Shown here: one piece after another, positions 1 through 64,000 of the stretch
Layout of the letters: each line of letters starts with the position of its first letter
Position numbering within the stretch: the first letter of the stretch is position 1
NCBI RefSeq assembly: GCF_000003815.2
Contig: NC_049985.1
Location: forward strand, 1,267,410-1,331,409
Direction: 5' to 3'
Length of the DNA stretch: 64,000 nt
DNA from: Branchiostoma floridae
Lineage: Eukaryota > Chordata > Leptocardii > Amphioxiformes > Branchiostomatidae
Notes under the pieces: model-generated
What the model was told of the DNA's origin: nothing
Seen by the model: only the letters and a program-made list of their open reading frames with translations
Databases searched by the model: none
Program-made: the position numbers and the translations under genes

Positions 1-2516
1 GTCCGTCCCTCCTCCATCCTTGGACATAAATTTGACAAATTTCACCTGTCTGTCCCAAAAATCTGAACTTCATTATGTGTCACTGATGAAAATGTATTTT
101 TGTGAGTTTAACGTAATGACGGACATGGCCTCCCAAACAATGAGTGGGATGGAAAAGAATTTAAAGCTGGAATTTTTGTTTACAAAAATACAACAATTCA
201 TGTTAGGAAGCTCGGGGTTTTATTTCTTTTTTTGGGACGGACATGGTGAGATATTTGTCTGTCCCAACAAGCAAATTTCCGTCGCAGGATTGGTTGAAGG
301 ATCCTACAGACAGCCCTTCCTTGGTAGGCATAGCTAGCCATATGATACAGCCAGGTAGTGGTATGTAGAATGTAATTATGGACAATTATAGAAGTTGGAC
401 TGAATCCAAAAAGATTTCTTTGGGCCTTTCTTCCCTTTGTTATGGCTGGGAACGGAAATCAAATACGCTGCGGCCATTTTGCATTTTACCCAGAATCCCT
501 GCATGGCAAGTGTAGCTATTGTTAGCTCCAAGGTAGTACAAAGGTGTTAGAATAGAGTGAAGTCTGCAGGATTGGCATATCCTCATAGGATAACTTACAG
601 AGGTTGAAATGTCCACACCTAAGGTACAATGCATAATAGTACTTAGGGCAGGCATAGGTATTTTGCAGCTTCAACCAGGATGCCCTTCAAAAAGTTTTTC
701 CAAGTTTTTCAAAAAGTTTCCATTTCAAAAACAATCTAGAGAAACAACATGTATTTCGAGCACTGTCTTAGAAAATCATTAATAATTTTGGCATTTTAGA
801 ATTCAAAAAGTATCACAAAATTTCTGCTTTGATGCTGTTTTCTCGCATCTTAACCTAGTTACCGATATTAACGATATTATCACAATTTCCTCAGCCGAAC
901 TTGTTTTTTGTTATCTCCTTAAATCCCTTCCTAAGGGAGTCTTCGTCTTACACTGCCCAAGGAAATAGTCACCTTAAAGAGTTGAATCAAGCTCATTGAT
1001 CACATTCTATAAGATGTCAATCATTAAGAATCGGTAATTAAACCTATTTTGTCGAATTCTACCACCTGGAAAATCGGATTTGCGAGCATTTTGCAACTTT
1101 CACTGCATTTTTTTTTCCATTATATAAAGATTAAACGAACTGCTTGGCAATTACGCGTTCGCTTGTTTCATTGCGCTTACTGGCCAGCAAATTATGAACA
1201 GAAGACTTGATGTTTTCATTCTCTTTCAAGCAAAAAAGATAGGCTTAAAAAAAATTTAGGGCAGCAAGAAACGTTTGTTACAGTAATCTTTTAATTAGGG
1301 TGAATGTGAGATGATTAGGCATTGGAAATAATGTATAAACACCTTTGGAAATAATGTAAGAGGAAAACTGACTTTGTAAATACTCTTTCGGGCAAACGGG
1401 CAAAGGAGTTCCATGCCATGTTGATAATTCTAAAGTCCACATGAAAAAATTAAAAAGATATCATCTCATTTAAAAGTTGATATTTCTGTAAAAAGTTATA
1501 AAACCAGCAAAGTTTTCACTGATTTCGTAATTCCTGTGTCTGTGCACGTTTGTGTGGAATTTAACCATACATTTTAGTGGCAAGCAGAAATCTGGGTCTT
1601 CCCTCAGAATTTGATGATGAATTTTGGATTGAAAGCGCTTAAACCTCTCCCTGACCACCCAGCTATTCGACTGACAGCGAAAACGGTGGGTTTAAAGATG
1701 AAGAAGATGTCATTGTGTGGGAAACAATGGCCGACGGGAGGGACACAGACATCGTGGAACCAATGCTCCGCGTTCAGGGGGAGGGCAGAGCTACAAATTG
1801 TCACCTGGATTATCGGTGGAATTTTAATTGAAGAGGCTTGTTTCAGATGAGAGCAGGCAGGGAAGTAGACAAAAATGTGGTGTTACGATATATAAACACA
1901 TCATTTTGAATCATCACAACACCTTAATCGAGGTCTAGAACTTAGAAGGGTGTCTATGTCCGTATGGTTAAAAGCACATGCCCTCAGTCAGTCCTTGAGA
2001 CAAAAAGATGCAGTCAATACAAGTGATAGATAGCCATAATTATTGTTCCAATTCTTATCTACTTTAACCTGTAAGCATGATAGACATAGCACAAGAAGGT
2101 ATGATGGGGCTCAGTTGTATGTTACAAACATATGGGGCAAGGTACAAGGTTTTTGGTGATACTAATTTCCGCTCTTCCTTTTCCGTTTATTGTAAGATTG
2201 GTGGGTTTTTGTCCGACTTACTTCCAGCAGAAATGGTGAAAAGTAGGAATGTTTAGTGTTCATAGCCACCAGCTAGGATTAGCCCATATTTGGGACCCCT
2301 CTAGAGACAAATGGACGGGAGAATCCACTCTTTCAGTAGAGGCGGGCATGGCTTAGCGGTGTAATCTTTGTAACATTTGGAGCGCAAAGATGGCGACATT
2401 TGCGCAGTTTAATGTTGGTTACTATCTTTGAAGAATATCTGTACAGCTTTGTTTTTGGATTTAGACAGGATTTGGCTGTTGCTACAACTACAGTGACTGT
2501 ACATGAAAATACTTGC

Positions 2517-2821
2517 ATATGCAGTTTGTTTTGAAGTGTTGTGTTTGTGACCTGGTATTCTGGATACACAAATACAATTATATGGTCATTGGATAACCAT
2601 GGATAGACTTAGAGGATTTTGTGGATCTTCCCTGTTTGTTGTAGTTGTCTAACGTATAAAAAAAAACTGAATGGACAGGAGGAAAAATATGCAGTTTGTT
2701 TTGTAATGTTGTGTTTGTGACCTAGTATTCTGGATACACAAATACAATTATATGGTCATTGGATAACCGTGAAAGACTTAGAGGATTTTGCGGATCTTCC
2801 CTGTTTGTTGTAGTTGTTTAC
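2517..2821. repeat. Two-copy tandem repeat, period 170
   Basis: Copies at about 2517-2652 and 2687-2821 share gcagtttgttttg, tctggatacacaaat and ggatcttccctgtttgttg with few differences, separated by about 35 bases of A-rich sequence. Confidence 0.85.
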
Positions 2822-3769
2822 TATTGTATCTTGGCTCTGCGGGGGACAAAAACCTGCCAGGACAAAGGAATTGGTGTCCATTTTTTCCCTATGCCAATTT
2901 AACACTAAGAGTCAGTAAGACATGTTTGTCCAGGTATGACATACCCGCACCTTTCAGTTCATGATGAAGTTAGGAAGTTTTTCATTCGTCGCAATTGTCC
3001 TCATTCGAACACAGGAAAGCTCTCGGGTGTCGGGGAACAATGAGGAATATAATCGAGCACATTCATGTCCACCTCACCGTGGGGGCCCGGAACACAAGAA
3101 ACACCTTCCCAGACAATTAGATCAAAGTCTTACGGAGAAACGGCATCTCGGCTGGGTACGCGTAAGGTAAATATACCGGGGTTGTTGTTGCCTCCTCGGT
3201 TTACCGCCCTCCATTTGGGCGTGAGGTTACTGTTACCATCGGAGCTGTCACAGATCTGGGCGATGCCGGCAGCGTTTTTCAAAAGTGGACGGGTAAACAG
3301 GAATAGGTCAATGGACTCCTGAAAGGGGTGAAAAAATGGAGATTTGTGGTAGCTTCTAAGGACAATGGCTTTATATATGTGCAAACCATGGCACAATTCG
3401 GCTTTATATTAGCAAGACTTGGAATGTCAATGATTCCAGTACATCTGCTTCACTCCTGTGTGAACTTTTCAGTGACCACCTCCACATGTAAAGACTAACT
3501 GGCCATAGTACCGTCAAACATGTACTAGTGAGAACTTCTACATGCATAAGAACCACCTGTCCATTGATATTATTTTGAAATCTTATTAGAGGCCGATTTT
3601 TGTAAACTTCACTTGTTGACACACTCCCCCTGTAACGCATGTCACTATGGCTTTCAACAGTTTCTTAGTCAGTACATAGGTTAATCCAAATGGCCATTTA
3701 CTTTCAGTTGGGACATAACGAGATAGACAGAAATATTGATGATTGTACATTATCCAAAAATGCCACTGT

Positions 3770-5260
3770 GGCTGTACTTACCTGTCATTACCTTAAGCAC
3801 TTTCGTCTCATTCAATCATGTTTGTCTTTTTAACAAAGAAAATTTCTTACCTCCTGTGGTTCATGAGGACTTTGTTTTCACTTTGTAATTATCGATAACA
3901 GTGAAATAACAATGATCATGCTTTCTAATAATCCAACCTGTTATTGCTATACTCATTCAGTCACACTTGTCTCCTTTGCAGTTGGTTCAGAAGGACTTTG
4001 TAATCATTTTGCAATTATCGATAACAGTTGAAATAACGATGACTGTACTTTTCTAATAATCCAACCTGTTGGTACTATTTCCATTCAATCACATTTGTCT
4101 CCTAATAAAAGACAGTTTCTTACCTCCTGCTGTTCAAGAGGACTTTGTATTCGTTTTGTAATTATCGATAACATTAACAGTTGAAATAACGATGACTGTA
4201 CTTTTCTGATAATCCTACCTGTTAGTGCTATTCTTATCAATCACATTTGTCTTTTTAATAAAAGACAGTTTCTTACCCCCTGCTGTTCATGAGGACTTTG
4301 TATTCACTTTGCAATTATCGATAACGGTTGAAATAACGATGACTGTTCTTTTCTAATAATCCTACCTGTTAGTACTAAGTGTACTATTCTCATTCAATCA
4401 CATTTGTCTCCTTAATAAAAGACCGTTTCTTACCTCCTGCGGTTCAGAAGGACTTTGTATTCATTTTGCAATATCGATAACAGTGGAAAACGATGATGAC
4501 TTGGCCNNNNNNNNNNNNNNNNNNNNNNNNNNNNNNNNNNNNNNNNNNNNNNNNNNNNNNNNNNNNNNNNNNNNNNNNNNNNNNNNNNNNNNNNNNNNNN
4601 NNNNNNGTTCAGAAGGGACTTTGTAATCTTTTTGCATTAATCGATAACAGTGGAAATACCGATGACTGTACTTTTCTAATATCCCAACCTGTTTGTACTA
4701 TTTCCATTCAATCACATTTGTCTCCTAATAAAAGACAGTTTCTTACCTCCTGCTGTTCAAGAGGACTTTGTATTCGTTTTGTAATTATCGATAACATTCA
4801 CAGTTGAAATAACGATGACTGTACTTCTCTGATAATCCTACCTGTTAGTGCTATTCTTATCAATCACATTTGTCTTTTTAATAAAAGACAGTTTCTTACC
4901 CCCTGCTGTTCATGAGGACTTTGTATTCACTTTGCAATTATCGATAACGGTTGAAATAACGATGACTGTTCTTTTCTAATAATCCTACCTGTTAGTACTA
5001 AGTGTACTATTCTCATTCAATCACATTTGTCTCCTTAATAAAAGACCGTTTCTTACCTCCTGCGGTTCAGAAGGACTTTGTATTCATTTTGCAATTATCG
5101 ATAACAGTTGGAATAACGATGATTGTACTTTTGCAATAATCCGACCTGTCACTACATCTCATTCGTTCAGTCACATTTGTCTTCGTAACAAAGACTCTGA
5201 CAATTTTTCGCCTCCTGCAGTTTGTGAGGACTTTGTATTCATTCTGCAATTATTGATGTT
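3770..5260. repeat. Minisatellite-like array, unit about 150 bp, about ten units
   Basis: Marker attatcgataaca occurs at 3891, 4017, 4164, 4317, 4473, 4640, 4787, 4940, 5097 and (decayed) 5252. Steps are mostly 147-157. A 100-N gap (4507-4606) lies inside. Units 2-5 and 6-9 match one another one-to-one with an offset of 623-624. Confidence 0.9.
4507..4606. other. Assembly gap, 100 N
   Basis: Exactly 100 N, the conventional placeholder for unknown length. The sequence after it repeats the sequence before it. Confidence 0.98.
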
Positions 5261-5414
5261 GACGAGAAATTAAGGGTGATGGATTGTATTAAAGAAAACA
5301 ATACAAGTGGCTCTGCAATCACAATTAAAAGGGAGCAAGCCCTGTAACTGATGTAGGAATGATAGAGTCAATCGGTTCAAATCATAGACAGATCTGGGCT
5401 GGAAATACCACCTG

Positions 5415-5570
5415 CATATATGTCAATGAAGGTTAGACATCCAGGTGATAAGATATGCCAAATAATAAATGAGTGATTGTGTCACTGACAAAAGGTAATG
5501 GGTGCTACCTGAAACAGCTGACCGTTTCCAAAATCACATCCAGTTGCTTGAGTAACTAGTATTTTTGGCG
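5415..5570. repeat. Dispersed repeat, copy 1 (LINE-tail-like)
   Basis: Shares gaaggttagacatccaggtg, then gtcactgac(a/g)aaag, accgtttccaaaatca and catccagttgctt with 28090-28325. The first part recurs at 47914-47935. The order of the blocks is the same in both long copies. The class is inferred, not shown. Confidence 0.6.
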
Positions 5571-6754
5571 TATCACATGCATATGCAGGTTAGTAGTTAG
5601 TGCAGGTAAAATTGGAGCTGTGCAGGTATTTTTTTGTGTCTACTTGCACCTGCTGAACTGGCACAAGATTCGGTGACACTAGAGCCTTGCGTTATTAATA
5701 CTCAAATTGAAGTAGTATTCTTCAATAAAGGATAAAGGATTTGTACCACATGAATAAACAATTGGTTTTTTTATGCATAAAAAGTAAAGACAATGAGTCA
5801 GTCTTGCAGGTAAAACTTCAGGTGATATTGAATGTTAATGTACCAGTGTAGGTATACAGGAACAAGTACTGTTTTGGGTCCCTGTATCTTCATGAAGAAA
5901 CATTGTTTTTTTTTTATGCATAAAAAGGGAAAGAAAATCGGTCAATCTTGCAGGTAAAACCTGACTAGTGCAGATGATACAGGTATACAGGAACAAGTAC
6001 TGTTTTAGAGCCTTGTATCTCTATTCCCAGGGGAAGATAAGCTGTTTAGTTGGAGATCACAAGGATTGCCTGCAAACAGTTGCAAGACTGCGACAATTAC
6101 TTGCACATTGTCACTGCAAAGATCTTTTTAGGTGTTCTTCCGTAATAGGTTGGGAAAATGTTATGCTGTAAATCTCTTGAAAAGGTGGCGTGACTTCTGT
6201 GACAACTTCGGGCATGTTTTCCGCAATTATAAGATGCTTGGGCTCCGGGTGTAATGGCTTCAAAGGAATAGGGATTAAGATAAGAACGCAACAAGTCAAG
6301 ACGCGAGGCTGTACTCGTGTTGTAAAGTCGTTCGTACAAATGCGCCGTAAGTTCAGTCTAAGAACTAAATTAGCAGCCATGCTTTGAAAGGCAATTGTAA
6401 CTTCAAGTTGTTGAGTACAAGAAGAATGTTAATAGGACTTACACACGAAATGCTAACAATGTCATCCTTTGAACCATTGGTTCAACAGAGAACTTTAATA
6501 AGCAGTGTATGCTTTGTATGTAAAGATAGACAATGTGCTTGCCTTGAAGCATTGGTAGAATGAATCTAGACTTTTATTTAAAGATGTTTGTCACTTGAAG
6601 ACAGACGATAATACATGTACTTACTGGGCAGTGTTGAAATCATTCGATGTGCTATATTTGTGTTTCCCTTTTACTAAAATCAAAGCTTCAAACCTACTTA
6701 CCAGTTAGGTGTAACGAGTCGTTTGGTGTAGTATAACCAGCTGCTGCTGCGCCG

Positions 6755-6845
6755 CGTGCCTGCGAAGCTGGTGTGTTATGCCGAAGGGCGGTTATACCGG
6801 CTATATAGATACAGATACAGATACAGATACAGATACTCTGATACC
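6755..6845. repeat. Dispersed repeat head plus AGATAC microsatellite
   Basis: The stretch gaagctggtgtgttatgccgaa to ggctatata is repeated at 39022-39066 in the Dachsous gene. Here it runs into five or six AGATAC units (about 6808-6836). Confidence 0.7.
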
Positions 6846-7499
6846 TCTGGGAAAATACCAGCTATCTTCTCACTACTACCTCTGTCATGCCTCAAGGAAA
6901 AGTTAGTTGGTTTTCTGAAGCAATTATGGGATACATTGTTTTTGTGCGTAGTTGTTTCAAAGAGATTTCTGAAACTCAATTACCTGCAAAAGGCTTTAGA
7001 TAAGATCATGTTATGTCAACGGTTCAGTCTGTTTTTCCTTTGTGGGTCACTTTGTTGAAGTCTTCCTTCACTTCTAAGAGTTTTCTTGTACATGATTGAA
7101 TGTGAAGCTGACCACATCTGCTTAAAAGTACATTATTACCACTTTTTTGGTAGTCCATTAGATGGCAGAATGTTATCTTGTTCCTTCTGCGTTTTACTCA
7201 GGTCCATAGTTTCAGTGGCTGTCAAGGAATTCCGGCAGTCAGAAAATGTTATGATCTTGTACCTCAACATCTGCTTGGAAATTTCAGCTACAACTTGAGA
7301 TATAGACAATGATTGAGAGCATTAGAAAACCATTATGATCTTCCATGACAACATCTTCCTTTATGCATGTACAGGAGCAACTTAATATTTAGAGCTTTCT
7401 GTGTGGTGTCTTTTATATCTGGAAAAGGACTTTCTAAACCAGGCATGAATATTTGTAGATAAAACTGAAACTCAAAAAAACTTTTCTTGTTCCCAACAG

Positions 7500-7739
7500 G
7501 ACTGATCACGGTCGCCGGTCCCCTGAACTCCGGAGTACAGTCGGTCCACAACCTGGTCGTCTCGGCAACGGATGGAGGCGGTCTGGTGTCGCAGGTCAAC
7601 GCGAACGTGGCGGTGAGCGTGATCGGGACGGGAGAGATGCCGCCTGTGTTCAGCCAGGCGCGCTACAGCTTCAGCGTACCAGAGGATGCCGCCCGCCAGC
7701 ACACGGTCGGCACGGTGATGGCCTCCCACAGCGACCCAG
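7500..7739 (+). CDS. Dchs: Dachsous exon 1 of window: end of one EC repeat, start of next
   Basis: Exon of 240 bases, phase 1 at both ends, with acceptor ...cccaacag and donor gtgagat. It encodes the last strands of an EC repeat (ends MPPVF, a weak linker without DxNDN) and the first strand of the next (VPED). It begins inside a codon after a good acceptor, so it is not the first exon of the gene. A MITE lies 31 bases past its donor. Confidence 0.88.
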
Positions 7740-10700
7740 GTGAGATAACGTCACTCTCGTCTCATCTAGTTACTGTAAATGCAGAAATGTTCGCGGTGGA
7801 TTAATGTTTGCGGTTTTCGCGGCGACCACTTCACCGCGAACTTAAAACTACCGCAAACATTTTTCTATTATGGTATTAAACTGCAGTCTACGTTACTGCG
7901 AACTTAAATCCACCGCGAAAAGTCATTTTTCCTGCTACCGCGAAATTAAATCCCCGCGAACTTAAATGTATTTACAGTATTCTGTGAAGTTCAGGATTAC
8001 AGTTGAATGCACTTGTCCACTCAGTTAACTTGTCTCTACCAGGCTTAGTACACAGTCGGTAGGTAGAACCAAGGAAGATTTGGAAGCTCTGACCCCCAGA
8101 GGAAGGGCATGTGTGGAGTACTTGAGCAGAAAATTGTGATGATATGGGAAGAAGAAGAGGGTAGAACAACTTTGCTAGTAAAGTTTGGGCATTTGGTCAG
8201 GAGCAGTTAGGAGAGTGGACTGGCTTTCCTTGCCAAATTCTACAATCCGTAGTATTAAGGTATGGTGGAGAATATTAGCAGAAGTGGTAATAGTTTGCCA
8301 TTGCCTATCCTTTATAATCCCTTTCAAAGGATACTTTGGAAGTGAAACTTAATGTTGATTGCTTCAAATGCTGCTGAAGTGACTGGAAATTAAACAGTAT
8401 CCTCAATCAAATAGCACTTTCTTATTTGAAATTCGATACCCAAGTCAGGATATGGAAGGTGTTCTTTGTAGAAGGTCAAAGGCCATGTGGTAAGTGTCAA
8501 AAATGCACTTACCGGTACGTTGTTTCCAAAGTCTCCGGAAATTAAACAGTTTCCTTAATTAAATGATGTTAGTAATTTTGTCCTTGAGGTCAACAAAGGA
8601 CACTTTCCCTATTTGAAATTCGATACCCAAAACAATCTCTGGAAGGTCTCCTTTATCGAAGGTCAAAGGCCAGATGTTAAGTGTCAAAATTGTTTCTGAA
8701 GTATTAAACAGTTTCCTTAATTAAATGATGTGGGTAGTTTTGTCCTTGAAGCTATCAAAGGGCACTTTCCCTATTTGAAATCCGATACCCAAATGGTCTA
8801 TGGAAGGTCTCCTTTCTCGAAGGTCAAAGGCCAGGTGTTAAGTGTCAAAAATGTTTCTGAAGTATTAAACAGTTAGCCTGGGTACTATCCTCCGTAGTGA
8901 CCGCTGGCTCAGTACTTTCACTTGCATGGTTACCAAGTGAAAGTATTCGCAAGCAGTCACTACGGAGGATGGTGCTCAGGCTATTAAATAGTTTCCTTGA
9001 TTAAATGATGTTGGAAGCTTCGTCCTTGAGGCAATCGCCCATCCTTGCCCCCTGTCTTACCTCTCTTTGAAGTGCGTTTCAGTAAATCCTTCTTTGTGCT
9101 TTAAAATAACCACTCACTGTTGTCAGCAGAATTGGGCTGTTTCCTGAATTAGATGACTTAAACAGCTTTGGCCTTGAAGGGATCCCCTAAACTTTTTCCC
9201 ACCCACTTTACGCACGGTTAAACTTGAACAAGTGACCACCTGGCCAATGCAACCCCTTTTTGGTGGTCTTTTAGATGATTTTTCCCATTGACACAAGCTC
9301 CAAGAATCCTTTGACCACTTGACACACATGACTTTGTACACCGTATTTTATCTGTCCCAAGTGGTCAACTTTTTAGTTTTTACCAGAGGCAAAATCAACC
9401 TTTTTTTTTGCATTTTTCCATCAATTGTCTCCTAGAGTTTGAACTGGCAAATTATGTTCTTATTTACACCCTTTTCTGATAAGCCATAGATTGCACACTT
9501 TAATGCTGATTACTTGCTGTTGTGAATTTTGTCTTTCTTGTATAAAGTTTAGGAACAAAAGTTAGTGTGTTTTTCTACATGTTTTTATTTTTCCACCACT
9601 GTCATGCCCACCTATCCTTTCTTCTCCATAACTAAACAAAAGAATCGTTTTTGAACGGCATCACCAACTCTTTTGTTACACAGAGATGAGTTTATGTCTC
9701 AGCTAAAAACTGCCTGCATTGTGACCCAACGGAAGCGACACCTGTCCAAGTAGTAGTGGATAGTTTCCCTAAGTAGTGTTTCTTCCTGATTTAAGTGCTT
9801 ATCCTTCCCTTATAAAGGGAAGAGAGGACATGCCTCCTTACTGAGGTCATGGTTAAGGTGGGCCTGTCAATATAAACCTTCACACCACACCAATATAAAT
9901 TACCGGTACTTTGGTTCACGCCAGGTAAAATTTTGATAGCAGGAAATCATGAAATAGAGGGTTGGATGAATTTTTTTTTTTTTAAGTACAGTTATGTAAA
10001 CCTTCAGAAGTTCAGCCAAAGGGATTCATTTATTTGCTTTCAATTCTTTTTTGAAAGTGAAACCTTGGGAAGATGACATTATCAAAACATTGGCTAGGAG
10101 GACAACCTGTCAATGAATATGATTGTATTGCCTGAAACTTTACATGTGTAGGAAAGGTACTAATTTTCTACGCTGGCTCTGTTTCTTCTTTTCTTTATAT
10201 CTGAAAACCTTAGCGAGACCTTGAGGGGAAGGTGGTGGTGCATATTTTGGGATTTCCTGCAAATTTATGGGTAACCTCTCCCAGGGTTCTTGGAAGGGGT
10301 TGTTATGTGATATCAACATAGCCTTCTGGCCTTGGCTGTCATAAACTTGTCATTGGCTGTGGCAAAATGTCTGCAAAGAAAACCACACAAAGAAGCTAAA
10401 TATATTGTTGTGTTATATTACACTCGGCAAAATTGTTTTACAAAACATTGACATGACTAAAATCTCCAATAACAGAGTCCAAGACTCAAAACACTTTTTC
10501 ATTTCCGGTTCATAATACAGTACCTCCTCACCTCACCTCACCGGTCCCAAGAATGTATATAGCTTGCCCGATTACAAGTTGGTTACATTCCTTTTTGTTA
10601 ATCCCAAATGTTTTACTGCAAGTTGCAGCTTGCATGTTCGTAATTCGCAAGCCTTGCAGCCCTAGAACTTCCCTACCTACATTCATGGCCCTTGTATATG

Positions 10701-13700
10701 ACTATGAGTCAGTATGAAGGTAAAAGAGACACTGGTCTTCTCACGATAGAGTACTCAGTAGGGATTATCTATGAGATCCACCACAAAAGATGAAACTCTT
10801 TACCAGCTGCTAATTGCTCGTGTGCGTGCGCTCGGGACATTCCGGTTTTACCAATCATCCCTCGCTACCATTCTTCTCTCCTCCCGGAAATTACCGGCCA
10901 TAAAAAGTTGTGGATTGTTGGATTTCTATCGTCCATTGTTAGGCCAGGGCTGTTTTATCTCCTGTGGACTGTTACATAAAATGTCACTGGCAGGAAGAAA
11001 TAAAATTCTACATCTTGGAGGTTGTTCTTTATTTCTGGTCGACGTCAGACTAAAACACTTTCTTTTAGCTCAGTAGTGTAGTGCAGCTTGGCTATAGCAC
11101 CAGGTATTTAACTAAGCACACTAGCTTACCCCTTCTGTTCTCAATAATTCTTTGGCCCTTGTAAAATAGCTAAAATAATGCTTTAAGGCCTAATCTGAAT
11201 TGAATGAAATCCCTATACGATCGTTTGGTACATATTGATCCAGTCAGTATGTATGTACCATGGCATTACCAGAGTCTACACATTTGAAAACACTTAAATA
11301 GTTGATCATCTTTTTCTCGTCTTAGCACAATATATTGGTTCTTCTTGTAACAGGTGCAATACGTTCTTGGCATGCGGTGAAAGATTTATAAAGTACCAGT
11401 ATATAGGTGACCTGTCATGTCAATATGTGTGGTACAGATTAACAGTTAAGTTTGGATTTTGTTTTAACATTCCAACTAAGGTCCAAACAAATAAACATAG
11501 CAACAAGATCTATTTGAATATTATATGAAAAAGAAGGCACTAGACTTTATAGTAGTATTAGTAATAGACTGACCCCCTACATGTTGTCATGTCAATATGT
11601 AGAGTACAGATAACCAATTAAGTTTGCATCTTGTTTTTATAGTCCGACATAGATAAGGTGTCTATATCAAAATCTCTATGGATAAGAACCTACTAAACTC
11701 CAATACAGTGATACTCAGAAGACTGACACCCTACATTGGCTTAACGTCTCCTTCTTTTGTCTAAAACTACCTGTAAGTTTCTCGGTCCGACATGTCCAAC
11801 AATGCCGGTGTTTAGAGACGTGTGGATTGCTTATGTGCCGGGATCTTCCCTGGACAATAAGAAGTTGGTTCAACGCAGATCGAGATGTTTACCTGACAAA
11901 GTGGAGTATGGAAATCCCCCGCAAACCCTTTGCACAGGTGGAAGACGCACCGTCACACTACGCTGGCAGAGAAAGAAAGTTTTTATTGCCAGAATATGAA
12001 TCATGTCGAGCCAGCACTCTACAACCATCCGGCAGAGGAAGTTGGTTTAGGTTGACAGCCGGGGAAAGAAAACGCTCTTTTGTCTTCTTGTTTATAGGGA
12101 AGAGCCCACAACAAACTGCTGGGTAAGGAATATGGCTTGAAAGTGAAGGTTGGAAAGAAATGTAATCTTGGTTACATCATCGCAGGAGGTGCAGGAAATA
12201 GCAACGTGGGCACGTGTAGCAAAAATGGTGTAGCCTTGGTAGCAGAACAAATGTAGCAGGGACAGGTATGTAGCCGTGAGAGTAGCAGCACAAGTGTAGC
12301 AGGGAAAGACATCCTAGGAACACAAATGAAACCTTGTTGAGTTACATGAACTGAGAGGATAGAGCCTAGGTATATGTAGCAGTACAAGTGTAGTAGGGAA
12401 AGACATCCTAGGGACACAAATGTAACCATGTAGAGTTACATGGATAGAGGAGAGAGCCTCCGTGAATGTAGCAGGAAAAGATATGGTAAATGTAGCATGA
12501 AAAGCTAGCCATGTAGCCAACAGTTTAGCAATACAGGTGTAGCATTTCAAATAGGGACATAGTAGTCAGAAAGGTAACTACAAACGTTATTTGTAGCTAG
12601 TAGCAGAGTGAAAATAGTGCAATAACTTACATGTAGTGCATGATGTAGTCACTGTATTGTGAACCACAAGTGGAGGGATAATTTTCTAAACCTGGATTTG
12701 CTGGATCTGGTTTCTCATTCAATGCTACAATTACAAAGATTGCTTTTTAATGGGAGAGTTATTATTAGTATCCACCATTGTTACACAGCCATTACAGACT
12801 GTCTAGTTTTAGTGTTAACAAAAAGCTCGATCCTGAACTCAGAACTACACACAGAAGACTGTATACAGGGTCCACCGGTACACAGGAAGAATTACAGCAG
12901 TGACGTCAATGCCAAAGAACTAAATACTAGGGTCAGTGTACCCATTAAGCTGGCAATGAATTAGAAGTGAATAGGTTTTGTGGGGGCAACACGGGGCATT
13001 ACAGGGTACGAAATACTCACCTGCTACCTGGGGGAAAGGAATTCCATAGGCAGATCTTTTTTGCTAATCGTTGTGTACATACATGTATGTTACACTTCTA
13101 CAACTTTGGCTTTATTTTTGTAACTGCCATTCAATATTTGACAAACTCAAGGAATGAAAAAAAATTCACAGTTCTTAGTGGCAAATGTTGACATGTACAT
13201 GTGAACATTGGCACACCAAATCCGTGTGTTTTGGCACACTATGGACAGATTAGCTGAAGAGGCTTGGTGGGCGTGACTCCACCGTCCGGGAAAGTTGTGT
13301 TAAGTGTCTTTCCCAAGGGCACAATGTCAAGGCTATGGCGAGTATTGAACCCAGGACTTCTAGATTCCAAGCCCAACACACTACCAGTTATGCCACACAC
13401 AGCACCACTAATCAAGGAATAAAATGGTTTGTGTAACAATCTCTATTTTAGTACACCACATCAAACATTCAAAGGCTGGTCTGTGGCTTAAACCTGTCAA
13501 GAGTTCTTGCAAATGGGAAGAAGGTATTAGTGTCTTTAAGTCTTCTTCCCCAGTGTACTACCCCAGTGTATTTATAATATAAGGAGTGGAGGAGGTCAGT
13601 AAGCATCAGTGACAGGTGTATTTGGGAGACAGGTGAATGTCTATTGACAGGTGAGACACTAGCTTGAATTAGCTTATATTTGCTTCCAACATTACATTTT

Positions 13701-16700
13701 GTAGCTGTAAGTATTAATTGGAAGGGGACTAGTATAACATAGCTAACAAGACTGGAATTCAGGCTAGCTAAATACAGTCCTAGCTTTGGTCCGAGTTGTG
13801 GTATATACCGTCCAGGTAATCTTGTGGCCAAATATTGTGCTACACTCAGTACAGCTGTTAGTCTTTGGCAGATGAAATTTAAAGGATGACTTGTAAAGCC
13901 AAACATCTCATGAGATAGCAAGGTGTTACTTGTACTGTTGTAGTTGTGGAAAATTTTGGACCACTGCGTGGTTCTTGCATGCAAAGATCACATCAGTTCT
14001 GTAACAGTGTATACACGTCAGAACAGAAAGTTAAACCCAAAGCTGGAAAACGTTTGTGCTAGAGTTGTCTGTTGCAGTAGATGTTACAAATGGAGATGCT
14101 TCAGGGTTCGCTGCACTCTTGCCCTGTATTTGTTTTCAGTTCAGAATGTGGCCCCTGCTTCTCTCCTCACTTCTCTGGAGTAGCTTCCTACACAAACTTG
14201 TGCTGCTGCATGTACACACTGTGTGATTTATAACTACTGGGGAGGCTGGAGTGTTTCACAATAGGGGCATAAGGGTGGACTGTTCTATTTGAAAATCAGG
14301 AAGGGTAGTATTATAGTAAGGAAAATCTTGGCCCATTTTTACTTGCAGAAATCTCCCATCTTGTTTGCCCCCCCTTGAACTTGTAAAATGGGACAGTCTG
14401 AAGTTTGTTGCAACCAGCATCTTCCAATATATTGATAACCTATCAATTTCTGATGTATTTATTATTGTTTGAGGTTCAGGATTATGTTTTTCTTTTGTAC
14501 AAAAGTCATCTTGTTTTCTCCCCTTGAATTTATGAAATGGAACAGTCAAAAGTTCACTGCAACCAATATCTCCTAATGTTTTGATTGTCTATTATTGATC
14601 ATTAAGTATGTGTTGATTATTGTTTGCCGTTCAGGATAGTATTATTTTGAGTTGGTCCTTGAAAAAAAGCCTGGTCTACCCCTCCCTTCACTTGAAGAAT
14701 GGAACAGTCCTCAGTAGCTATCTTGGTTGCAGTGAGGAAGTGGTTGAGAATGTGTTTGCCTTTGATGTTCTCAGTTCGCAGCATACTTGAACCACAGATT
14801 TATGGTGGTAGGGGAAACCTGACGAAGGCTCACAGCAGGAGACATAGTTCTAAACCAACACCACATATCAACCATATCCCCTCTCACTCATTCACTCCCC
14901 CAGCTTCCAGCCTTCAAACACATTCAGCAAATGGTGACCATACCAAGTTCTCAATCTATATATTGTAGACGCTTGTATAGTGATTGCCATGTACATGAAC
15001 CAACCAGATTCTATTTTACAACGCTGTGAAACAAAGACAAGGGCAATCTCTCACTTTGTATACTCTAGATGATTTTATAGTATCTGCCATGTAACAACCT
15101 GTTTCCTTTTTCTTTTACAATAAAGATTTTTAAAATAGTTTTATTTAAATACTAGAACCACAGATTTATAGAGGTAGGGGAAACTTGACGAAGGCTCACA
15201 GCGGGAGACGTAGTTCTAAACCAACACCACATATCAACCATATCCCCTCTCACTCACTCACTCCCCCAGCTTCCAGCCTTCAAACACATTCAGCAAATGG
15301 TGACCATACCAAGTCTATATATTGTAGATGCTTGTATAGTGGTTGCCATGTACATGTACAACCTGCTTCTATTTTAGGCCACACCAATTTAATTTCTTGG
15401 TTCACGGATTTTTTCATAAAAAATATGGAGCGAAAGGGCGAAATAAAAATAAAAATAAAAATTGTAAAATGGTTGGGGTAAAGGTAACGACTAATCCAAA
15501 ACATAACGAAAAAAAGTTTTCAGCTTGAAAAAAGTAAAAAAACACTATTATTGTACATTAACAGCACCTGTACCCACACTTTAAGGAGATTATAATATAA
15601 AGGCCAATTTGCTACCCCGGAAAGTTGGTGAATGGTTTCATTAATGGTGAAAATTTGCTGAGTGGTAATTTTTATTTTTATTTTTTTTTCCAAAAAATTG
15701 GAGCGAGCGAATCCGTGAACCAAGAAATTAAATTGGTGTGGCCTTACAACGCTGTAAAACACAGGCAAGGGAAAGCTTAAGGTAGCAAGCTCTCACTTTG
15801 TATATTCTAGATGATTGTATAGTGACTGCCATGTAACAACCTGTTTCTTTTTCTTTTGACAATAAGGATTTTAAAAACATTTTTGAAAAAAAAAAATCCT
15901 GGAACCACAGATTTATGGTGGTAGGGGAAACCTGATGAAGGCTCACAGGGGGAGACGTAGTTCTAAACCAACAGCACATATCAACCATATCCCCTCTCAC
16001 TCCCTCACTCCCCCAGCTTCCAGCCTTCAAACACATTCAACAAATGGTGACCATACCATGGTGGGCTCGCTGGTATCTCTCCAGGGCCAGAAGTGTAGCC
16101 CGCTTGCCCAGTTCATGACAGCTCAAGCAAGGGTTGGTTTCAATGACAGAGCTCTCTGTACATGGATAACTCGAAATGCCAGCTAAGAAGACGGGCTTGT
16201 ACTTAAAATATTATATTTAGCAGATGCAAAGAGCCAAAGAAGAATATATTCAGCAGATTACGTACCTACCTAGTCCCTTACTTAACAGATTGGGCCAGGT
16301 AACCTTTTTAACCCCCCCCCCCCCCCCCCCCCCCCTAGCCGACCAGTGGATACCAGTGACCAGGATTCAAATGCCTCTGTTTTGCACAGTATTGATACAA
16401 AGTGATACACCAGTTTGTTGGCTTAAGGATTTTCAAAGAATATCTTAGGTAGGCCGAAGGGGCAGTAGGTTGGTATCCACTGTGTCTGTATCATAGAATA
16501 TGCTTCACTGCAAAAATAACATCAAAACAAAGCCTGAAGACCAGGTATTAGCAGGTGTAATCAGTTGCATTTGTTTATGGAGTGAATATAGTATTAGAAG
16601 TTTTCTTCCCAGTACTGTTTTTGATCTTCACTTGCTGTACAATGTATATACTTTCACCTTGAGTTTTAATATGTCCTAGGAAATAAATTGTTTCAGTGTT

Positions 16701-19700
16701 ATCTCATTTTTATGTACTCCATCTGAAATCAAAGCTGGACCCATGACCTTTGCACTGTAATCCTCTAAGCGCTCCAAATTTCATTCCACCTAATGCCCAA
16801 ACCCTCGTGGTATCAGTGAAGTCAAGGGGTCAACATTTTGAACACGTTTCCCGTCAGTTTGGCTGATGGCGGGGATTCTGAGGCGGGCTATCCTCGCCCG
16901 AGGCACAGACTTACAGCAATTTATCGCAGGGCGCAGTGGTATTACTATCACTTGTTGGGGATCACGTTAAATGGTTGTGTGAGACCTGGATTTTTGGCAG
17001 AGCATTTCTCCGATTTGGGAAAATCCGTCCCTAATGGTGACTGGGTGTATGTGAGGGATTTGAAGTGGCAAGCTGGAAGCCGGGATTTATTATCAGAGGT
17101 GAAATGTTTATGGTTTACCAGGGATAGCAGCTGTTGAGGGGCACACCGATTGATTTTTTTGGTTCTCTGCTTTTTTTAAATAATAGCAAGCAGACATCAT
17201 AAAAGGCATAGGGAAAGGAGGAGAACTTGAATATGACCGAATTCACTCCATAAAACTGAGACACCAAGCCATAAACCTGGTCCTCTGGCTTTGTTTTCAT
17301 TATGTTTTTTTCAAGTATAGCATATCTTTTATACTTATTCTTTTTTAAATCCGAGAACCAACAAATTAGATTGGTATGGCCTTAAGGGGCACAGTTGTGA
17401 GTTATAGTTTCAGAGGTTGCCCTTTCCTGCCACTAGATTAGGCTCAAGATTAACTGTAGGGATCAGGCTGGGATTCGGGATTAGTGCATTTTGTATAGTA
17501 TTGATTGTGTGGTGAATGGGGGTATTGTTTCAGTATGTGTGAATATGGTATTAGATTCAGTAACATACAGTCAAACCCTTGTATGTGAACAGTCAAGCGA
17601 CTGGACAAAAATGGTCACAGTAGATTATTACTAGATAGGTGACCATATGGTCCTTATGACTATGCAACAAAATATGGTTGACTGACAAGCACAGAGTATT
17701 TCAACTTTTGACCTTGTTTAGGAGGAGATCCACAGATATATAGAATGATACTGATAGTGATAAGCACAATCATGATATTGTGTTTTCTAAATCTAATCCT
17801 TTTTATTCTTCCTGTTCCTCTGAAGACAACTTCCCAACTTCTTGTCAAACAGAAACAGCAATGTGAGCCACAGAAGTACATGACACATTTCCCGTCAACC
17901 GTCGTGTGATTTCTAACCAACTTTTACCCTGTGCCTTTCCAGGTAAAACTGACCCCATCACATACTCCATCCACTCCGGCGACCGGCAGGGATACTTTGC
18001 CATCGACCCGACGACCGGGCGGATCTACACACAGCTCAACCTGGACCATGAGACAGTCAGCAGCCTTCTGCTCAACATCCAGGCCTCCAGCGGAAACCCA
18101 CCCGTCTACGGTCGCGCGCAGGTCAACATCACCATCCTCGACATCAACGACAACCGTCCCGAGTTCACCGTGGCTACGGAGAGCGTCGCCATCACCGAAA
18201 ACGTTTCCCCCGGTACGATCATCTTCGTAGCGAGCGCTCAGGATCAAGATGCCGGTAGCAACGGGCTTGTACGCTACTCGCTCCTCAACAACCAGGACAA
18301 CTTGTTCAGCGTGAATTCCATCTCCGGGGAGGTGAAGATCTTGCGGAGTGTGGATGCGGACGATGACAACCCGTTGCGTTACGAGTTAAAGATCATGGCC
18401 CACGACCAGGGCACACCTCAGCGGTTTTCGAACCTGACCCTATTGGTCATCATTCAGGACGAGAACGACAATGGCCCGATGTTTAGTCCGACGTTCTACG
18501 ACGTCCAGGTTCCGGAGTCCGCCAGCGTGAACTATCGTTTTCTGCAAGTCACCGCGCTCGACCGCGATAGCGGACTGAACGAATTCATCACGTACTATCT
18601 CTCCAACAGCGCGGATTCGCCCAACTTCGGCATGTTCCCGGACGGTTGGCTCTACGTGAAACATCGTCTGGATCGCGAGCTTCGTGACTCGTACTTCCTC
18701 CAGGTTGTTGCCAGGGACAACGGCTCGCCCCCGCGTAACGCCACGGCGAACGTCCGTGTGACGGTCACCGACGACAACGACAATGACCCCAGGTTCACGC
18801 AGGAGTCGTACCACTTTTCATTGGTTGAGAATCTTCCGACAGGCACAACGGTTGGTACGGTGTTCGCTGTGGATGCGGATATAGGGAATAACGGGGACCT
18901 GGACTTCTCCATCATCCCAAACAATTCAAGCTTCATCATAACCACAGGACACCAAAGGGGTGAGTTGTACTTGTTTAGCCACATTTTTAAGGGTAGCATT
19001 ACCCCCACACATTTTGGTGTTGGAAAATGCTTATACAAGTTAGACAAGCAAGCTCGAAGGAGTGAGTGAGTGAGTGAGTGAGTGAGTGAGTAGATGAGTG
19101 AGAAAGGCATAACCACAGGATACCAAAGGGGTGAGTTGTTCATATTTAGTCACATTTTTAAGGGGATCCCCTCAATTTTGGCATTGGAAAAAGCTGACAC
19201 AAGTTAGACAAACAAGGTCGAAGGAGTGAGTGAGTGAGTGAGTAGATGAGTGAGAAAGGCATAACCACAGGACACCAAAGGGGTGAGTTGTTCATATTTA
19301 AACACATTTTTTAAGGGGATCCCCTCAATTTTGGCATTGGAAAAAGCTGACACAAGTTAGGCAAACAAGGTCGAAGGAGTGAGTGAGTGAGTGAGTGAGT
19401 GAGTGAGTGAGTGAGTGAGTGAGTGAGTGAGTGAGTGAGTGAGTGAGTGAGTGAGTGAGGAGTGAAAAGTTTTTGAGAGATTCTTAGACTAGAAAATGCT
19501 CCTTATGCTCTTGGAGGCTCATCTGCAAAAGAATGATCTTCAAGAAATCGTTGCATATTTCTACCAAGTAAAAAAACTGTAACACTGTCTAAATGTGTTA
19601 GTTTTTGTTGCAAAGCCCATCATATTATACACAAAAGCGAAAATGCATGGCATTGTGTGTATTGAAAGTCTTGTTCTGATGTCTTGTAGGTGTGATCAAG

Positions 19701-22700
19701 ACCAAGAGGCCTCTTGACCGCGAGACCACGGCCAGGTATGACCTTGTGCTGAAGGTCAGGGACCGGGGCACGCCTCCCCGCACCGCCACGGCTACGCTGC
19801 ACATCGTGGTGGAAGACATGAACGACAACGCGCCTTACTTCAGTCACAGGTAGGGACGCAAAACATGATTTATTTTGTTTCAAACTCTGCAACTTAATGC
19901 CAAAGAAAGCTTCTAGAGGGCCCAAACTTATGTCACTTTTTCCTAAGTGCAAGAGCTTATCTACCATCTAAAAATCGTGACCATACATGTAGCTTGTTCA
20001 GAATTAAAAACATGTGATAGAAAAATCCTTCCAAATTGTTGCATTGGATCTCTGATTATTAACACGGTGACCATACATTTTATTCCCTCATAGTTCAGAG
20101 ACTTCTTCTGGAGTTTTGAAACTGTTACTGTCCAAGTAAAGATTTTTGCAAATTGCCATTGACAATTTAATCATGACACGCAACGCGGTGCCTTTTAAAG
20201 GGAAAATCATTCTTACTCTGGTCTTATAACCTTTTATCTGTATCATATGAAAATCAATATTTATTGACACGATCGGCGTCGTGTGTGGAAGATAAACGCT
20301 TGCGGAACATGTTTGAGCTATGAAAAGTTTCCTGCCGAAAGTTAGATAAAATGTTGTCACGTTCAGTGTCAAATATGCAGGTCATTTTATCAGCGCACCT
20401 ATTATTGATCTAAAAGTAGCACCAGACCACACATCACACAAACAGTGACGTGTATCAATTAAAGTTTCATGTTGCAATTTAAAGAATGTCTTGCTACTCT
20501 GGAAAACCATTTTGCCACAAAGTGCCTGTCTCAATTTTGCTTTACTCTAAAATCTTTAAAATTTGGTTCTGGAAATGGTTCTATGTCAAATGTCTTTGCA
20601 AGTGATTTTACAAAACTGGAAGTAAAAAATAATCTCTGCACTCACAATTTCAATGATCATTTATAAGTTTAAAGCTAGGAACACAAATGTTGGGCATTTG
20701 CTGTCTATAAAAGTCTTTTGCATTTTGAATTAGAATGGATTGAATACTGACGTTTTGAAGAGTTCACATTCATACTTATCTCGACATTCATGATTTTCAG
20801 GTAGTAGAATAAAAGAATGGTATGTTGAAATAAATATAATGTGGCTTGAATCAAGAATTACATCAATCCACTTTCTATAGAAAGACTTTGACACCTTGAA
20901 TCACTCATTAAACAGGCAATGTTTGCGTAGCATTTCGTTGGCAGTGTCAACCATTGACATGTTTGGTCAAAGGGTTTAAAAGTCACCAGACTTATTTCAT
21001 TGTTGTCTGCTATGTTAGGGCCTGGCCGTGTACCCAGATAAGGGAACTACGGGAAAGCTATGTTTGGGCCAGACATTCGGCTGTTTGGCCACAGAAACGT
21101 GGTTTTATTGAAAACATCCGTGTGTGCACTGTTTGCCGAATATGTCAGTGACAGATCGAGAAGTCACTGGGATCTCTTTGAAAATGGCCTGCAATATTAG
21201 GAAACGTGCATGATGAAAACAAACAACCAATTAGACATTTTTGTTGGCATTTCTGCCTTGAAATTGTAATCCACAGAGGATATTGTGTAATAAAGCCACT
21301 TTTTATGTACTCTTGACTACGATAATTTTTACCATTGCTCCAAGCATTAACAATCATTTCCCTAGCAGCCACCTGTGCCAAAGTCCCTTAAGTTGTCATT
21401 TGTATATTTTAACATGGACATGCTATGGTCTTTTTTTTTGTGACGGATAGTTTGTGATATAAGGAAGAAGTAATGTGTGTTTGGGCCTCCTAGCAGCTTG
21501 CTAGATGGAACCGCAGGAACATTTTTATCAAAATCTTCCATGCATGATGGAACATAGGAACGACAAAATTCCCGTGACATTCACTATGCAGGTAGCTTTG
21601 GCAGAGATGTTTTAAGGCAGGTGTCACAACGTTATCTACAATACCCGCACTATAACTGGTAACAGATTGAGACACACAAACGATATTGATCAATTTTCGT
21701 TGATATGGACACAGAGGACTCGACTGTTCCCCTTATCAGAATCCACCCCTAATGGGTTTTAATAACTCTCCATACCTAAGGCATCCTTATTGAGCTGTTT
21801 GTCTAGGCTTTATCTCCATGTGTGTCCCCTCTAATTGAGACTTGATGTGTGATTGTGTTGAAGTATTGTTTTAGCGTTCAGGACAAATTGTGCCTCTGCT
21901 TGGCATGTTGGGCTGTTGAACTTTGTTCCGCTGTGGTTGACTCAACGGTCGTGCATCTTGTATTCATAACTTCTATGGATACTTTTTGGCACATAAGCTA
22001 TGTATTATTGGTTCGTGGCTGATATGTTTTCGCCAATGTGTCAAAGAAATTTTATTGATGGCCCTCGTAGAGCAAGTAAGCCAAATGCAAATATTCTGCA
22101 AAGTGCATAATTCGGATACTTAAAAAGAAGGTCTTTTCTCGTTAGTTCATCAAACATGGATAGATTCCATCAGATACATTTGTAGGTTGTTCTCTTTTAA
22201 TCAAATCAGCGAGATCTGGAATGTTTCCCAGACCTATTCAACTCAGTACAGCCAAACCTGTCTAAATGACTACTGAAGGGACCATTAAAAATGGTCAAAG
22301 TTGACAGGGTAGAATTCCTAATGCTTGTCAATGAGAAAAATAATTGGGTACAAGAAGTAGTCACTAGTAGTACAGGGTTTGACTGTATTACTGAAAAGTG
22401 ACATTGTCAATATGTTTGCTGTAAAGAAGCCAACTACTGCTACATAAGGACCACTGTGGTATTGTGACTAGGGGTGGGTACCGGTACAGAAAATTCAGGT
22501 CCAGGTCCCGTTCAGGTCCAAAGGATCAGGTCCAGGTCCGGACCTGAACCTGGACCTGATTCAGTATGACTCATACCAATGGTCCATTTCACTACAAAGA
22601 AATCTGTTTGGTGGAGTATTAGACTTACACTGGCGTTTTAAAATCCAACAACGCTGACTGCACCTGTGACTTGGTAGTAATTACTATAAACTCTTCTCTC

Positions 22701-25700
22701 ACTTCACTCGTTATTTTCTTCCATCTGCAAGCACCAAAACGTGTGAATGCCTAATCAAATAATCTGTTAATTTTCTAATAGGTCCAACATCCGGTCCACC
22801 TAATTTTTTCAGGTCCGGTTTTTCTGGACTGGTCCAATAAGAAAAAAAACGGTTTTGTACCGGTATGCTGTACCGATACCCAGCCCTAGTTTGCTGTAAA
22901 GAAGCCAACTACTGCTACATAAGGACCACTGTGGTATTGTGACCATATTTTGCTGGTTGCCTAGATAGTTTTTCCCATGGACACAAGCATTCAGAATACA
23001 GATGAAGATGGTATGGCCTGTAGTAAATGTTAAAAAACAAACACTTGTTTTGCCATTCGCAGTGGTCTGCAACTGGGAAAGATACAGGAACAGCAGCCCA
23101 ATGGGACGGACAGTTCTTCTTTTACAGCCTCTTAAACAATATAATGTATCTTTTTTTACAATTTTTGGTTGCAAATGTTTGAATATTGAAAACCCCTTTT
23201 TCCCCTCCACAGTGGCCAGTACCTGGGAGAGGTGGAAGACCACCAGCAAAGATTGTCTTTTACAGCTTCTTAACAAAACAATTAAAATCTTTTCCCTACT
23301 GTTCTTAATCTTGGTTGCAAATGTTTGAATATTGAAAAACCATTTTTCCCCTTCCACAGTGGCCAGTACCTGTAGTTGTGAAAGAACAAGATTTTTTTAT
23401 ACAGCTTATTAAACAGAACAATATATTTCTTACTGTTCTTAATCTTGGTTGCAAATGATTGAATTGAATATTAAAAACCCATGTTCCCCCCTCCACAGTG
23501 GCCAGTACCTGGGAGAGGTAGAGGAGCACCAGCCCAACGGGACTGAGGTCATCAGGGTTCTGGCTGACGACCCAGATAACGGAGAGAACGGCACCATCAC
23601 GTACAGGCTCGTCACAAGTAAGAAGCACTCCTTTTAACCGTTTCTGCTGAATATGAAGATGCTGTACTGTATTAGAACAGTTGTATTGTAAAATATCTTG
23701 TTGAATATATGATGTTATGAAGAATGACCAATTATTATGATTATTAGAAACAATACTCTAATGACATAAAGGAATCACTGTACAACAAAATTGCTTTTTT
23801 TAAGAATGTATTTTTGTTCCTGCTATATGTTACTTTTTAGGTCTCAAAATTAATTTTTGGCAATACATCTACCCTAAAAATCTAAGTGTGCAGCAGAGAA
23901 TGTCAGCAAAACCTTATAATACATGCACCTTACTGATTCTGGTCATAGCTTAACTTCTACAGGTAACTTAAAAAAGAATTTAAAGCAAATAATACAATCA
24001 AGGTTTTTTTTATAGAATACTTTCTGACCAGCTTTGAGTTCTGCTAATACCTTATAACACTGCCCATCTTCCACAGGCACACCTGGGATGAACGGAGAGG
24101 AGATGTTCAACATCCACTCCCAATCTGGCCTCATCACCACCAACGCTCCTCTGGACCGCGAACAGAAGCCGACTTACGTGCTGTCGGTGGCCGCGGTCGA
24201 TGGGGGAACACCACCCCGCGAGCGTACGACGTTCGTGCACATCCATGTAACCGATAGCAACGACAACGCACCGGTGTTCGTCAACTCCACGATTTCCATT
24301 GAGGTTGAGGAGGGGTTGGAAGCAGGTTCGTTGTTTTTTTAAAATTACAAACCATTCTTTTTATGACTTACAAAGTCAAATTAAACATACACATTCAGAG
24401 TATGGAACAAATAACAAACAAATGGAAGGACATAATCATACAAGTAACAAAACAGACAGATAAGGAAACAGTGAAAGTGCATTGTTGAGATCCAGAAAGG
24501 AACAAAATCGAGAGACAAACCCTTTCTTAACTGTTAACTTACATTTGTTGTTCCATCCATGATACAAAAACAATGGATTGTACAGAACGATACAGAAAGA
24601 GATCCCTAAGAAGTGTAACTATATACACATTATTGTTTTTCTAATGCCATTTTACCCCTTTTCTAACAAGATTTTACCCGCCCCTTTCTAGGTTCAACGA
24701 TTGGTTCGGTCCACGCCCTTGACAACGACGAGGGTGAAAACGGGCGCGTGTCCTACGAGATCATGCAGGGGAATCTGTATGGCACGTTCGGCGTGGACCG
24801 AAACACAGGACGGATCTTCACCGCCAAGGAGCTCGACTTCGAGCTCAACGCTCGCTACCGTCTGATCGTGCAGGTATGATATAACCTAGAGCCTTTGGGT
24901 ACTGTATTATGACCACTAAATTGTCCTGAAGAAGATGATGACAGTAGAAAGGCGACTCCTAAGAGTAAGACAAGATTCTGAATGCCTTTGAAAATTAACC
25001 CAAGAGACTACCTAGAACAGTAAGAAGTGGTCACTAGTACTGTATCATGTACTGTATATGATGACCACTGAAAGGCCCTAAAGGATATGACGGCTGTAAA
25101 AAGGCAACTCCTAAAATAAACAGGATTCTGAATACCTTGGAAAAATAACCTAAGAGACTACCTAGGATGGTAAGAAGTGGTCACTAGTACTGTCATGTGC
25201 TGTCTTCTTTGCTCTGGGACCAAGTAGGGTACCTTACAGATACCATTTGTGTGTCTCTTAGCTCTGAGGATCAGGTTGTTGCGACACTGGATGGACTTGT
25301 GTTGTTTATTGCTCGACAATATATAGCCAATGTATTATACAATATACATCACATTGCCTGACGTTTTATCCTTTAAAATTCTTGACTTGACTTGACTTGC
25401 AGGCACAGGACAACAATGCTCGCAGTCAGAAAAGCAGCACAATCTACGTCAACGTCAACGTGATCGACATCAACGACAACGCGCCGACATTCCGCAGCGA
25501 TCCCGTCATGTTCGGTCTCCAGGAGAACACGGCCGTGAACAGCACGGTCTGGACGTTTTCCGCCACGGACGTGGACAGCGGGAGAAACGGCGCGGTCCGC
25601 TACCGCATCATGGACCAGCTGCCCAACGGGAACAACTTCCGGATCGACTCGGTCACGGGGGCGCTACAGACCACCACGCCGATCGACCGCGAACAGACCA

Positions 25701-28700
25701 GCCAGTTCACGCTCGTCGTCGAGGCGACGGACCAACCGGTTAATCTCTCCCACGCGAGAACGAAGACCACCACTGCGAGGATTCTCGTAGAGGACGTGAA
25801 CGACAACACACCCGTGTTCGTGTCGCGAACGGAGACCTACGTTATGGAGGATGAGCCGGTTGGTTACCACGTGATGTACGTCATCGCTGTTGATGATGAT
25901 TTCGGGGACAATGGTCGCGTCACGTACCAGATCGTCTCTGGGAACCAGGGCGGGAAGTTCCTGCTGGACCCCAACACAGGTGCGCACGGAAACCTTGTTA
26001 TTTATTTTATGTATCATTATGTGTTTTACTTGTTAGGCCACACCGATTTGTTTGCTTGTTCTTATACATTTTATGGCAAGAACATGGCTTAACATCATAA
26101 AAGCAGAGGCCAGGTACATGTAGGAATATGATTGTATATTCACACTTTAAAAATAAGTGCACCAAGGCTTAACACTGGTTGTCAGGCTTTTTTTTTTTCA
26201 TTAGGATCTTAAACATTTTTTTCACAGTCAGAGAACCTACAATTTGATTGGTGTGGCCTGAAGCTTTAAGTGAAAGGGTAGACAAAACTTCTTTGTAACA
26301 AGTAATCCTTTAATTAAAACAATTTTATAAGCAGCAAGTAAGAGCACTGATATAATACAACAATAATGAAGCATAATCAATGCAATAACAATTGTACATG
26401 TAACACCTGTTTCATATTACTACACTACCTTAAATGTTTCCTTCTAGAAACACTAACTGATTAGCACCAAACATTTACAAAATGAATACTCTTCAATCAC
26501 AGCAGCATATACAAAACATAGCCTAGTTGTGGGGCCACGAAATACTGAAGTGTGGCTCTCTTTTGTAAACGGTTTTCAACTTGGCATTTCCTGTACTAAG
26601 ATCAGTTTCACCCATTATTAAAAGCTAGGCAATTAAGAACTGGCTGTCTGAGTCTGGATTGGTACACTTTATAAACATACAAGCCAAAGGGCATTGTTGT
26701 CCAAGTTTTTAGAATAGTCACGATGTGTCTGGAATGGTGATTTATTGGGTTTTCTATGGGAAGCAATCAGAAGCAAACAGTAATCATTTCCAGACAAGTA
26801 GGGCTCCTTATTTCTTGTTCTAACTGTCACAACAGTTTATTTCCTTGGGGTTTGGACATTCTGAGCATCATGAAAATAGAGTGATAGAAGGAAAACTTGA
26901 AACTGACTTTATTCACCCCCTGAAAGTGTTTATATTGTCCTATGTACAGACTTCCCTCTTTTTTCAATATTAAACTTCCAGCTTAGCATAATTTTGCTTT
27001 GTAGTGTTTTTTTTTTCAATCTGAAAACCATCAAATTAAATTGTCAGGACCACATTCGGTTTATGGAAGTCTCGGACTGCAGAAAGCAAAACTTGTACTT
27101 ATTCTAGACAAACATGATTAATGAAACTTATGTATTACCTTTCCTAGACATATGAATTTGGCATTCTGTCAAAAATGAGCTCACAAAGCTGGTAGGTTCT
27201 GTTTGGATGTGAGAGAGGTTACGGTCAAGTTGTCCGTGTGCATTCCGTGGATTCTGAAACAGTCTGTCTGGGAGAAGTTATCAGTTGTAATGAATTAGAC
27301 CCTGGGGTGGATTTAGGGCCGACACAACCTGTATGAAAGAAAATAGTTTAAAAGTTTTGGTCACCAGTTCAGGCCAAACTTACTTTAGGAAGCTAAAAGA
27401 TACAATTCATCTTTCCAGTACATCTGCTAAGGTATGGTCTGTCGTAAATGGTTTAGTCTGCTTAAACTTGAAGATTCTTGATAAGACTGAAGTGATAATT
27501 GAAAAGCACAGTTATAGCACTACTATGGGATTATGAATTCTGTTTGGTTGCAGTATACTAAAGAGAAAGAATTAAAGTGCTAAGATGTAGAAGAATAAAG
27601 ATTAAAACAGGTGATACTGATATCTGAAATTTCTTAAGATTGATGAAACTTGATAGATTAAAGCTTAATGATTTGTTTCTAACACACACAGGCTTGCTCG
27701 CGATCGAGAGGAGACTGGACCGTGAAACGGAGTCGCGTTACGTCCTGAACATCACGGCGACCGACCACGGGACCCCGTCGCGGTCGGCGTCGCACCTCAT
27801 CACGATCCACGTTCGCGACGTGAACGATAACCAGCCGCGCTTCCTGCAGGACACGTACCAGGCCAGCGTCTCCGAGAACCAGAGCCCCGGAACCTCCGTG
27901 ATTCAGATCACCGCGCTGGACGCAGATGCAGGTCAGTTCCTTTAGTCATGTCTGTTTTTACCTTACCTTTACCTTTACCTACTCCCATCCTCATGTCTGA
28001 GGGTCGGGGACTATGGTAGCGTCCAGTATCAGCCTCCTCCACTCCCTTCTGTCTCTGTTTTTACCACCATGTGTGAAAAGGTTGTGTTGTTGATGAAGGT
28101 CAGATATTCAGGTACAATAAGATAAGCCCAAAAGCAGCTACTCAAGGAACTGGATATGGTTTGGACAGACGTTTCAGATGTCATTCATAGTTAGGGTATA
28201 AAAGACCAATTTCTCCCAGATCACTTAAGTGTCACTGACGAAAGATGGTGGGTGCCAACCGAAACGTCTGACCATTTCCAAAATCATATCCAGTTGCTGG
28301 ATTAACTGCTTTTTGGCTAATAGGTTGTATCGTCTTCTACATTGATTGTATGGCCATTTGCCTTGCATCTTACCTGAGCCTTGAGTTCAGATTTTTTTTA
28401 CTTATTCAGTTATTGGTAACAATTTATGTCCTTCCCAAGAAGCGAATTCCCGTCCTTGGACAGAGGGAAGGGTCCTGTTCGTTCTTAAATGTTAGCGGTA
28501 GATATTACGTACATCTGCTACCATATGGCCAACATGGCATGATCTTAGCTGAGAAAAAGCGTGCCCAAATAATTCAGCCCTTTGAGTCTCCCTAATGGAT
28601 TGAGTGGGTGGTACGAGATCCGAGTCTTCTTTGAGAGAAATCTGGAAGATTATATGCTAGAAATTTGGGCTTTTAAGTGTGTGAGAGGGTTTTCTTGGCT

Positions 28701-31700
28701 GCTCTGATGACGTTAATCAAAATAGACCTGCGTAAATGTTAGGAATCCGGCTGTGAACCAAGAGACTTGCAGATCAAATGTGAAAGATCTAAAGAATGTT
28801 ATGGCTGTGTCACAAAGAACGGTGCAGACAAGAGGGATGTGCTGTTAAAATTTTGCCTTTAAAAGATTGATACAAGTTTCTCTTTCACTTAGAATTCACA
28901 TTTAAGGTTATCAAATGAGGAAGAAAGTTTGAACATTTCTGATGTGTATTTGTCCAGGAAGTGGCTTAATCGTTAGAGACTGAAATGTTTAAGATTTAAA
29001 TCCTTTAATGGATTGTATGGCCCCTATTAAGATACCATTAAACCCGCCCTTGCTAAATGGATTGTTGGTACACGGCAAGCTTTAGTGTTGCCAGGAATAA
29101 AAGAAATGGTGCTTTTATCTATCAGCAATTGCCCAAATCCAACAACAGGCCACTAACGTTTTGAAACTACTTTTAAAAGTTCAAACACCAGACTATATTT
29201 AGTCAGTGCTGCTGTATTTGTTGGACTCAGGGAAGGGTAATTAACTTGTATATCTGATTGCCTTGTTTTTTTAGATAACAAAACATTGCATGTAGAATGT
29301 TTGAGTTTAACTCATGGCGAATACCAATGAATAGTTTCACCAGTCACTTTTAGGGCCACATTTCCCTCACTGAAGCGCCACCTACTTGCAGTTCAAAGTA
29401 GAACCAGTCAGTGATTGTGTGAAGTGTTCTAGCCAACCTTAAATTTTTTTCTGTCCCCTGGATTTTGAATGGCTGGAAATCCTGCTGAGCACAGAAGGCA
29501 TGACAATGCTAGGGAAAATTTTGAAATCTAGACCCTCTGAAATGCTACTTCCTGCATTTTGAGGGGGAATTTTGCTGGTAGACTCACATTAGTTTAATGG
29601 CATCTGTGTTGAATTTATGGAGATCTTTGCAAAATATAATTCTTAAAACTTACATACTGATTTTTGGCCATCAGCAGACCGAATGGGCAAAAGGACGGAG
29701 GGACAGACGCTGGCTAGAACCCTGGTTGTGTGTAACAAACCTTGTTAACCAATCATCTCTGTGCGTTCCTCAGGAACCAATGGCGTCCTGACGTACAACA
29801 TCCCGCGAGGAGTGGCGGAGGATCGGTTCACCATCGAGGAGCAGACGGGGGTGATCCGCACGGCGTTCAGACTGGACAGGGAGGAAAAGGACTCCTATAT
29901 CGTCACAGGTGAGACATGAACCATTTACTTCAGTGATGGGGTGTCTCCCTGGACTGCAGTATGTTGGTGACATATTAGCTGCATTCTAAGAGTATTTAGT
30001 CACAGCAAATCCCTGCTCCTGGCTGGGTTCTAAGCTAAATTTGTGTTACCCTTGACTTTTTTTTTTTCAACCTTTATTCAACCTTGATACACAATTCTGC
30101 CTGAGCCGTTTTTCAAGATTTCAAGGGTGGAGGAGGTCAGAGGTCTAAATACCTTCTAAATACAATGCAGTACATAAAAGATACAATTCAACATTCCATA
30201 GATACTTTGAATTTTCGTATCTATGGATACAATCACGCATCATCATGACTGAAGTATGTACAAGCAAAGCATAAGATGATTTTTTTTTTTATTCATTGAA
30301 ATTTGCTGAATGCTCTGTCAAGTCACTCAGCTGCAGCAGCAACAGCAATATGCCACAGCTTCAGTGATATTTATCCATACACGAATCAAAAAAACTAAAA
30401 CGTACTGTAGCAAGGTAACCACTGTGTGCCCTTGGTCTTCCAATTCATTTTTCCTTTTTCTATCAAAGGACAAAAAAAATTGAATTGTTATTGTATTCAG
30501 TTTAAATCATTCAACCTCCACTCTCACTTGTATGTCTCAAATGGAATAACACAAACTAGAAAATTCTTCCACACTTAAAGTTCCACTCTCACTTGGAATA
30601 GTTAAAACAGGATGATGCAAAGAAACTATTTCACACTTGAAGTCACTCTCCTCTCTCTGTAGTCTTTACTGCAGCAAAACGAACCCTCCACTTGTGTAGG
30701 TAATTAATTAGCGGTTGTCTGGCCCTGTACGGTAACAACCCACGCAAGGTTACAATCTGCAGTGGTTGCTAAAGAAAGACCAGGCAAAGATAGAAGCTAT
30801 GTAGCAAGGCCAATCATGAACCAAGCTTCTCCAGACTTTGTGTTTCCTGAAACTTCTCATCACTTGAGCTGTTAAGGATTTCCTCCTAGCGTTGATGGAG
30901 TTTCCTCAGTCTGTGTGGCTGACATCACGGCCTGTGAAGGAGCATGGCTTGTGTCAATCAGCAAGAGGTGCTTTGGGCATGTCATTGTCAATGTCACTGC
31001 CAATGATTATAGTCTTATCTGTAGACCACCTGTCAAAGGTGATGTATTTAGTCTTGAGGCTAAATCCATTTTCTTGGCAGTTTGTAAAAAGAAGAAAAAA
31101 AAGGAAAAATAGGACTCAATGAAAACCCCAGAAGGGAACTTTGAGGGCCTGTAAAACTTGAACTTTGTGTACAAAAATGCACTTATGTACACCCAAACTG
31201 TTTCCATGTTTTTTATCAATGTCACTGACAGAAGTTTTGCTCTTTATCTATACACCACCTGTCCTGTCAAAAGTGATGTATTTGTTCTTGAAGCTAAACT
31301 GCATTTTTCTTGTCTCTCTAAAAAGTTCACTTTAGTTTAAAAGCAAGGAATAGATTTAAAAAGTGGCTGTCAAGAAATTTTGCAGACTAAATGTATTCAT
31401 GTTGGTCTTCCAGTATAACAGAATTTTTCAAAAATTCGAGAGCCAAGAAATGCTTGAGCATCCTATTTCCTTCATCAAAACAGTGAAAATAGTTGATTCA
31501 TTATCTTAAAGATAAAGTGAATCTTAAGTTGAAATTTTGACAGAGCACCAAGCAAAAATGTGTTGTAACATAAATGTTGAAAAATCCCTCTGACCCACAT
31601 GTACAATCATTAGAGGGGGTTTAGATTATCGCCGCATCTGGGGTTAAGCTCCTGGCAGACACCGTGCCAATTAGAATCTTTTTTTTGACGCACAAAGTCA

Positions 31701-34700
31701 GAAGGTGGTGTCAAAATGATAACCTGAAGACGTGGTCTGGGATGTTCTGGGTTCAAAACCTGTACCTGGGTGGGATTTTCCTGTCAGATGTAACGTTGGT
31801 TCACCTTTATCCACCGGGTAACCTATATCCGTTGTGTAGCTAAACAAGGTATCCAGGGATATCAAGTCGATGGACGGTAGTTTCAAATTGTACTATTTTC
31901 AAAATATTGCAGTTTGAAACCACCATCTGTCGACTTGATATCCCTAAATACGTTGTTCTTGAAAAGAATGGATAAAGGTAAGGAAGCTAATCTATGGACA
32001 GTGCAAGTGATAAGTGATCCATGGAAGTCAATCAATAATTTGCAAGCATCAGCGCTGATGTATCGTGTCTGAAAACATTTCTCTCCAGAAAGTTATGAAA
32101 ATGATGAAAAAATGTGTAATAATAATGGCAAAGGACAACAGTGACACTTTCTTGCAGTTCTGTATAATTATGTAGAATCTTGACACTTAAGAAACAAAAC
32201 CACTTTCTTCTGGTTGACTTTAAAAAAAGAATCAAAAGCAATTACGAAACTTCTCCAGTATTGTACTAGTAGGTAGTTTTTAACACTTAAAAAGCAAACA
32301 ACATTTCAGATTTCTTAAGACTCATTAAGTGTCTCATTAAGGGTCAGAAACACAGCAAACTCTACCTATCGCACAATGGATCGTTGTGTGAAATTTACCC
32401 AACATGGTGCGTATATAGGTTAAGCTCTCCCTCCAGCTAGAGTCGTCTCGTATAACCTCCTCTCTCCCAATCCTCGCAATTACCGACTCATGTCTTTATA
32501 TTCCTGCAACGTGAGCACAACGCTATCCTCCGATACGTTACGGCTCGCGTGTGAAAACGAGGAAATATGCGGAAACTCCAGGACATAGTCTGGTGGCCGC
32601 TGTAACGATGTTGTGGGTTCCTGTGCGTGTCTGATGAAAGTTATGCAACAATTTTTCACAGAGCTTAGCCCAGTATATTCAGGAATTTCTGCTTATGTAA
32701 TGTCTTTTCAGCATTCCCTTTGCAATTTTTTCTGCCTGGTTTGTTGCTTAGCAACAGGCAAGGAAGTAAATTATACAGCTATTTTCTAATAATGCGCAAT
32801 CAAAGTTGCCTTCTAAGTGAAAAAGTGTACTTTTTTTATTTTCTTGGATCACAACTATTTCCAACTAAAACTTAGCACGGGACAAGCTGAAATCATAGGA
32901 CTGGAATGAAATTTGAATCTGACTTTATTCAAGTCAAGTCTTGTCAAATCCTCCACCCTTGGCTGGTTCTGCCATTATTGTCGTTTTTCAACAAGGCCGA
33001 GTAGAGGGAGGGGACGCAAATTCACTTCCTAGGACTGTGTGTACCTGGCGCAGACTTGATCCAAAGACTCCAACAGGCTTGATAGTCAGAAATGTTAGAT
33101 AGCAACATGTATGATTAGCTACATTTGTAATGGTGGTGGCCTAGCAGACTGTAAATTATTATTATTGACAGATGACTTTTCAATTGTCCCAAACACCTTG
33201 ATGTTGTCCATATGCCATGTTTTGTGCATACAGGAATGAAATTCCTTTTCTGGAAACCATGTCAGATAGAAAATGCATTGAATTATTCACATTCTTGTTC
33301 AACCTTCAAATGTCAGATTTTTTTAGTCTTTGGTATCCATGCCAATGAGATAAATATTCTGACTTCAAGTTCCAAACAAACAATAAAGAAATACAGTTTT
33401 TGTGCCTTGGAAAAAGCTACATGACTTTTCTCGCTCCACCCTAGTGTAGAAAAGATCATATGCGCTACCATACCTTCAACAAAGACTAAAAGATATGCAC
33501 ATGCCTTTGTTTATTAGTTCAAACGTTCATGTAAACAGCTTTTGTTTTAAATATTCACCGATAAAATCTTTATGTACAAAGAAACAAGCAACATTAAATT
33601 TTAGCATAAGTATAGCTTAAACAACGATGTTAAAAGACTAAAATACCTGATACTCAAAAAGCGTGCTGTGTGTGTGAGAGAAAAATGAAGACCACTCACT
33701 GGAACCATGGGAACCCATGGGAATATTCTACCTCCCTGCCTTCTGGAATCCTGGCTATTCCTACTCCGATGTTTGGTGTAAACAGTTGTCTGGTAAACTA
33801 GACAGGACAACAGATTTAATGTATCTTCTCTGAGAGATAGTGATCTCGGATATACACAACTTTCCGGCTACTGCTCACATTCAGCCCCAGCTTGTATACT
33901 GTAATTCCTGATTTTTTCAACGTACTGTTATGTTCACGGTTTTCACGGTGACGACTGTAACGTGAACTTATCATTACTGATAACAAAAAATCCATAGACT
34001 TTTTTAATGCGCACTTGCCGCGACAGTGAACGTTAAGTTCCGAGAACAAGATAGATTTTCTCAGACCGTGAACGTTTCGTACCGAGAAGACAAAGTGAAT
34101 TACAGTATTAACATTAGAGGCTTTAGTTGAAAATATGTACACATGTATGTCCTAAATTCTTGAAAATTTACGAAGGGTCTGTAGAAAAGGTTGGTACTTA
34201 AATGTCTAGATGCTTTAATGCTTTCTAGCCTCTGCTTTTATTCAATCTCAGCTAGTATAACATCCGAGACTTCCGTTTTCGACAAGCATCCCATAAAAAA
34301 CTAAATTGTTTATCATTATCTGTTAACCTTCTCCTAAATTTGAGAATATTTATGAAGGTCCTGTGAGTTGGGTGGTACTAACAAAAGACACTGTCCTGCT
34401 ACTGGTTTTAGTCAACATCAGCTTGTATGATATTTGAATCTTAAATCATGGTTGTCTGTGAGTGTAGTTGTCCTATAAACTGCATATTGCTTGTCATTAA
34501 AATAGCTAGACTTTTGAGGTTGGTAGATCATGAAAGTCAAAATATTCCATCGCTTTCAGGGTCCCATTTCACATCAGCTTTTAAAAAATCTTAACTATCA
34601 TACAGTAATTGAGGATGTTTATATGGTCAACTTCCTTGTTTGTCGTTAACTAAACTCTTACTTAAATCTCAGTAAATTTATGAACGTCTAGTAAGGTGGG

Positions 34701-37700
34701 TGGCACATGGAAATCTAAATGTTCCCTCACATTCAAACCTCTGCCTTTGTTAAACACTAGTGTAACCTTCAAGGTTTCACTCCAACCAGGCCTTGCAGAT
34801 ATGTATCCAATAAACAACCTTGCTTATCATTAACCAAGACCGATCCTGAATTTTTTCATGGGCCAGTAAGGTGGGTGGTACATTTTAGACTGAACGTTAC
34901 ATGTACATTGATCACTTTCCGACCTCTAAGACTTGTTTTCTTCAACACCGACTCATATAACGTTCCAGTCTTCACTCCAACCAGGCCTTGTGGATATTTA
35001 TTCTATGACTATGAACAATCTTGCTTATCATTAAAGAAGACCCATTTTGAATTCTTATATGGGTATATAGTAAGGTGGGTGGTACTGAGTGTACATAGAT
35101 CACTTTCCGACTTCTTGTTTTCTTCAACACCGACTCATATAACGTTCCAGTCTTCACTCCAACCAGGCCTGGCAGATATGTATCCTATAAACAACCTCCC
35201 TTATCATTAGCTTAAACTCATGAGTCCTAAACTCTGGAATATTTATGTGTGCCCAGACTGCAGTGGGTGGCACAGATCAACCCTAAATGTTTTGCCGTCT
35301 TTCATCGGTGTTTAGTGCAGACAAAGTGCCTGAGACTTGAGTTACGCATACCGGAAGGTCCTGGGAGATTAGACTGTCTTAGCTAGTGTGATGTCACAGG
35401 GTACATGCTGTAAGGATGGAAAAATTGAAGATGTTTTTTCTGGAACACAACTGTTACACATAACTGTTACACACAACTGTTACACAATTGACGTTTTGAG
35501 GTTTATCTTCTTGTCTCTCTTTGTGCATGTATGTATGGTTTGCTTGTTTTCAAAGCTCCTGTGAAATTAAAGCAATAGTCATACCAAATATCGCAAAGAT
35601 CCAGTTAAAGATAATGGCTTAAGTGATGGAGGCATCTCCCCCCCCCTCCTCAATCTGTGTGTGTGTGTGTGTCTGATTATTGTGTGCCTTTGTGTTTCTA
35701 CCGTTCTCTATGTGCAGCCTTGCCATCTTCAAAGCTGCTATTTTTGTCTATGCGGCTGTAAAACTCATTGCAAAACTGTATGAACAAACTTACAAAGGGA
35801 ATGAAGTCTTGGATTGTAAACATGAGTATAACCTGTGCTGTTTTTTTCTTCCTTCTACAGCGTATGCTCGAGACGGAGCCTACCCCTCACGGTTCGGCTT
35901 CACCTCGGTGGTGGTGAGCGTTCTCGACACCAACGACCACGCGCCGGTGTTCAAAGACGCAGAGTACATGATGACCGTACCAGAGAACCAGCCGAACTAC
36001 GGGGTCATCCACACTGTCGTGGCGTACGACGCAGACATCGGGACCAACGGACAAGTCAGATATGAGATAATCGGTACGAGATCTTTTTTTGGCTATTGTC
36101 TTGATTCCTTAAACTAGTAAGTAAAAGTTTGTACGTTTTTGGTGCAGAATAGAGCATGATTGTCTAGATTGTGGGGTATTAGTATTCTTTGCTTGCAATT
36201 GTTTAAACATAATACTTTTTTTGTTTCTTCTTCTTTGTCTGGAAGACAGATGTATTATTTTTGTTAGCACTAAGACTAACTGTTAACTGAGTATAAGCTT
36301 TGTTTACAAACTATAATCTTTTTTATCAGAACAATAAGCTCTGTTTAGAAGGGTTTTCAATTCTTTCAATACACCTGATGGCAAACTTTTATCAACAGAT
36401 GAAAACTGTTTGTTTGTTTATACTTAAGTAGATGATAAGATATCAGAAAGGATGTGAAGAATGCTGGAGTGATGCATATTCATACATTGATTTTCTTTGT
36501 CCATATCTACAAATGATTATGATGTTTTAGAGCTATCTTCTCATGTGGACCAAATCATGGTCATAGTTTGTTTTGAATATGGTTTGGCATGTCCAGATAT
36601 CTTTGTTTTGTTCGAAATGTCGGGTAAGTTTCAAATGGACCAAATCAGCACTGTTCTCATGTCCTCATCTACAGATGTTAACCTATTGGGAGAAGTAAAT
36701 AGATATAGTTTTCAAATTTCAAATATCTTTGTCTCCATCCTCAGATTTGTAGATGCTTCTAAGAATTTGTACATGTGATTCTGATGGTTTCAGTACCATA
36801 TCATTTTAGATATCCTCTCAAATAGACCAATCAGTACCAAAGTCAATTTGTCTTCATCTACAGAACTGTATTAAGATTTATGATTTTGAATATAGTTTGT
36901 AATATTCAAACCTCTTTGTCTCCATCCTCAGATGGAAACGTCGGGGGTAAGTTTGCGGTGGACGCGGTTACGGGCGAGCTGTCGGTGATCTCTGACCAGG
37001 CTCTGGACCGGGAGACGGTTCCGCTGTACCACCTGATCGTCCAGGCCCACGACAACACAGACGCGCCCCGCACCAGCACCACCAACATCACCGTAGCCGT
37101 GTCAGACGAGAACGACAACAACCCCATCTTCACCGATCCATCCTACCAGCAGACTATACAGGTCAGTAGAAAGGCCAGTTCAGTTGTTACACAAAGTATA
37201 TACCTACCTCACATTTCCAAACGGGCCCAGCCAGGACGCGTTTAGGAAAGAAAAGTAGCAAGGCAGCTTTTAGGAAAGAAAAGTATGATATATAAAAGAC
37301 ACCAAACTACACAAGACATAAAGAGAATAGTTGTGGGTCAGTATGTGTCCGTTTTCACCCAAGTGTACAATTATACCTTAAAAAGTTTCTATTTTTCGTT
37401 TCCTCAAACAGATCAGCCAGGATTCCACATGCAGATCCTCTTTACTCTGTAATGTATCCACAGCAGAATCATACAAGTTCTGATGTTAAACTTTGTAATT
37501 GATAGAGATTTGGTACGGTACCCAAACAGCAACTTTCGGTTAAAGAAACAGATTGAATGTCCAGTAGGGCTGTGTACCTAAATACCCGTACCTGTACCGT
37601 ACCTGAAAAATTGTTTAGGTACAGGTCCGGACCTAAACATCTGTGTACCTGTACCTGTACCTAAACACACTAAAGCACTTGAGGACACCACTTTTAAAGG

Positions 37701-40700
37701 CTACAGATACATAAATTCCAAATCAAAGATGACAATTGTGATAATCTTGCAGTTGAAAATCAATAAAACTTTGTTTTGAGGTTCAAATATCTAAATCCTC
37801 ATACAAAGGTGACAATTTTTCTCTAAAAAAGACAGTTGGCTACATTTATAACTTACAGATAATTGATCAAATTTGTTTAGGTACAGGTAAAGGTCCAGAC
37901 CTGTACCTAAACCTGTGTACCTGTACCTGTACCTGTACCTAAAATTTCTTTAGGTACACAGCCCTAATGTCCAGAATTAAGTCTTGAACTGTTACGTGTT
38001 TTCACTCCAATGAACCAACCATTCATCCATTCATTCGTTCCTTCACTCCTTCAGGAGGATGTGTCAGTGGGCAGCACGGTGATCCGTGTGACCGCTCAGG
38101 ACCGAGACGAAGGGGTCAACGGAGAGGTGTTCTATTTCCTTAGCAACGAGACCAACGGGATGTTCCGCATAGACAACACCTCCGGCATCATCACAACTAC
38201 CAGGTGGGTACTTTAATTTGTTATTGTTTTGTTGTTAGTTTTTTTGTGCAGATATGACCAGATAAGATCCTTTCTTTGAGATAATTATTAGTATCTTATC
38301 TAGTTGAGGCCTGAAACCCTAAGCTAGAAGAAGCTCAGGAGAGATGAAACCAGATCTTTGCCAAAATTTCATTTCTTGTCCCTAATCCGTTAGTTAATGT
38401 TTCATTGTACTGTTAGCAGAAGAACGTGTAAACCTCCTTCCTATTGCATTTGAGTAACAGAATTATGATGTTGATAAAAAAACATGAATTTCTTTTGTCT
38501 TGTGGTTGGGTATGTTGTGTTATTATCAGAAAATGTTGCTAACTTTCCACTACTTGCTTTTCCTTTTTAGACTCCTGGATCGTGAAAAGCAGTCCGTGTA
38601 CAGTTTTGACGCCTACGCCTCCGACCGCGGTCCCTTCGGACCGCGCACCTCCAATGTCCGTGTCACGGTGGACATCAGCGATGTTAACGACAATGCGCCC
38701 GTTTTCACCCAAGTGCCGTTTGAGACCACCATTGAACGGAACATTGGAGTCAACCAGCAGGTCGTGACTGTGACTGCAGAAGACAAAGACACGGGATCAA
38801 ATGCTGAAATTCTTTACAGGTAACAATTCTGATACTATTTAGTGTTTTGTTCTGAATAAAATTAAACTGTAGTTCCCAACACAACAATAGGACTTCCCTA
38901 ATTTTAGATGGATCAACTCCATTCAAAGAATGGACAACCTACTGCTTCTGTGACATCACTTAATGTAGGTAGCCACTATCCCTAAGCAACTTATGATCCA
39001 CTGCTCAAGGAGTTACGTACCTGAGAAGCTGGTGTGTTACGCTGAAGTACGGTTATACCAGCTATATGGATACAAATACAGATGTAGAACATGTTTTCTT
39101 TTTATGTCTAACCTTAATAGATGTAAATCTCAATATATCTTTGATTCCCCCCTACAAGGTTTGACAGCTCCAACGCCAACTCGCAGAAGTTCAACATTGG
39201 TCCGCAGAGCGGGATCATCACCACCCAGGTCAGCCTTGTTGGCGACAGCGCCAACATCTTCCGGCTGCAGGTCATCGCCGAGGACCAAGGATCACCTGCA
39301 AAGAGCTCTACAGGTAAGATGTCGGTCTTCTTAAGATAGTTATTTTTTCAGCTGTTAACATTTTCTTAGGATGAGTAGGTATTTTCTGGCTACAGGTGTT
39401 GTACTGCCATGCTGTCATATCCTTTGTAATATAATGGTAAATTGAAACAAGTTTTGAACATATCACGTCTTCAGCAACTGCTTTATCAAGTTTTTCGCAG
39501 TATTTCATGGCTGTTTGCTACCTCCAGAACCTCGGTGCTTCTGGAGTCTTTAGGGCCCTTCCCTATTCTTGCCATGTCAGGAAAAATGATGAAAATAAGT
39601 TTGTTGTAGCAATTGTTAAAACATCTCAATTGTTGAGGCTGAAGCCCTGAAGAGAGGCAGCAAGTAATGTGTAATCAGGTCTTGCTGATATTCTACTTAT
39701 TTTATGTTGTGCACCAGTGTACCTACTCCAAAAATGAATTTCAAGTCCTGTTGTCTCTTTTTTCCCAGGTCTTGTAGTGATCACCATGAGCGACTCCAGT
39801 ATGACCACCCTGCGCTTCGACAACGGGACCTACAGCGCCTACATCTCCGAAAACGCCATCGCAAACACCGACATCATTTCCGTCAGTGCCTCACGCGAGG
39901 ACGGACAGCCCGCCTCTGTCACGTACAGTTTTGCAAGCGGAAACGACGATGAATCGTTCGAGATCAACCCCACGTCCGGCCTGATCACGGTGAAGGACTC
40001 AACAAATCTGGACTTCGAGACGGCGCAGCGCGTCCGGCTAATCGTCACGGCGCAGGCCACAACACCTTCGCTGTACGGCTACGCTACGGTCTGGGTGAAC
40101 TTGAGGGATGAGAACGACAATGCGCCGCGCTTCGATCAAGACCGGTACACCACGTCTGTGTGGGAGGGCAACGACAGGGGGATGTTTGTCATCCAGGTAA
40201 GAAACACAAAGAAAATTTTTTAATATGCTTAAGGTAGATTTCCTCCGAAGAGAGCAGAAGCTAGTGCTTAGCTTTGAAGATAAACAGAACAACACATATT
40301 TACCGAACCTGTTCCCAAGCGCCAGATTTTACTGGTGTCCTGAGTTATTTCCTTGGGTAGTTTATGATTATGAAATTTATGATCATGTTTTTGTTACTTA
40401 CTGCAGGTCTCAGCGACTGATGCAGACAGCGGCACAAACTCGGAGGTCCAGTATTCCATCGTGAGCGGTAACCACGACAACGCCTTCGTGATTGACAGGG
40501 ATCGCGGAATCATCTCCACCAACGTGCGGATGGACCGGGAGGTTCGGGACAGCTACAGGCTGGAGCTGCGTGCCGTCGACAAGGGGACGCCCCGCCTCAC
40601 GGGGTCCGCCACCCTCCGCATCAGTGTGGTGGACATCAACGACAACCGCCCTACGTTTCCGGAACCCTACCCGCCCGTCAACGTGCTGGAAGGTAGGTTC

Positions 40701-43700
40701 AGCTTGTAACTTCATCTGTGTTGCTAGAAATCAGACTGAATAAGGGTTGAACTATAGTTTCCAACTTACTCAAATTTTGGACTGTCTTCGTTAAGTAATG
40801 AGCAAATAACGTGACCTCCATGTAGCGATGGATTGTTCATTCCTTGACAAAGACTGGAAATAGGTTTGGAAAATGAAATTTAGGTAAGTCTGGTTTTTAT
40901 GTTCAACTTCAGAAGGTGTATTGAGTAAAGAATATGTGATTACAAAAAAGAAAAGTCAAACCAAGTAATCCAAGATTTAGTTAGAAATAATGCTTTTCCT
41001 TGTTGCACCAAGCCTTTAAACAACAATGCGCAAAATCTACATCAGCATTTACGTTCGCTTAATACTTTCATGGCTTATAGCTACAACCTTTGACAAATCT
41101 TTATCCTCCCATTCCTTAGGTGCGGAGGTCGGCAGTGAGCTTGCGCTGGTGACAGCAAATGACATTGACACGGACCCGACCATCACCTACACCTTCACCA
41201 CCCACGGGAACCCAGGGGGAGTGTTCAGCATCGACCGATACAGTGGAAAGGTGAGATACTGTAATTCCTGATTTTTTCAATGTACATTTTTTGTACTGTT
41301 ATGTTCACCGTTTTCACGGTGACAACTGTAACGTGAACTTATCATTACTGATAACAAATAATTCACAGCCTTTTTTTATGTGCACTTGCCTCGACAGTGA
41401 ACATTTAGTTCCGAGAACAAGTTAGATTTTCTCAAACTATGAAAGTTTGGTACCGAGAAGACAAAGTGAATTACAGTATTTATTTTTATTTATTTATTCA
41501 TGCATCTTTTAAATCTTTAGGGTGGTCCCTTCAGTTAGTTTTAACTGATTTCCAAAGGAGCCCATATAAAGTCATAACAAATCAAGAAACAAGAAAATCA
41601 TGCTGACGTAGGATTGCATAAATGATAAATTAGCAATAATACGACATAAAGTAGTATGTATCCATTCAAGATCAATGAATCAAGAAAAGAACTCATGAGA
41701 ATAAACTCATACTCAAATAACAGTAACAACTCAAAGTCAAGAAATCATAACATAAGGTCATAGATAAAGTTCAAGTTAAAATCCTTCTTGCACTAGATGG
41801 TGCAAGTAAGTCCATTGTGACCCGCGATGACATCCCTGATGTCCACGCTCAAGGTTCAAAGTCCAAGCAACCCAAAGATTCTCATGTCCTTAGTGAGCCT
41901 GTTTCTGACATTCCTCTGTGTCTCCCCACCAGGTAACGCTAGCCCAGCCGCTTGACCGAGAGTCCGTGCAGAGTTACATCATCACCATCATGGCTTCGGA
42001 TGAGGTGCACACGGACCAGACCAATGTGGAGATCAATGTCCTCGATGAGAACGACAACCCGCCTGTCTTCGACCAGCAGACTTACCAGGTGTGTAGAGCA
42101 ATATATCCTCCTTCCGATAAAGTCAAGTAAGACCTACATCACATTTCCTACCTGGGGCCCAACCAAGCTGCTAATTTTTTTCTCAGAAACGAAAAATTAT
42201 ATTTATGGCAATAAATATGCACAAGACATGCTGTTGAATTATTTTGGGTCCGTTTTGTGTTTTCTTTTATATCGTACTTTTCGTTCCCCAAAATCCCCTT
42301 TGTGGAAATGTGAGGTTAGACCAAATGTATGTGTTTCTGAAAGTCTTGAATAAAGTTGTTTTATTTCTAGACATTTTAATGACCGTCTATCAGCTTCCTC
42401 AGGATAATACTGAATGGCTCATATTGTCCTGCAGGTTTGGTTGCTTACAGGTTTGGTCCCAAACATTTAAGTATTTACATATAGCAGTACACTGTATATA
42501 TATGTGTATGTGTGTATCAATGGATGTTCTAACAGTTTTGTGTGTTGTTCGTTAGGTGGACATAGCAGAGATGGTCCCTCCCCACTACTCAGTGGCGACA
42601 GTAACAGCCACAGACAGGGATGCTGGTAGTAATGCAGAAATCACCTACAGTATGACGGTGGCACCCGTGGAAGGGTTCTACGTGGATCCCAGAAACGGTA
42701 AGTCTGCTCTACGTATGGAAAAGAAAAAAACTTCGTCATGACACAAGTCGTAATTTGTTACCAGTATTGTTGTAATTTCTAGAGTCACATTTGAACTTGC
42801 TGTATATGATATCAGAGGTCAAACTGTGTGAGAGCTGTTTTGAAGTCTATACAAAATGTTGTTTTCATTTGCAATCTTGCTTGCTAAGTAGAATGGAAAC
42901 ATCACACAGAATCCACCTGTTTATATTTGTTTACTCTCTATTCTTCCAAATTGTATTCATCAACTCAGTTTCAATTACCCTACAATGTATTGGTTTCATG
43001 AATCTTACACCACTTTCTTTATGTTGATTTATCTATAGGCACGATCTTCACCAACAAGACCATTGAGATCAACCGCATGCAGTCCACCATCCAGCTGGTC
43101 ATCGAAGCTCGCGATCACGGAGTTCCGTCCCTAGCTTCCGTCGTCGCGGTCCGAATCCAGGTCAACGACATCAACAACCACGCCCCGCAGTTCACGGCCG
43201 GGCAGTACGAGGAACACGTCAGCGAGGCCGCCCCGCGCGGGACCACTGTTGCCACGGTTACAGCCACGGACGCCGACCAATCGCATGACAACAGCAACAT
43301 CCACTTCGGCATCGTGCAGGGCAACGAGGACGGGAAGTTTCAGATCGAAACCATCGAGCCGAGCCCGAATTCTGACCAGTACATGGGGAAGATAATCCTG
43401 TTCCAGGCTATTGACCGTGAGGAGGTCCCGATGTACACGCTCCGAGTGCTAGCTAGCGATCGTGGAACGCCGGAGAGGAACAGCACGGTCACGGTGTATG
43501 TGCTAGTCGACGATGTGAACGACCACTCTCCAATCTTCAACTCTACTCAGTACGTTGCTCAGATCAGCGAGGAAGCTGTCATTGGTGCGTTTGTCGTTCG
43601 TGTGTTCGCCTTCGACGCAGACTCGGGTCCGAATGCGGACATCCACTACGAGATCACTTCTGGAAATGACGACAGCCTTTTTGCCATCAATTCTCAGAGC

Positions 43701-45815
43701 GGTGTCATAACGGTTGCGAACCCTCTGGACTACGACACAGTCGCGCAGCACAACCTGACGATCCGTGCGAAAGACAGCACCTCGGACGGCGCCAAACACA
43801 CCATCACGTCTGTCTTGATTAACCTGATCGACGAGAACGACAACCCGCCCGACTTCCCCGTGCTGATGTATCTGGAGGATGTGCCGGAGGGACGGCCGGT
43901 GGGAACCTTGGTGTTCACCGCAGAAGCGCGGGACAAAGACGCGGGCATTTACGGAACCCTGTCGTACGTCATACTCGATCGGGACGTGACCAACGACGGT
44001 ACCAGCGATGTCGCGCAAGGGAAGGACGCTTTCGAGATCGACTCCAGCACGGGCGAGGTCCGAACCAGGGAGGTTTTCGACTACGAGACGCAGAATACGT
44101 ACGGGTTCTACATCCGAGCCACCGACACAGGCGGACTCTCTACAGACGTACAGGTGGGGGTGTCCATTCAGAGTGTGGACGAATTCCCACCTGTTTTCAC
44201 CCAGGACAACTACATCTTCACCGTCATAGCTAACGCAGATGTCGGCACCTTCGTTGGGCAGGTCGAGGCCACTGACGCAGACGGAGGGCCCGACGGAATC
44301 GTCTCGTACTCGATCAGGAACGACAAGTTCGCCATCAACGAATCCGGCGTGATCACGGTGAAAGCCAGCCTGCTGGAAGGCAACACGGTGACCGACCCAT
44401 CCCGTCGCAAACGCAGACAAGCCGAGAACGAAGACCAGATTAATCTGATCGTGGAGGCCAGCTCGGGGAGACCCGGCTCTCTGAGCGAACAGAAGGCTAT
44501 ATCAGTGAAAATTGACAGGAGCTGTCCGGGTTGCAACCCATCAGCGCAGAGTGCATTATCCCCGCTTACGCCACTGTCCCTCGCTCTGATCCTCATCTTC
44601 GCGCTCATTGCCGTCATCCTCTGCGTGGTCCTGATCGTGCTGAAGTTCAAGAGAAGGAAGCAGAGGCCGCCGCCCACGTCGTTCGATGGATCGTTCGACA
44701 CGGTCGTGGTGCAGAACACGCACTCCTTCGGCAGGGACGGCAGCCAGAAGCAAAGCCAGCAGCTCAGGATGTTCAAGGGGCATCCTTCCTTCGCCACCGC
44801 GGATAACTCCGCCGATATGGGAACTCTTACCAGGACGGACATATCAGAGCACTCCAACAACTCACAGTCGAGCGGACGAGGCTCCTCAGAAGTCGATGAA
44901 GACGAAGAAATCCGAAAGATAAACGAAACACCTGCCTCCATCTCCCCCAACTCCGATCAGCACAAGGTCCGTGAGATTCCCGACTCGGGCATACAGCACG
45001 ACGAGGACGCGATGTCGGAAATGTCCGTTAAAGACACTGCGGACCTGATCTCCCGGCTGGCCGTGACGTCCAACCAGGGCTCGCAAATCAACACCATGAT
45101 CAGCAAGAGCGTGGAGAGCATGCACGTGTTCCGGGACGAGGGGGGAGGTGAGGCAGGTGGCGACATGGACATCGGGAACCTCATCCACCAGAAGCTGCAC
45201 GAGGTCGGCATGGAGGAGAACGAGGCCATCATGGACGGCACGCGGGACTTCGTGCTCATCGACGACGGGCAGCCCTCAGTCGCGGGTTCGCTCAGCTCCA
45301 TAGTAGCGAGTGAGGAGGAGCTTAGAGGAAGTTATAACTGGGACTATCTGCTGGACTGGGGTCCGCAGTATCAGCCCATGGCTGACGTGTTTCTTGAGAT
45401 CGCGAAACTCAAGGACGAGACTGTCGCGAAGCGGCAGATCCACCACCCGAAGTCGGCGTTCACGCCGAAAGTAAGAACTCACCCTCCACCTCTTATCACA
45501 AACCTACCGCAGAGTTCCGTTTCAACAATAGCTCCGATCGCGCTAGGCGGTTCATCCAGAACGAGCCAAGCTACGTCCATATCGTCTCTACCCCGCTCGC
45601 CTATCAGCCACGAGTCGACCTTCACGTCGCCGGCGTTAACACCTAGTTTCTCCCCGTCACTGTCGCCCCTAGCGACGAGGTCTCCCTCCGTGTCGCCCCT
45701 AGTTACGGGGCCGAACTCTGGCGCGAGCACGCCTCACCGCCGCTCCGCTTACTCCTCTACGTTCATGACGAGAGTGCCGTCGCCTACAGGCTCCGAGCAG
45801 GAGCTTAGAATATGA
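7500..45815 (+). CDS. Dchs: Dachsous-type giant protocadherin, 3' part of gene (20 exons, 5' incomplete)
   Basis: Exons: 7500-7739, 17943-18959, 19690-19849, 23499-23617, 24077-24325, 24692-24873, 25403-25979, 27692-27931, 29774-29908, 35861-36073, 36932-37161, 38055-38203, 38571-38819, 39159-39313, 39769-40196, 40407-40692, 41120-41250, 41933-42088, 42556-42697, 43039-45815. All borders are AG/GT and phases match, giving 2610 codons plus TGA. The product has the end of one EC repeat, 20 further EC repeats (LDRE, DxNDNxPxF and A-D-D calcium motifs), a transmembrane helix at about residues 2198-2220 and a 390-residue cytoplasmic tail. The tail motif NWDYLLDWGPQYQPMADVF (about residue 2452 on) resembles the classical-cadherin catenin-binding region, a hallmark of Dachsous. 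Vertebrate Dachsous has 27 EC repeats, so about six or seven are probably left of the window. By family, it binds Fat in trans for planar polarity and Hippo control. DCHS1 versus DCHS2 cannot be decided. Confidence 0.93.
7771..7979. mobile_element. MITE with TACTGTAAAT termini
   Basis: 209 bases. The left end TACTGTAAAT and right end ATTTACAGTA are inverted repeats, and the interior has repeated caccgcgaac-type blocks. The terminal TA may be the target duplication, as in Tc1/mariner-type elements. It begins 31 bases after the donor of the exon at 7500-7739. Confidence 0.75.
8390..9020. repeat. Tandem array, unit 152-162 bp, four copies, one split by a MITE
   Basis: taaacagt markers at 8391, 8543, 8705 and 8866, each followed by ttccttaattaaatgatg, cactttccctatttgaaa and gaaggtcaaaggcca. 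The fourth copy is interrupted by the foldback element at 8874-8983. Confidence 0.88.
8874..8983. mobile_element. Foldback MITE with 9-bp target duplication
   Basis: 110 bases, nearly a perfect palindrome: tagcctgg...atcctccgtagtgac at the left and its complement ending caggcta at the right. Flanks are TTAAACAGT (8865-8873) and TTAAATAGT (8984-8992), 8 of 9 identical. Uninterrupted neighbouring tandem copies show a single TTAAACAGT, so the insertion is proven by an empty site. Confidence 0.88.
11405..11610. repeat. Two-copy degenerate tandem repeat
   Basis: tgtcatgtcaatatgt followed by gtacagat(t)aac occurs at about 11415 and 11587, each followed by (a)gtt(t)aagtttg and a T-rich stretch. Confidence 0.6.
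12285..12445. repeat. Tandem repeat, period 94
   Basis: Two good copies (12285-12350 and 12379-12445) share gtag(c/t)agggaaagacatcctagg and acacaaatg(a/t)aacc. Shorter tgtagcag blocks flank them from 12210 to 12545. Confidence 0.75.
13243..13400 (-). repeat. tRNA-derived SINE
   Basis: On the minus strand it reads gtggcataactggtag (A-box-like, 13381-13396), then a B-box GGTTCAATAC (13342-13351), then ttgtgcccttgggaaagaca, the body sequence typical of tRNA-derived SINEs. It is too altered to be a tRNA gene. Confidence 0.7.
14290..14730. repeat. Tandem array, three units of 149-162 bp
   Basis: gg(g/a)acagtc markers at 14390, 14539 and 14701, each after cccttgaa(c/t)tt-type sequence. tattattgtttg and gttcaggat recur between them. 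Confidence 0.7.
14789..16060. repeat. Three direct copies of a unit of about 365 bp
   Basis: Units start with gaaccacagatttat at 14789, 15155 and 15902, with caaccatatcccctctcac and aacacattcagcaaatggtg in each. Unit 2 is lengthened by the Harbinger-like MITE at 15377-15743; without it the spacing (380) matches that of unit 1 (366). Unit 3 is cut short near 16060. Confidence 0.9.
15377..15743. mobile_element. PIF/Harbinger-like MITE with TTA target duplication
   Basis: 367 bases with inverted ends GGCCACACCAATTTAATTTC and its complement (over 30 bases). The flanking TTA is duplicated (15374-15376 and 15744-15746). The empty site is present in unit 1 of the surrounding tandem array (ctattttacaacgctg, near 15010-15026). 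The 3-bp TTA duplication is characteristic of PIF/Harbinger. Confidence 0.88.
16312..16335. repeat. Poly-C, 24 bases
   Basis: Uninterrupted C run after accttttta. A run of the same length lies in the plus-esterase intron at 61486-61509. Confidence 0.95.
17139..17381. mobile_element. Harbinger-like MITE, diverged copy
   Basis: Left end gggcacaccgattgattt, with ggttctc 17 bases on; right end gagaaccaacaaattagattggtatggcc followed by tta. Same family as 15377-15743 and 26036-26258. The left target duplication is unclear. Confidence 0.65.
17943..18959 (+). CDS. Dchs: Dachsous exon 2: most of four EC repeats
   Basis: A 1017-base exon coding without interruption for the remainder of EC1, all of EC2 and EC3, and the first half of EC4. 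Linkers read LDINDNRPEF, QDENDNGPMF and TDDNDNDPRF. The phase (1) joins exon 1 across a 10.2-kb intron to give a normal A-strand-to-B-strand passage. The exon ends at ...ACCAAAGGG before GTGAGT. This junction is copied twice just downstream (see the repeat at 18938-19290). Confidence 0.92.
18938..19290. repeat. Exon-intron junction repeated three times, with GAGT microsatellites
   Basis: The sequence ataaccacaggacaccaaag-ggg-tgagttgt, which is the end of Dachsous exon 2 plus its donor, recurs with GT at 18960 (real), 19131 and 19283, each followed by (t)cacattttt(t)aagggg and then a gagt array (19062-19091, 19226-19245, 19378-19459). The copies have no open frame leading to the next exon. Confidence 0.92.
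19690..19849 (+). CDS. Dchs: Dachsous exon 3: second half of EC4
   Basis: 160 bases, entering in phase 1 and leaving in phase 2. It encodes the RPLDRE motif, the G-T-P-P-R loop and the EDMNDNAPYF calcium linker. Acceptor is ...gtcttgtag and donor is gtaggg. Confidence 0.9.
19850..23498. other. Intron between Dachsous exons 3 and 4, 3.6 kb
   Basis: No coding sequence was seen from 19850 to 22400. From 22414 on it holds a hAT-like MITE between 55-bp direct repeats, and from 23040 repeated copies of the exon 4 acceptor. Confidence 0.75.
22469..22888. mobile_element. hAT-like MITE flanked by identical 55-bp repeats
   Basis: 420 bases with inverted ends TAGGGGTGGGTACCGGTAC and GTACCGATACCCAGCCCTA, internally rich in caggtccaggtcc-type blocks. 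It has the same ends as the element at 52107-52228. The flanks 22414-22468 and 22889-22943 are identical over 55 bases and touch both element ends. Confidence 0.85.
23040..23540. repeat. Four copies of the exon 4 acceptor and first codons
   Basis: Acceptor AG followed by tgg(c/t)c(a/t)g(t/c)a-cctgg-type exon sequence at 23061-23062, 23211-23212, 23358-23359 and 23497-23498 (the real one). Steps are 150, 147 and 139. Each is preceded by ggttgcaaatg(t/a)ttgaat in the last three and contains cagct/cc-ttaa blocks. Copy 3 is broken soon after the AG. Confidence 0.9.
23499..23617 (+). CDS. Dchs: Dachsous exon 4: start of EC5
   Basis: 119 bases entering in phase 2 (AG|T, Ser) and leaving in phase 1. 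It encodes the A-B strands of EC5 (GQYLGEVEEHQPNG...DNGENGTITY). Three decayed copies of its acceptor and first codons lie upstream with acceptor AGs at about 23062, 23212 and 23359. The copy at 23498 is chosen because only it leads into an open frame that continues the cadherin fold and has a donor (gtaagaa). Confidence 0.88.
24077..24873 (+). CDS. Dchs: Dachsous exons 5 and 6: rest of EC5, most of EC6
   Basis: Exon 5 is 24077-24325 (phase 1 in and out) and exon 6 is 24692-24873 (phase 1 in, phase 0 out). Together they encode APLDRE, the TDSNDNAPVF linker, and EC6 from SIEVEEG to YRLIVQ. The donor of exon 5 (gttcgttg) is weak, but frame and homology require the join there. The 366-base intron between them holds nothing recognisable. 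Exon 6 is followed by two copies of a 152-base tandem repeat. Confidence 0.88.
24900..25200. repeat. Two-copy tandem repeat, period 152
   Basis: gaccact(a/g)aa...ggc(g/a)actcctaa...agagactacctag...taagaagtggtcactagtac occurs from 24911 and again from 25063, just after the donor of Dachsous exon 6. Confidence 0.88.
25403..25979 (+). CDS. Dchs: Dachsous exon 7: end of EC6, EC7, half of EC8
   Basis: A 577-base exon entering in phase 0 and leaving in phase 1. It carries linkers IDINDNAPTF and EDVNDNTPVF and the motif TPIDRE. The acceptor is preceded by a CTTGA pentanucleotide repeat (about 25379-25399) that ends directly in the splice AG. Confidence 0.92.
25980..27691. other. Intron between Dachsous exons 7 and 8
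   Basis: 1.7 kb, AT-rich. A Harbinger-like MITE occupies 26036-26258. Nothing else was recognised. Confidence 0.7.
26036..26258. mobile_element. Harbinger-like MITE
   Basis: Ends ggccacaccgatttg and (g)attggtgtggcc, flanked by tta on the left and tga on the right (one difference). Lies 57 bases after the donor of Dachsous exon 7. Confidence 0.7.
27692..27931 (+). CDS. Dchs: Dachsous exon 8: second half of EC8, start of EC9
   Basis: 240 bases, phase 1 in and out, the same size and phase as exon 1. It encodes RRLDRETESRYVL, the RDVNDNQPRF linker and EC9 A-B strands up to ALDADA. It is flanked by introns of 1.7 and 1.8 kb. Confidence 0.92.
27932..29773. other. Intron between Dachsous exons 8 and 9
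   Basis: 1.8 kb. A dispersed repeat related to 5415-5570 lies at about 28090-28325, preceded by short ttaccttt repeats near 27960. No coding sequence was seen. Confidence 0.7.
29774..29908 (+). CDS. Dchs: Dachsous exon 9: middle of EC9
   Basis: 135 bases, phase 1 in and out. It encodes GTNGVLTYNIPRG to FRLDREEKDSYIVT, the B-to-F strands of EC9. Acceptor is ...gttcctcag and donor is gtgaga. The next intron is about 6 kb. Confidence 0.88.
31789..31985. mobile_element. Decayed MITE related to 50466-50675
   Basis: The left end taacgttggttcacctttat...gggtaacctatatccg and interior (cgacttgatatccctaaata) match the element at 50466-50675. The right end (ggataaaggtaa) is damaged. Confidence 0.6.
33897..34107. 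mobile_element. Tc1/mariner-like MITE
   Basis: 211 bases, ends TACTGTAATTC and GAATTACAGTA. Interior matches the copy at 41257-41478 along its whole length (ttttcacggtgac, cgtgaacttatcattactga). Confidence 0.85.
34150..35290. repeat. Degenerate tandem array, unit about 165-205 bp
   Basis: gg(g/t)tggta/cac markers at 34189, 34370, 34698, 34873, 35077 and 35265. cttcactccaaccaggcct and tcataacgttccagtc-type blocks are shared by adjacent units. Confidence 0.8.
35861..37161 (+). CDS. Dchs: Dachsous exons 10 and 11: end of EC9, EC10, start of EC11
   Basis: Exon 10 is 35861-36073 (phase 1 in and out) and exon 11 is 36932-37161 (phase 1 in, 0 out). They encode the LDTNDHAPVF linker (His for Asn at the last position), EC10 with ALDRE and the SDENDNNPIF linker, then YQQTIQ of EC11. 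The 858-base intron between them holds short decayed copies of the exon 11 acceptor region. Confidence 0.88.
36497..36931. repeat. Short decayed repeats of the exon 11 acceptor region
   Basis: tttgtctccatcctcagat precedes exon 11 (AG at 36930-36931) and occurs again with AG at about 36742-36743. Weaker relatives such as cctcatctacagat (about 36662) and tcttcatctacag (about 36852) lie between. Confidence 0.6.
37162..38054. other. Intron between Dachsous exons 11 and 12
   Basis: 893 bases, nearly half of it a hAT-like MITE (37565-37966). The part after the donor (37200-37420) resembles 42130-42300 in another Dachsous intron and 60905-61090 in the esterase, a further dispersed repeat. Confidence 0.65.
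37565..37966. mobile_element. hAT-like MITE with 8-bp target duplication
   Basis: 402 bases, ends TAGGGCTGTGTACCTAAA and its near complement, flanked by ATGTCCAG on both sides (37557-37564 and 37967-37974), a perfect 8-bp duplication as made by hAT transposases. The interior is rich in gtacctgtacct blocks. Confidence 0.9.
38055..39313 (+). CDS. Dchs: Dachsous exons 12-14: EC11 and most of EC12
   Basis: Exons 38055-38203 (phase 0 to 2), 38571-38819 (2 to 2) and 39159-39313 (2 to 1). They encode EC11 with RLLDRE and the SDVNDNAPVF linker, then EC12, whose Ile-Thr-Thr-Gln strand is followed by VSLVGDSANIF in place of LDRE. EC12 therefore lacks one of the usual calcium-site glutamates as well as a normal linker (see exon 15). 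Confidence 0.87.
39769..40692 (+). CDS. Dchs: Dachsous exons 15 and 16: EC13, EC14, start of EC15
   Basis: Exon 15 is 39769-40196 (phase 1 to 0) and exon 16 is 40407-40692 (phase 0 to 1). Exon 15 opens with ITMSDSSMTTLRF, which stands where DxNDNxPxF is expected, so the EC12-EC13 linker probably lacks calcium ligands. Later linkers are normal: RDENDNAPRF and VDINDNRPTF. EC14 has the motif VRMDRE. Confidence 0.9.
41120..42697 (+). CDS. Dchs: Dachsous exons 17-19: EC15 and start of EC16
   Basis: Exons 41120-41250 (phase 1 to 0), 41933-42088 (0 to 0) and 42556-42697 (0 to 1). They encode EC15 with QPLDRE and the LDENDNPPVF linker, then VDIAEMVPPHYSV to YVDPRN of EC16. The donor of exon 17 is followed after only six intron bases by a MITE. 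Confidence 0.88.
41257..41478. mobile_element. Tc1/mariner-like MITE beside a splice donor
   Basis: 222 bases, ends TACTGTAATTC and GAATTACAGTA, matching 33897-34107. It starts six bases after the end of Dachsous exon 17, so only gtgaga of the original intron start remains upstream. Confidence 0.85.
43039..45815 (+). CDS. Dchs: Dachsous terminal exon: EC16-EC20, transmembrane helix, cytoplasmic tail
   Basis: A 2777-base exon ending in TGA. EC linkers in order are NDINNHAPQF, DDVNDHSPIF, IDENDNPPDF and a degenerate SVDEFPPVF. The membrane-proximal repeat EC20 holds a basic RRKRRQ site (44403-44420). A CPGC pair is followed by a 23-residue hydrophobic helix (44574-44642) and a KFKRRK stop-transfer stretch. 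The tail is Ser/Thr/Pro-rich, with acidic SSEVDEDEE and the conserved NWDYLLDWGPQ block (45336 on, to KLKDE at about 45419). The last residues are ELRI, a possible class II PDZ ligand. The single large exon for the tail and proximal ECs is usual for protocadherin-like genes. Confidence 0.95.
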
Positions 45816-46515
45816 ACTCTACCGCTGTGAAACTTTGTATCAAATGTACAGGCAAAAAATGTTTATGTAAGAAAAGTTGCTAATGTTGTTTTGTATGTAT
45901 GTTATCTTCCAGAGAAAGAGGCTTTGACTTTTGATACTTGATGAACAGAGTATTGATATTATGATTGTCTTTTTCACCACTAGATTTAATCACTTTCTCG
46001 AAAATCATGGAAATTTTACTCCCATGTAATGAACGTACGCACCGCTTAGCAGATCCTGCTATTTTGACGATGGTTCGATAACGTATCAATACTACAAAAA
46101 CTATTGATCTATTCCTGGTATTTTTAATGAATTCTCTTCAATGTACATATCAAGTGAATGTACGAATGTTAGATCTATTGTGACAAATAACATTCCATTG
46201 CAATGTTTAATACGTATAAGTTATTACGACGTTTTTCTAAAAACTTTTATCCAAAGGTTTAACATGACGAACTGTACATAATGTATTCAAAGTTTAATGA
46301 GATTGACGCTTGTTTAGGATAGTGCCAAGTGTAAGTCCTAGCAGATCTAGTACGCATAGCTTAAGAACCACTTTCGAGAGAAGTGTACTTTTTATATGTG
46401 GCACGCTGTATTGTGTAAATTTTGGAAGCTCAGATGTTATTTTTGGGTCTACAAGTGCCACTTGAAGAATACTAGTTCTGCTTCAAATGTTTTTTTTACT
46501 TACACCAAAAATAAA
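45816..46515 (+). other. Dchs: Dachsous 3' UTR
   Basis: AT-rich, non-coding sequence after the TGA. The first AATAAA on the + strand is at 46510-46515; later ones at 46818-46823 and 47357-47362 could serve as alternatives. No splice sites or ORFs of note were seen. Boundaries are inferred from the signal only. Confidence 0.5.
46510..46515 (+). terminator. Candidate polyadenylation signal AATAAA for Dachsous
   Basis: The hexamer AATAAA lies 695 bases after the Dachsous stop codon, the first one on the coding strand. Usage is inferred. Confidence 0.45.
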
Positions 46516-49062
46516 CGTTACATGACCAATAGCGGTGTTGTGTTATGATGTGATCATTGTTTGATAGTAGCTAAAATTACGCAATGCACGATAATATAAA
46601 TCAAGGAACCCAGTGTCTCACATTCTCACTCAGTTATGCTTCCAATCCGGGGCACGACCGGGCAGGTTTGGCGAATGAAAAGTATATTGTCAAAGACCTT
46701 TGTGACTTTTCGAGAATATATATCTAGTTGCTTGATTTGTATTACACGTGCGTAGTGCCTTGAAGCCTAACCTTTATTGAAGTAGGCATGTGCTTTATCG
46801 ACGTAGACATAGCAGATAATAAATTGAATCGTTCAAGGATTCCAGACCCCCCTTACTTATAGGTTGTTAGGTAACTCCTGAATTGAAGGTGAAACGTTTC
46901 TTGGCATTCTATGTCCAAATCCTCCTGGGACTTCCAAGCAAAAATATACTAGTACCTTAGTCTATATATAGATCTAGAGTTTGACCTCCGAGAATGATTT
47001 CATCGGGTTAGTATAAGACCCTATTAGAGTTTTCGTTTGCACTACTCGTAAGTTAGGCGAGAGACATTACTCACGGTCGTGTAAAAGAAAACTCCCACAC
47101 CCTAGGCTTTGACCTTGAAGTTAAGCTAAGATTGGATCAGGATTCCGCTAAGTTTGAGCCAGTATTCCGGACCATAACACGCCTGTAGGGAAACCGACCC
47201 GCAGCGTTCAGTCGCAGGCCCGCGTCTGGATTCTGTCCGAACCGAACCTGACCTTGGAACGACATTCATTGAAGGGCACAATGCACCTGTGGTGTCAAAG
47301 GTAAGGTCAAGATTCAGGTCACGGGTGCTGCCATAATATCTGGCAATGGACCTGATAATAAATCAAGACGTAAGCTTATTAGTATTTCAACATGTGTAAA
47401 TAGCAACGCATATCCGATCTTCATAATGACAACCTATCTACAGTTGTAACGTTATAGGCAGGCAAATATACCTATTACAAGAGTGTGTAGCATGGGCTTT
47501 TACAATCATTGGAGGAATTTCTAACGTTTACATATTCTTAAATCTATATCATCATTAATCATAGATCGTAATATGAAATATTGTCACTAAGAATAAGGTA
47601 TGCAACGTTATTGCAGAGGATAAAAGGCAATCAGTGATGGCAGACTTCACCCATTAGAAAAGAAGCGCCGTCTGGCAGAACATACAGAAACTGCACTGCA
47701 GAGATCCACCTGGACACTATGCAAAAACAGTTCAGTCTCCCAAGTAGAGTTACAAGAGTTGAAATGAGCAACTAGAAATGAAGAAAATAGAGGCAGCTGC
47801 AGATTAACACACAACACGCGTAGCTACACAGAGCTAAAAAAAAAGAAGATCACCTCAGAAAGTGTTTGTGTTTAACCTCTCCAATCTAACTTTACTTGAC
47901 GGAAGGGTACGTCGATGAAGGTTAGACAACCCTTACACCATTCCGTATGTTCTCACGCTGTGTGTATGACAGGTACTTAACCCAAGGTACCGGGTTCAAC
48001 TCGCAGACACCTCCTGCTTCCCGCCAAGACGGGCGTCGCCATGGCAACCCTGCAGACGACAGTAACCCTAGCAGCGGGGCAGGCGGGAAGGTGACTCCCG
48101 AGGAAGGCGCGAAATCTGATCTTAATCCTGTGGAACGGATCAGTCTGGCTTACCGCCACACAAGGTCACCGGGACAATTTCAAGGTCAGATTTTCGGTTA
48201 CGAGCGACGCCAATGGATCACTGACTGCACTTGAACTCTGACCTCCCCAGAGATGTGTCAAGCACCTCCCCCTCCCCGAAAGGTGAGTAGGGAAATGTTT
48301 GGTTCTTCTTCTTCTTGTGCCGAAATAATGTCCGCAGATGCAAGGAGGCCAGGAGGCGATTGTTGACGCATTCTTTTCCGGCTTGCCTCCTGGCGTCAGG
48401 GAACGATACCATCAGACTTTTGCTGCGATCGGGAACCTCTTTTGGCGTCAATATTGCCATTTTGTACGCATGCCGCGAGAGACTCAATCTCAGTCAAATC
48501 CGAACTACTCAAGAGGATTAACAGAACAAGAATTAAATACATAATTCGTATACCCTGTCTGCATTGGGAGATGAATCGACTGTATTTTTTAAACGTTCCA
48601 CCAAAGATCCGAAAGTGACAGGCTTTTCTCGGTACACTGGCGGCCTCTAGCGAGATGAAGTGACTTTACAACGACCATAAACTTGCCGCATAATAAGGCC
48701 AAGAGAGATATAGCCTAGAATCCGGCCTTGTTAGCTGTGGTCCGCTCCCAAAGGGTGAGGTAGCAATCTTTGGGAACGGGCGAAAGCTAACAAGGCTGGA
48801 CTCCAGGCTAGGCTAACATAGATCACCGGCGAATTACATGATGACTTCGTTGACACGACCGGAGTTTCATATAGCATTGTCATGTAAGTTTCTGTAGATG
48901 ATACAATATAACGTTACGTGTAACTGTTATAACTTCAGCACAACTGTAACGCTTAGATATGCATTGGGTTACAAACTTTACGTATGTAAAGGATGATTTC
49001 GAATATCTTAGTATGCTTTTGTGGAATGAAATCACACCAAGAAAAGTCGTTTTGTAAGAATA
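46516..49062. other. Intergenic region between convergent genes
   Basis: 2.5 kb from the Dachsous polyadenylation signal to that of the minus esterase. It holds a foldback element (48711-48815) and a short dispersed repeat near 47914. Open stretches near 47947-48234 and 48338-48544 show no domain or conserved pattern. Confidence 0.6.
48711..48815. mobile_element. Foldback MITE
   Basis: tagcctagaatccggccttgttagct at the left pairs with agctaacaaggctggactccaggcta at the right, and the ctcccaaag/ctttgggaa arms also pair. The terminal tagcct matches the element at 8874. No target duplication was found. Confidence 0.7.
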
Positions 49063-49068
49063 TTTATT
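49063..49068 (-). terminator. Candidate polyadenylation signal of minus-strand esterase
   Basis: AATAAA on the minus strand, about 610 bases after the TAG. The 3' UTR part near 49280-49310 matches the plus-gene 3' UTR near 62390-62415 (gatgcagggtgt...acatgt), so the inverted duplication includes the UTR. Confidence 0.45.
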
Positions 49069-49502
49069 GCTCACTCACTGAATAAGATACAACGTATACC
49101 AGCCTCTGCTACTTACTTATCAGCTAAATTACAAGAATAGTGTACGAAAGACAATGTAGTGTAAAACGAGAACTGAAAAATACTTCGACAGTCTGCTGCC
49201 ATTTCTAAGTAAGTGGGCGTTTATATTGAAAGAATTCAAATATTTGCGAAAGTTTTCAAACCTATATAACGTTATACATGTGACACCCTGCATCTAAACC
49301 ACTTACTAGCACTATGATATACAGCATTACAGGTATGTACATTGTACACTGGTAGTGCGACACTAGTTGTATTAAGTCATGAAAGTTACCTGTGATATGA
49401 TATCATGATTTTTGTATTACTTTGCGACAGTCACGGCTCGTAAACAATGTTAGCAGAAATCCTAACCACTACTATCCCTCCGACCCAACCTTTGCTTGGA
49501 GA

Positions 49503-49697
49503 ATAGCAAACCTACTACAGCTGAAAATGCTCACCCAGGTTATTCCTACTATAGCAAACATTACACTACAGCTAAGGTAATCCCTACTGTAGCAAACTTA
49601 CTACAGCTGAAAATGCTACCTGGTAGCAAACATACTAGATCATACTACAGATGAAAATACTACCAGGTCACCCCTACTGTAGCAAACTTACTACAGC
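49503..49697. repeat. Repeats of the esterase C-terminal codons in its 3' UTR
   Basis: tagcaaac(t/c)tactacagctgaaaa spans the last codons of the minus esterase (49674-49697) and recurs downstream in its UTR at about 49504, 49552 (partial), 49588 and 49624 (partial). Confidence 0.85.
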
Positions 49698-52600
49698 TGA
49701 AAAGGCGCCGGCAACAAGCAAAAAGCTCCACGTGTATTTCTCAGCGCCACCGGTGGTAACTTGCTTTCCCATCAGCCTCGGCACCTCCTCGTTCCAAAAC
49801 TTCATGTTGGACTCCCGCAGCTTGACGTCAGCAGATGACGTCACGTCCAGCTTCAGGTAGGATTGGGATGACGTCATGAACCGTGGCCAGGTCACCAGGT
49901 TACGCATGCGCGCTGCACCGGTGGAGTCACTGGGGTCTCTGTGAGATGAGATGAGATGAGATGAGAAAATGAGGAAATAGTTAAACAAACAAGTCGAAAA
50001 AATATTAGATAGCAAGGCGGAGCGATCTTTTCTTGAGAAATAGTGGGAATGGACAGTCGAAATCCAAATCAAAGTCCAATCTTTGTGTTGGAAATTACTT
50101 CTTACTAATTAAATCTTGCTTCAGAGTATGATTTGTGGGACAAAATTAGACTTTCGCCTATCAAAGAACATATCTCCACTTACCCGTTAGCGGCGAAGTT
50201 GACCCAGTACGCCATCATGTCCAGACTCAGGTCCCTCTCCTCCTGGGTGAAGCTGTACTTCCAGGAGTTGCCGGTGTCGTCACGCAGGAGCGGGATGCCG
50301 AACATGTAGAACAGGTCGTCGCCGTGGTCCGCTTTCGCGTAGGAAGGTCTTTCCGGGGAAACCGACGTGGTGTGATGCTGGAACTCGTACTGATAGACCC
50401 GGGCAGTGTCGTGCGCTGTGAGGGAGGGACGGAAAGTTTACATTTCAGAATGAAGCAGACAGACCTAACGCTAGTTCACCTTTTTCCGTGGGTTAACCTA
50501 TATCCGTTGTATTTGAAAATGGGGGATTTTAGTGTATTAAGTCGGACACTGTTTTCAAACATTTTGAAGAAACTGCCATCTAAAATCGCCTTCCGTCGAC
50601 TTGATACCTCTAAATACCCTGTTGATAAATACATCGGACATAGGTTATCCCACGTATAAAGGTGAACTAGCGTTAATCAACACAGTTAGAGGTAGACAGA
50701 AAAATGAAAAGAGATGGGTTGATATCAGAGAATTGACAGGACTCAGCCTAGCTGAATCAGACCCTCCGGAAAGCAGAAAAACAGACGGTTGGAAGGATGA
50801 TGACAGAGTATGTTTGGATGTACCCAACGGCCAACCCGACTATAGTACTAAGGGCTTAGTATCCAGGCAGGTTTACTAGTGGCATAAGATAGCTGACTAA
50901 GGAGTACAGCTGGCCAAAGGGGGTCAACAGCCACGCCATGCCAGTAGCCAAACATACTCCTAGGTGGGCTTCACTCCTAGTCATACTATCTAATGCTACC
51001 GTAGGACCTGCTTGAAGATCGAAAGGACTATAAATGACGATGAGATGAGCATACGGTAGAGTCTCTGACATACCTGCCACAGCCTGCGCCATGAGTACGG
51101 TTGTTGCGGTGAACCTGTTGTCGGTCATCAGCTGGATAAACCGGTCACGAGTGTAGATCGGGTCGTCCGAGTCGGGGTTCATGTACTGGTCTATCACGGG
51201 CTGCACGATGTTGTCCACATCGCCGTCCTGGGGAAAGGCAAGAGGAAAAAATGAAAAAAAAACAGGGGGCTGGGAGAAAAACTTGTATCTGCCTTCATTT
51301 ACTCCATGAAAAAGTTGTGTGTACCTAGGAACAGATTTTCCTCTCAGAATCTGTTATTATGTTGAACAAAGCAGGGAAACAGCAGCAGACATCGTTTGGC
51401 CTAAACGTAACTCTTACAGGAAATTGTGCGGCGACAAAGTTGAGTTGGGCCGGCAGAATAGCCGACAACACAGTCCTGTTCAGACCGTCCGCGGTCACTT
51501 CGGGAACTGTGCCCAACAGCCCGTAACTGAACTCGCCGTCGGTGGTGCCAAGGAGGTAGTCTACCTCGTTAACTTCCTTCTTGTACATAATGTCCTGGAT
51601 CAAGAGGGAAATAAAAACACATTAGAATACAGATTTCCTCTTTCGAATGAGGTAAAATGAGTACCTAACTTATATTGTTGGATGTTTGGCCATGGTAAAC
51701 CCTAAATTATCATACATCAACCAACACCGGCTATCGCCAAACAGTCCCATTCGATACAGACACTCTCTGCCGCGTGAGGTACATCTATAAACTGAACAAC
51801 ACAGGACCAGGAGATAGCACAAGACAAGACAAGACTAGATAGAAAAAACATACCCACAGATCGTCTGCGTCTGGTAAGAAAGATCCTCCGACTATCGGGA
51901 CTGGAGCATCAAGTTCCAACACGTCGTGGGCTGGTTTGCTATGGACGAGCAAAAAAAAAAGATTATTGTTTGACAATAAACTGATACGGTGTTGGAAGGA
52001 CTTAAACTTATAACGCTATAACGCTACTTTTTACGTGTAGAACATTATAAACCGCCGCAGGCAGATCATCTTAGCCGAACTCACATGCACGCAGATGCAC
52101 GCCCACTAGGAGTGGGTACCGGTACGGTGTACCTTTACAAAACTGTCTTTCTTGTCCGGACCTGGACCTGATCCTCTGGACCTGGACCGTACCTGTACCT
52201 GAATTTTCTGTACCGGTACCCACCCCTAACGCCCACCCTACTGCAGTATTATCTGTGCCTTCACATCTTTTACTTGCTACAGGATGGCAACCGCGGAATA
52301 TGGTACCAGGGCTGTGTGGCCCGAGGGGTAAGGAGCTTGGCGTCGCCCTATACACCATGTGGTGTGGGAGGGTTTCACCTTGAACTTTGATAACACATAT
52401 ACATATAGATGTAGAAAATACCTTCGTAGGCAGCTCATCATGTCATCGAAGGAGGTTGTGGTGCAGTTTAGCGAGGCGGCTAGGGTCTCCGTTTTTGTGG
52501 TGTCTCCCCTGCGGCTGGCCCCGAGCCCGGCCACGCCGCTCTGAGAGATGGCCCGGCGGTACAGCCCTCGTGTCTCCGGGGACATGACGAGCAGGGAGAC

Positions 52601-52856
52601 CCCCCAGGCTCCGCCGGACTGGCCGAAGATGGTGACTCTGTCGGGATCTCCTCCGAAGTTCCGGATGTTTGCCTGAACCCACTGGAGGGCTTTAGCCTAT
52701 GGTGAAAAGGAGTATACTATTCATATAGTCGCCGACGATATGTTCAAGCAAATACTACAAGATGACCACATGTCCTACACAACCTTAACTCTCTTCCAGA
52801 TTCACAGCTAAGTATACATCTATATATATGCGCGCGCGCGTGTGTGTGTGTGTCTG

Positions 52857-52898
<42 letters not shown>

Positions 52899-55215
52899 TG
52901 TGTGTGTGTGTGTGTGTGGTTTCGTGTTCAATGATAATGATTTCTCTATGTCACTTCGCAATCTGGGCAAGCGGTTCAACAATTTTTTTTTCCTCTTTAT
53001 CATTAATGTTGGCACATAAAGCTCACCATGTCCATTAGCGCAACGTTGCCGTCCGTTTCGGCGTCCCGGGTCGGCAGGAAGCCCAGGTTGCCCAGACGGT
53101 AGTTTATGGTTACCATGACGACGTTATTGAGTGACGTGGGGATCTCAGCCGGGTAGGTGTCCGCACTACCTATCGCCAGACCTCCTCCGTGTAACCACAC
53201 CATGACCTGGGCCGGAAGAACAACAAAAACGTTAACAACAAACAACACATTGGTACAAAGTTTATCACAAACAACTGAAGGCTAGAATTTTTCTCTTTCA
53301 CCCCTTCCCCTGATCTCTTCCTTATCACACTACCCCCCCCCCCCNNNNNNNNNNNNNNNNNNNNNNNNNNNNNNNNNNNNNNNNNNNNNNNNNNNNNNNN
53401 NNNNNNNNNNNNNNNNNNNNNNNNNNNNNNNNNNNNNNNNNNNNCGCCATCTGGGGAGGCGGGAAATTTGTTACGTTTACCTTAACACTACCAGATACTC
53501 AGGTGCTAGGACCAGAGGGACATCACACTGCAGATGAGTGGAGGGGGTAGCAGAGTAACCTCTATAGCAGTCTCTGGTCTTTGGAAGGGGGTGGGGTGAT
53601 ATAATGCACTTTTGCTGGCTACGTCTTTTTGTACTGGGTCGCTTGTGCTGCCGACATATGGGCCGGTGGCAGCCGAAGTCATCAGCAAAAAGTGTTCTGA
53701 GCAGAAGAAAAAAAAACGCAAAATGGTCCATTATGGCGGCTAGTGGCAGAGACCCTCCGTTCACTGCTAGGTGTCGGGAGGTTACACACGCACCTGGCTG
53801 TAGAATGGTGACTTCATCTCTCCGCGACAACCCCTTTAGCTTAATCGGATGGATAAAGTACAGCATATAGTAATAGAAGTGTTTCTTTCATGCACTGCCA
53901 CAGACTCACCTGAGGTCCCCCACAGGCGGAGCGGCGTAGGGAATCCCCTTGAAGGTGTAGATCCGGTCAAACACAGCCCCCCCTATGAACGAGGTCGGTA
54001 ACTCCACCCCGTTCACTTTTCCATACGTGGTGGGGACCACAACTCCGCCTGGACGGGTGACAAGTGTCATAGTTTGCACCAATGTTCACCAATAAAGATT
54101 TATCAATTGATCGATTAATAATCTGCGTTACTTGGCGTCTCCATACATAGTGGGGCGTCAACACCACGAGGACAGATAAAAGAAGTACACACATTTAATC
54201 TGTTTTACAACCAACAATTGAATTTTGACCCAGTTTATAATTGAATTTTCGCCCTGCTTATACGTCGAGCCATTCTTAAAATCCAAGCATCCCCTCCCGG
54301 TGTTTCGCCCCATAGATACTGCCTGTCTGCCATCGGTAGATGTCCTTGCAGATTAATAATCTCCAAGCAGATCTCACGGTAACATAAGATAGTATCAAAC
54401 GCTGGCAGAGGAGTGAAGCCGGCCTATGAGTGTGTTTCGCTAGCCCTACGAGTCGAACATCTGTTTGCAAGGTGTACAAGCCGTGATCACCACGTTGTTA
54501 CATATGAGTGAAAACCACAGCATGTCCAAGACAAAAGATACAAAAACCGTCAGTATTGCTACAGTACCATGGTCGGCTGTCAGGACTGCAATCAACCCTG
54601 ACCTAACACCTACCCACTTTCCAAATATCATCGCAATTCATCCAGAACTTCTCAAGCCATGCTTGCATCAAATATCCGGATCAGGTAAACATAATGTTTA
54701 CACACACTCAGACACACCCAAAACATACATCCATGGAGGTGACAACCGGCTACCATGTAACTCGCGTTTGGGTTGTCCGGGATGTCCATGGTTGTGTTGT
54801 ACATTTGCCATAGTAAGACGATAGAAACTAGTACATGTAAGTGTGCGATGCATTTGGGAGCAAAATGGACTGAAATGCAGCGATTTAAAAACCAAGTAGT
54901 AAAGCCAAGTAACGCTGCACACACACCACCAACTTACACACGCTTGAATGTCAGAAGTTTTTGCTACAAATGTTCGTTGTCGAGACATGTCTTTCGCGAC
55001 CGGCCGTGGACAATCTCCAAATCGGACATACCGGTGTTTATAAATTATAGGCTGATGATCACGGCAACTGTAAAGTGTTGCCACACTGAGGAGCTAAATA
55101 TTAAATGCACTGGAATCATGTACAAAATCATGTCCAACCCACCTGCGAGCCCCAGCAGCGCCGCCAAGACGACCACGTCCCCGACACCTGAGGTAATACC
55201 TGCACGCCGGCCCAT
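49674..55215 (-). CDS. Type-B carboxylesterase, GPI-anchored-like (minus-strand paralogue; exon 3 lost in gap)
   Basis: Exons in transcript order: 55143-55215 (ATG, signal peptide), 53910-54048, [exon 3 missing, expected about 208 bases within the N run 53345-53444], 53027-53206, 52422-52696, 51854-51938, 51418-51594, 51074-51227, 50184-50415, 49674-49938 (TAG). Phases match the complete plus-strand paralogue, and with a 208-base exon 3 the product would be about 595 residues. The alpha/beta-hydrolase features are present: oxyanion HGGG (53180-53191), nucleophile GQSGG (Ser codon 52616-52618), acid Glu in TTDGEF (51532-51534) and catalytic His in ADHGDDLF (50324-50326). The conserved Cys pair is NC...SC. 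The C-terminus is hydrophobic after a TTGGA stretch, as in a GPI signal. By family it hydrolyses carboxylic esters, secreted or on the cell surface; the substrate is unknown. Confidence 0.9.
50466..50675. mobile_element. MITE in intron 8 of the minus esterase
   Basis: 210 bases with inverted ends taacgctagttcaccttt and aaaggtgaactagcgtta, extended by imperfect (c)cgtggg/cccacg pairing. On the minus strand it lies 50 bases upstream of the exon 9 acceptor at 50415. Confidence 0.8.
52107..52228. mobile_element. Short hAT-like MITE with perfect 8-bp target duplication
   Basis: 122 bases, ends TAGGAGTGGGTACCGGTAC and GTACCGGTACCCACCCCTA (18 of 19 pair). Flanked by ACGCCCAC at 52099-52106 and 52229-52236. 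It lies in intron 5 of the minus esterase. Confidence 0.92.
52828..52918. repeat. GT microsatellite
   Basis: (CG)n and (GT)n run in intron 4 of the minus esterase. Apparent ORFs through it are repeat translations. Confidence 0.95.
53345..53444. other. Assembly gap, 100 N, over esterase exon 3
   Basis: Exactly 100 N following a C run of at least 12 (53333-53344). The 53445-53900 flank holds no exon 3 sequence, so the exon should be in the unsequenced part. Confidence 0.95.
53445..53909. other. Intron 2 of minus esterase, no recognisable content
   Basis: No exon or known repeat was recognised. A purine-rich A run (gaagaaaaaaaaacgc) is the only low-complexity tract. Confidence 0.4.
54049..55142. 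other. Intron 1 of minus esterase
   Basis: 1.1 kb between the signal-peptide exon and exon 2. No repeat or coding segment was recognised on either strand. Confidence 0.6.
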
Positions 55216-55272
55216 CGTGTCTCTGAGTGTTTGTTTGTCTCTAACAAATGTGGACTCTGCTCGGGAAGAGCC

Positions 55273-55280
55273 CTTTTATA
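55273..55280 (-). promoter_or_regulatory. TATA box of minus-strand esterase
   Basis: TATAAAAG read on the minus strand, 58 bases before the ATG at 55215. The plus paralogue has a degraded TTACAAAA at 56638-56645, 60 bases before its ATG, in a matching sequence context (agtccacatttgtt ... acacgATGGG in both). The transcription start is inferred to be about 30 bases downstream. Confidence 0.6.
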
Positions 55281-56637
55281 CGTTTGCTCGATGCTAAACA
55301 GAAGATTTGGATGATGTCATTTACCAAACCGAGCTGGTTACCTCTATGATTCAACCGCGAGCGTCAGGTATTCATTCACCTGTGTGCTAACAAACGCTGA
55401 CAAGAGCCGGGGTCATGTGAATTGAACCGTGGCAGTTTAGTGTTTTAAGTTTGCTCTTGAAGAGTTTTAGACTTCTTTGCTTTCATTTTTTCCCATTTCC
55501 GTTTGAAGAATTTTTCTCCCTTTGGCAAACATATAGGTATTGAATGCTGTAGATATGAATGGCACAAATTATTCTGAATTGTTAAACGCAGTGTTGTATT
55601 GAAATCAGCAGCTTGGAAGATCGATCTCAGCGACCTTGGGTAAATGACCTGTAGCACGCTCGGTGCTTGAAGGCGAGATGACCATATATGGTCAACACGG
55701 TCCCTACCAAATACTTGCCGCTCAGCGCAGGTCCCAAAGAGTTTACCATATTCGGGCATGAAATAGCAACAAAACTGGACTTGTAAATCATATATATGGT
55801 TAATTAAGCATGCAGTGCCTGAGTGGTAAATGCTGACTTAACAGTGAGTCATTCTTATTTTGAAAAGTTGTCGTCAAATGTTAGAGAATGCAATACCGGA
55901 AGCCACTTGTAAAGCTGGTGTCATTACCACGATTTGATCATCAAAAAGTCCCCATATCCCATCTCAAAATTGCCATAGAATCAAGCATATGTTTCTCCTG
56001 AAAAAAATGCGAAATCACGCAGTGGTCGAGAGGATAGCGGCGGTAAATATTGCTGCCGAAAATGTCCTTCATAACTTACAGACTGACTCGCCAGGTGAGC
56101 ATAGTCTCGACCTGACCTGACCTGGCCTAGGAGTATGCACACTCCTTTGCCAGCTTTGATACTACTAATATCTTATGCTACCGTAGTATTATTTGCTTGG
56201 AGATAAGTTGAGCTGTCCGAGGCTTCCCGTTGTGTGCCTTCGGCTCTATATAGCGTGTTACTGTTTTGAAGAGCCCTGCCTACCCGACCGTGGACCCAAT
56301 ATCTGGGTCTACCACGGCCTGATGTACACACAGCCCCGACACTGCCTTCCTTTCAGAGACTCTTTCAGTAACAGAAATGGCCAAAATAAACGCACTCGAA
56401 TCATATAGCAGCTCGCACTATTCGATCTACGCTGGCGGCTGAAAGCTTCATCTACCCGGAAGAGAGTCTGGCCAGTGCTAGTATTACCATGGATGCCAAG
56501 TTAGCGAATGCCTGATGCTGAAATTGACAAATAACACCGGAGCTTGCCAAATAGCGACTGGATATGATTTTAGAAGCTGTCAGGCGTTTCAGGTAGAATC
56601 CACTACCTGTTTGTCAGTGACCAGAGCTTGTTTACGT
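55281..56637. promoter_or_regulatory. Shared upstream region of the divergent esterase genes
   Basis: About 1.36 kb between the two TATA positions, with no convincing ORF. The minus-gene side (55262-55905) is inverted-repeat related to 63100-63785. It holds the palindrome CCATATATGG (55682-55691), a perfect CArG/SRF-type sequence. The plus-gene side has no clear match to the minus side beyond the last 70 bases before the ATG. A common regulatory region is inferred from layout only. Confidence 0.45.
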
Positions 56638-56645
56638 TTACAAAA
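56638..56645 (+). promoter_or_regulatory. Degenerate TATA-like element of plus-strand esterase
   Basis: TTACAAAA, aligned in position with the TATAAAAG of the minus paralogue. The match of spacing and flanks supports homology; whether it still works is unknown. Confidence 0.35.
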
Positions 56646-56704
56646 CTCAGAAGGGCACTTAGCGAACAAAGTCCACATTTGTTGGCGGCACAACAAGATA
56701 CACG

Positions 56705-57045
56705 ATGGGCCTGCGTACAGGTAAAACCTCAGGTGTCGCGGACGTGGTCATCTTGGCGGCGCTGCTGGGGCTCGCAGGTGGATAGGGATTTATTTTGTAT
56801 GATCACAACATATCAGTGCATTTTATTACCCAGTACGACAGTGCATTGCATGCTTATATCTACTAGTTTCTGTAGCCTGATAAATGTACTGTACAGCGAA
56901 GCCATGCATGAAGAATCCAAACGACCATGCTGTGTGTTTAGGGACCAAAGTACAAGGCAGCCTTATATTACATAACAAAGGCATCTTGTGTTTAACTTGT
57001 AGTAAAGACACAACTGTTTCCACGTTGTTTATATACCCCCCTTCC

Positions 57046-57108
<63 letters not shown>

Positions 57109-60100
57109 AGAGAGAGGGGGGGGGGCATACTGTTGGCGCGCCATAGTGAGGCAGAGGAACAGACAGAGACAGAGACATATTCATATTTATCTATCTATTT
57201 ATTGATGAACTTCGATGCGAAATTCTCACCCGTCCAGGCGGAGTTGTGGTCCCCACCAAGTATGGAGAAGTGAACGGGGTGGAGTTACCAACCTCGTTCA
57301 TAGGGGGCGCTGTGTTTGACCGGATCTACACCTTCAAGGGGATTCCCTACGCCGCTCCGCCTGTGGGGGACCTCAGGTGAGCCCGATGTGATATAAAAAA
57401 AAAAAGAAACGCATCAGCAAGGAAAATTGAAACAAAAATGAGAAAGGACATTCTTTAGAAAAGATGCTGAACGTTCTATTTCAAAGCCTTGTGGGTAAGG
57501 AAAACCAGATCTTTAATGCTCTTGTTTGTGGAATTAAAAAAAGTAGGTTTAATTCAATAAGCAAAACAAGATTGGCAATAAAAACATCATTTCAATGGCG
57601 CCGATTGTCTTTTTCAGACAGGTGAACATAAGACAAACGAAAAATGAAAGATAATTGTAATAGATGTTCCAGATAATGAAATTCTTGTTTTTTCAATGTC
57701 AACAGGATATTCCTGTCATGTACGTATTTTTTCTGTGGGTTCTGAGACAACATCTAGCTTCTCTTGGTAACTGAAGAGGGGTATGATGTAGTCATGACCC
57801 CTTCCTAAAAATAAGGACATTAAATGTTATACTCTTCCTTGGTTACAAACCGTCAGCTAGTCTAGACTAACTAGCTCTTGAGTGGTGGTGGAGGGGGCTG
57901 GAGCTTGCATGACCCAAATTCCTGCCATTAAAATTCCTCGGGACTAACTTCTCACATTGCAAACATGTCTGTGCACTGGCATTCCTGTGGAAAAATGCCT
58001 TGCAATTCCTAGAATTTTCGCAGACTGAACTCAATAATATACCATTTGGCTCGCTCCTGAGGCGTCGCCAAAAAAGAATTCCTTCTCCAGCATTGTCCTT
58101 GTCAAGAGGATTATACCTTCAAACATGCACCGGTTCGTTGGGCAGCCATGGCAGTATGTTTTCCACAAGTAAGATTAGAATAAATGACAAACTTCCCATC
58201 TCCCCAGATGGCGCCCTCCCCAGGACCCGGCAGGCTGGACCGGAGTCCGGGACGCCGCCCAGTTCGGAGCCCGGTGCCCGCAGATCGTGGACGCGAAGGC
58301 ACCACCAGACTCACCTCTGTACGAGGTCCTCACGTATCGCAGCAACAGCAGCAGCGAGGACTGCCTGTTCCTGAACGTCTACACGCCTAACGTGGCTTCC
58401 ACTGCGGATCTGCCGGTAAGTAGATAGAGTCTGAGAGTTGGTGGTCGGGGGGAGAGGTAGACAGAGAAGGTGGGAGAGGGAGACGGACAAACAGATAGAC
58501 AGACAGACAGTGAGCTAGAGGGGGATGGGAGAGAGGGGGAGAAAGAGTAAGGGGCCGGAAGAGAGACAGCCTGAAGGAGAGTGGGAGAGAGGAGGAGAGA
58601 GATGGAGAGAGAAAAGGAGATACTAGTAGTAAGACAGGGGCAGAGGGAAAGAGATATAGTAGTACTATTACTACTATTGCTTCAAAAAACTTGCAACGTT
58701 CAGTTGTTTGTAGTAGACTGTAGTAGTAATGTGTTGCTTGTTGTTGATATACTAGTATGTGTTATACTGCGTTGTCTTGCCCAGGTCATGGTATGGATAC
58801 ACGGAGCTGCTATGGTGATAGGCGCCGCCGATACGTATCCGGCCGAGATCCCCACGTCACTCCATAACGTCGTCATGGTAACCATCAACTACCGGCTGGG
58901 TAACCTGGGCTTCCTGCCGACCCGGGGCGCGGAAACTGACAGCAACGTTGGGCTTATTGACATGGTTAGTATCATCACTATTAAACCAATAGCCTATACT
59001 AGCTTGCCTAAAGAAGTTATCATTATTAGACACGAAACAATTGTGTCATTCTCTTTTTTTGACAAGTAGTCGTCTTTGGAATTGTCTGGAACATTTTAGT
59101 CGCGTTTTTTGTCAATCACATGATCTTTTTCATGATAGGTGAAAGCTCTCCAGTGGGTACAAGGCAACATCCGGAACTTCGGAGGAGATCCCGACAGAGT
59201 CACCATCTTCGGGCAGTCCGGCGGAGCCTGGGCCGTCTCCCTGCTCGTCATGTCTCCCATGGCAACGGGACTGTTCCACCGGGCCATCTCTCAGAGCGGC
59301 GTGGCCGGCCTCACGACCACCAGGAGAGGCGACGTCACCAGGACAGAAAATCTCGCTGCCAGGGTCAACTGCACCACGAACTCCTACGATGACATGATGA
59401 GCTGTCTGAGGAGGTAACCTACACCAGTTGGTTTGAAACTCTTCAACAGACTTGTGAGGATGCGTAAACGGTTGTACATCTGCATAAAAAGTAACGTTAC
59501 CGTTATCTGAGAGTACTCTACACCAGTTCGTTTTAAAACTAGGTATTCAGGGACGTATCCAATGTGTTAGAAATGTTGAAAATTCTCTTTTCTACAAAGA
59601 AGTCTGTCTTATTTCTTCTCCCAGCAAGCCAGCCCAAGACTTGTTGTTTCTGGAGATTATTCCGATAGTTGGAGGACGGTTTTTACCAGACGATCTATGG
59701 GTAAGTTAGTTTTCTGTTTTTAATATGGTCTCGATCTCACGGCAATATGTTGTAAAGGCCCGGTTACATACGACGTGCGATTGTTTTACGACCTCAACCT
59801 GAGGGTATTTGTGATAGTTCTGCATGTGTACGGCAAATTCAGCTGTCTTGTACCGGAGAAGGATGTTTCAGATCCTGTTCGGTGCACAGCCTAATTGGAA
59901 ATTCTTCAACATCAAAATCATACGACTTCCTACGAACGTGAACGAATCCTAAGATACAGTTGGTGAGATCTGCTTGCACCAGGATTGAGCCCTTTTCTAA
60001 GTGTGGTGGGTTCTTGAGCGTGCTGGGGACCTGCATGCTGGGGGTTCAAACACAGATCCTTTAAATTTGGATTTAAAAATACATTACCCTAACCACAATC

Positions 60101-62191
60101 TCACTAAACACTAAATGATAGTTTTTTTCTCATTTCAACCCAGGACCTGATGTACAAGAAGCAGGTTAACAAGGTAGACTACCTCCTGGGCACCAACAAC
60201 GATGACTACGGCATGCTGTTGTCTGTGATTCCGCATTTCAGTGAGGACGGTCTGAACAGGACGATACTCGAGACTATTTTGCCAGCTCCACTGCAATTTG
60301 ATGCCGACCAATTTCCTGTAAGTCTTATATTAATTCAATTGGCTGTTTCTCAGATATACCGACTTAAATGCTGAGGATTCACCAAGCATTTGGCCAAACT
60401 TCTATTCTATTTCCCAGGGCGGCCCCATTGATGTTGTATTTGTCAAGTTTTCCAAGCTTACCGGGCTATTTTTGGGCCGGGAGGGGCCACATATGTTTAA
60501 CTCGTTACAACCCCTAATCGTGAAAACACCGAGAGATAGACCTCCACCCCACCCCGCACCACCCACCACAACTGTAAGCCCATCGTAACAAATTTGTGGC
60601 TTCATTGTCCGGTCAGGGGCTGCACTCCCTTCGGGCACCGGTGCAAATGTGGCCGTAGCATTTATCATGCTGGTCCCCAACTGCACCGACGAGTGAAGAT
60701 TCGTCAGCTAATCCGAGGTAAAACTACCTTGTTTCACAGGGCGGCAATGTGAGTTTAATTGTCCAACCAGCGATAGACCAGTACCTAGACCCGAACATGG
60801 ACGACCCGATCTACACACGTGACCGGTTTATCCAGATGATGACAGACTGCAGGTATGCGGCACTGACCGTGCTCATGGCGAAGGCAGTGGCAGGTGAGTT
60901 ACTTTAATGTCACATTTCCACAAAGGGGCCTGGCCGGACACTTCTCGGGAACGAAAAGTACGATATAAACGACAACAAGAGCACAAAACGTACCAAATTT
61001 ACTTCAACAGCATGCCTTGTGCATATTTATTTGCCATGGCATAAACTTAACATTTCCGTTTCCGCTACGGTCCGGCCGGGCCCCGGGTAGGCCTAACTAG
61101 GTGACAGCACGTTTTGATCGAGTGTCACTGGATTTTCACCTGATTTAAAAGAATAAAGTGGGTCAGTGAGTTAAACAATAATTTTGAGAAATTACCGTCC
61201 CTTCCCTTCAACCTGACCAGAAAATTAAAAAAAAAATGGAAAACATCTCGAGTAGGGACACTAGTGAGGTATCCATGAGTGTAGTGGTAGAAGGGAAGTG
61301 TTGTTGTAAACGTAACACTATAACGTTAGTGTGGTAGCCTCGAGTGAAGTTTAATCTGTTCTTGGTTGGGCGGACTATTCACTTTACCAGGAGTAATCTC
61401 CAAGCAGCATTATTTTCGTGGACTTTTGTGTACTTATATATCTGGTTGATGTTTACGCCTGACGTTTTGAAATTGAAACTTTCTGCCCCCCCCCCCCCCC
61501 CCCCCCCCCTCACAGCGTACGACACCCGGGTCTACCAGTACGAGTTCCAGCACCGCACGTCGCTATTCTCCATGAGACCTTCATACACAAAAGCCGCCCA
61601 CGGCGACGAACTGTTCTACATGTTCGGCATCCCGCTCCTGCGTGACGACACCGGCGCCTCCTGGAAGTACAGCTTCACCCAGGAGGAGAGGGACCTGAGT
61701 CTGGACATGATGGCGTACTGGGTCAACTTCGCAACTAACGGGTAAGTGGATTTATGTTCTTTGATAAGCACTCTTGCTAAAATGAAAGCAGGGGGCTTTG
61801 AAAACGTTTCACAATAAAAATGAAAATAGAATGAAATGCTTACATTTCAAGGCTATGTTGTAGAAAGACACAAAACTAATCACAATTGTTGCATATCTGT
61901 TTGTTTACTTAATTTTCTCACCCCCTTTCTTACAGAGACCCTAGTGATTCCACCGGTGCAGTGCGCATACGTGACTTGGTGACCTGGCCACGTTACACGT
62001 CATCCCAATCCTACCTGAAGCTGGACGTGACGTCATCTGCTGACGTCAGACTGCGGGAGTCCAACATGAAGTTTTGGAACGAGGAGGTGCCGAGGCTGAT
62101 GGGAAAGGAAATCACCACTGGTGGAGGGGAGAGATTTACGTGGAGTCTTTTTCTTGTAGTATTTTCAGCTGTATTACATTTGCTACAGTAA
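56705..62191 (+). CDS. Type-B carboxylesterase-like protein, GPI-anchored-like (plus-strand paralogue, diverged catalytic site)
   Basis: Exons: 56705-56777, 57238-57376, 58208-58415, 58785-58964, 59139-59413, 59625-59700, 60144-60317, 60740-60893, 61516-61741, 61936-62191 (TAA). They sum to 1761 bases, 586 residues, with no frame break. Residues 1-24 are a signal peptide ([11 protein letters not shown]). EDCLFLNVY is the second family signature; nucleophile Ser227 is in GQSGGAW and His455 in AAHGDELF. The acid position is Asp338 (NNDDYG) where the minus paralogue has Glu. The oxyanion motif is HGAA (residues 146-149) instead of HGGG. A hydrophobic tail after TTGGGE suggests a GPI anchor. Exon lengths equal those of the minus copy except exons 6, 7, 9 and 10. 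It may be an esterase with altered activity or a non-catalytic relative. The choline-site tryptophan of cholinesterases is not evident near EDC, which argues against acetylcholinesterase. Confidence 0.92.
57050..57104. repeat. AT microsatellite
   Basis: About 27 AT units in intron 1 of the plus esterase. Confidence 0.95.
57377..58207. other. Intron 2 of plus esterase
   Basis: 831 bases, AT-rich, nothing recognised except ordinary splice sites. Confidence 0.5.
58208..58415 (+). CDS. Esterase exon 3 (present only in the plus copy)
   Basis: 208 bases, phase 2 in and 0 out. It encodes [20 protein letters not shown], the cysteine of ARCPQ and the [11 protein letters not shown] signature, so both cysteines of the first conserved disulphide loop lie here. 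It is the template for what is missing in the gap of the minus copy. Confidence 0.9.
58785..58964 (+). CDS. Esterase exon 4, plus copy: oxyanion-hole exon with HGAA
   Basis: 180 bases, 60 codons, phase 0 at both ends. It begins [23 protein letters not shown]. Codons at 58806-58811 read Ala-Ala (gct gct), where the minus paralogue and most of the family have Gly-Gly. The rest ([19 protein letters not shown]) is typical, so the change is specific. Confidence 0.92.
59139..59413 (+). CDS. Esterase exon 5, plus copy: nucleophile elbow
   Basis: 275 bases, phase 0 in and 2 out. It carries [20 protein letters not shown] and the elbow GQSGGAW with the Ser codon at 59217-59219, then [12 protein letters not shown] and the cysteine pair NC...SC. 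It is the same length as the minus-copy exon at 52422-52696. Confidence 0.93.
59701..60739. other. Introns 6 and 7 of plus esterase around exon 7
   Basis: Exon 7 (60144-60317) lies inside. The intron sequence on both sides shows no recognised repeat or coding segment. Confidence 0.5.
60894..61515. other. Intron 8 of plus esterase with dispersed repeat and poly-C tract
   Basis: 60905-61092 holds an imperfectly palindromic repeat (cacatttccacaaaggggcc ... cggccgggccccgg) related to 37200-37400 and 42130-42300. The intron ends in 24 C followed by tcacag. Confidence 0.6.
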
Positions 62192-62490
62192 GGATGACTT
62201 TGTCTGCTTCATTGCGGACCGGCCCCCTGCTGTAGTGACTTGCACAAATGTGTGGCCCAAGGGCTTCGAAGTGGAGATGGGCGCCACCCTAATCATCTGC
62301 ATAGATGCACGGGCAACTTTAAATTTAACTTAACTACTATTTACTGGATGCCGTCATTTGATATATACTTTTATAACATTAACTAGTTTGGATGCAGGGT
62401 GTGACATGTAAATACAGGTATGAAAACATTCGCCAACATTCCTTCCGATAGATACGCACACTTACTGAAAGAAACGCAACCAAATGAATG

Positions 62491-62496
62491 AATAAA
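62491..62496 (+). terminator. Candidate polyadenylation signal of plus-strand esterase
   Basis: AATAAA 300 bases after the TAA, inside gaatgaataaatg. It is the first such hexamer after the stop on this strand. Confidence 0.45.
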
Positions 62497-62729
62497 TGAA
62501 ATATCTTTATTGTACATTTATGCATGCCTTTCAGGAAAGTTTAAGTCATTGTCTTTCCTGCTTTTTCGTACACAGCTTACATCACAATGAGGCTAAATCC
62601 CAATGTACGAGCCTCTAAAAATAGCCAGAAGCCCTAACTGTTAGTAATAGTCAGAACGTCCGCCGAAAATGCCCATATAGCAGAGCTCCCCGACACAGCT
62701 CAGGTCTTGATTTGTGACACGGCCTGCTG

Positions 62730-62912
62730 GTGTCCTTTCAAACTATTCTCAATCCTTCTAGGAGGAAGTTCCACGCTCAGAGCTTTTTTCCAAGAACAAC
62801 TTCGCTATGGAATGAGCTTCCACTGACCTGCTTTCCCATGGGATACAATCTACAACTGTTTAATAACACACATCTTTCTTCACTATACAGTATTGTAACC
62901 CAAAACGTCTAA
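62730..62912 (+). mobile_element. LINE (non-LTR retrotransposon) C-terminal fragment
   Basis: 60 codons reading ...SFFPRTTSLWNELPLTCF and ending in a stop. The pattern [S/x]FFxRTxxxWNxLP is typical of the extreme C-terminus of CR1/Jockey-like reverse-transcriptase proteins. No reverse transcriptase or endonuclease region lies upstream, so the copy is truncated. Confidence 0.75.
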
Positions 62913-63099
62913 GTGGCTCCAACAGCCTTGTTTTGCGGTGAACTTTAAGTAAATAGAAAAAAAAAACTGCGCAATTTTTAGAGATCGGCCGATATCTGCA
63001 TGTTCTCTATATAGCTAGCCCCGTCCAGGGCCGATTTTCAAGGGATCTCCTGACCTTGAACAATTTCGTACGAAGGTTGATGGCTGTCTGACACCAACA

Positions 63100-63785
63100 A
63101 GGTGACTTCCGGTATTATGGCCTTTAAGGTTTGACGGCAACTTTCCAAAATAAAAATGACTCACTGTTAAGAGAGCAGGTATCCACCAAGCCACTGCAAG
63201 CTAAATTGACCATATATGGTTTTCATGTCAATTTTATTAAAGGTTCATGCCCGAATATGGCAATCTCGATCGGAAATGCGCGGCGCGTATTCAGTCCGAA
63301 CCGTGATGACCATATATGGTCATCTCGCCTTGAAGCACTGAACGTGCTACAGGTCATTCACTCGAGCAATGCTGGGTCACATTTTGTAATCTGCATTGTT
63401 CTTTGCTGCATTGGTCAGACATGAGGAAACGGCACCAAATATAAAGCCCAACAAAAACACATAATACAAGTAAAAAATGTACTGTAATATCCACAGCAAC
63501 TCATGTGTTTATCATAGGAAGAAAAAGTTTGAAAATTAAAAGCAAGGAGGTCTAAAACTTGATGCTTTGATACTTCATTGAGTCCATTAGCTAACTTACA
63601 ATAAGAAGACATAAGTAGATGATATTCCTGGACCTCGGGTAAAAACATGAAGCAAAGAAAAGACTATATACAGTCGCGGTTCAGAGCTAGTGACCCCGGC
63701 TTTAATCGACCGTGAATACCTGACGCCGAAGGGTGAACGCGTAAATGACATCATCTTTTGTTATCCGCCGAGCAAATGTTTATAA
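63100..63785. repeat. Second arm of an inverted repeat: copy of the minus-esterase upstream region
   Basis: Collinear matches to the complement of 55262-55905: cttccggtatt, atgactcactgttaag, catgcccgaatatgg, atatggtcatctcgcctt, gtgctacaggtcatt, gaccccggct, gaatacctgacgc, taaatgacatcatc, gagcaaa. A TATAAA at 63781 corresponds to the esterase TATA box. No esterase exon follows in the remaining 200 bases. Confidence 0.8.
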
Positions 63786-64000
63786 ACGTTGAAGGTACGT
63801 ATACAATACCGACATGGAGTTCACAATTCAAAATAATTTGTGTCGTTGATAGCCGTATCAATTTCATGCACATGTCTCATAGGGAAAAAAACAAGCTTCT
63901 TCTAACAGAAACAAATAACGATCAATTAAATGGTCTAAAACAGGATGGAAGAGTAAAGGTAAGACTGGTGGTCACAGTTCAAGGCACATCACCCAAGCTA

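Follow-up and report, generated by a model that had tools for sequence, protein, structure and literature searches.

How does a transposon whose family duplicates 8 bp of its target come to lie between two identical 55-bp direct repeats? The length of the target-site duplication (TSD) serves as a fixed signature for classing DNA transposons, and the transposase is assumed to set the spacing of the cuts. We analysed a 64,000-nucleotide stretch of the Branchiostoma floridae genome (the window) holding such a locus, together with other copies of the element and relatives of its target from the same genome.

Geometry of the locus and the family rule

Read from the window sequence, the locus consists of a 55-bp repeat (A), an element and a second A in direct succession (Table 1). 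The coordinates of the preliminary description, 22414..22943, take in both repeats along with the element. The element sequence starts TAGGGGTGGGTACCGGTAC and finishes GTACCGATACCCAGCCCTA, and both ends are intact, reading TAGGG at the start and CCCTA at the end, with 12 of the 14 terminal bases in inverted repeat. These ends agree with hAT-like termini, which are short TIRs with a YARNG consensus. Cadherin-domain exons lie on both sides of the element and on the same strand, so its position is probably intronic.

Table 1 Features of the A-element-A locus and its surroundings (window positions)
Feature	Position	Strand	Description
Left A (55-bp repeat)	22414..22468	+	terminal bases TATTGTGAC adjoin the element; better target half-site
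hAT-type MITE (classed from sequence)	22469..22888	+	420 bp; imperfect TIRs TAGGGGTGGGTACCGGTAC / TAGGGCTGGGTATCGGTAC (TAGGGCTGGGTATCGGTAC = right end, reverse complement)
Right A (55-bp repeat)	22889..22943	+	initial bases GTTT adjoin the element; typical target half-site; identical to left A
Older dispersed repeat, interrupted by the element and second A	22380..22997	+	limits approximate, from BLAST pieces
Cadherin-domain coding exon, upstream of the element	17867..19069	+	stop-to-stop frame; Pfam Cadherin, E 1e-58
Cadherin-domain coding exon, downstream of the element	25391..26092	+	Pfam Cadherin, E 7.3e-35

The two A copies are identical at 55/55 positions and meet the element at both of its ends without a spare base, which bears out the original view of repeats that directly abut the element in the geometry of a TSD. 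Such an exact 55-bp match against both element ends is not due to chance. The base before left A is T (vs the element's final base, A) and the base after right A is C (vs the element's first base, T); since these outside bases differ, the repeat is exactly 55 bp long and microhomology is absent at both joins. No 8-bp TSD of the 420-bp copy was found, the 55-bp duplication being there instead: the first 8 bp to the right of the element (GTTTGCTG) match the last 8 bp to its left (ATTGTGAC) at only 2 of 8 positions, so that no 8-bp TSD is hidden within A-element-A. Right A runs straight into CATATT, where a second ATTGTGAC is absent. No second element of the same family was seen beside 22414 or 22943, and the secondary structure of A did not exceed that of shuffled sequences (z = -0.01). 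A scan of the window for direct repeats of ≥11 bp that adjoin ends in inverted repeat (≥11 of 14 bases) matched this locus alone.

A check of the flanks of other copies in the genome, as the preliminary description had suggested, found 8 bp to be the rule. Among 84 other copies sampled, 79 had an exact 8-bp TSD, three an 8-bp TSD with one mismatch, one a 7-bp TSD and one (L154/L155) none, and a duplication longer than 8 bp occurred in 0/84; the present duplication is, as first reported, about seven times the 8 bp of hAT elements. The sampled copies, mostly 433 bp long and ~91-100% identical to the queries used, were the best matches to three different query copies out of ~2,600-3,800 unscored candidates, and are therefore biased to young copies; two incomplete matches and C2:13362495 were left out of the count. 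Relatives of a short, 122-bp element were also kept out of it (30 loci examined); an exact 8-bp TSD was present in two of them, L094 (the window's 52107 copy) and L116, while in the others we could not place the start or the right end, in many because the locus had the opposite orientation. The 8-bp duplications first reported for relatives within the window were found again by eye (ATGTCCAG near 37565 and ACGCCCAC at 52107-52228). Judged by its TIRs, the 8-bp TSD of its family and an nTnnnnAn-like target motif, the 420-bp copy is a hAT-type MITE, in agreement with its first classification.

Target repeat, age and target half-sites

The element interrupts an older dispersed repeat, of which we fetched 20 of the 27 other matches (~68-84% identity in the BLAST pieces crossing the joined site). 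Each of the 20 relatives had a BLAST piece across the joined site that included between 7 and all 55 of the A bases, and in 3 of them a single piece ran from the left of A to the right of A. The A core was present once in 17/20 (≤3 mismatches), so a single A is likely to be the ancestral state. At full identity the flanks match only their own locus in the genome, which appears to be a single merged haplotype, and the comparison is one with repeat relatives elsewhere rather than with empty alleles.

The identity of the A copies had been taken to imply a recent event, for which it proved to be weak evidence. Of 45 terminal branches, that of the A-element-A copy is the longest (0.040, or ~0.024 after our own discount of a misaligned indel). 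Without calibration, 2.6-4.4 differences would be expected between the A copies, with a probability of 0.07-0.01 of finding none; taken at face value, the branch length would point to a duplication that postdates the element, which counts against a one-event reading. This argument for a younger duplication was removed by calibration on TSD mismatches, of which 3 were seen in 663 TSD positions (83 copies), where the mean terminal branch (44 copies) led us to expect ~15. The calibrated probability of zero differences in 55 bp was ~0.59 (0.22-0.90) or 0.42 (0.08-0.84), according to the branch length used. Identity is thus expected in ~40-60% of cases even for a duplication of the same age as the insertion, an age with which 0/55 differences are compatible.

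The family's target motif, derived from the 79 exact TSDs, is palindromic, approximately AW-N-N-GTC-N-N-GAC-N-N-WT, with T at position 2 (hence A at position 7) in 72% with both strands pooled, consistently with an nTnnnnAn preference. Motifs with 0-3 and with 4 flanking bases were tried, and an earlier score had used 42 TSDs. When 4 flanking bases were included, the score was 1.86 for the half-site at the start of A (44th percentile of true half-sites, equalled by 5.5% of window positions) and 5.71 for that at the end of A (97th percentile, equalled by 0.05%); 0.03% of window positions reach their sum of 7.58. For the inner half-sites, on which normal 8-bp targets would depend, the scores were -1.63 and -1.86 (6th and 4th percentile). 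Counting against a one-event reading, half-sites were weakly correlated in normal targets (Spearman 0.22, p = 0.049), and the start of A ranked only 17th best of 192 possible starts.

Point estimates were 7.58 with a 55-bp stagger and 4.08 with either one normal target or two, with bootstrap log2 ratios in favour of the stagger of 3.5 (2.0-5.0) against one target and 3.8 (2.1-5.7) against two. Narrower widths gave 1.1-2.6 and 2.8-3.9, respectively, and with 2 flanking bases the interval of the ratio against one target included zero. Ends joined 55 bp apart were preferred ~4- to 15-fold over the one- and two-target histories at four of the five widths, and 2-fold at the weakest, a modest preference that varies with flank width. 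With outer half-sites that are target-like and inner halves that are atypical, the locus fits, to a modest degree, an uncoordinated integration of the two ends.

Competing histories of the duplication

The explanation that we place first, at a little less than an even chance, is one aberrant insertion by a hAT transposase. The two element ends would have been joined to opposite target strands, spaced 55 bp apart instead of 8, and the filling of two 55-nt single-stranded gaps would have produced the 55-bp duplication. The exact geometry, the intact ends, the single-copy A of the target relatives, the target-like half-sites at both joins and the 8-bp rule of the family are observed; what we infer is a single insertion as the source of both strand transfers, a hAT transposase as their agent and gap filling as the origin of the duplication. 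The preliminary description had proposed a widely staggered break filled by repair, and this outline is retained, but not a random break: the ends of A carry the target half-sites of the transposase, so the joins look transposase-made. This evidence comes from one locus. In Hermes, the 8-bp spacing is described as matching the distance between the two active sites of one dimer, so that 55 bp would need exceptional geometry, and no case of uncoordinated strand transfer in a hAT element was found in the literature searched.

Among the other histories, a repair in two steps survives best, although we consider it unlikely. A normal insertion at ATTGTGAC, at the end of A, would have been followed by a transposase cut at the right end only; 47 bp of repair synthesis on an unbroken template (the empty homologue or the left flank) would have extended the right flank before its blunt rejoining to the element end. 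Gap-repair products occur at Ac excision sites. As a full target the site itself scores well, lying in the top 0.8-1.4% of window positions and at the 56th-63rd percentile of true TSDs. The exact element ends, the zero microhomology and an arbitrary start of A would all be accounted for, as would a duplication that postdates the element, which the branch length favours when left uncalibrated. However, the half-site at the start of A is then left to chance (5.5-15% of window positions equal it, by motif width), and the inner half of ATTGTGAC plus flank is atypical (6th percentile).

Rather less probable is an alternative (hybrid-end) transposition, in which the left end of the element on one chromatid and the right end of its copy on the sister chromatid inserted together 47 bp away. 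By our own derivation, in analogy with P-element hybrid element insertion, the product would be a direct duplication whose joint holds a single element. Only normal 8-bp reactions are required, and hAT elements are known to make direct tandem duplications that have an element precisely at the joint (PMC3744419). However, the second target would have to be GTTTGCTG, a poor one that 11-32% of window positions equal and whose score is as low in only 7-12 of the 79 true TSDs, by motif width; the donor would also have to rejoin without a footprint, with no second ATTGTGAC after right A. Furthermore, the three natural maize cases described in PMC3744419 have two elements where this locus has one, and inverted duplications and deletions are what that article ascribes to sister-chromatid transposition.

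The same poor target weighs on a recombination between alleles, which we think improbable. Here the same element would have stood at the two ends of A on two alleles, and a crossover within it would have yielded A-element-A, leaving clean junctions without a footprint. Polymorphism is present in the species, whose two haplotypes are described as highly divergent and assembled apart; yet two insertions in the same orientation are needed 47 bp apart, one of them at GTTTGCTG, so that this history shares the motif deficit of hybrid-end transposition.

The other proposal of the preliminary description, that the element inserted where two pre-existing tandem copies meet, is not supported. A normal TSD demands matching flanking 8-mers, and ATTGTGAC and GTTTGCTG, the last and first 8 bp of A, differ, which excludes a tandem-joint insertion with an 8-bp TSD. 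Insertion into a tandem A without a TSD, or with a later exact loss of 8 bp, is very unlikely. One of the 20 fetched relatives (L018) does carry a 71-bp tandem array of the segment corresponding to A, and the TSD-less copy among the 84 provides a precedent; two rare coincidences would nevertheless be demanded, an absent TSD and insertion at the exact joint, against the single A core of 17/20 relatives and a copy that landed in an older tandem array (L060) with an ordinary 8-bp TSD.

Fifty-five bases is also a common assembler word size. A short-read graph artefact with such a word was rejected: the assembly appears to be built from Sanger reads with ARACHNE, with which it is not expected, and there was no 55-bp pile-up among the repeats listed. 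A mis-joining of haplotypes at a heterozygous insertion is, like insertion into a tandem A, very unlikely. The assembly appears to be a HaploMerger2 merge of two divergent haplotypes, and a switch at the element end could in principle repeat flanking sequence; by our reasoning, however, only the 8-bp overlap should then be repeated, and ~tenfold Sanger reads and ARACHNE assembly are described. The exact-repeat listing covered the window and fetched loci, with up to 12 pairs for a single locus, and among the matches listed the only other exact 55-bp pair lies in a GAGT simple repeat.

Least probable of all, an excised element could have been caught in a break of other origin, with ends staggered by 55 nt, and sealed in by host repair. 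This would give the same geometry, with exact ends from transposase release, but predicts motif-random A ends, whereas 0.03-0.2% of positions have ends as good as those of A. Mobilisation by a LINE as 'retro-DNA' was rejected, since both TIRs are intact and retro-DNAs are described as fragmentary and without TIRs.

Proposed uncoordinated joining and known systems

Returning to uncoordinated joining, a 55-bp duplication with the right half-site at each end suggests that the two strand transfers can separate, as in some retroviral integrations. If strand transfers are separable, short direct duplications would arise directly from transposons, and a rare tail of long TSDs is predicted, which scans using an 8-bp filter would miss. 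A more general proposal, which we hold as unlikely, is that a hAT transposase reads two independent half-sites and that, within its multimer, each end can be joined by its own pair of active sites, for instance by two dimers of a Hermes-like tetramer of dimers, giving rare duplications of tens of bp. Long duplications would then be a minor second product of normal hAT transposition and not repair accidents.

Like the hobo and Hermes hATs, with their described target motifs GTNCGNAC / NTNNNNAN (hobo) and nTnnnnAn (Hermes), the B. floridae family has TIRs that begin TAGGG, 8-bp TSDs and a GTNNNNAC-like target motif. Unlike them, the present copy has 55 bp for 8 bp, and the family is represented here by MITE copies, presumably mobilised by a hAT transposase.

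A single element between flanking duplications is an expected product of P-element hybrid element insertion (partly our derivation), and in this the locus is alike; in contrast, a second ordinary target and donor rejoining get little support from its motif and junctions. It is also like the maize duplications from reversed hAT ends in that the element lies exactly at the joint and the repeats are bounded precisely by the transposon. Nine cases of Ac-induced tandem direct duplication are described, as well as three small ones among 7611 maize hAT insertions, and in the natural maize cases a pair of elements is present, either intact, with one side sharing an 8-bp TSD, or fractured (PMC3744419). 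The B. floridae locus, in contrast, holds a single element and lacks both an 8-bp TSD and a footprint.

In retroviruses, two-end joining out of step is termed uncoordinated integration. A 273-bp duplication was described in 1 of 15 XMRV integrations, with one viral end damaged, and related by its authors to impaired coordinated integration; HERV-K insertions are described with 13-450-bp duplications, for which the authors allow later rearrangement as a source, and pre-integration alleles were found for two sites. As in XMRV and HERV-K, the element studied here is bounded by a direct duplication far beyond the rule of its family. It differs from both in being a DNA transposon and not a retrovirus, from XMRV in that both of its ends are intact, and from the two HERV-K sites in that the comparison rests on repeat relatives and not on a pre-integration allele.

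An element set flush between 55-bp repeats

As the preliminary description had stated, the 420-bp hAT-type MITE lies, with no base between, against two identical copies of a 55-bp sequence (hereafter A). Since the match between the two copies stops at each end of A, the duplication is exactly 55 bp long, with microhomology at neither join. The window and the longer fetched loci (353,759 bases including overlaps) were scanned for inverted-repeat ends directly flanked by exact direct repeats of at least 11 bp. Within the window the scan gave this locus only; elsewhere it met the locus again in six overlapping loci and gave five further candidates with repeats of 11–23 bp. Cadherin-domain exons, on the same strand as each other, are present on both sides of the MITE, which probably lies within an intron. 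Elsewhere in the window, which occupies 1267410-1331409 of contig C7, a 57-bp direct repeat shows more similarity just upstream of each copy and encloses an insert in which no inverted-repeat ends were found; its appearance is that of a local duplication, not of a target duplication.

Features of the window, in window coordinates
Feature	Position	Strand	Remarks
Left A, 55 bp	22414-22468		directly before MITE, identical to right A
MITE, 420 bp	22469-22888		start TAGGGGTGGGTACCGGTAC, end GTACCGATACCCAGCCCTA
Right A, 55 bp	22889-22943		directly after MITE, identical to left A
Four cadherin-domain frames	starts 17867, 25391, 39738, 43002, within 17867-45815	+	among six frames searched; frame at 43002 has cadherin domain plus cadherin cytoplasmic-type motif
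Carboxylesterase-like frame	58575-59069		further along than cadherin frames
Tandem duplication	4072-5095		period 623 bp, with perfectly matching runs of 104 and 268 bp
Degenerate tandem array	23039-23533		downstream of MITE, units roughly 140-150 bp
57-bp direct repeat	34932-34988 and 35114-35170		exact, 182 bp apart

Duplication length, ancestral site and age

We measured target-site duplications (TSDs) in other genomic copies of the family, using three different copies as queries in four whole-genome DNA searches (513.4 Mb, 431 contigs; about 40 best places scored in each). Fetching of flanks yielded 84 distinct full-length copies besides that of the window, which are the best matches to the queries and hence mostly young. 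The 8-bp duplication previously taken as normal for related elements was borne out, being exact in 79 of the 84; three copies (L056, L146 and L158) had an 8-bp TSD with one mismatch and one (L064) a 7-bp TSD. The remaining copy (L154/L155, contig C12:4321486-4321918) lacked a TSD, and the last ten bases of its right end (CCCAGCCCTA) are doubled, so that the family shows a further type of aberrant junction. No exact duplication longer than 8 bp was found in these 84 copies, 44 checked over the whole flank obtained and 40 over 70 bp on each side, where longer abutting duplications would escape detection. The A-MITE-A structure is real and, seen in 1 of the 85 copies examined, unusual for the family.

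An older dispersed repeat, with 27 other genomic matches (73–84% identity), includes the right flank. The left flank alone matched only its own locus in the genome search. When 20 of the 27 relatives were compared by BLAST with joined flanks holding one A, a piece crossed the joint in all 20 and covered between 7 and 55 bases of A; in three (L031, L020 and L024) a single piece ran from left of A through to its right. The core of A was found once, with at most three mismatches, in 17 relatives and was unrecognisable at that threshold in two (L023 and L027); in the other (L018) it occurred four times, the segment corresponding to A forming a 71-bp tandem array (185-424 of that locus). Because the core is single in most relatives and BLAST pieces cross the joint, a single A is likely the ancestral arrangement.

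Perfect identity of the repeats had been read as the mark of a recent event; the identity stands, but its force for dating is weak. Among 45 terminal branches, that of the window copy is the longest (0.040, or about 0.024 with changes around one misaligned indel discounted on our reading of the alignment), and if the whole branch postdated insertion, 2.6–4.4 differences between the A copies would be expected, with a probability of none of 0.07–0.01. TSD pairs of 83 other copies, however, held 3 mismatches in 663 positions against about 15 predicted from the terminal branch length averaged over 44 copies, a roughly fivefold lower divergence, so branch lengths overstate insertion age in this family. 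Calibrated on TSDs, the probability of no difference becomes about 0.59 (0.22–0.90) for the shorter branch and 0.42 (0.08–0.84) for the longer; identity therefore speaks neither for nor against simultaneous duplication and insertion.

Target half-sites and competing explanations

From the 79 exact TSDs a palindromic target motif emerges, with A/T-rich positions -4 and -3, G at +1 (53%), T at +2 (72%) and C at +3 (45%), mirrored, and in a normal insertion each element end is touched by one motif half. For a 55-bp stagger it is enough that the outermost half at each end of A, the half touching the element, should fit. With four flanking bases these two halves scored 1.86 bits (44th percentile of true halves) and 5.71 bits (97th percentile); the inner halves, needed by ordinary 8-bp targets, scored -1.63 bits (6th percentile) and -1.86 bits (4th percentile). 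The best explanation, in which we place about half of our confidence, is a single insertion whose two strand transfers would have been placed 55 bp apart.

Its main rivals are later repair after a normal insertion at the end of A, for which the whole of the 8-mer ATTGTGAC has to fit while A may start anywhere, and alternative transposition, which, like recombination between alleles, requires both 8-mers to fit. Each reached a sum of 4.08 against 7.58 for the stagger (four flanking bases), with bootstrap mean log2 ratios in favour of the stagger of 3.5 (2.0 to 5.0) over one target and 3.8 (2.1 to 5.7) over two. At 0, 1, 2 and 3 flanking bases the mean ratios over one target were 2.0, 2.0, 1.1 (interval including zero) and 2.6, and those over two targets 3.1, 3.3, 2.8 and 3.9; the half-site evidence for a 55-bp stagger is moderate and of the same direction at all widths. 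The test assumes independent halves, and normal targets show a weak correlation (Spearman 0.22, p = 0.049). The start of A ranked no higher than 17th among 192 possible starts.

A private tandem duplication of A before insertion is possible as judged from the relatives. Entry at the joint of such a pair, as once proposed, is ruled out if the usual TSD was made, because the end of the left flank (ATTGTGAC) and the start of the right (GTTTGCTG) should then share 8 bp, yet agree at only 2 of 8. A natural control is L060 (MITE at 1501-1933, C12:7171157-7171589), inside a diverged tandem array of ~86-bp units (77% identity), where the flanking repeats are older than the insertion and the TSD is a plain 8 bp despite the array.

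A widely staggered break filled by repair had also been suggested: the wide stagger agrees with the fit of the outer halves, but the evidence speaks against capture at a break unrelated to transposase, since end pairs as good as those of A occur at only 0.03–0.2% of positions. The 530-bp locus would fit within a single Sanger read. Were the assembly to change haplotype where the element ends, which is possible in principle, 8 bp and not 55 should by our reasoning be repeated, and no word-length artefact is expected from an assembly of about tenfold Sanger reads built with ARACHNE and merged with HaploMerger2 (PMC7269912, in the part available).

Relation to known systems

Both the motif and the modal TSD have parallels in what is accessible of the published work: the motif resembles hobo and Hermes target preferences, and a Drosophila survey gives 8 bp as modal for hobo (1,196 of 1,198 insertions), as in this family. 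A literature search at the level of titles and abstract openings, with subscription journals thinly covered, found no hAT insertion in which one element alone lies between long duplications, with a target half-site at each end. The present observation comes from a single locus. In maize, the available text describes hAT-bounded tandem duplications from reversed-ends transposition, nine new cases plus three among 7,611 hAT insertions (PMC3744419); those three have two elements each, whereas the window locus has one. Long flanking duplications are shared, according to the excerpts available, with two retroviral systems: XMRV, with a 273-bp duplication at 1 of 15 integration sites, and HERV-K, with duplications of 13–450 bp for which its authors also consider rearrangement.
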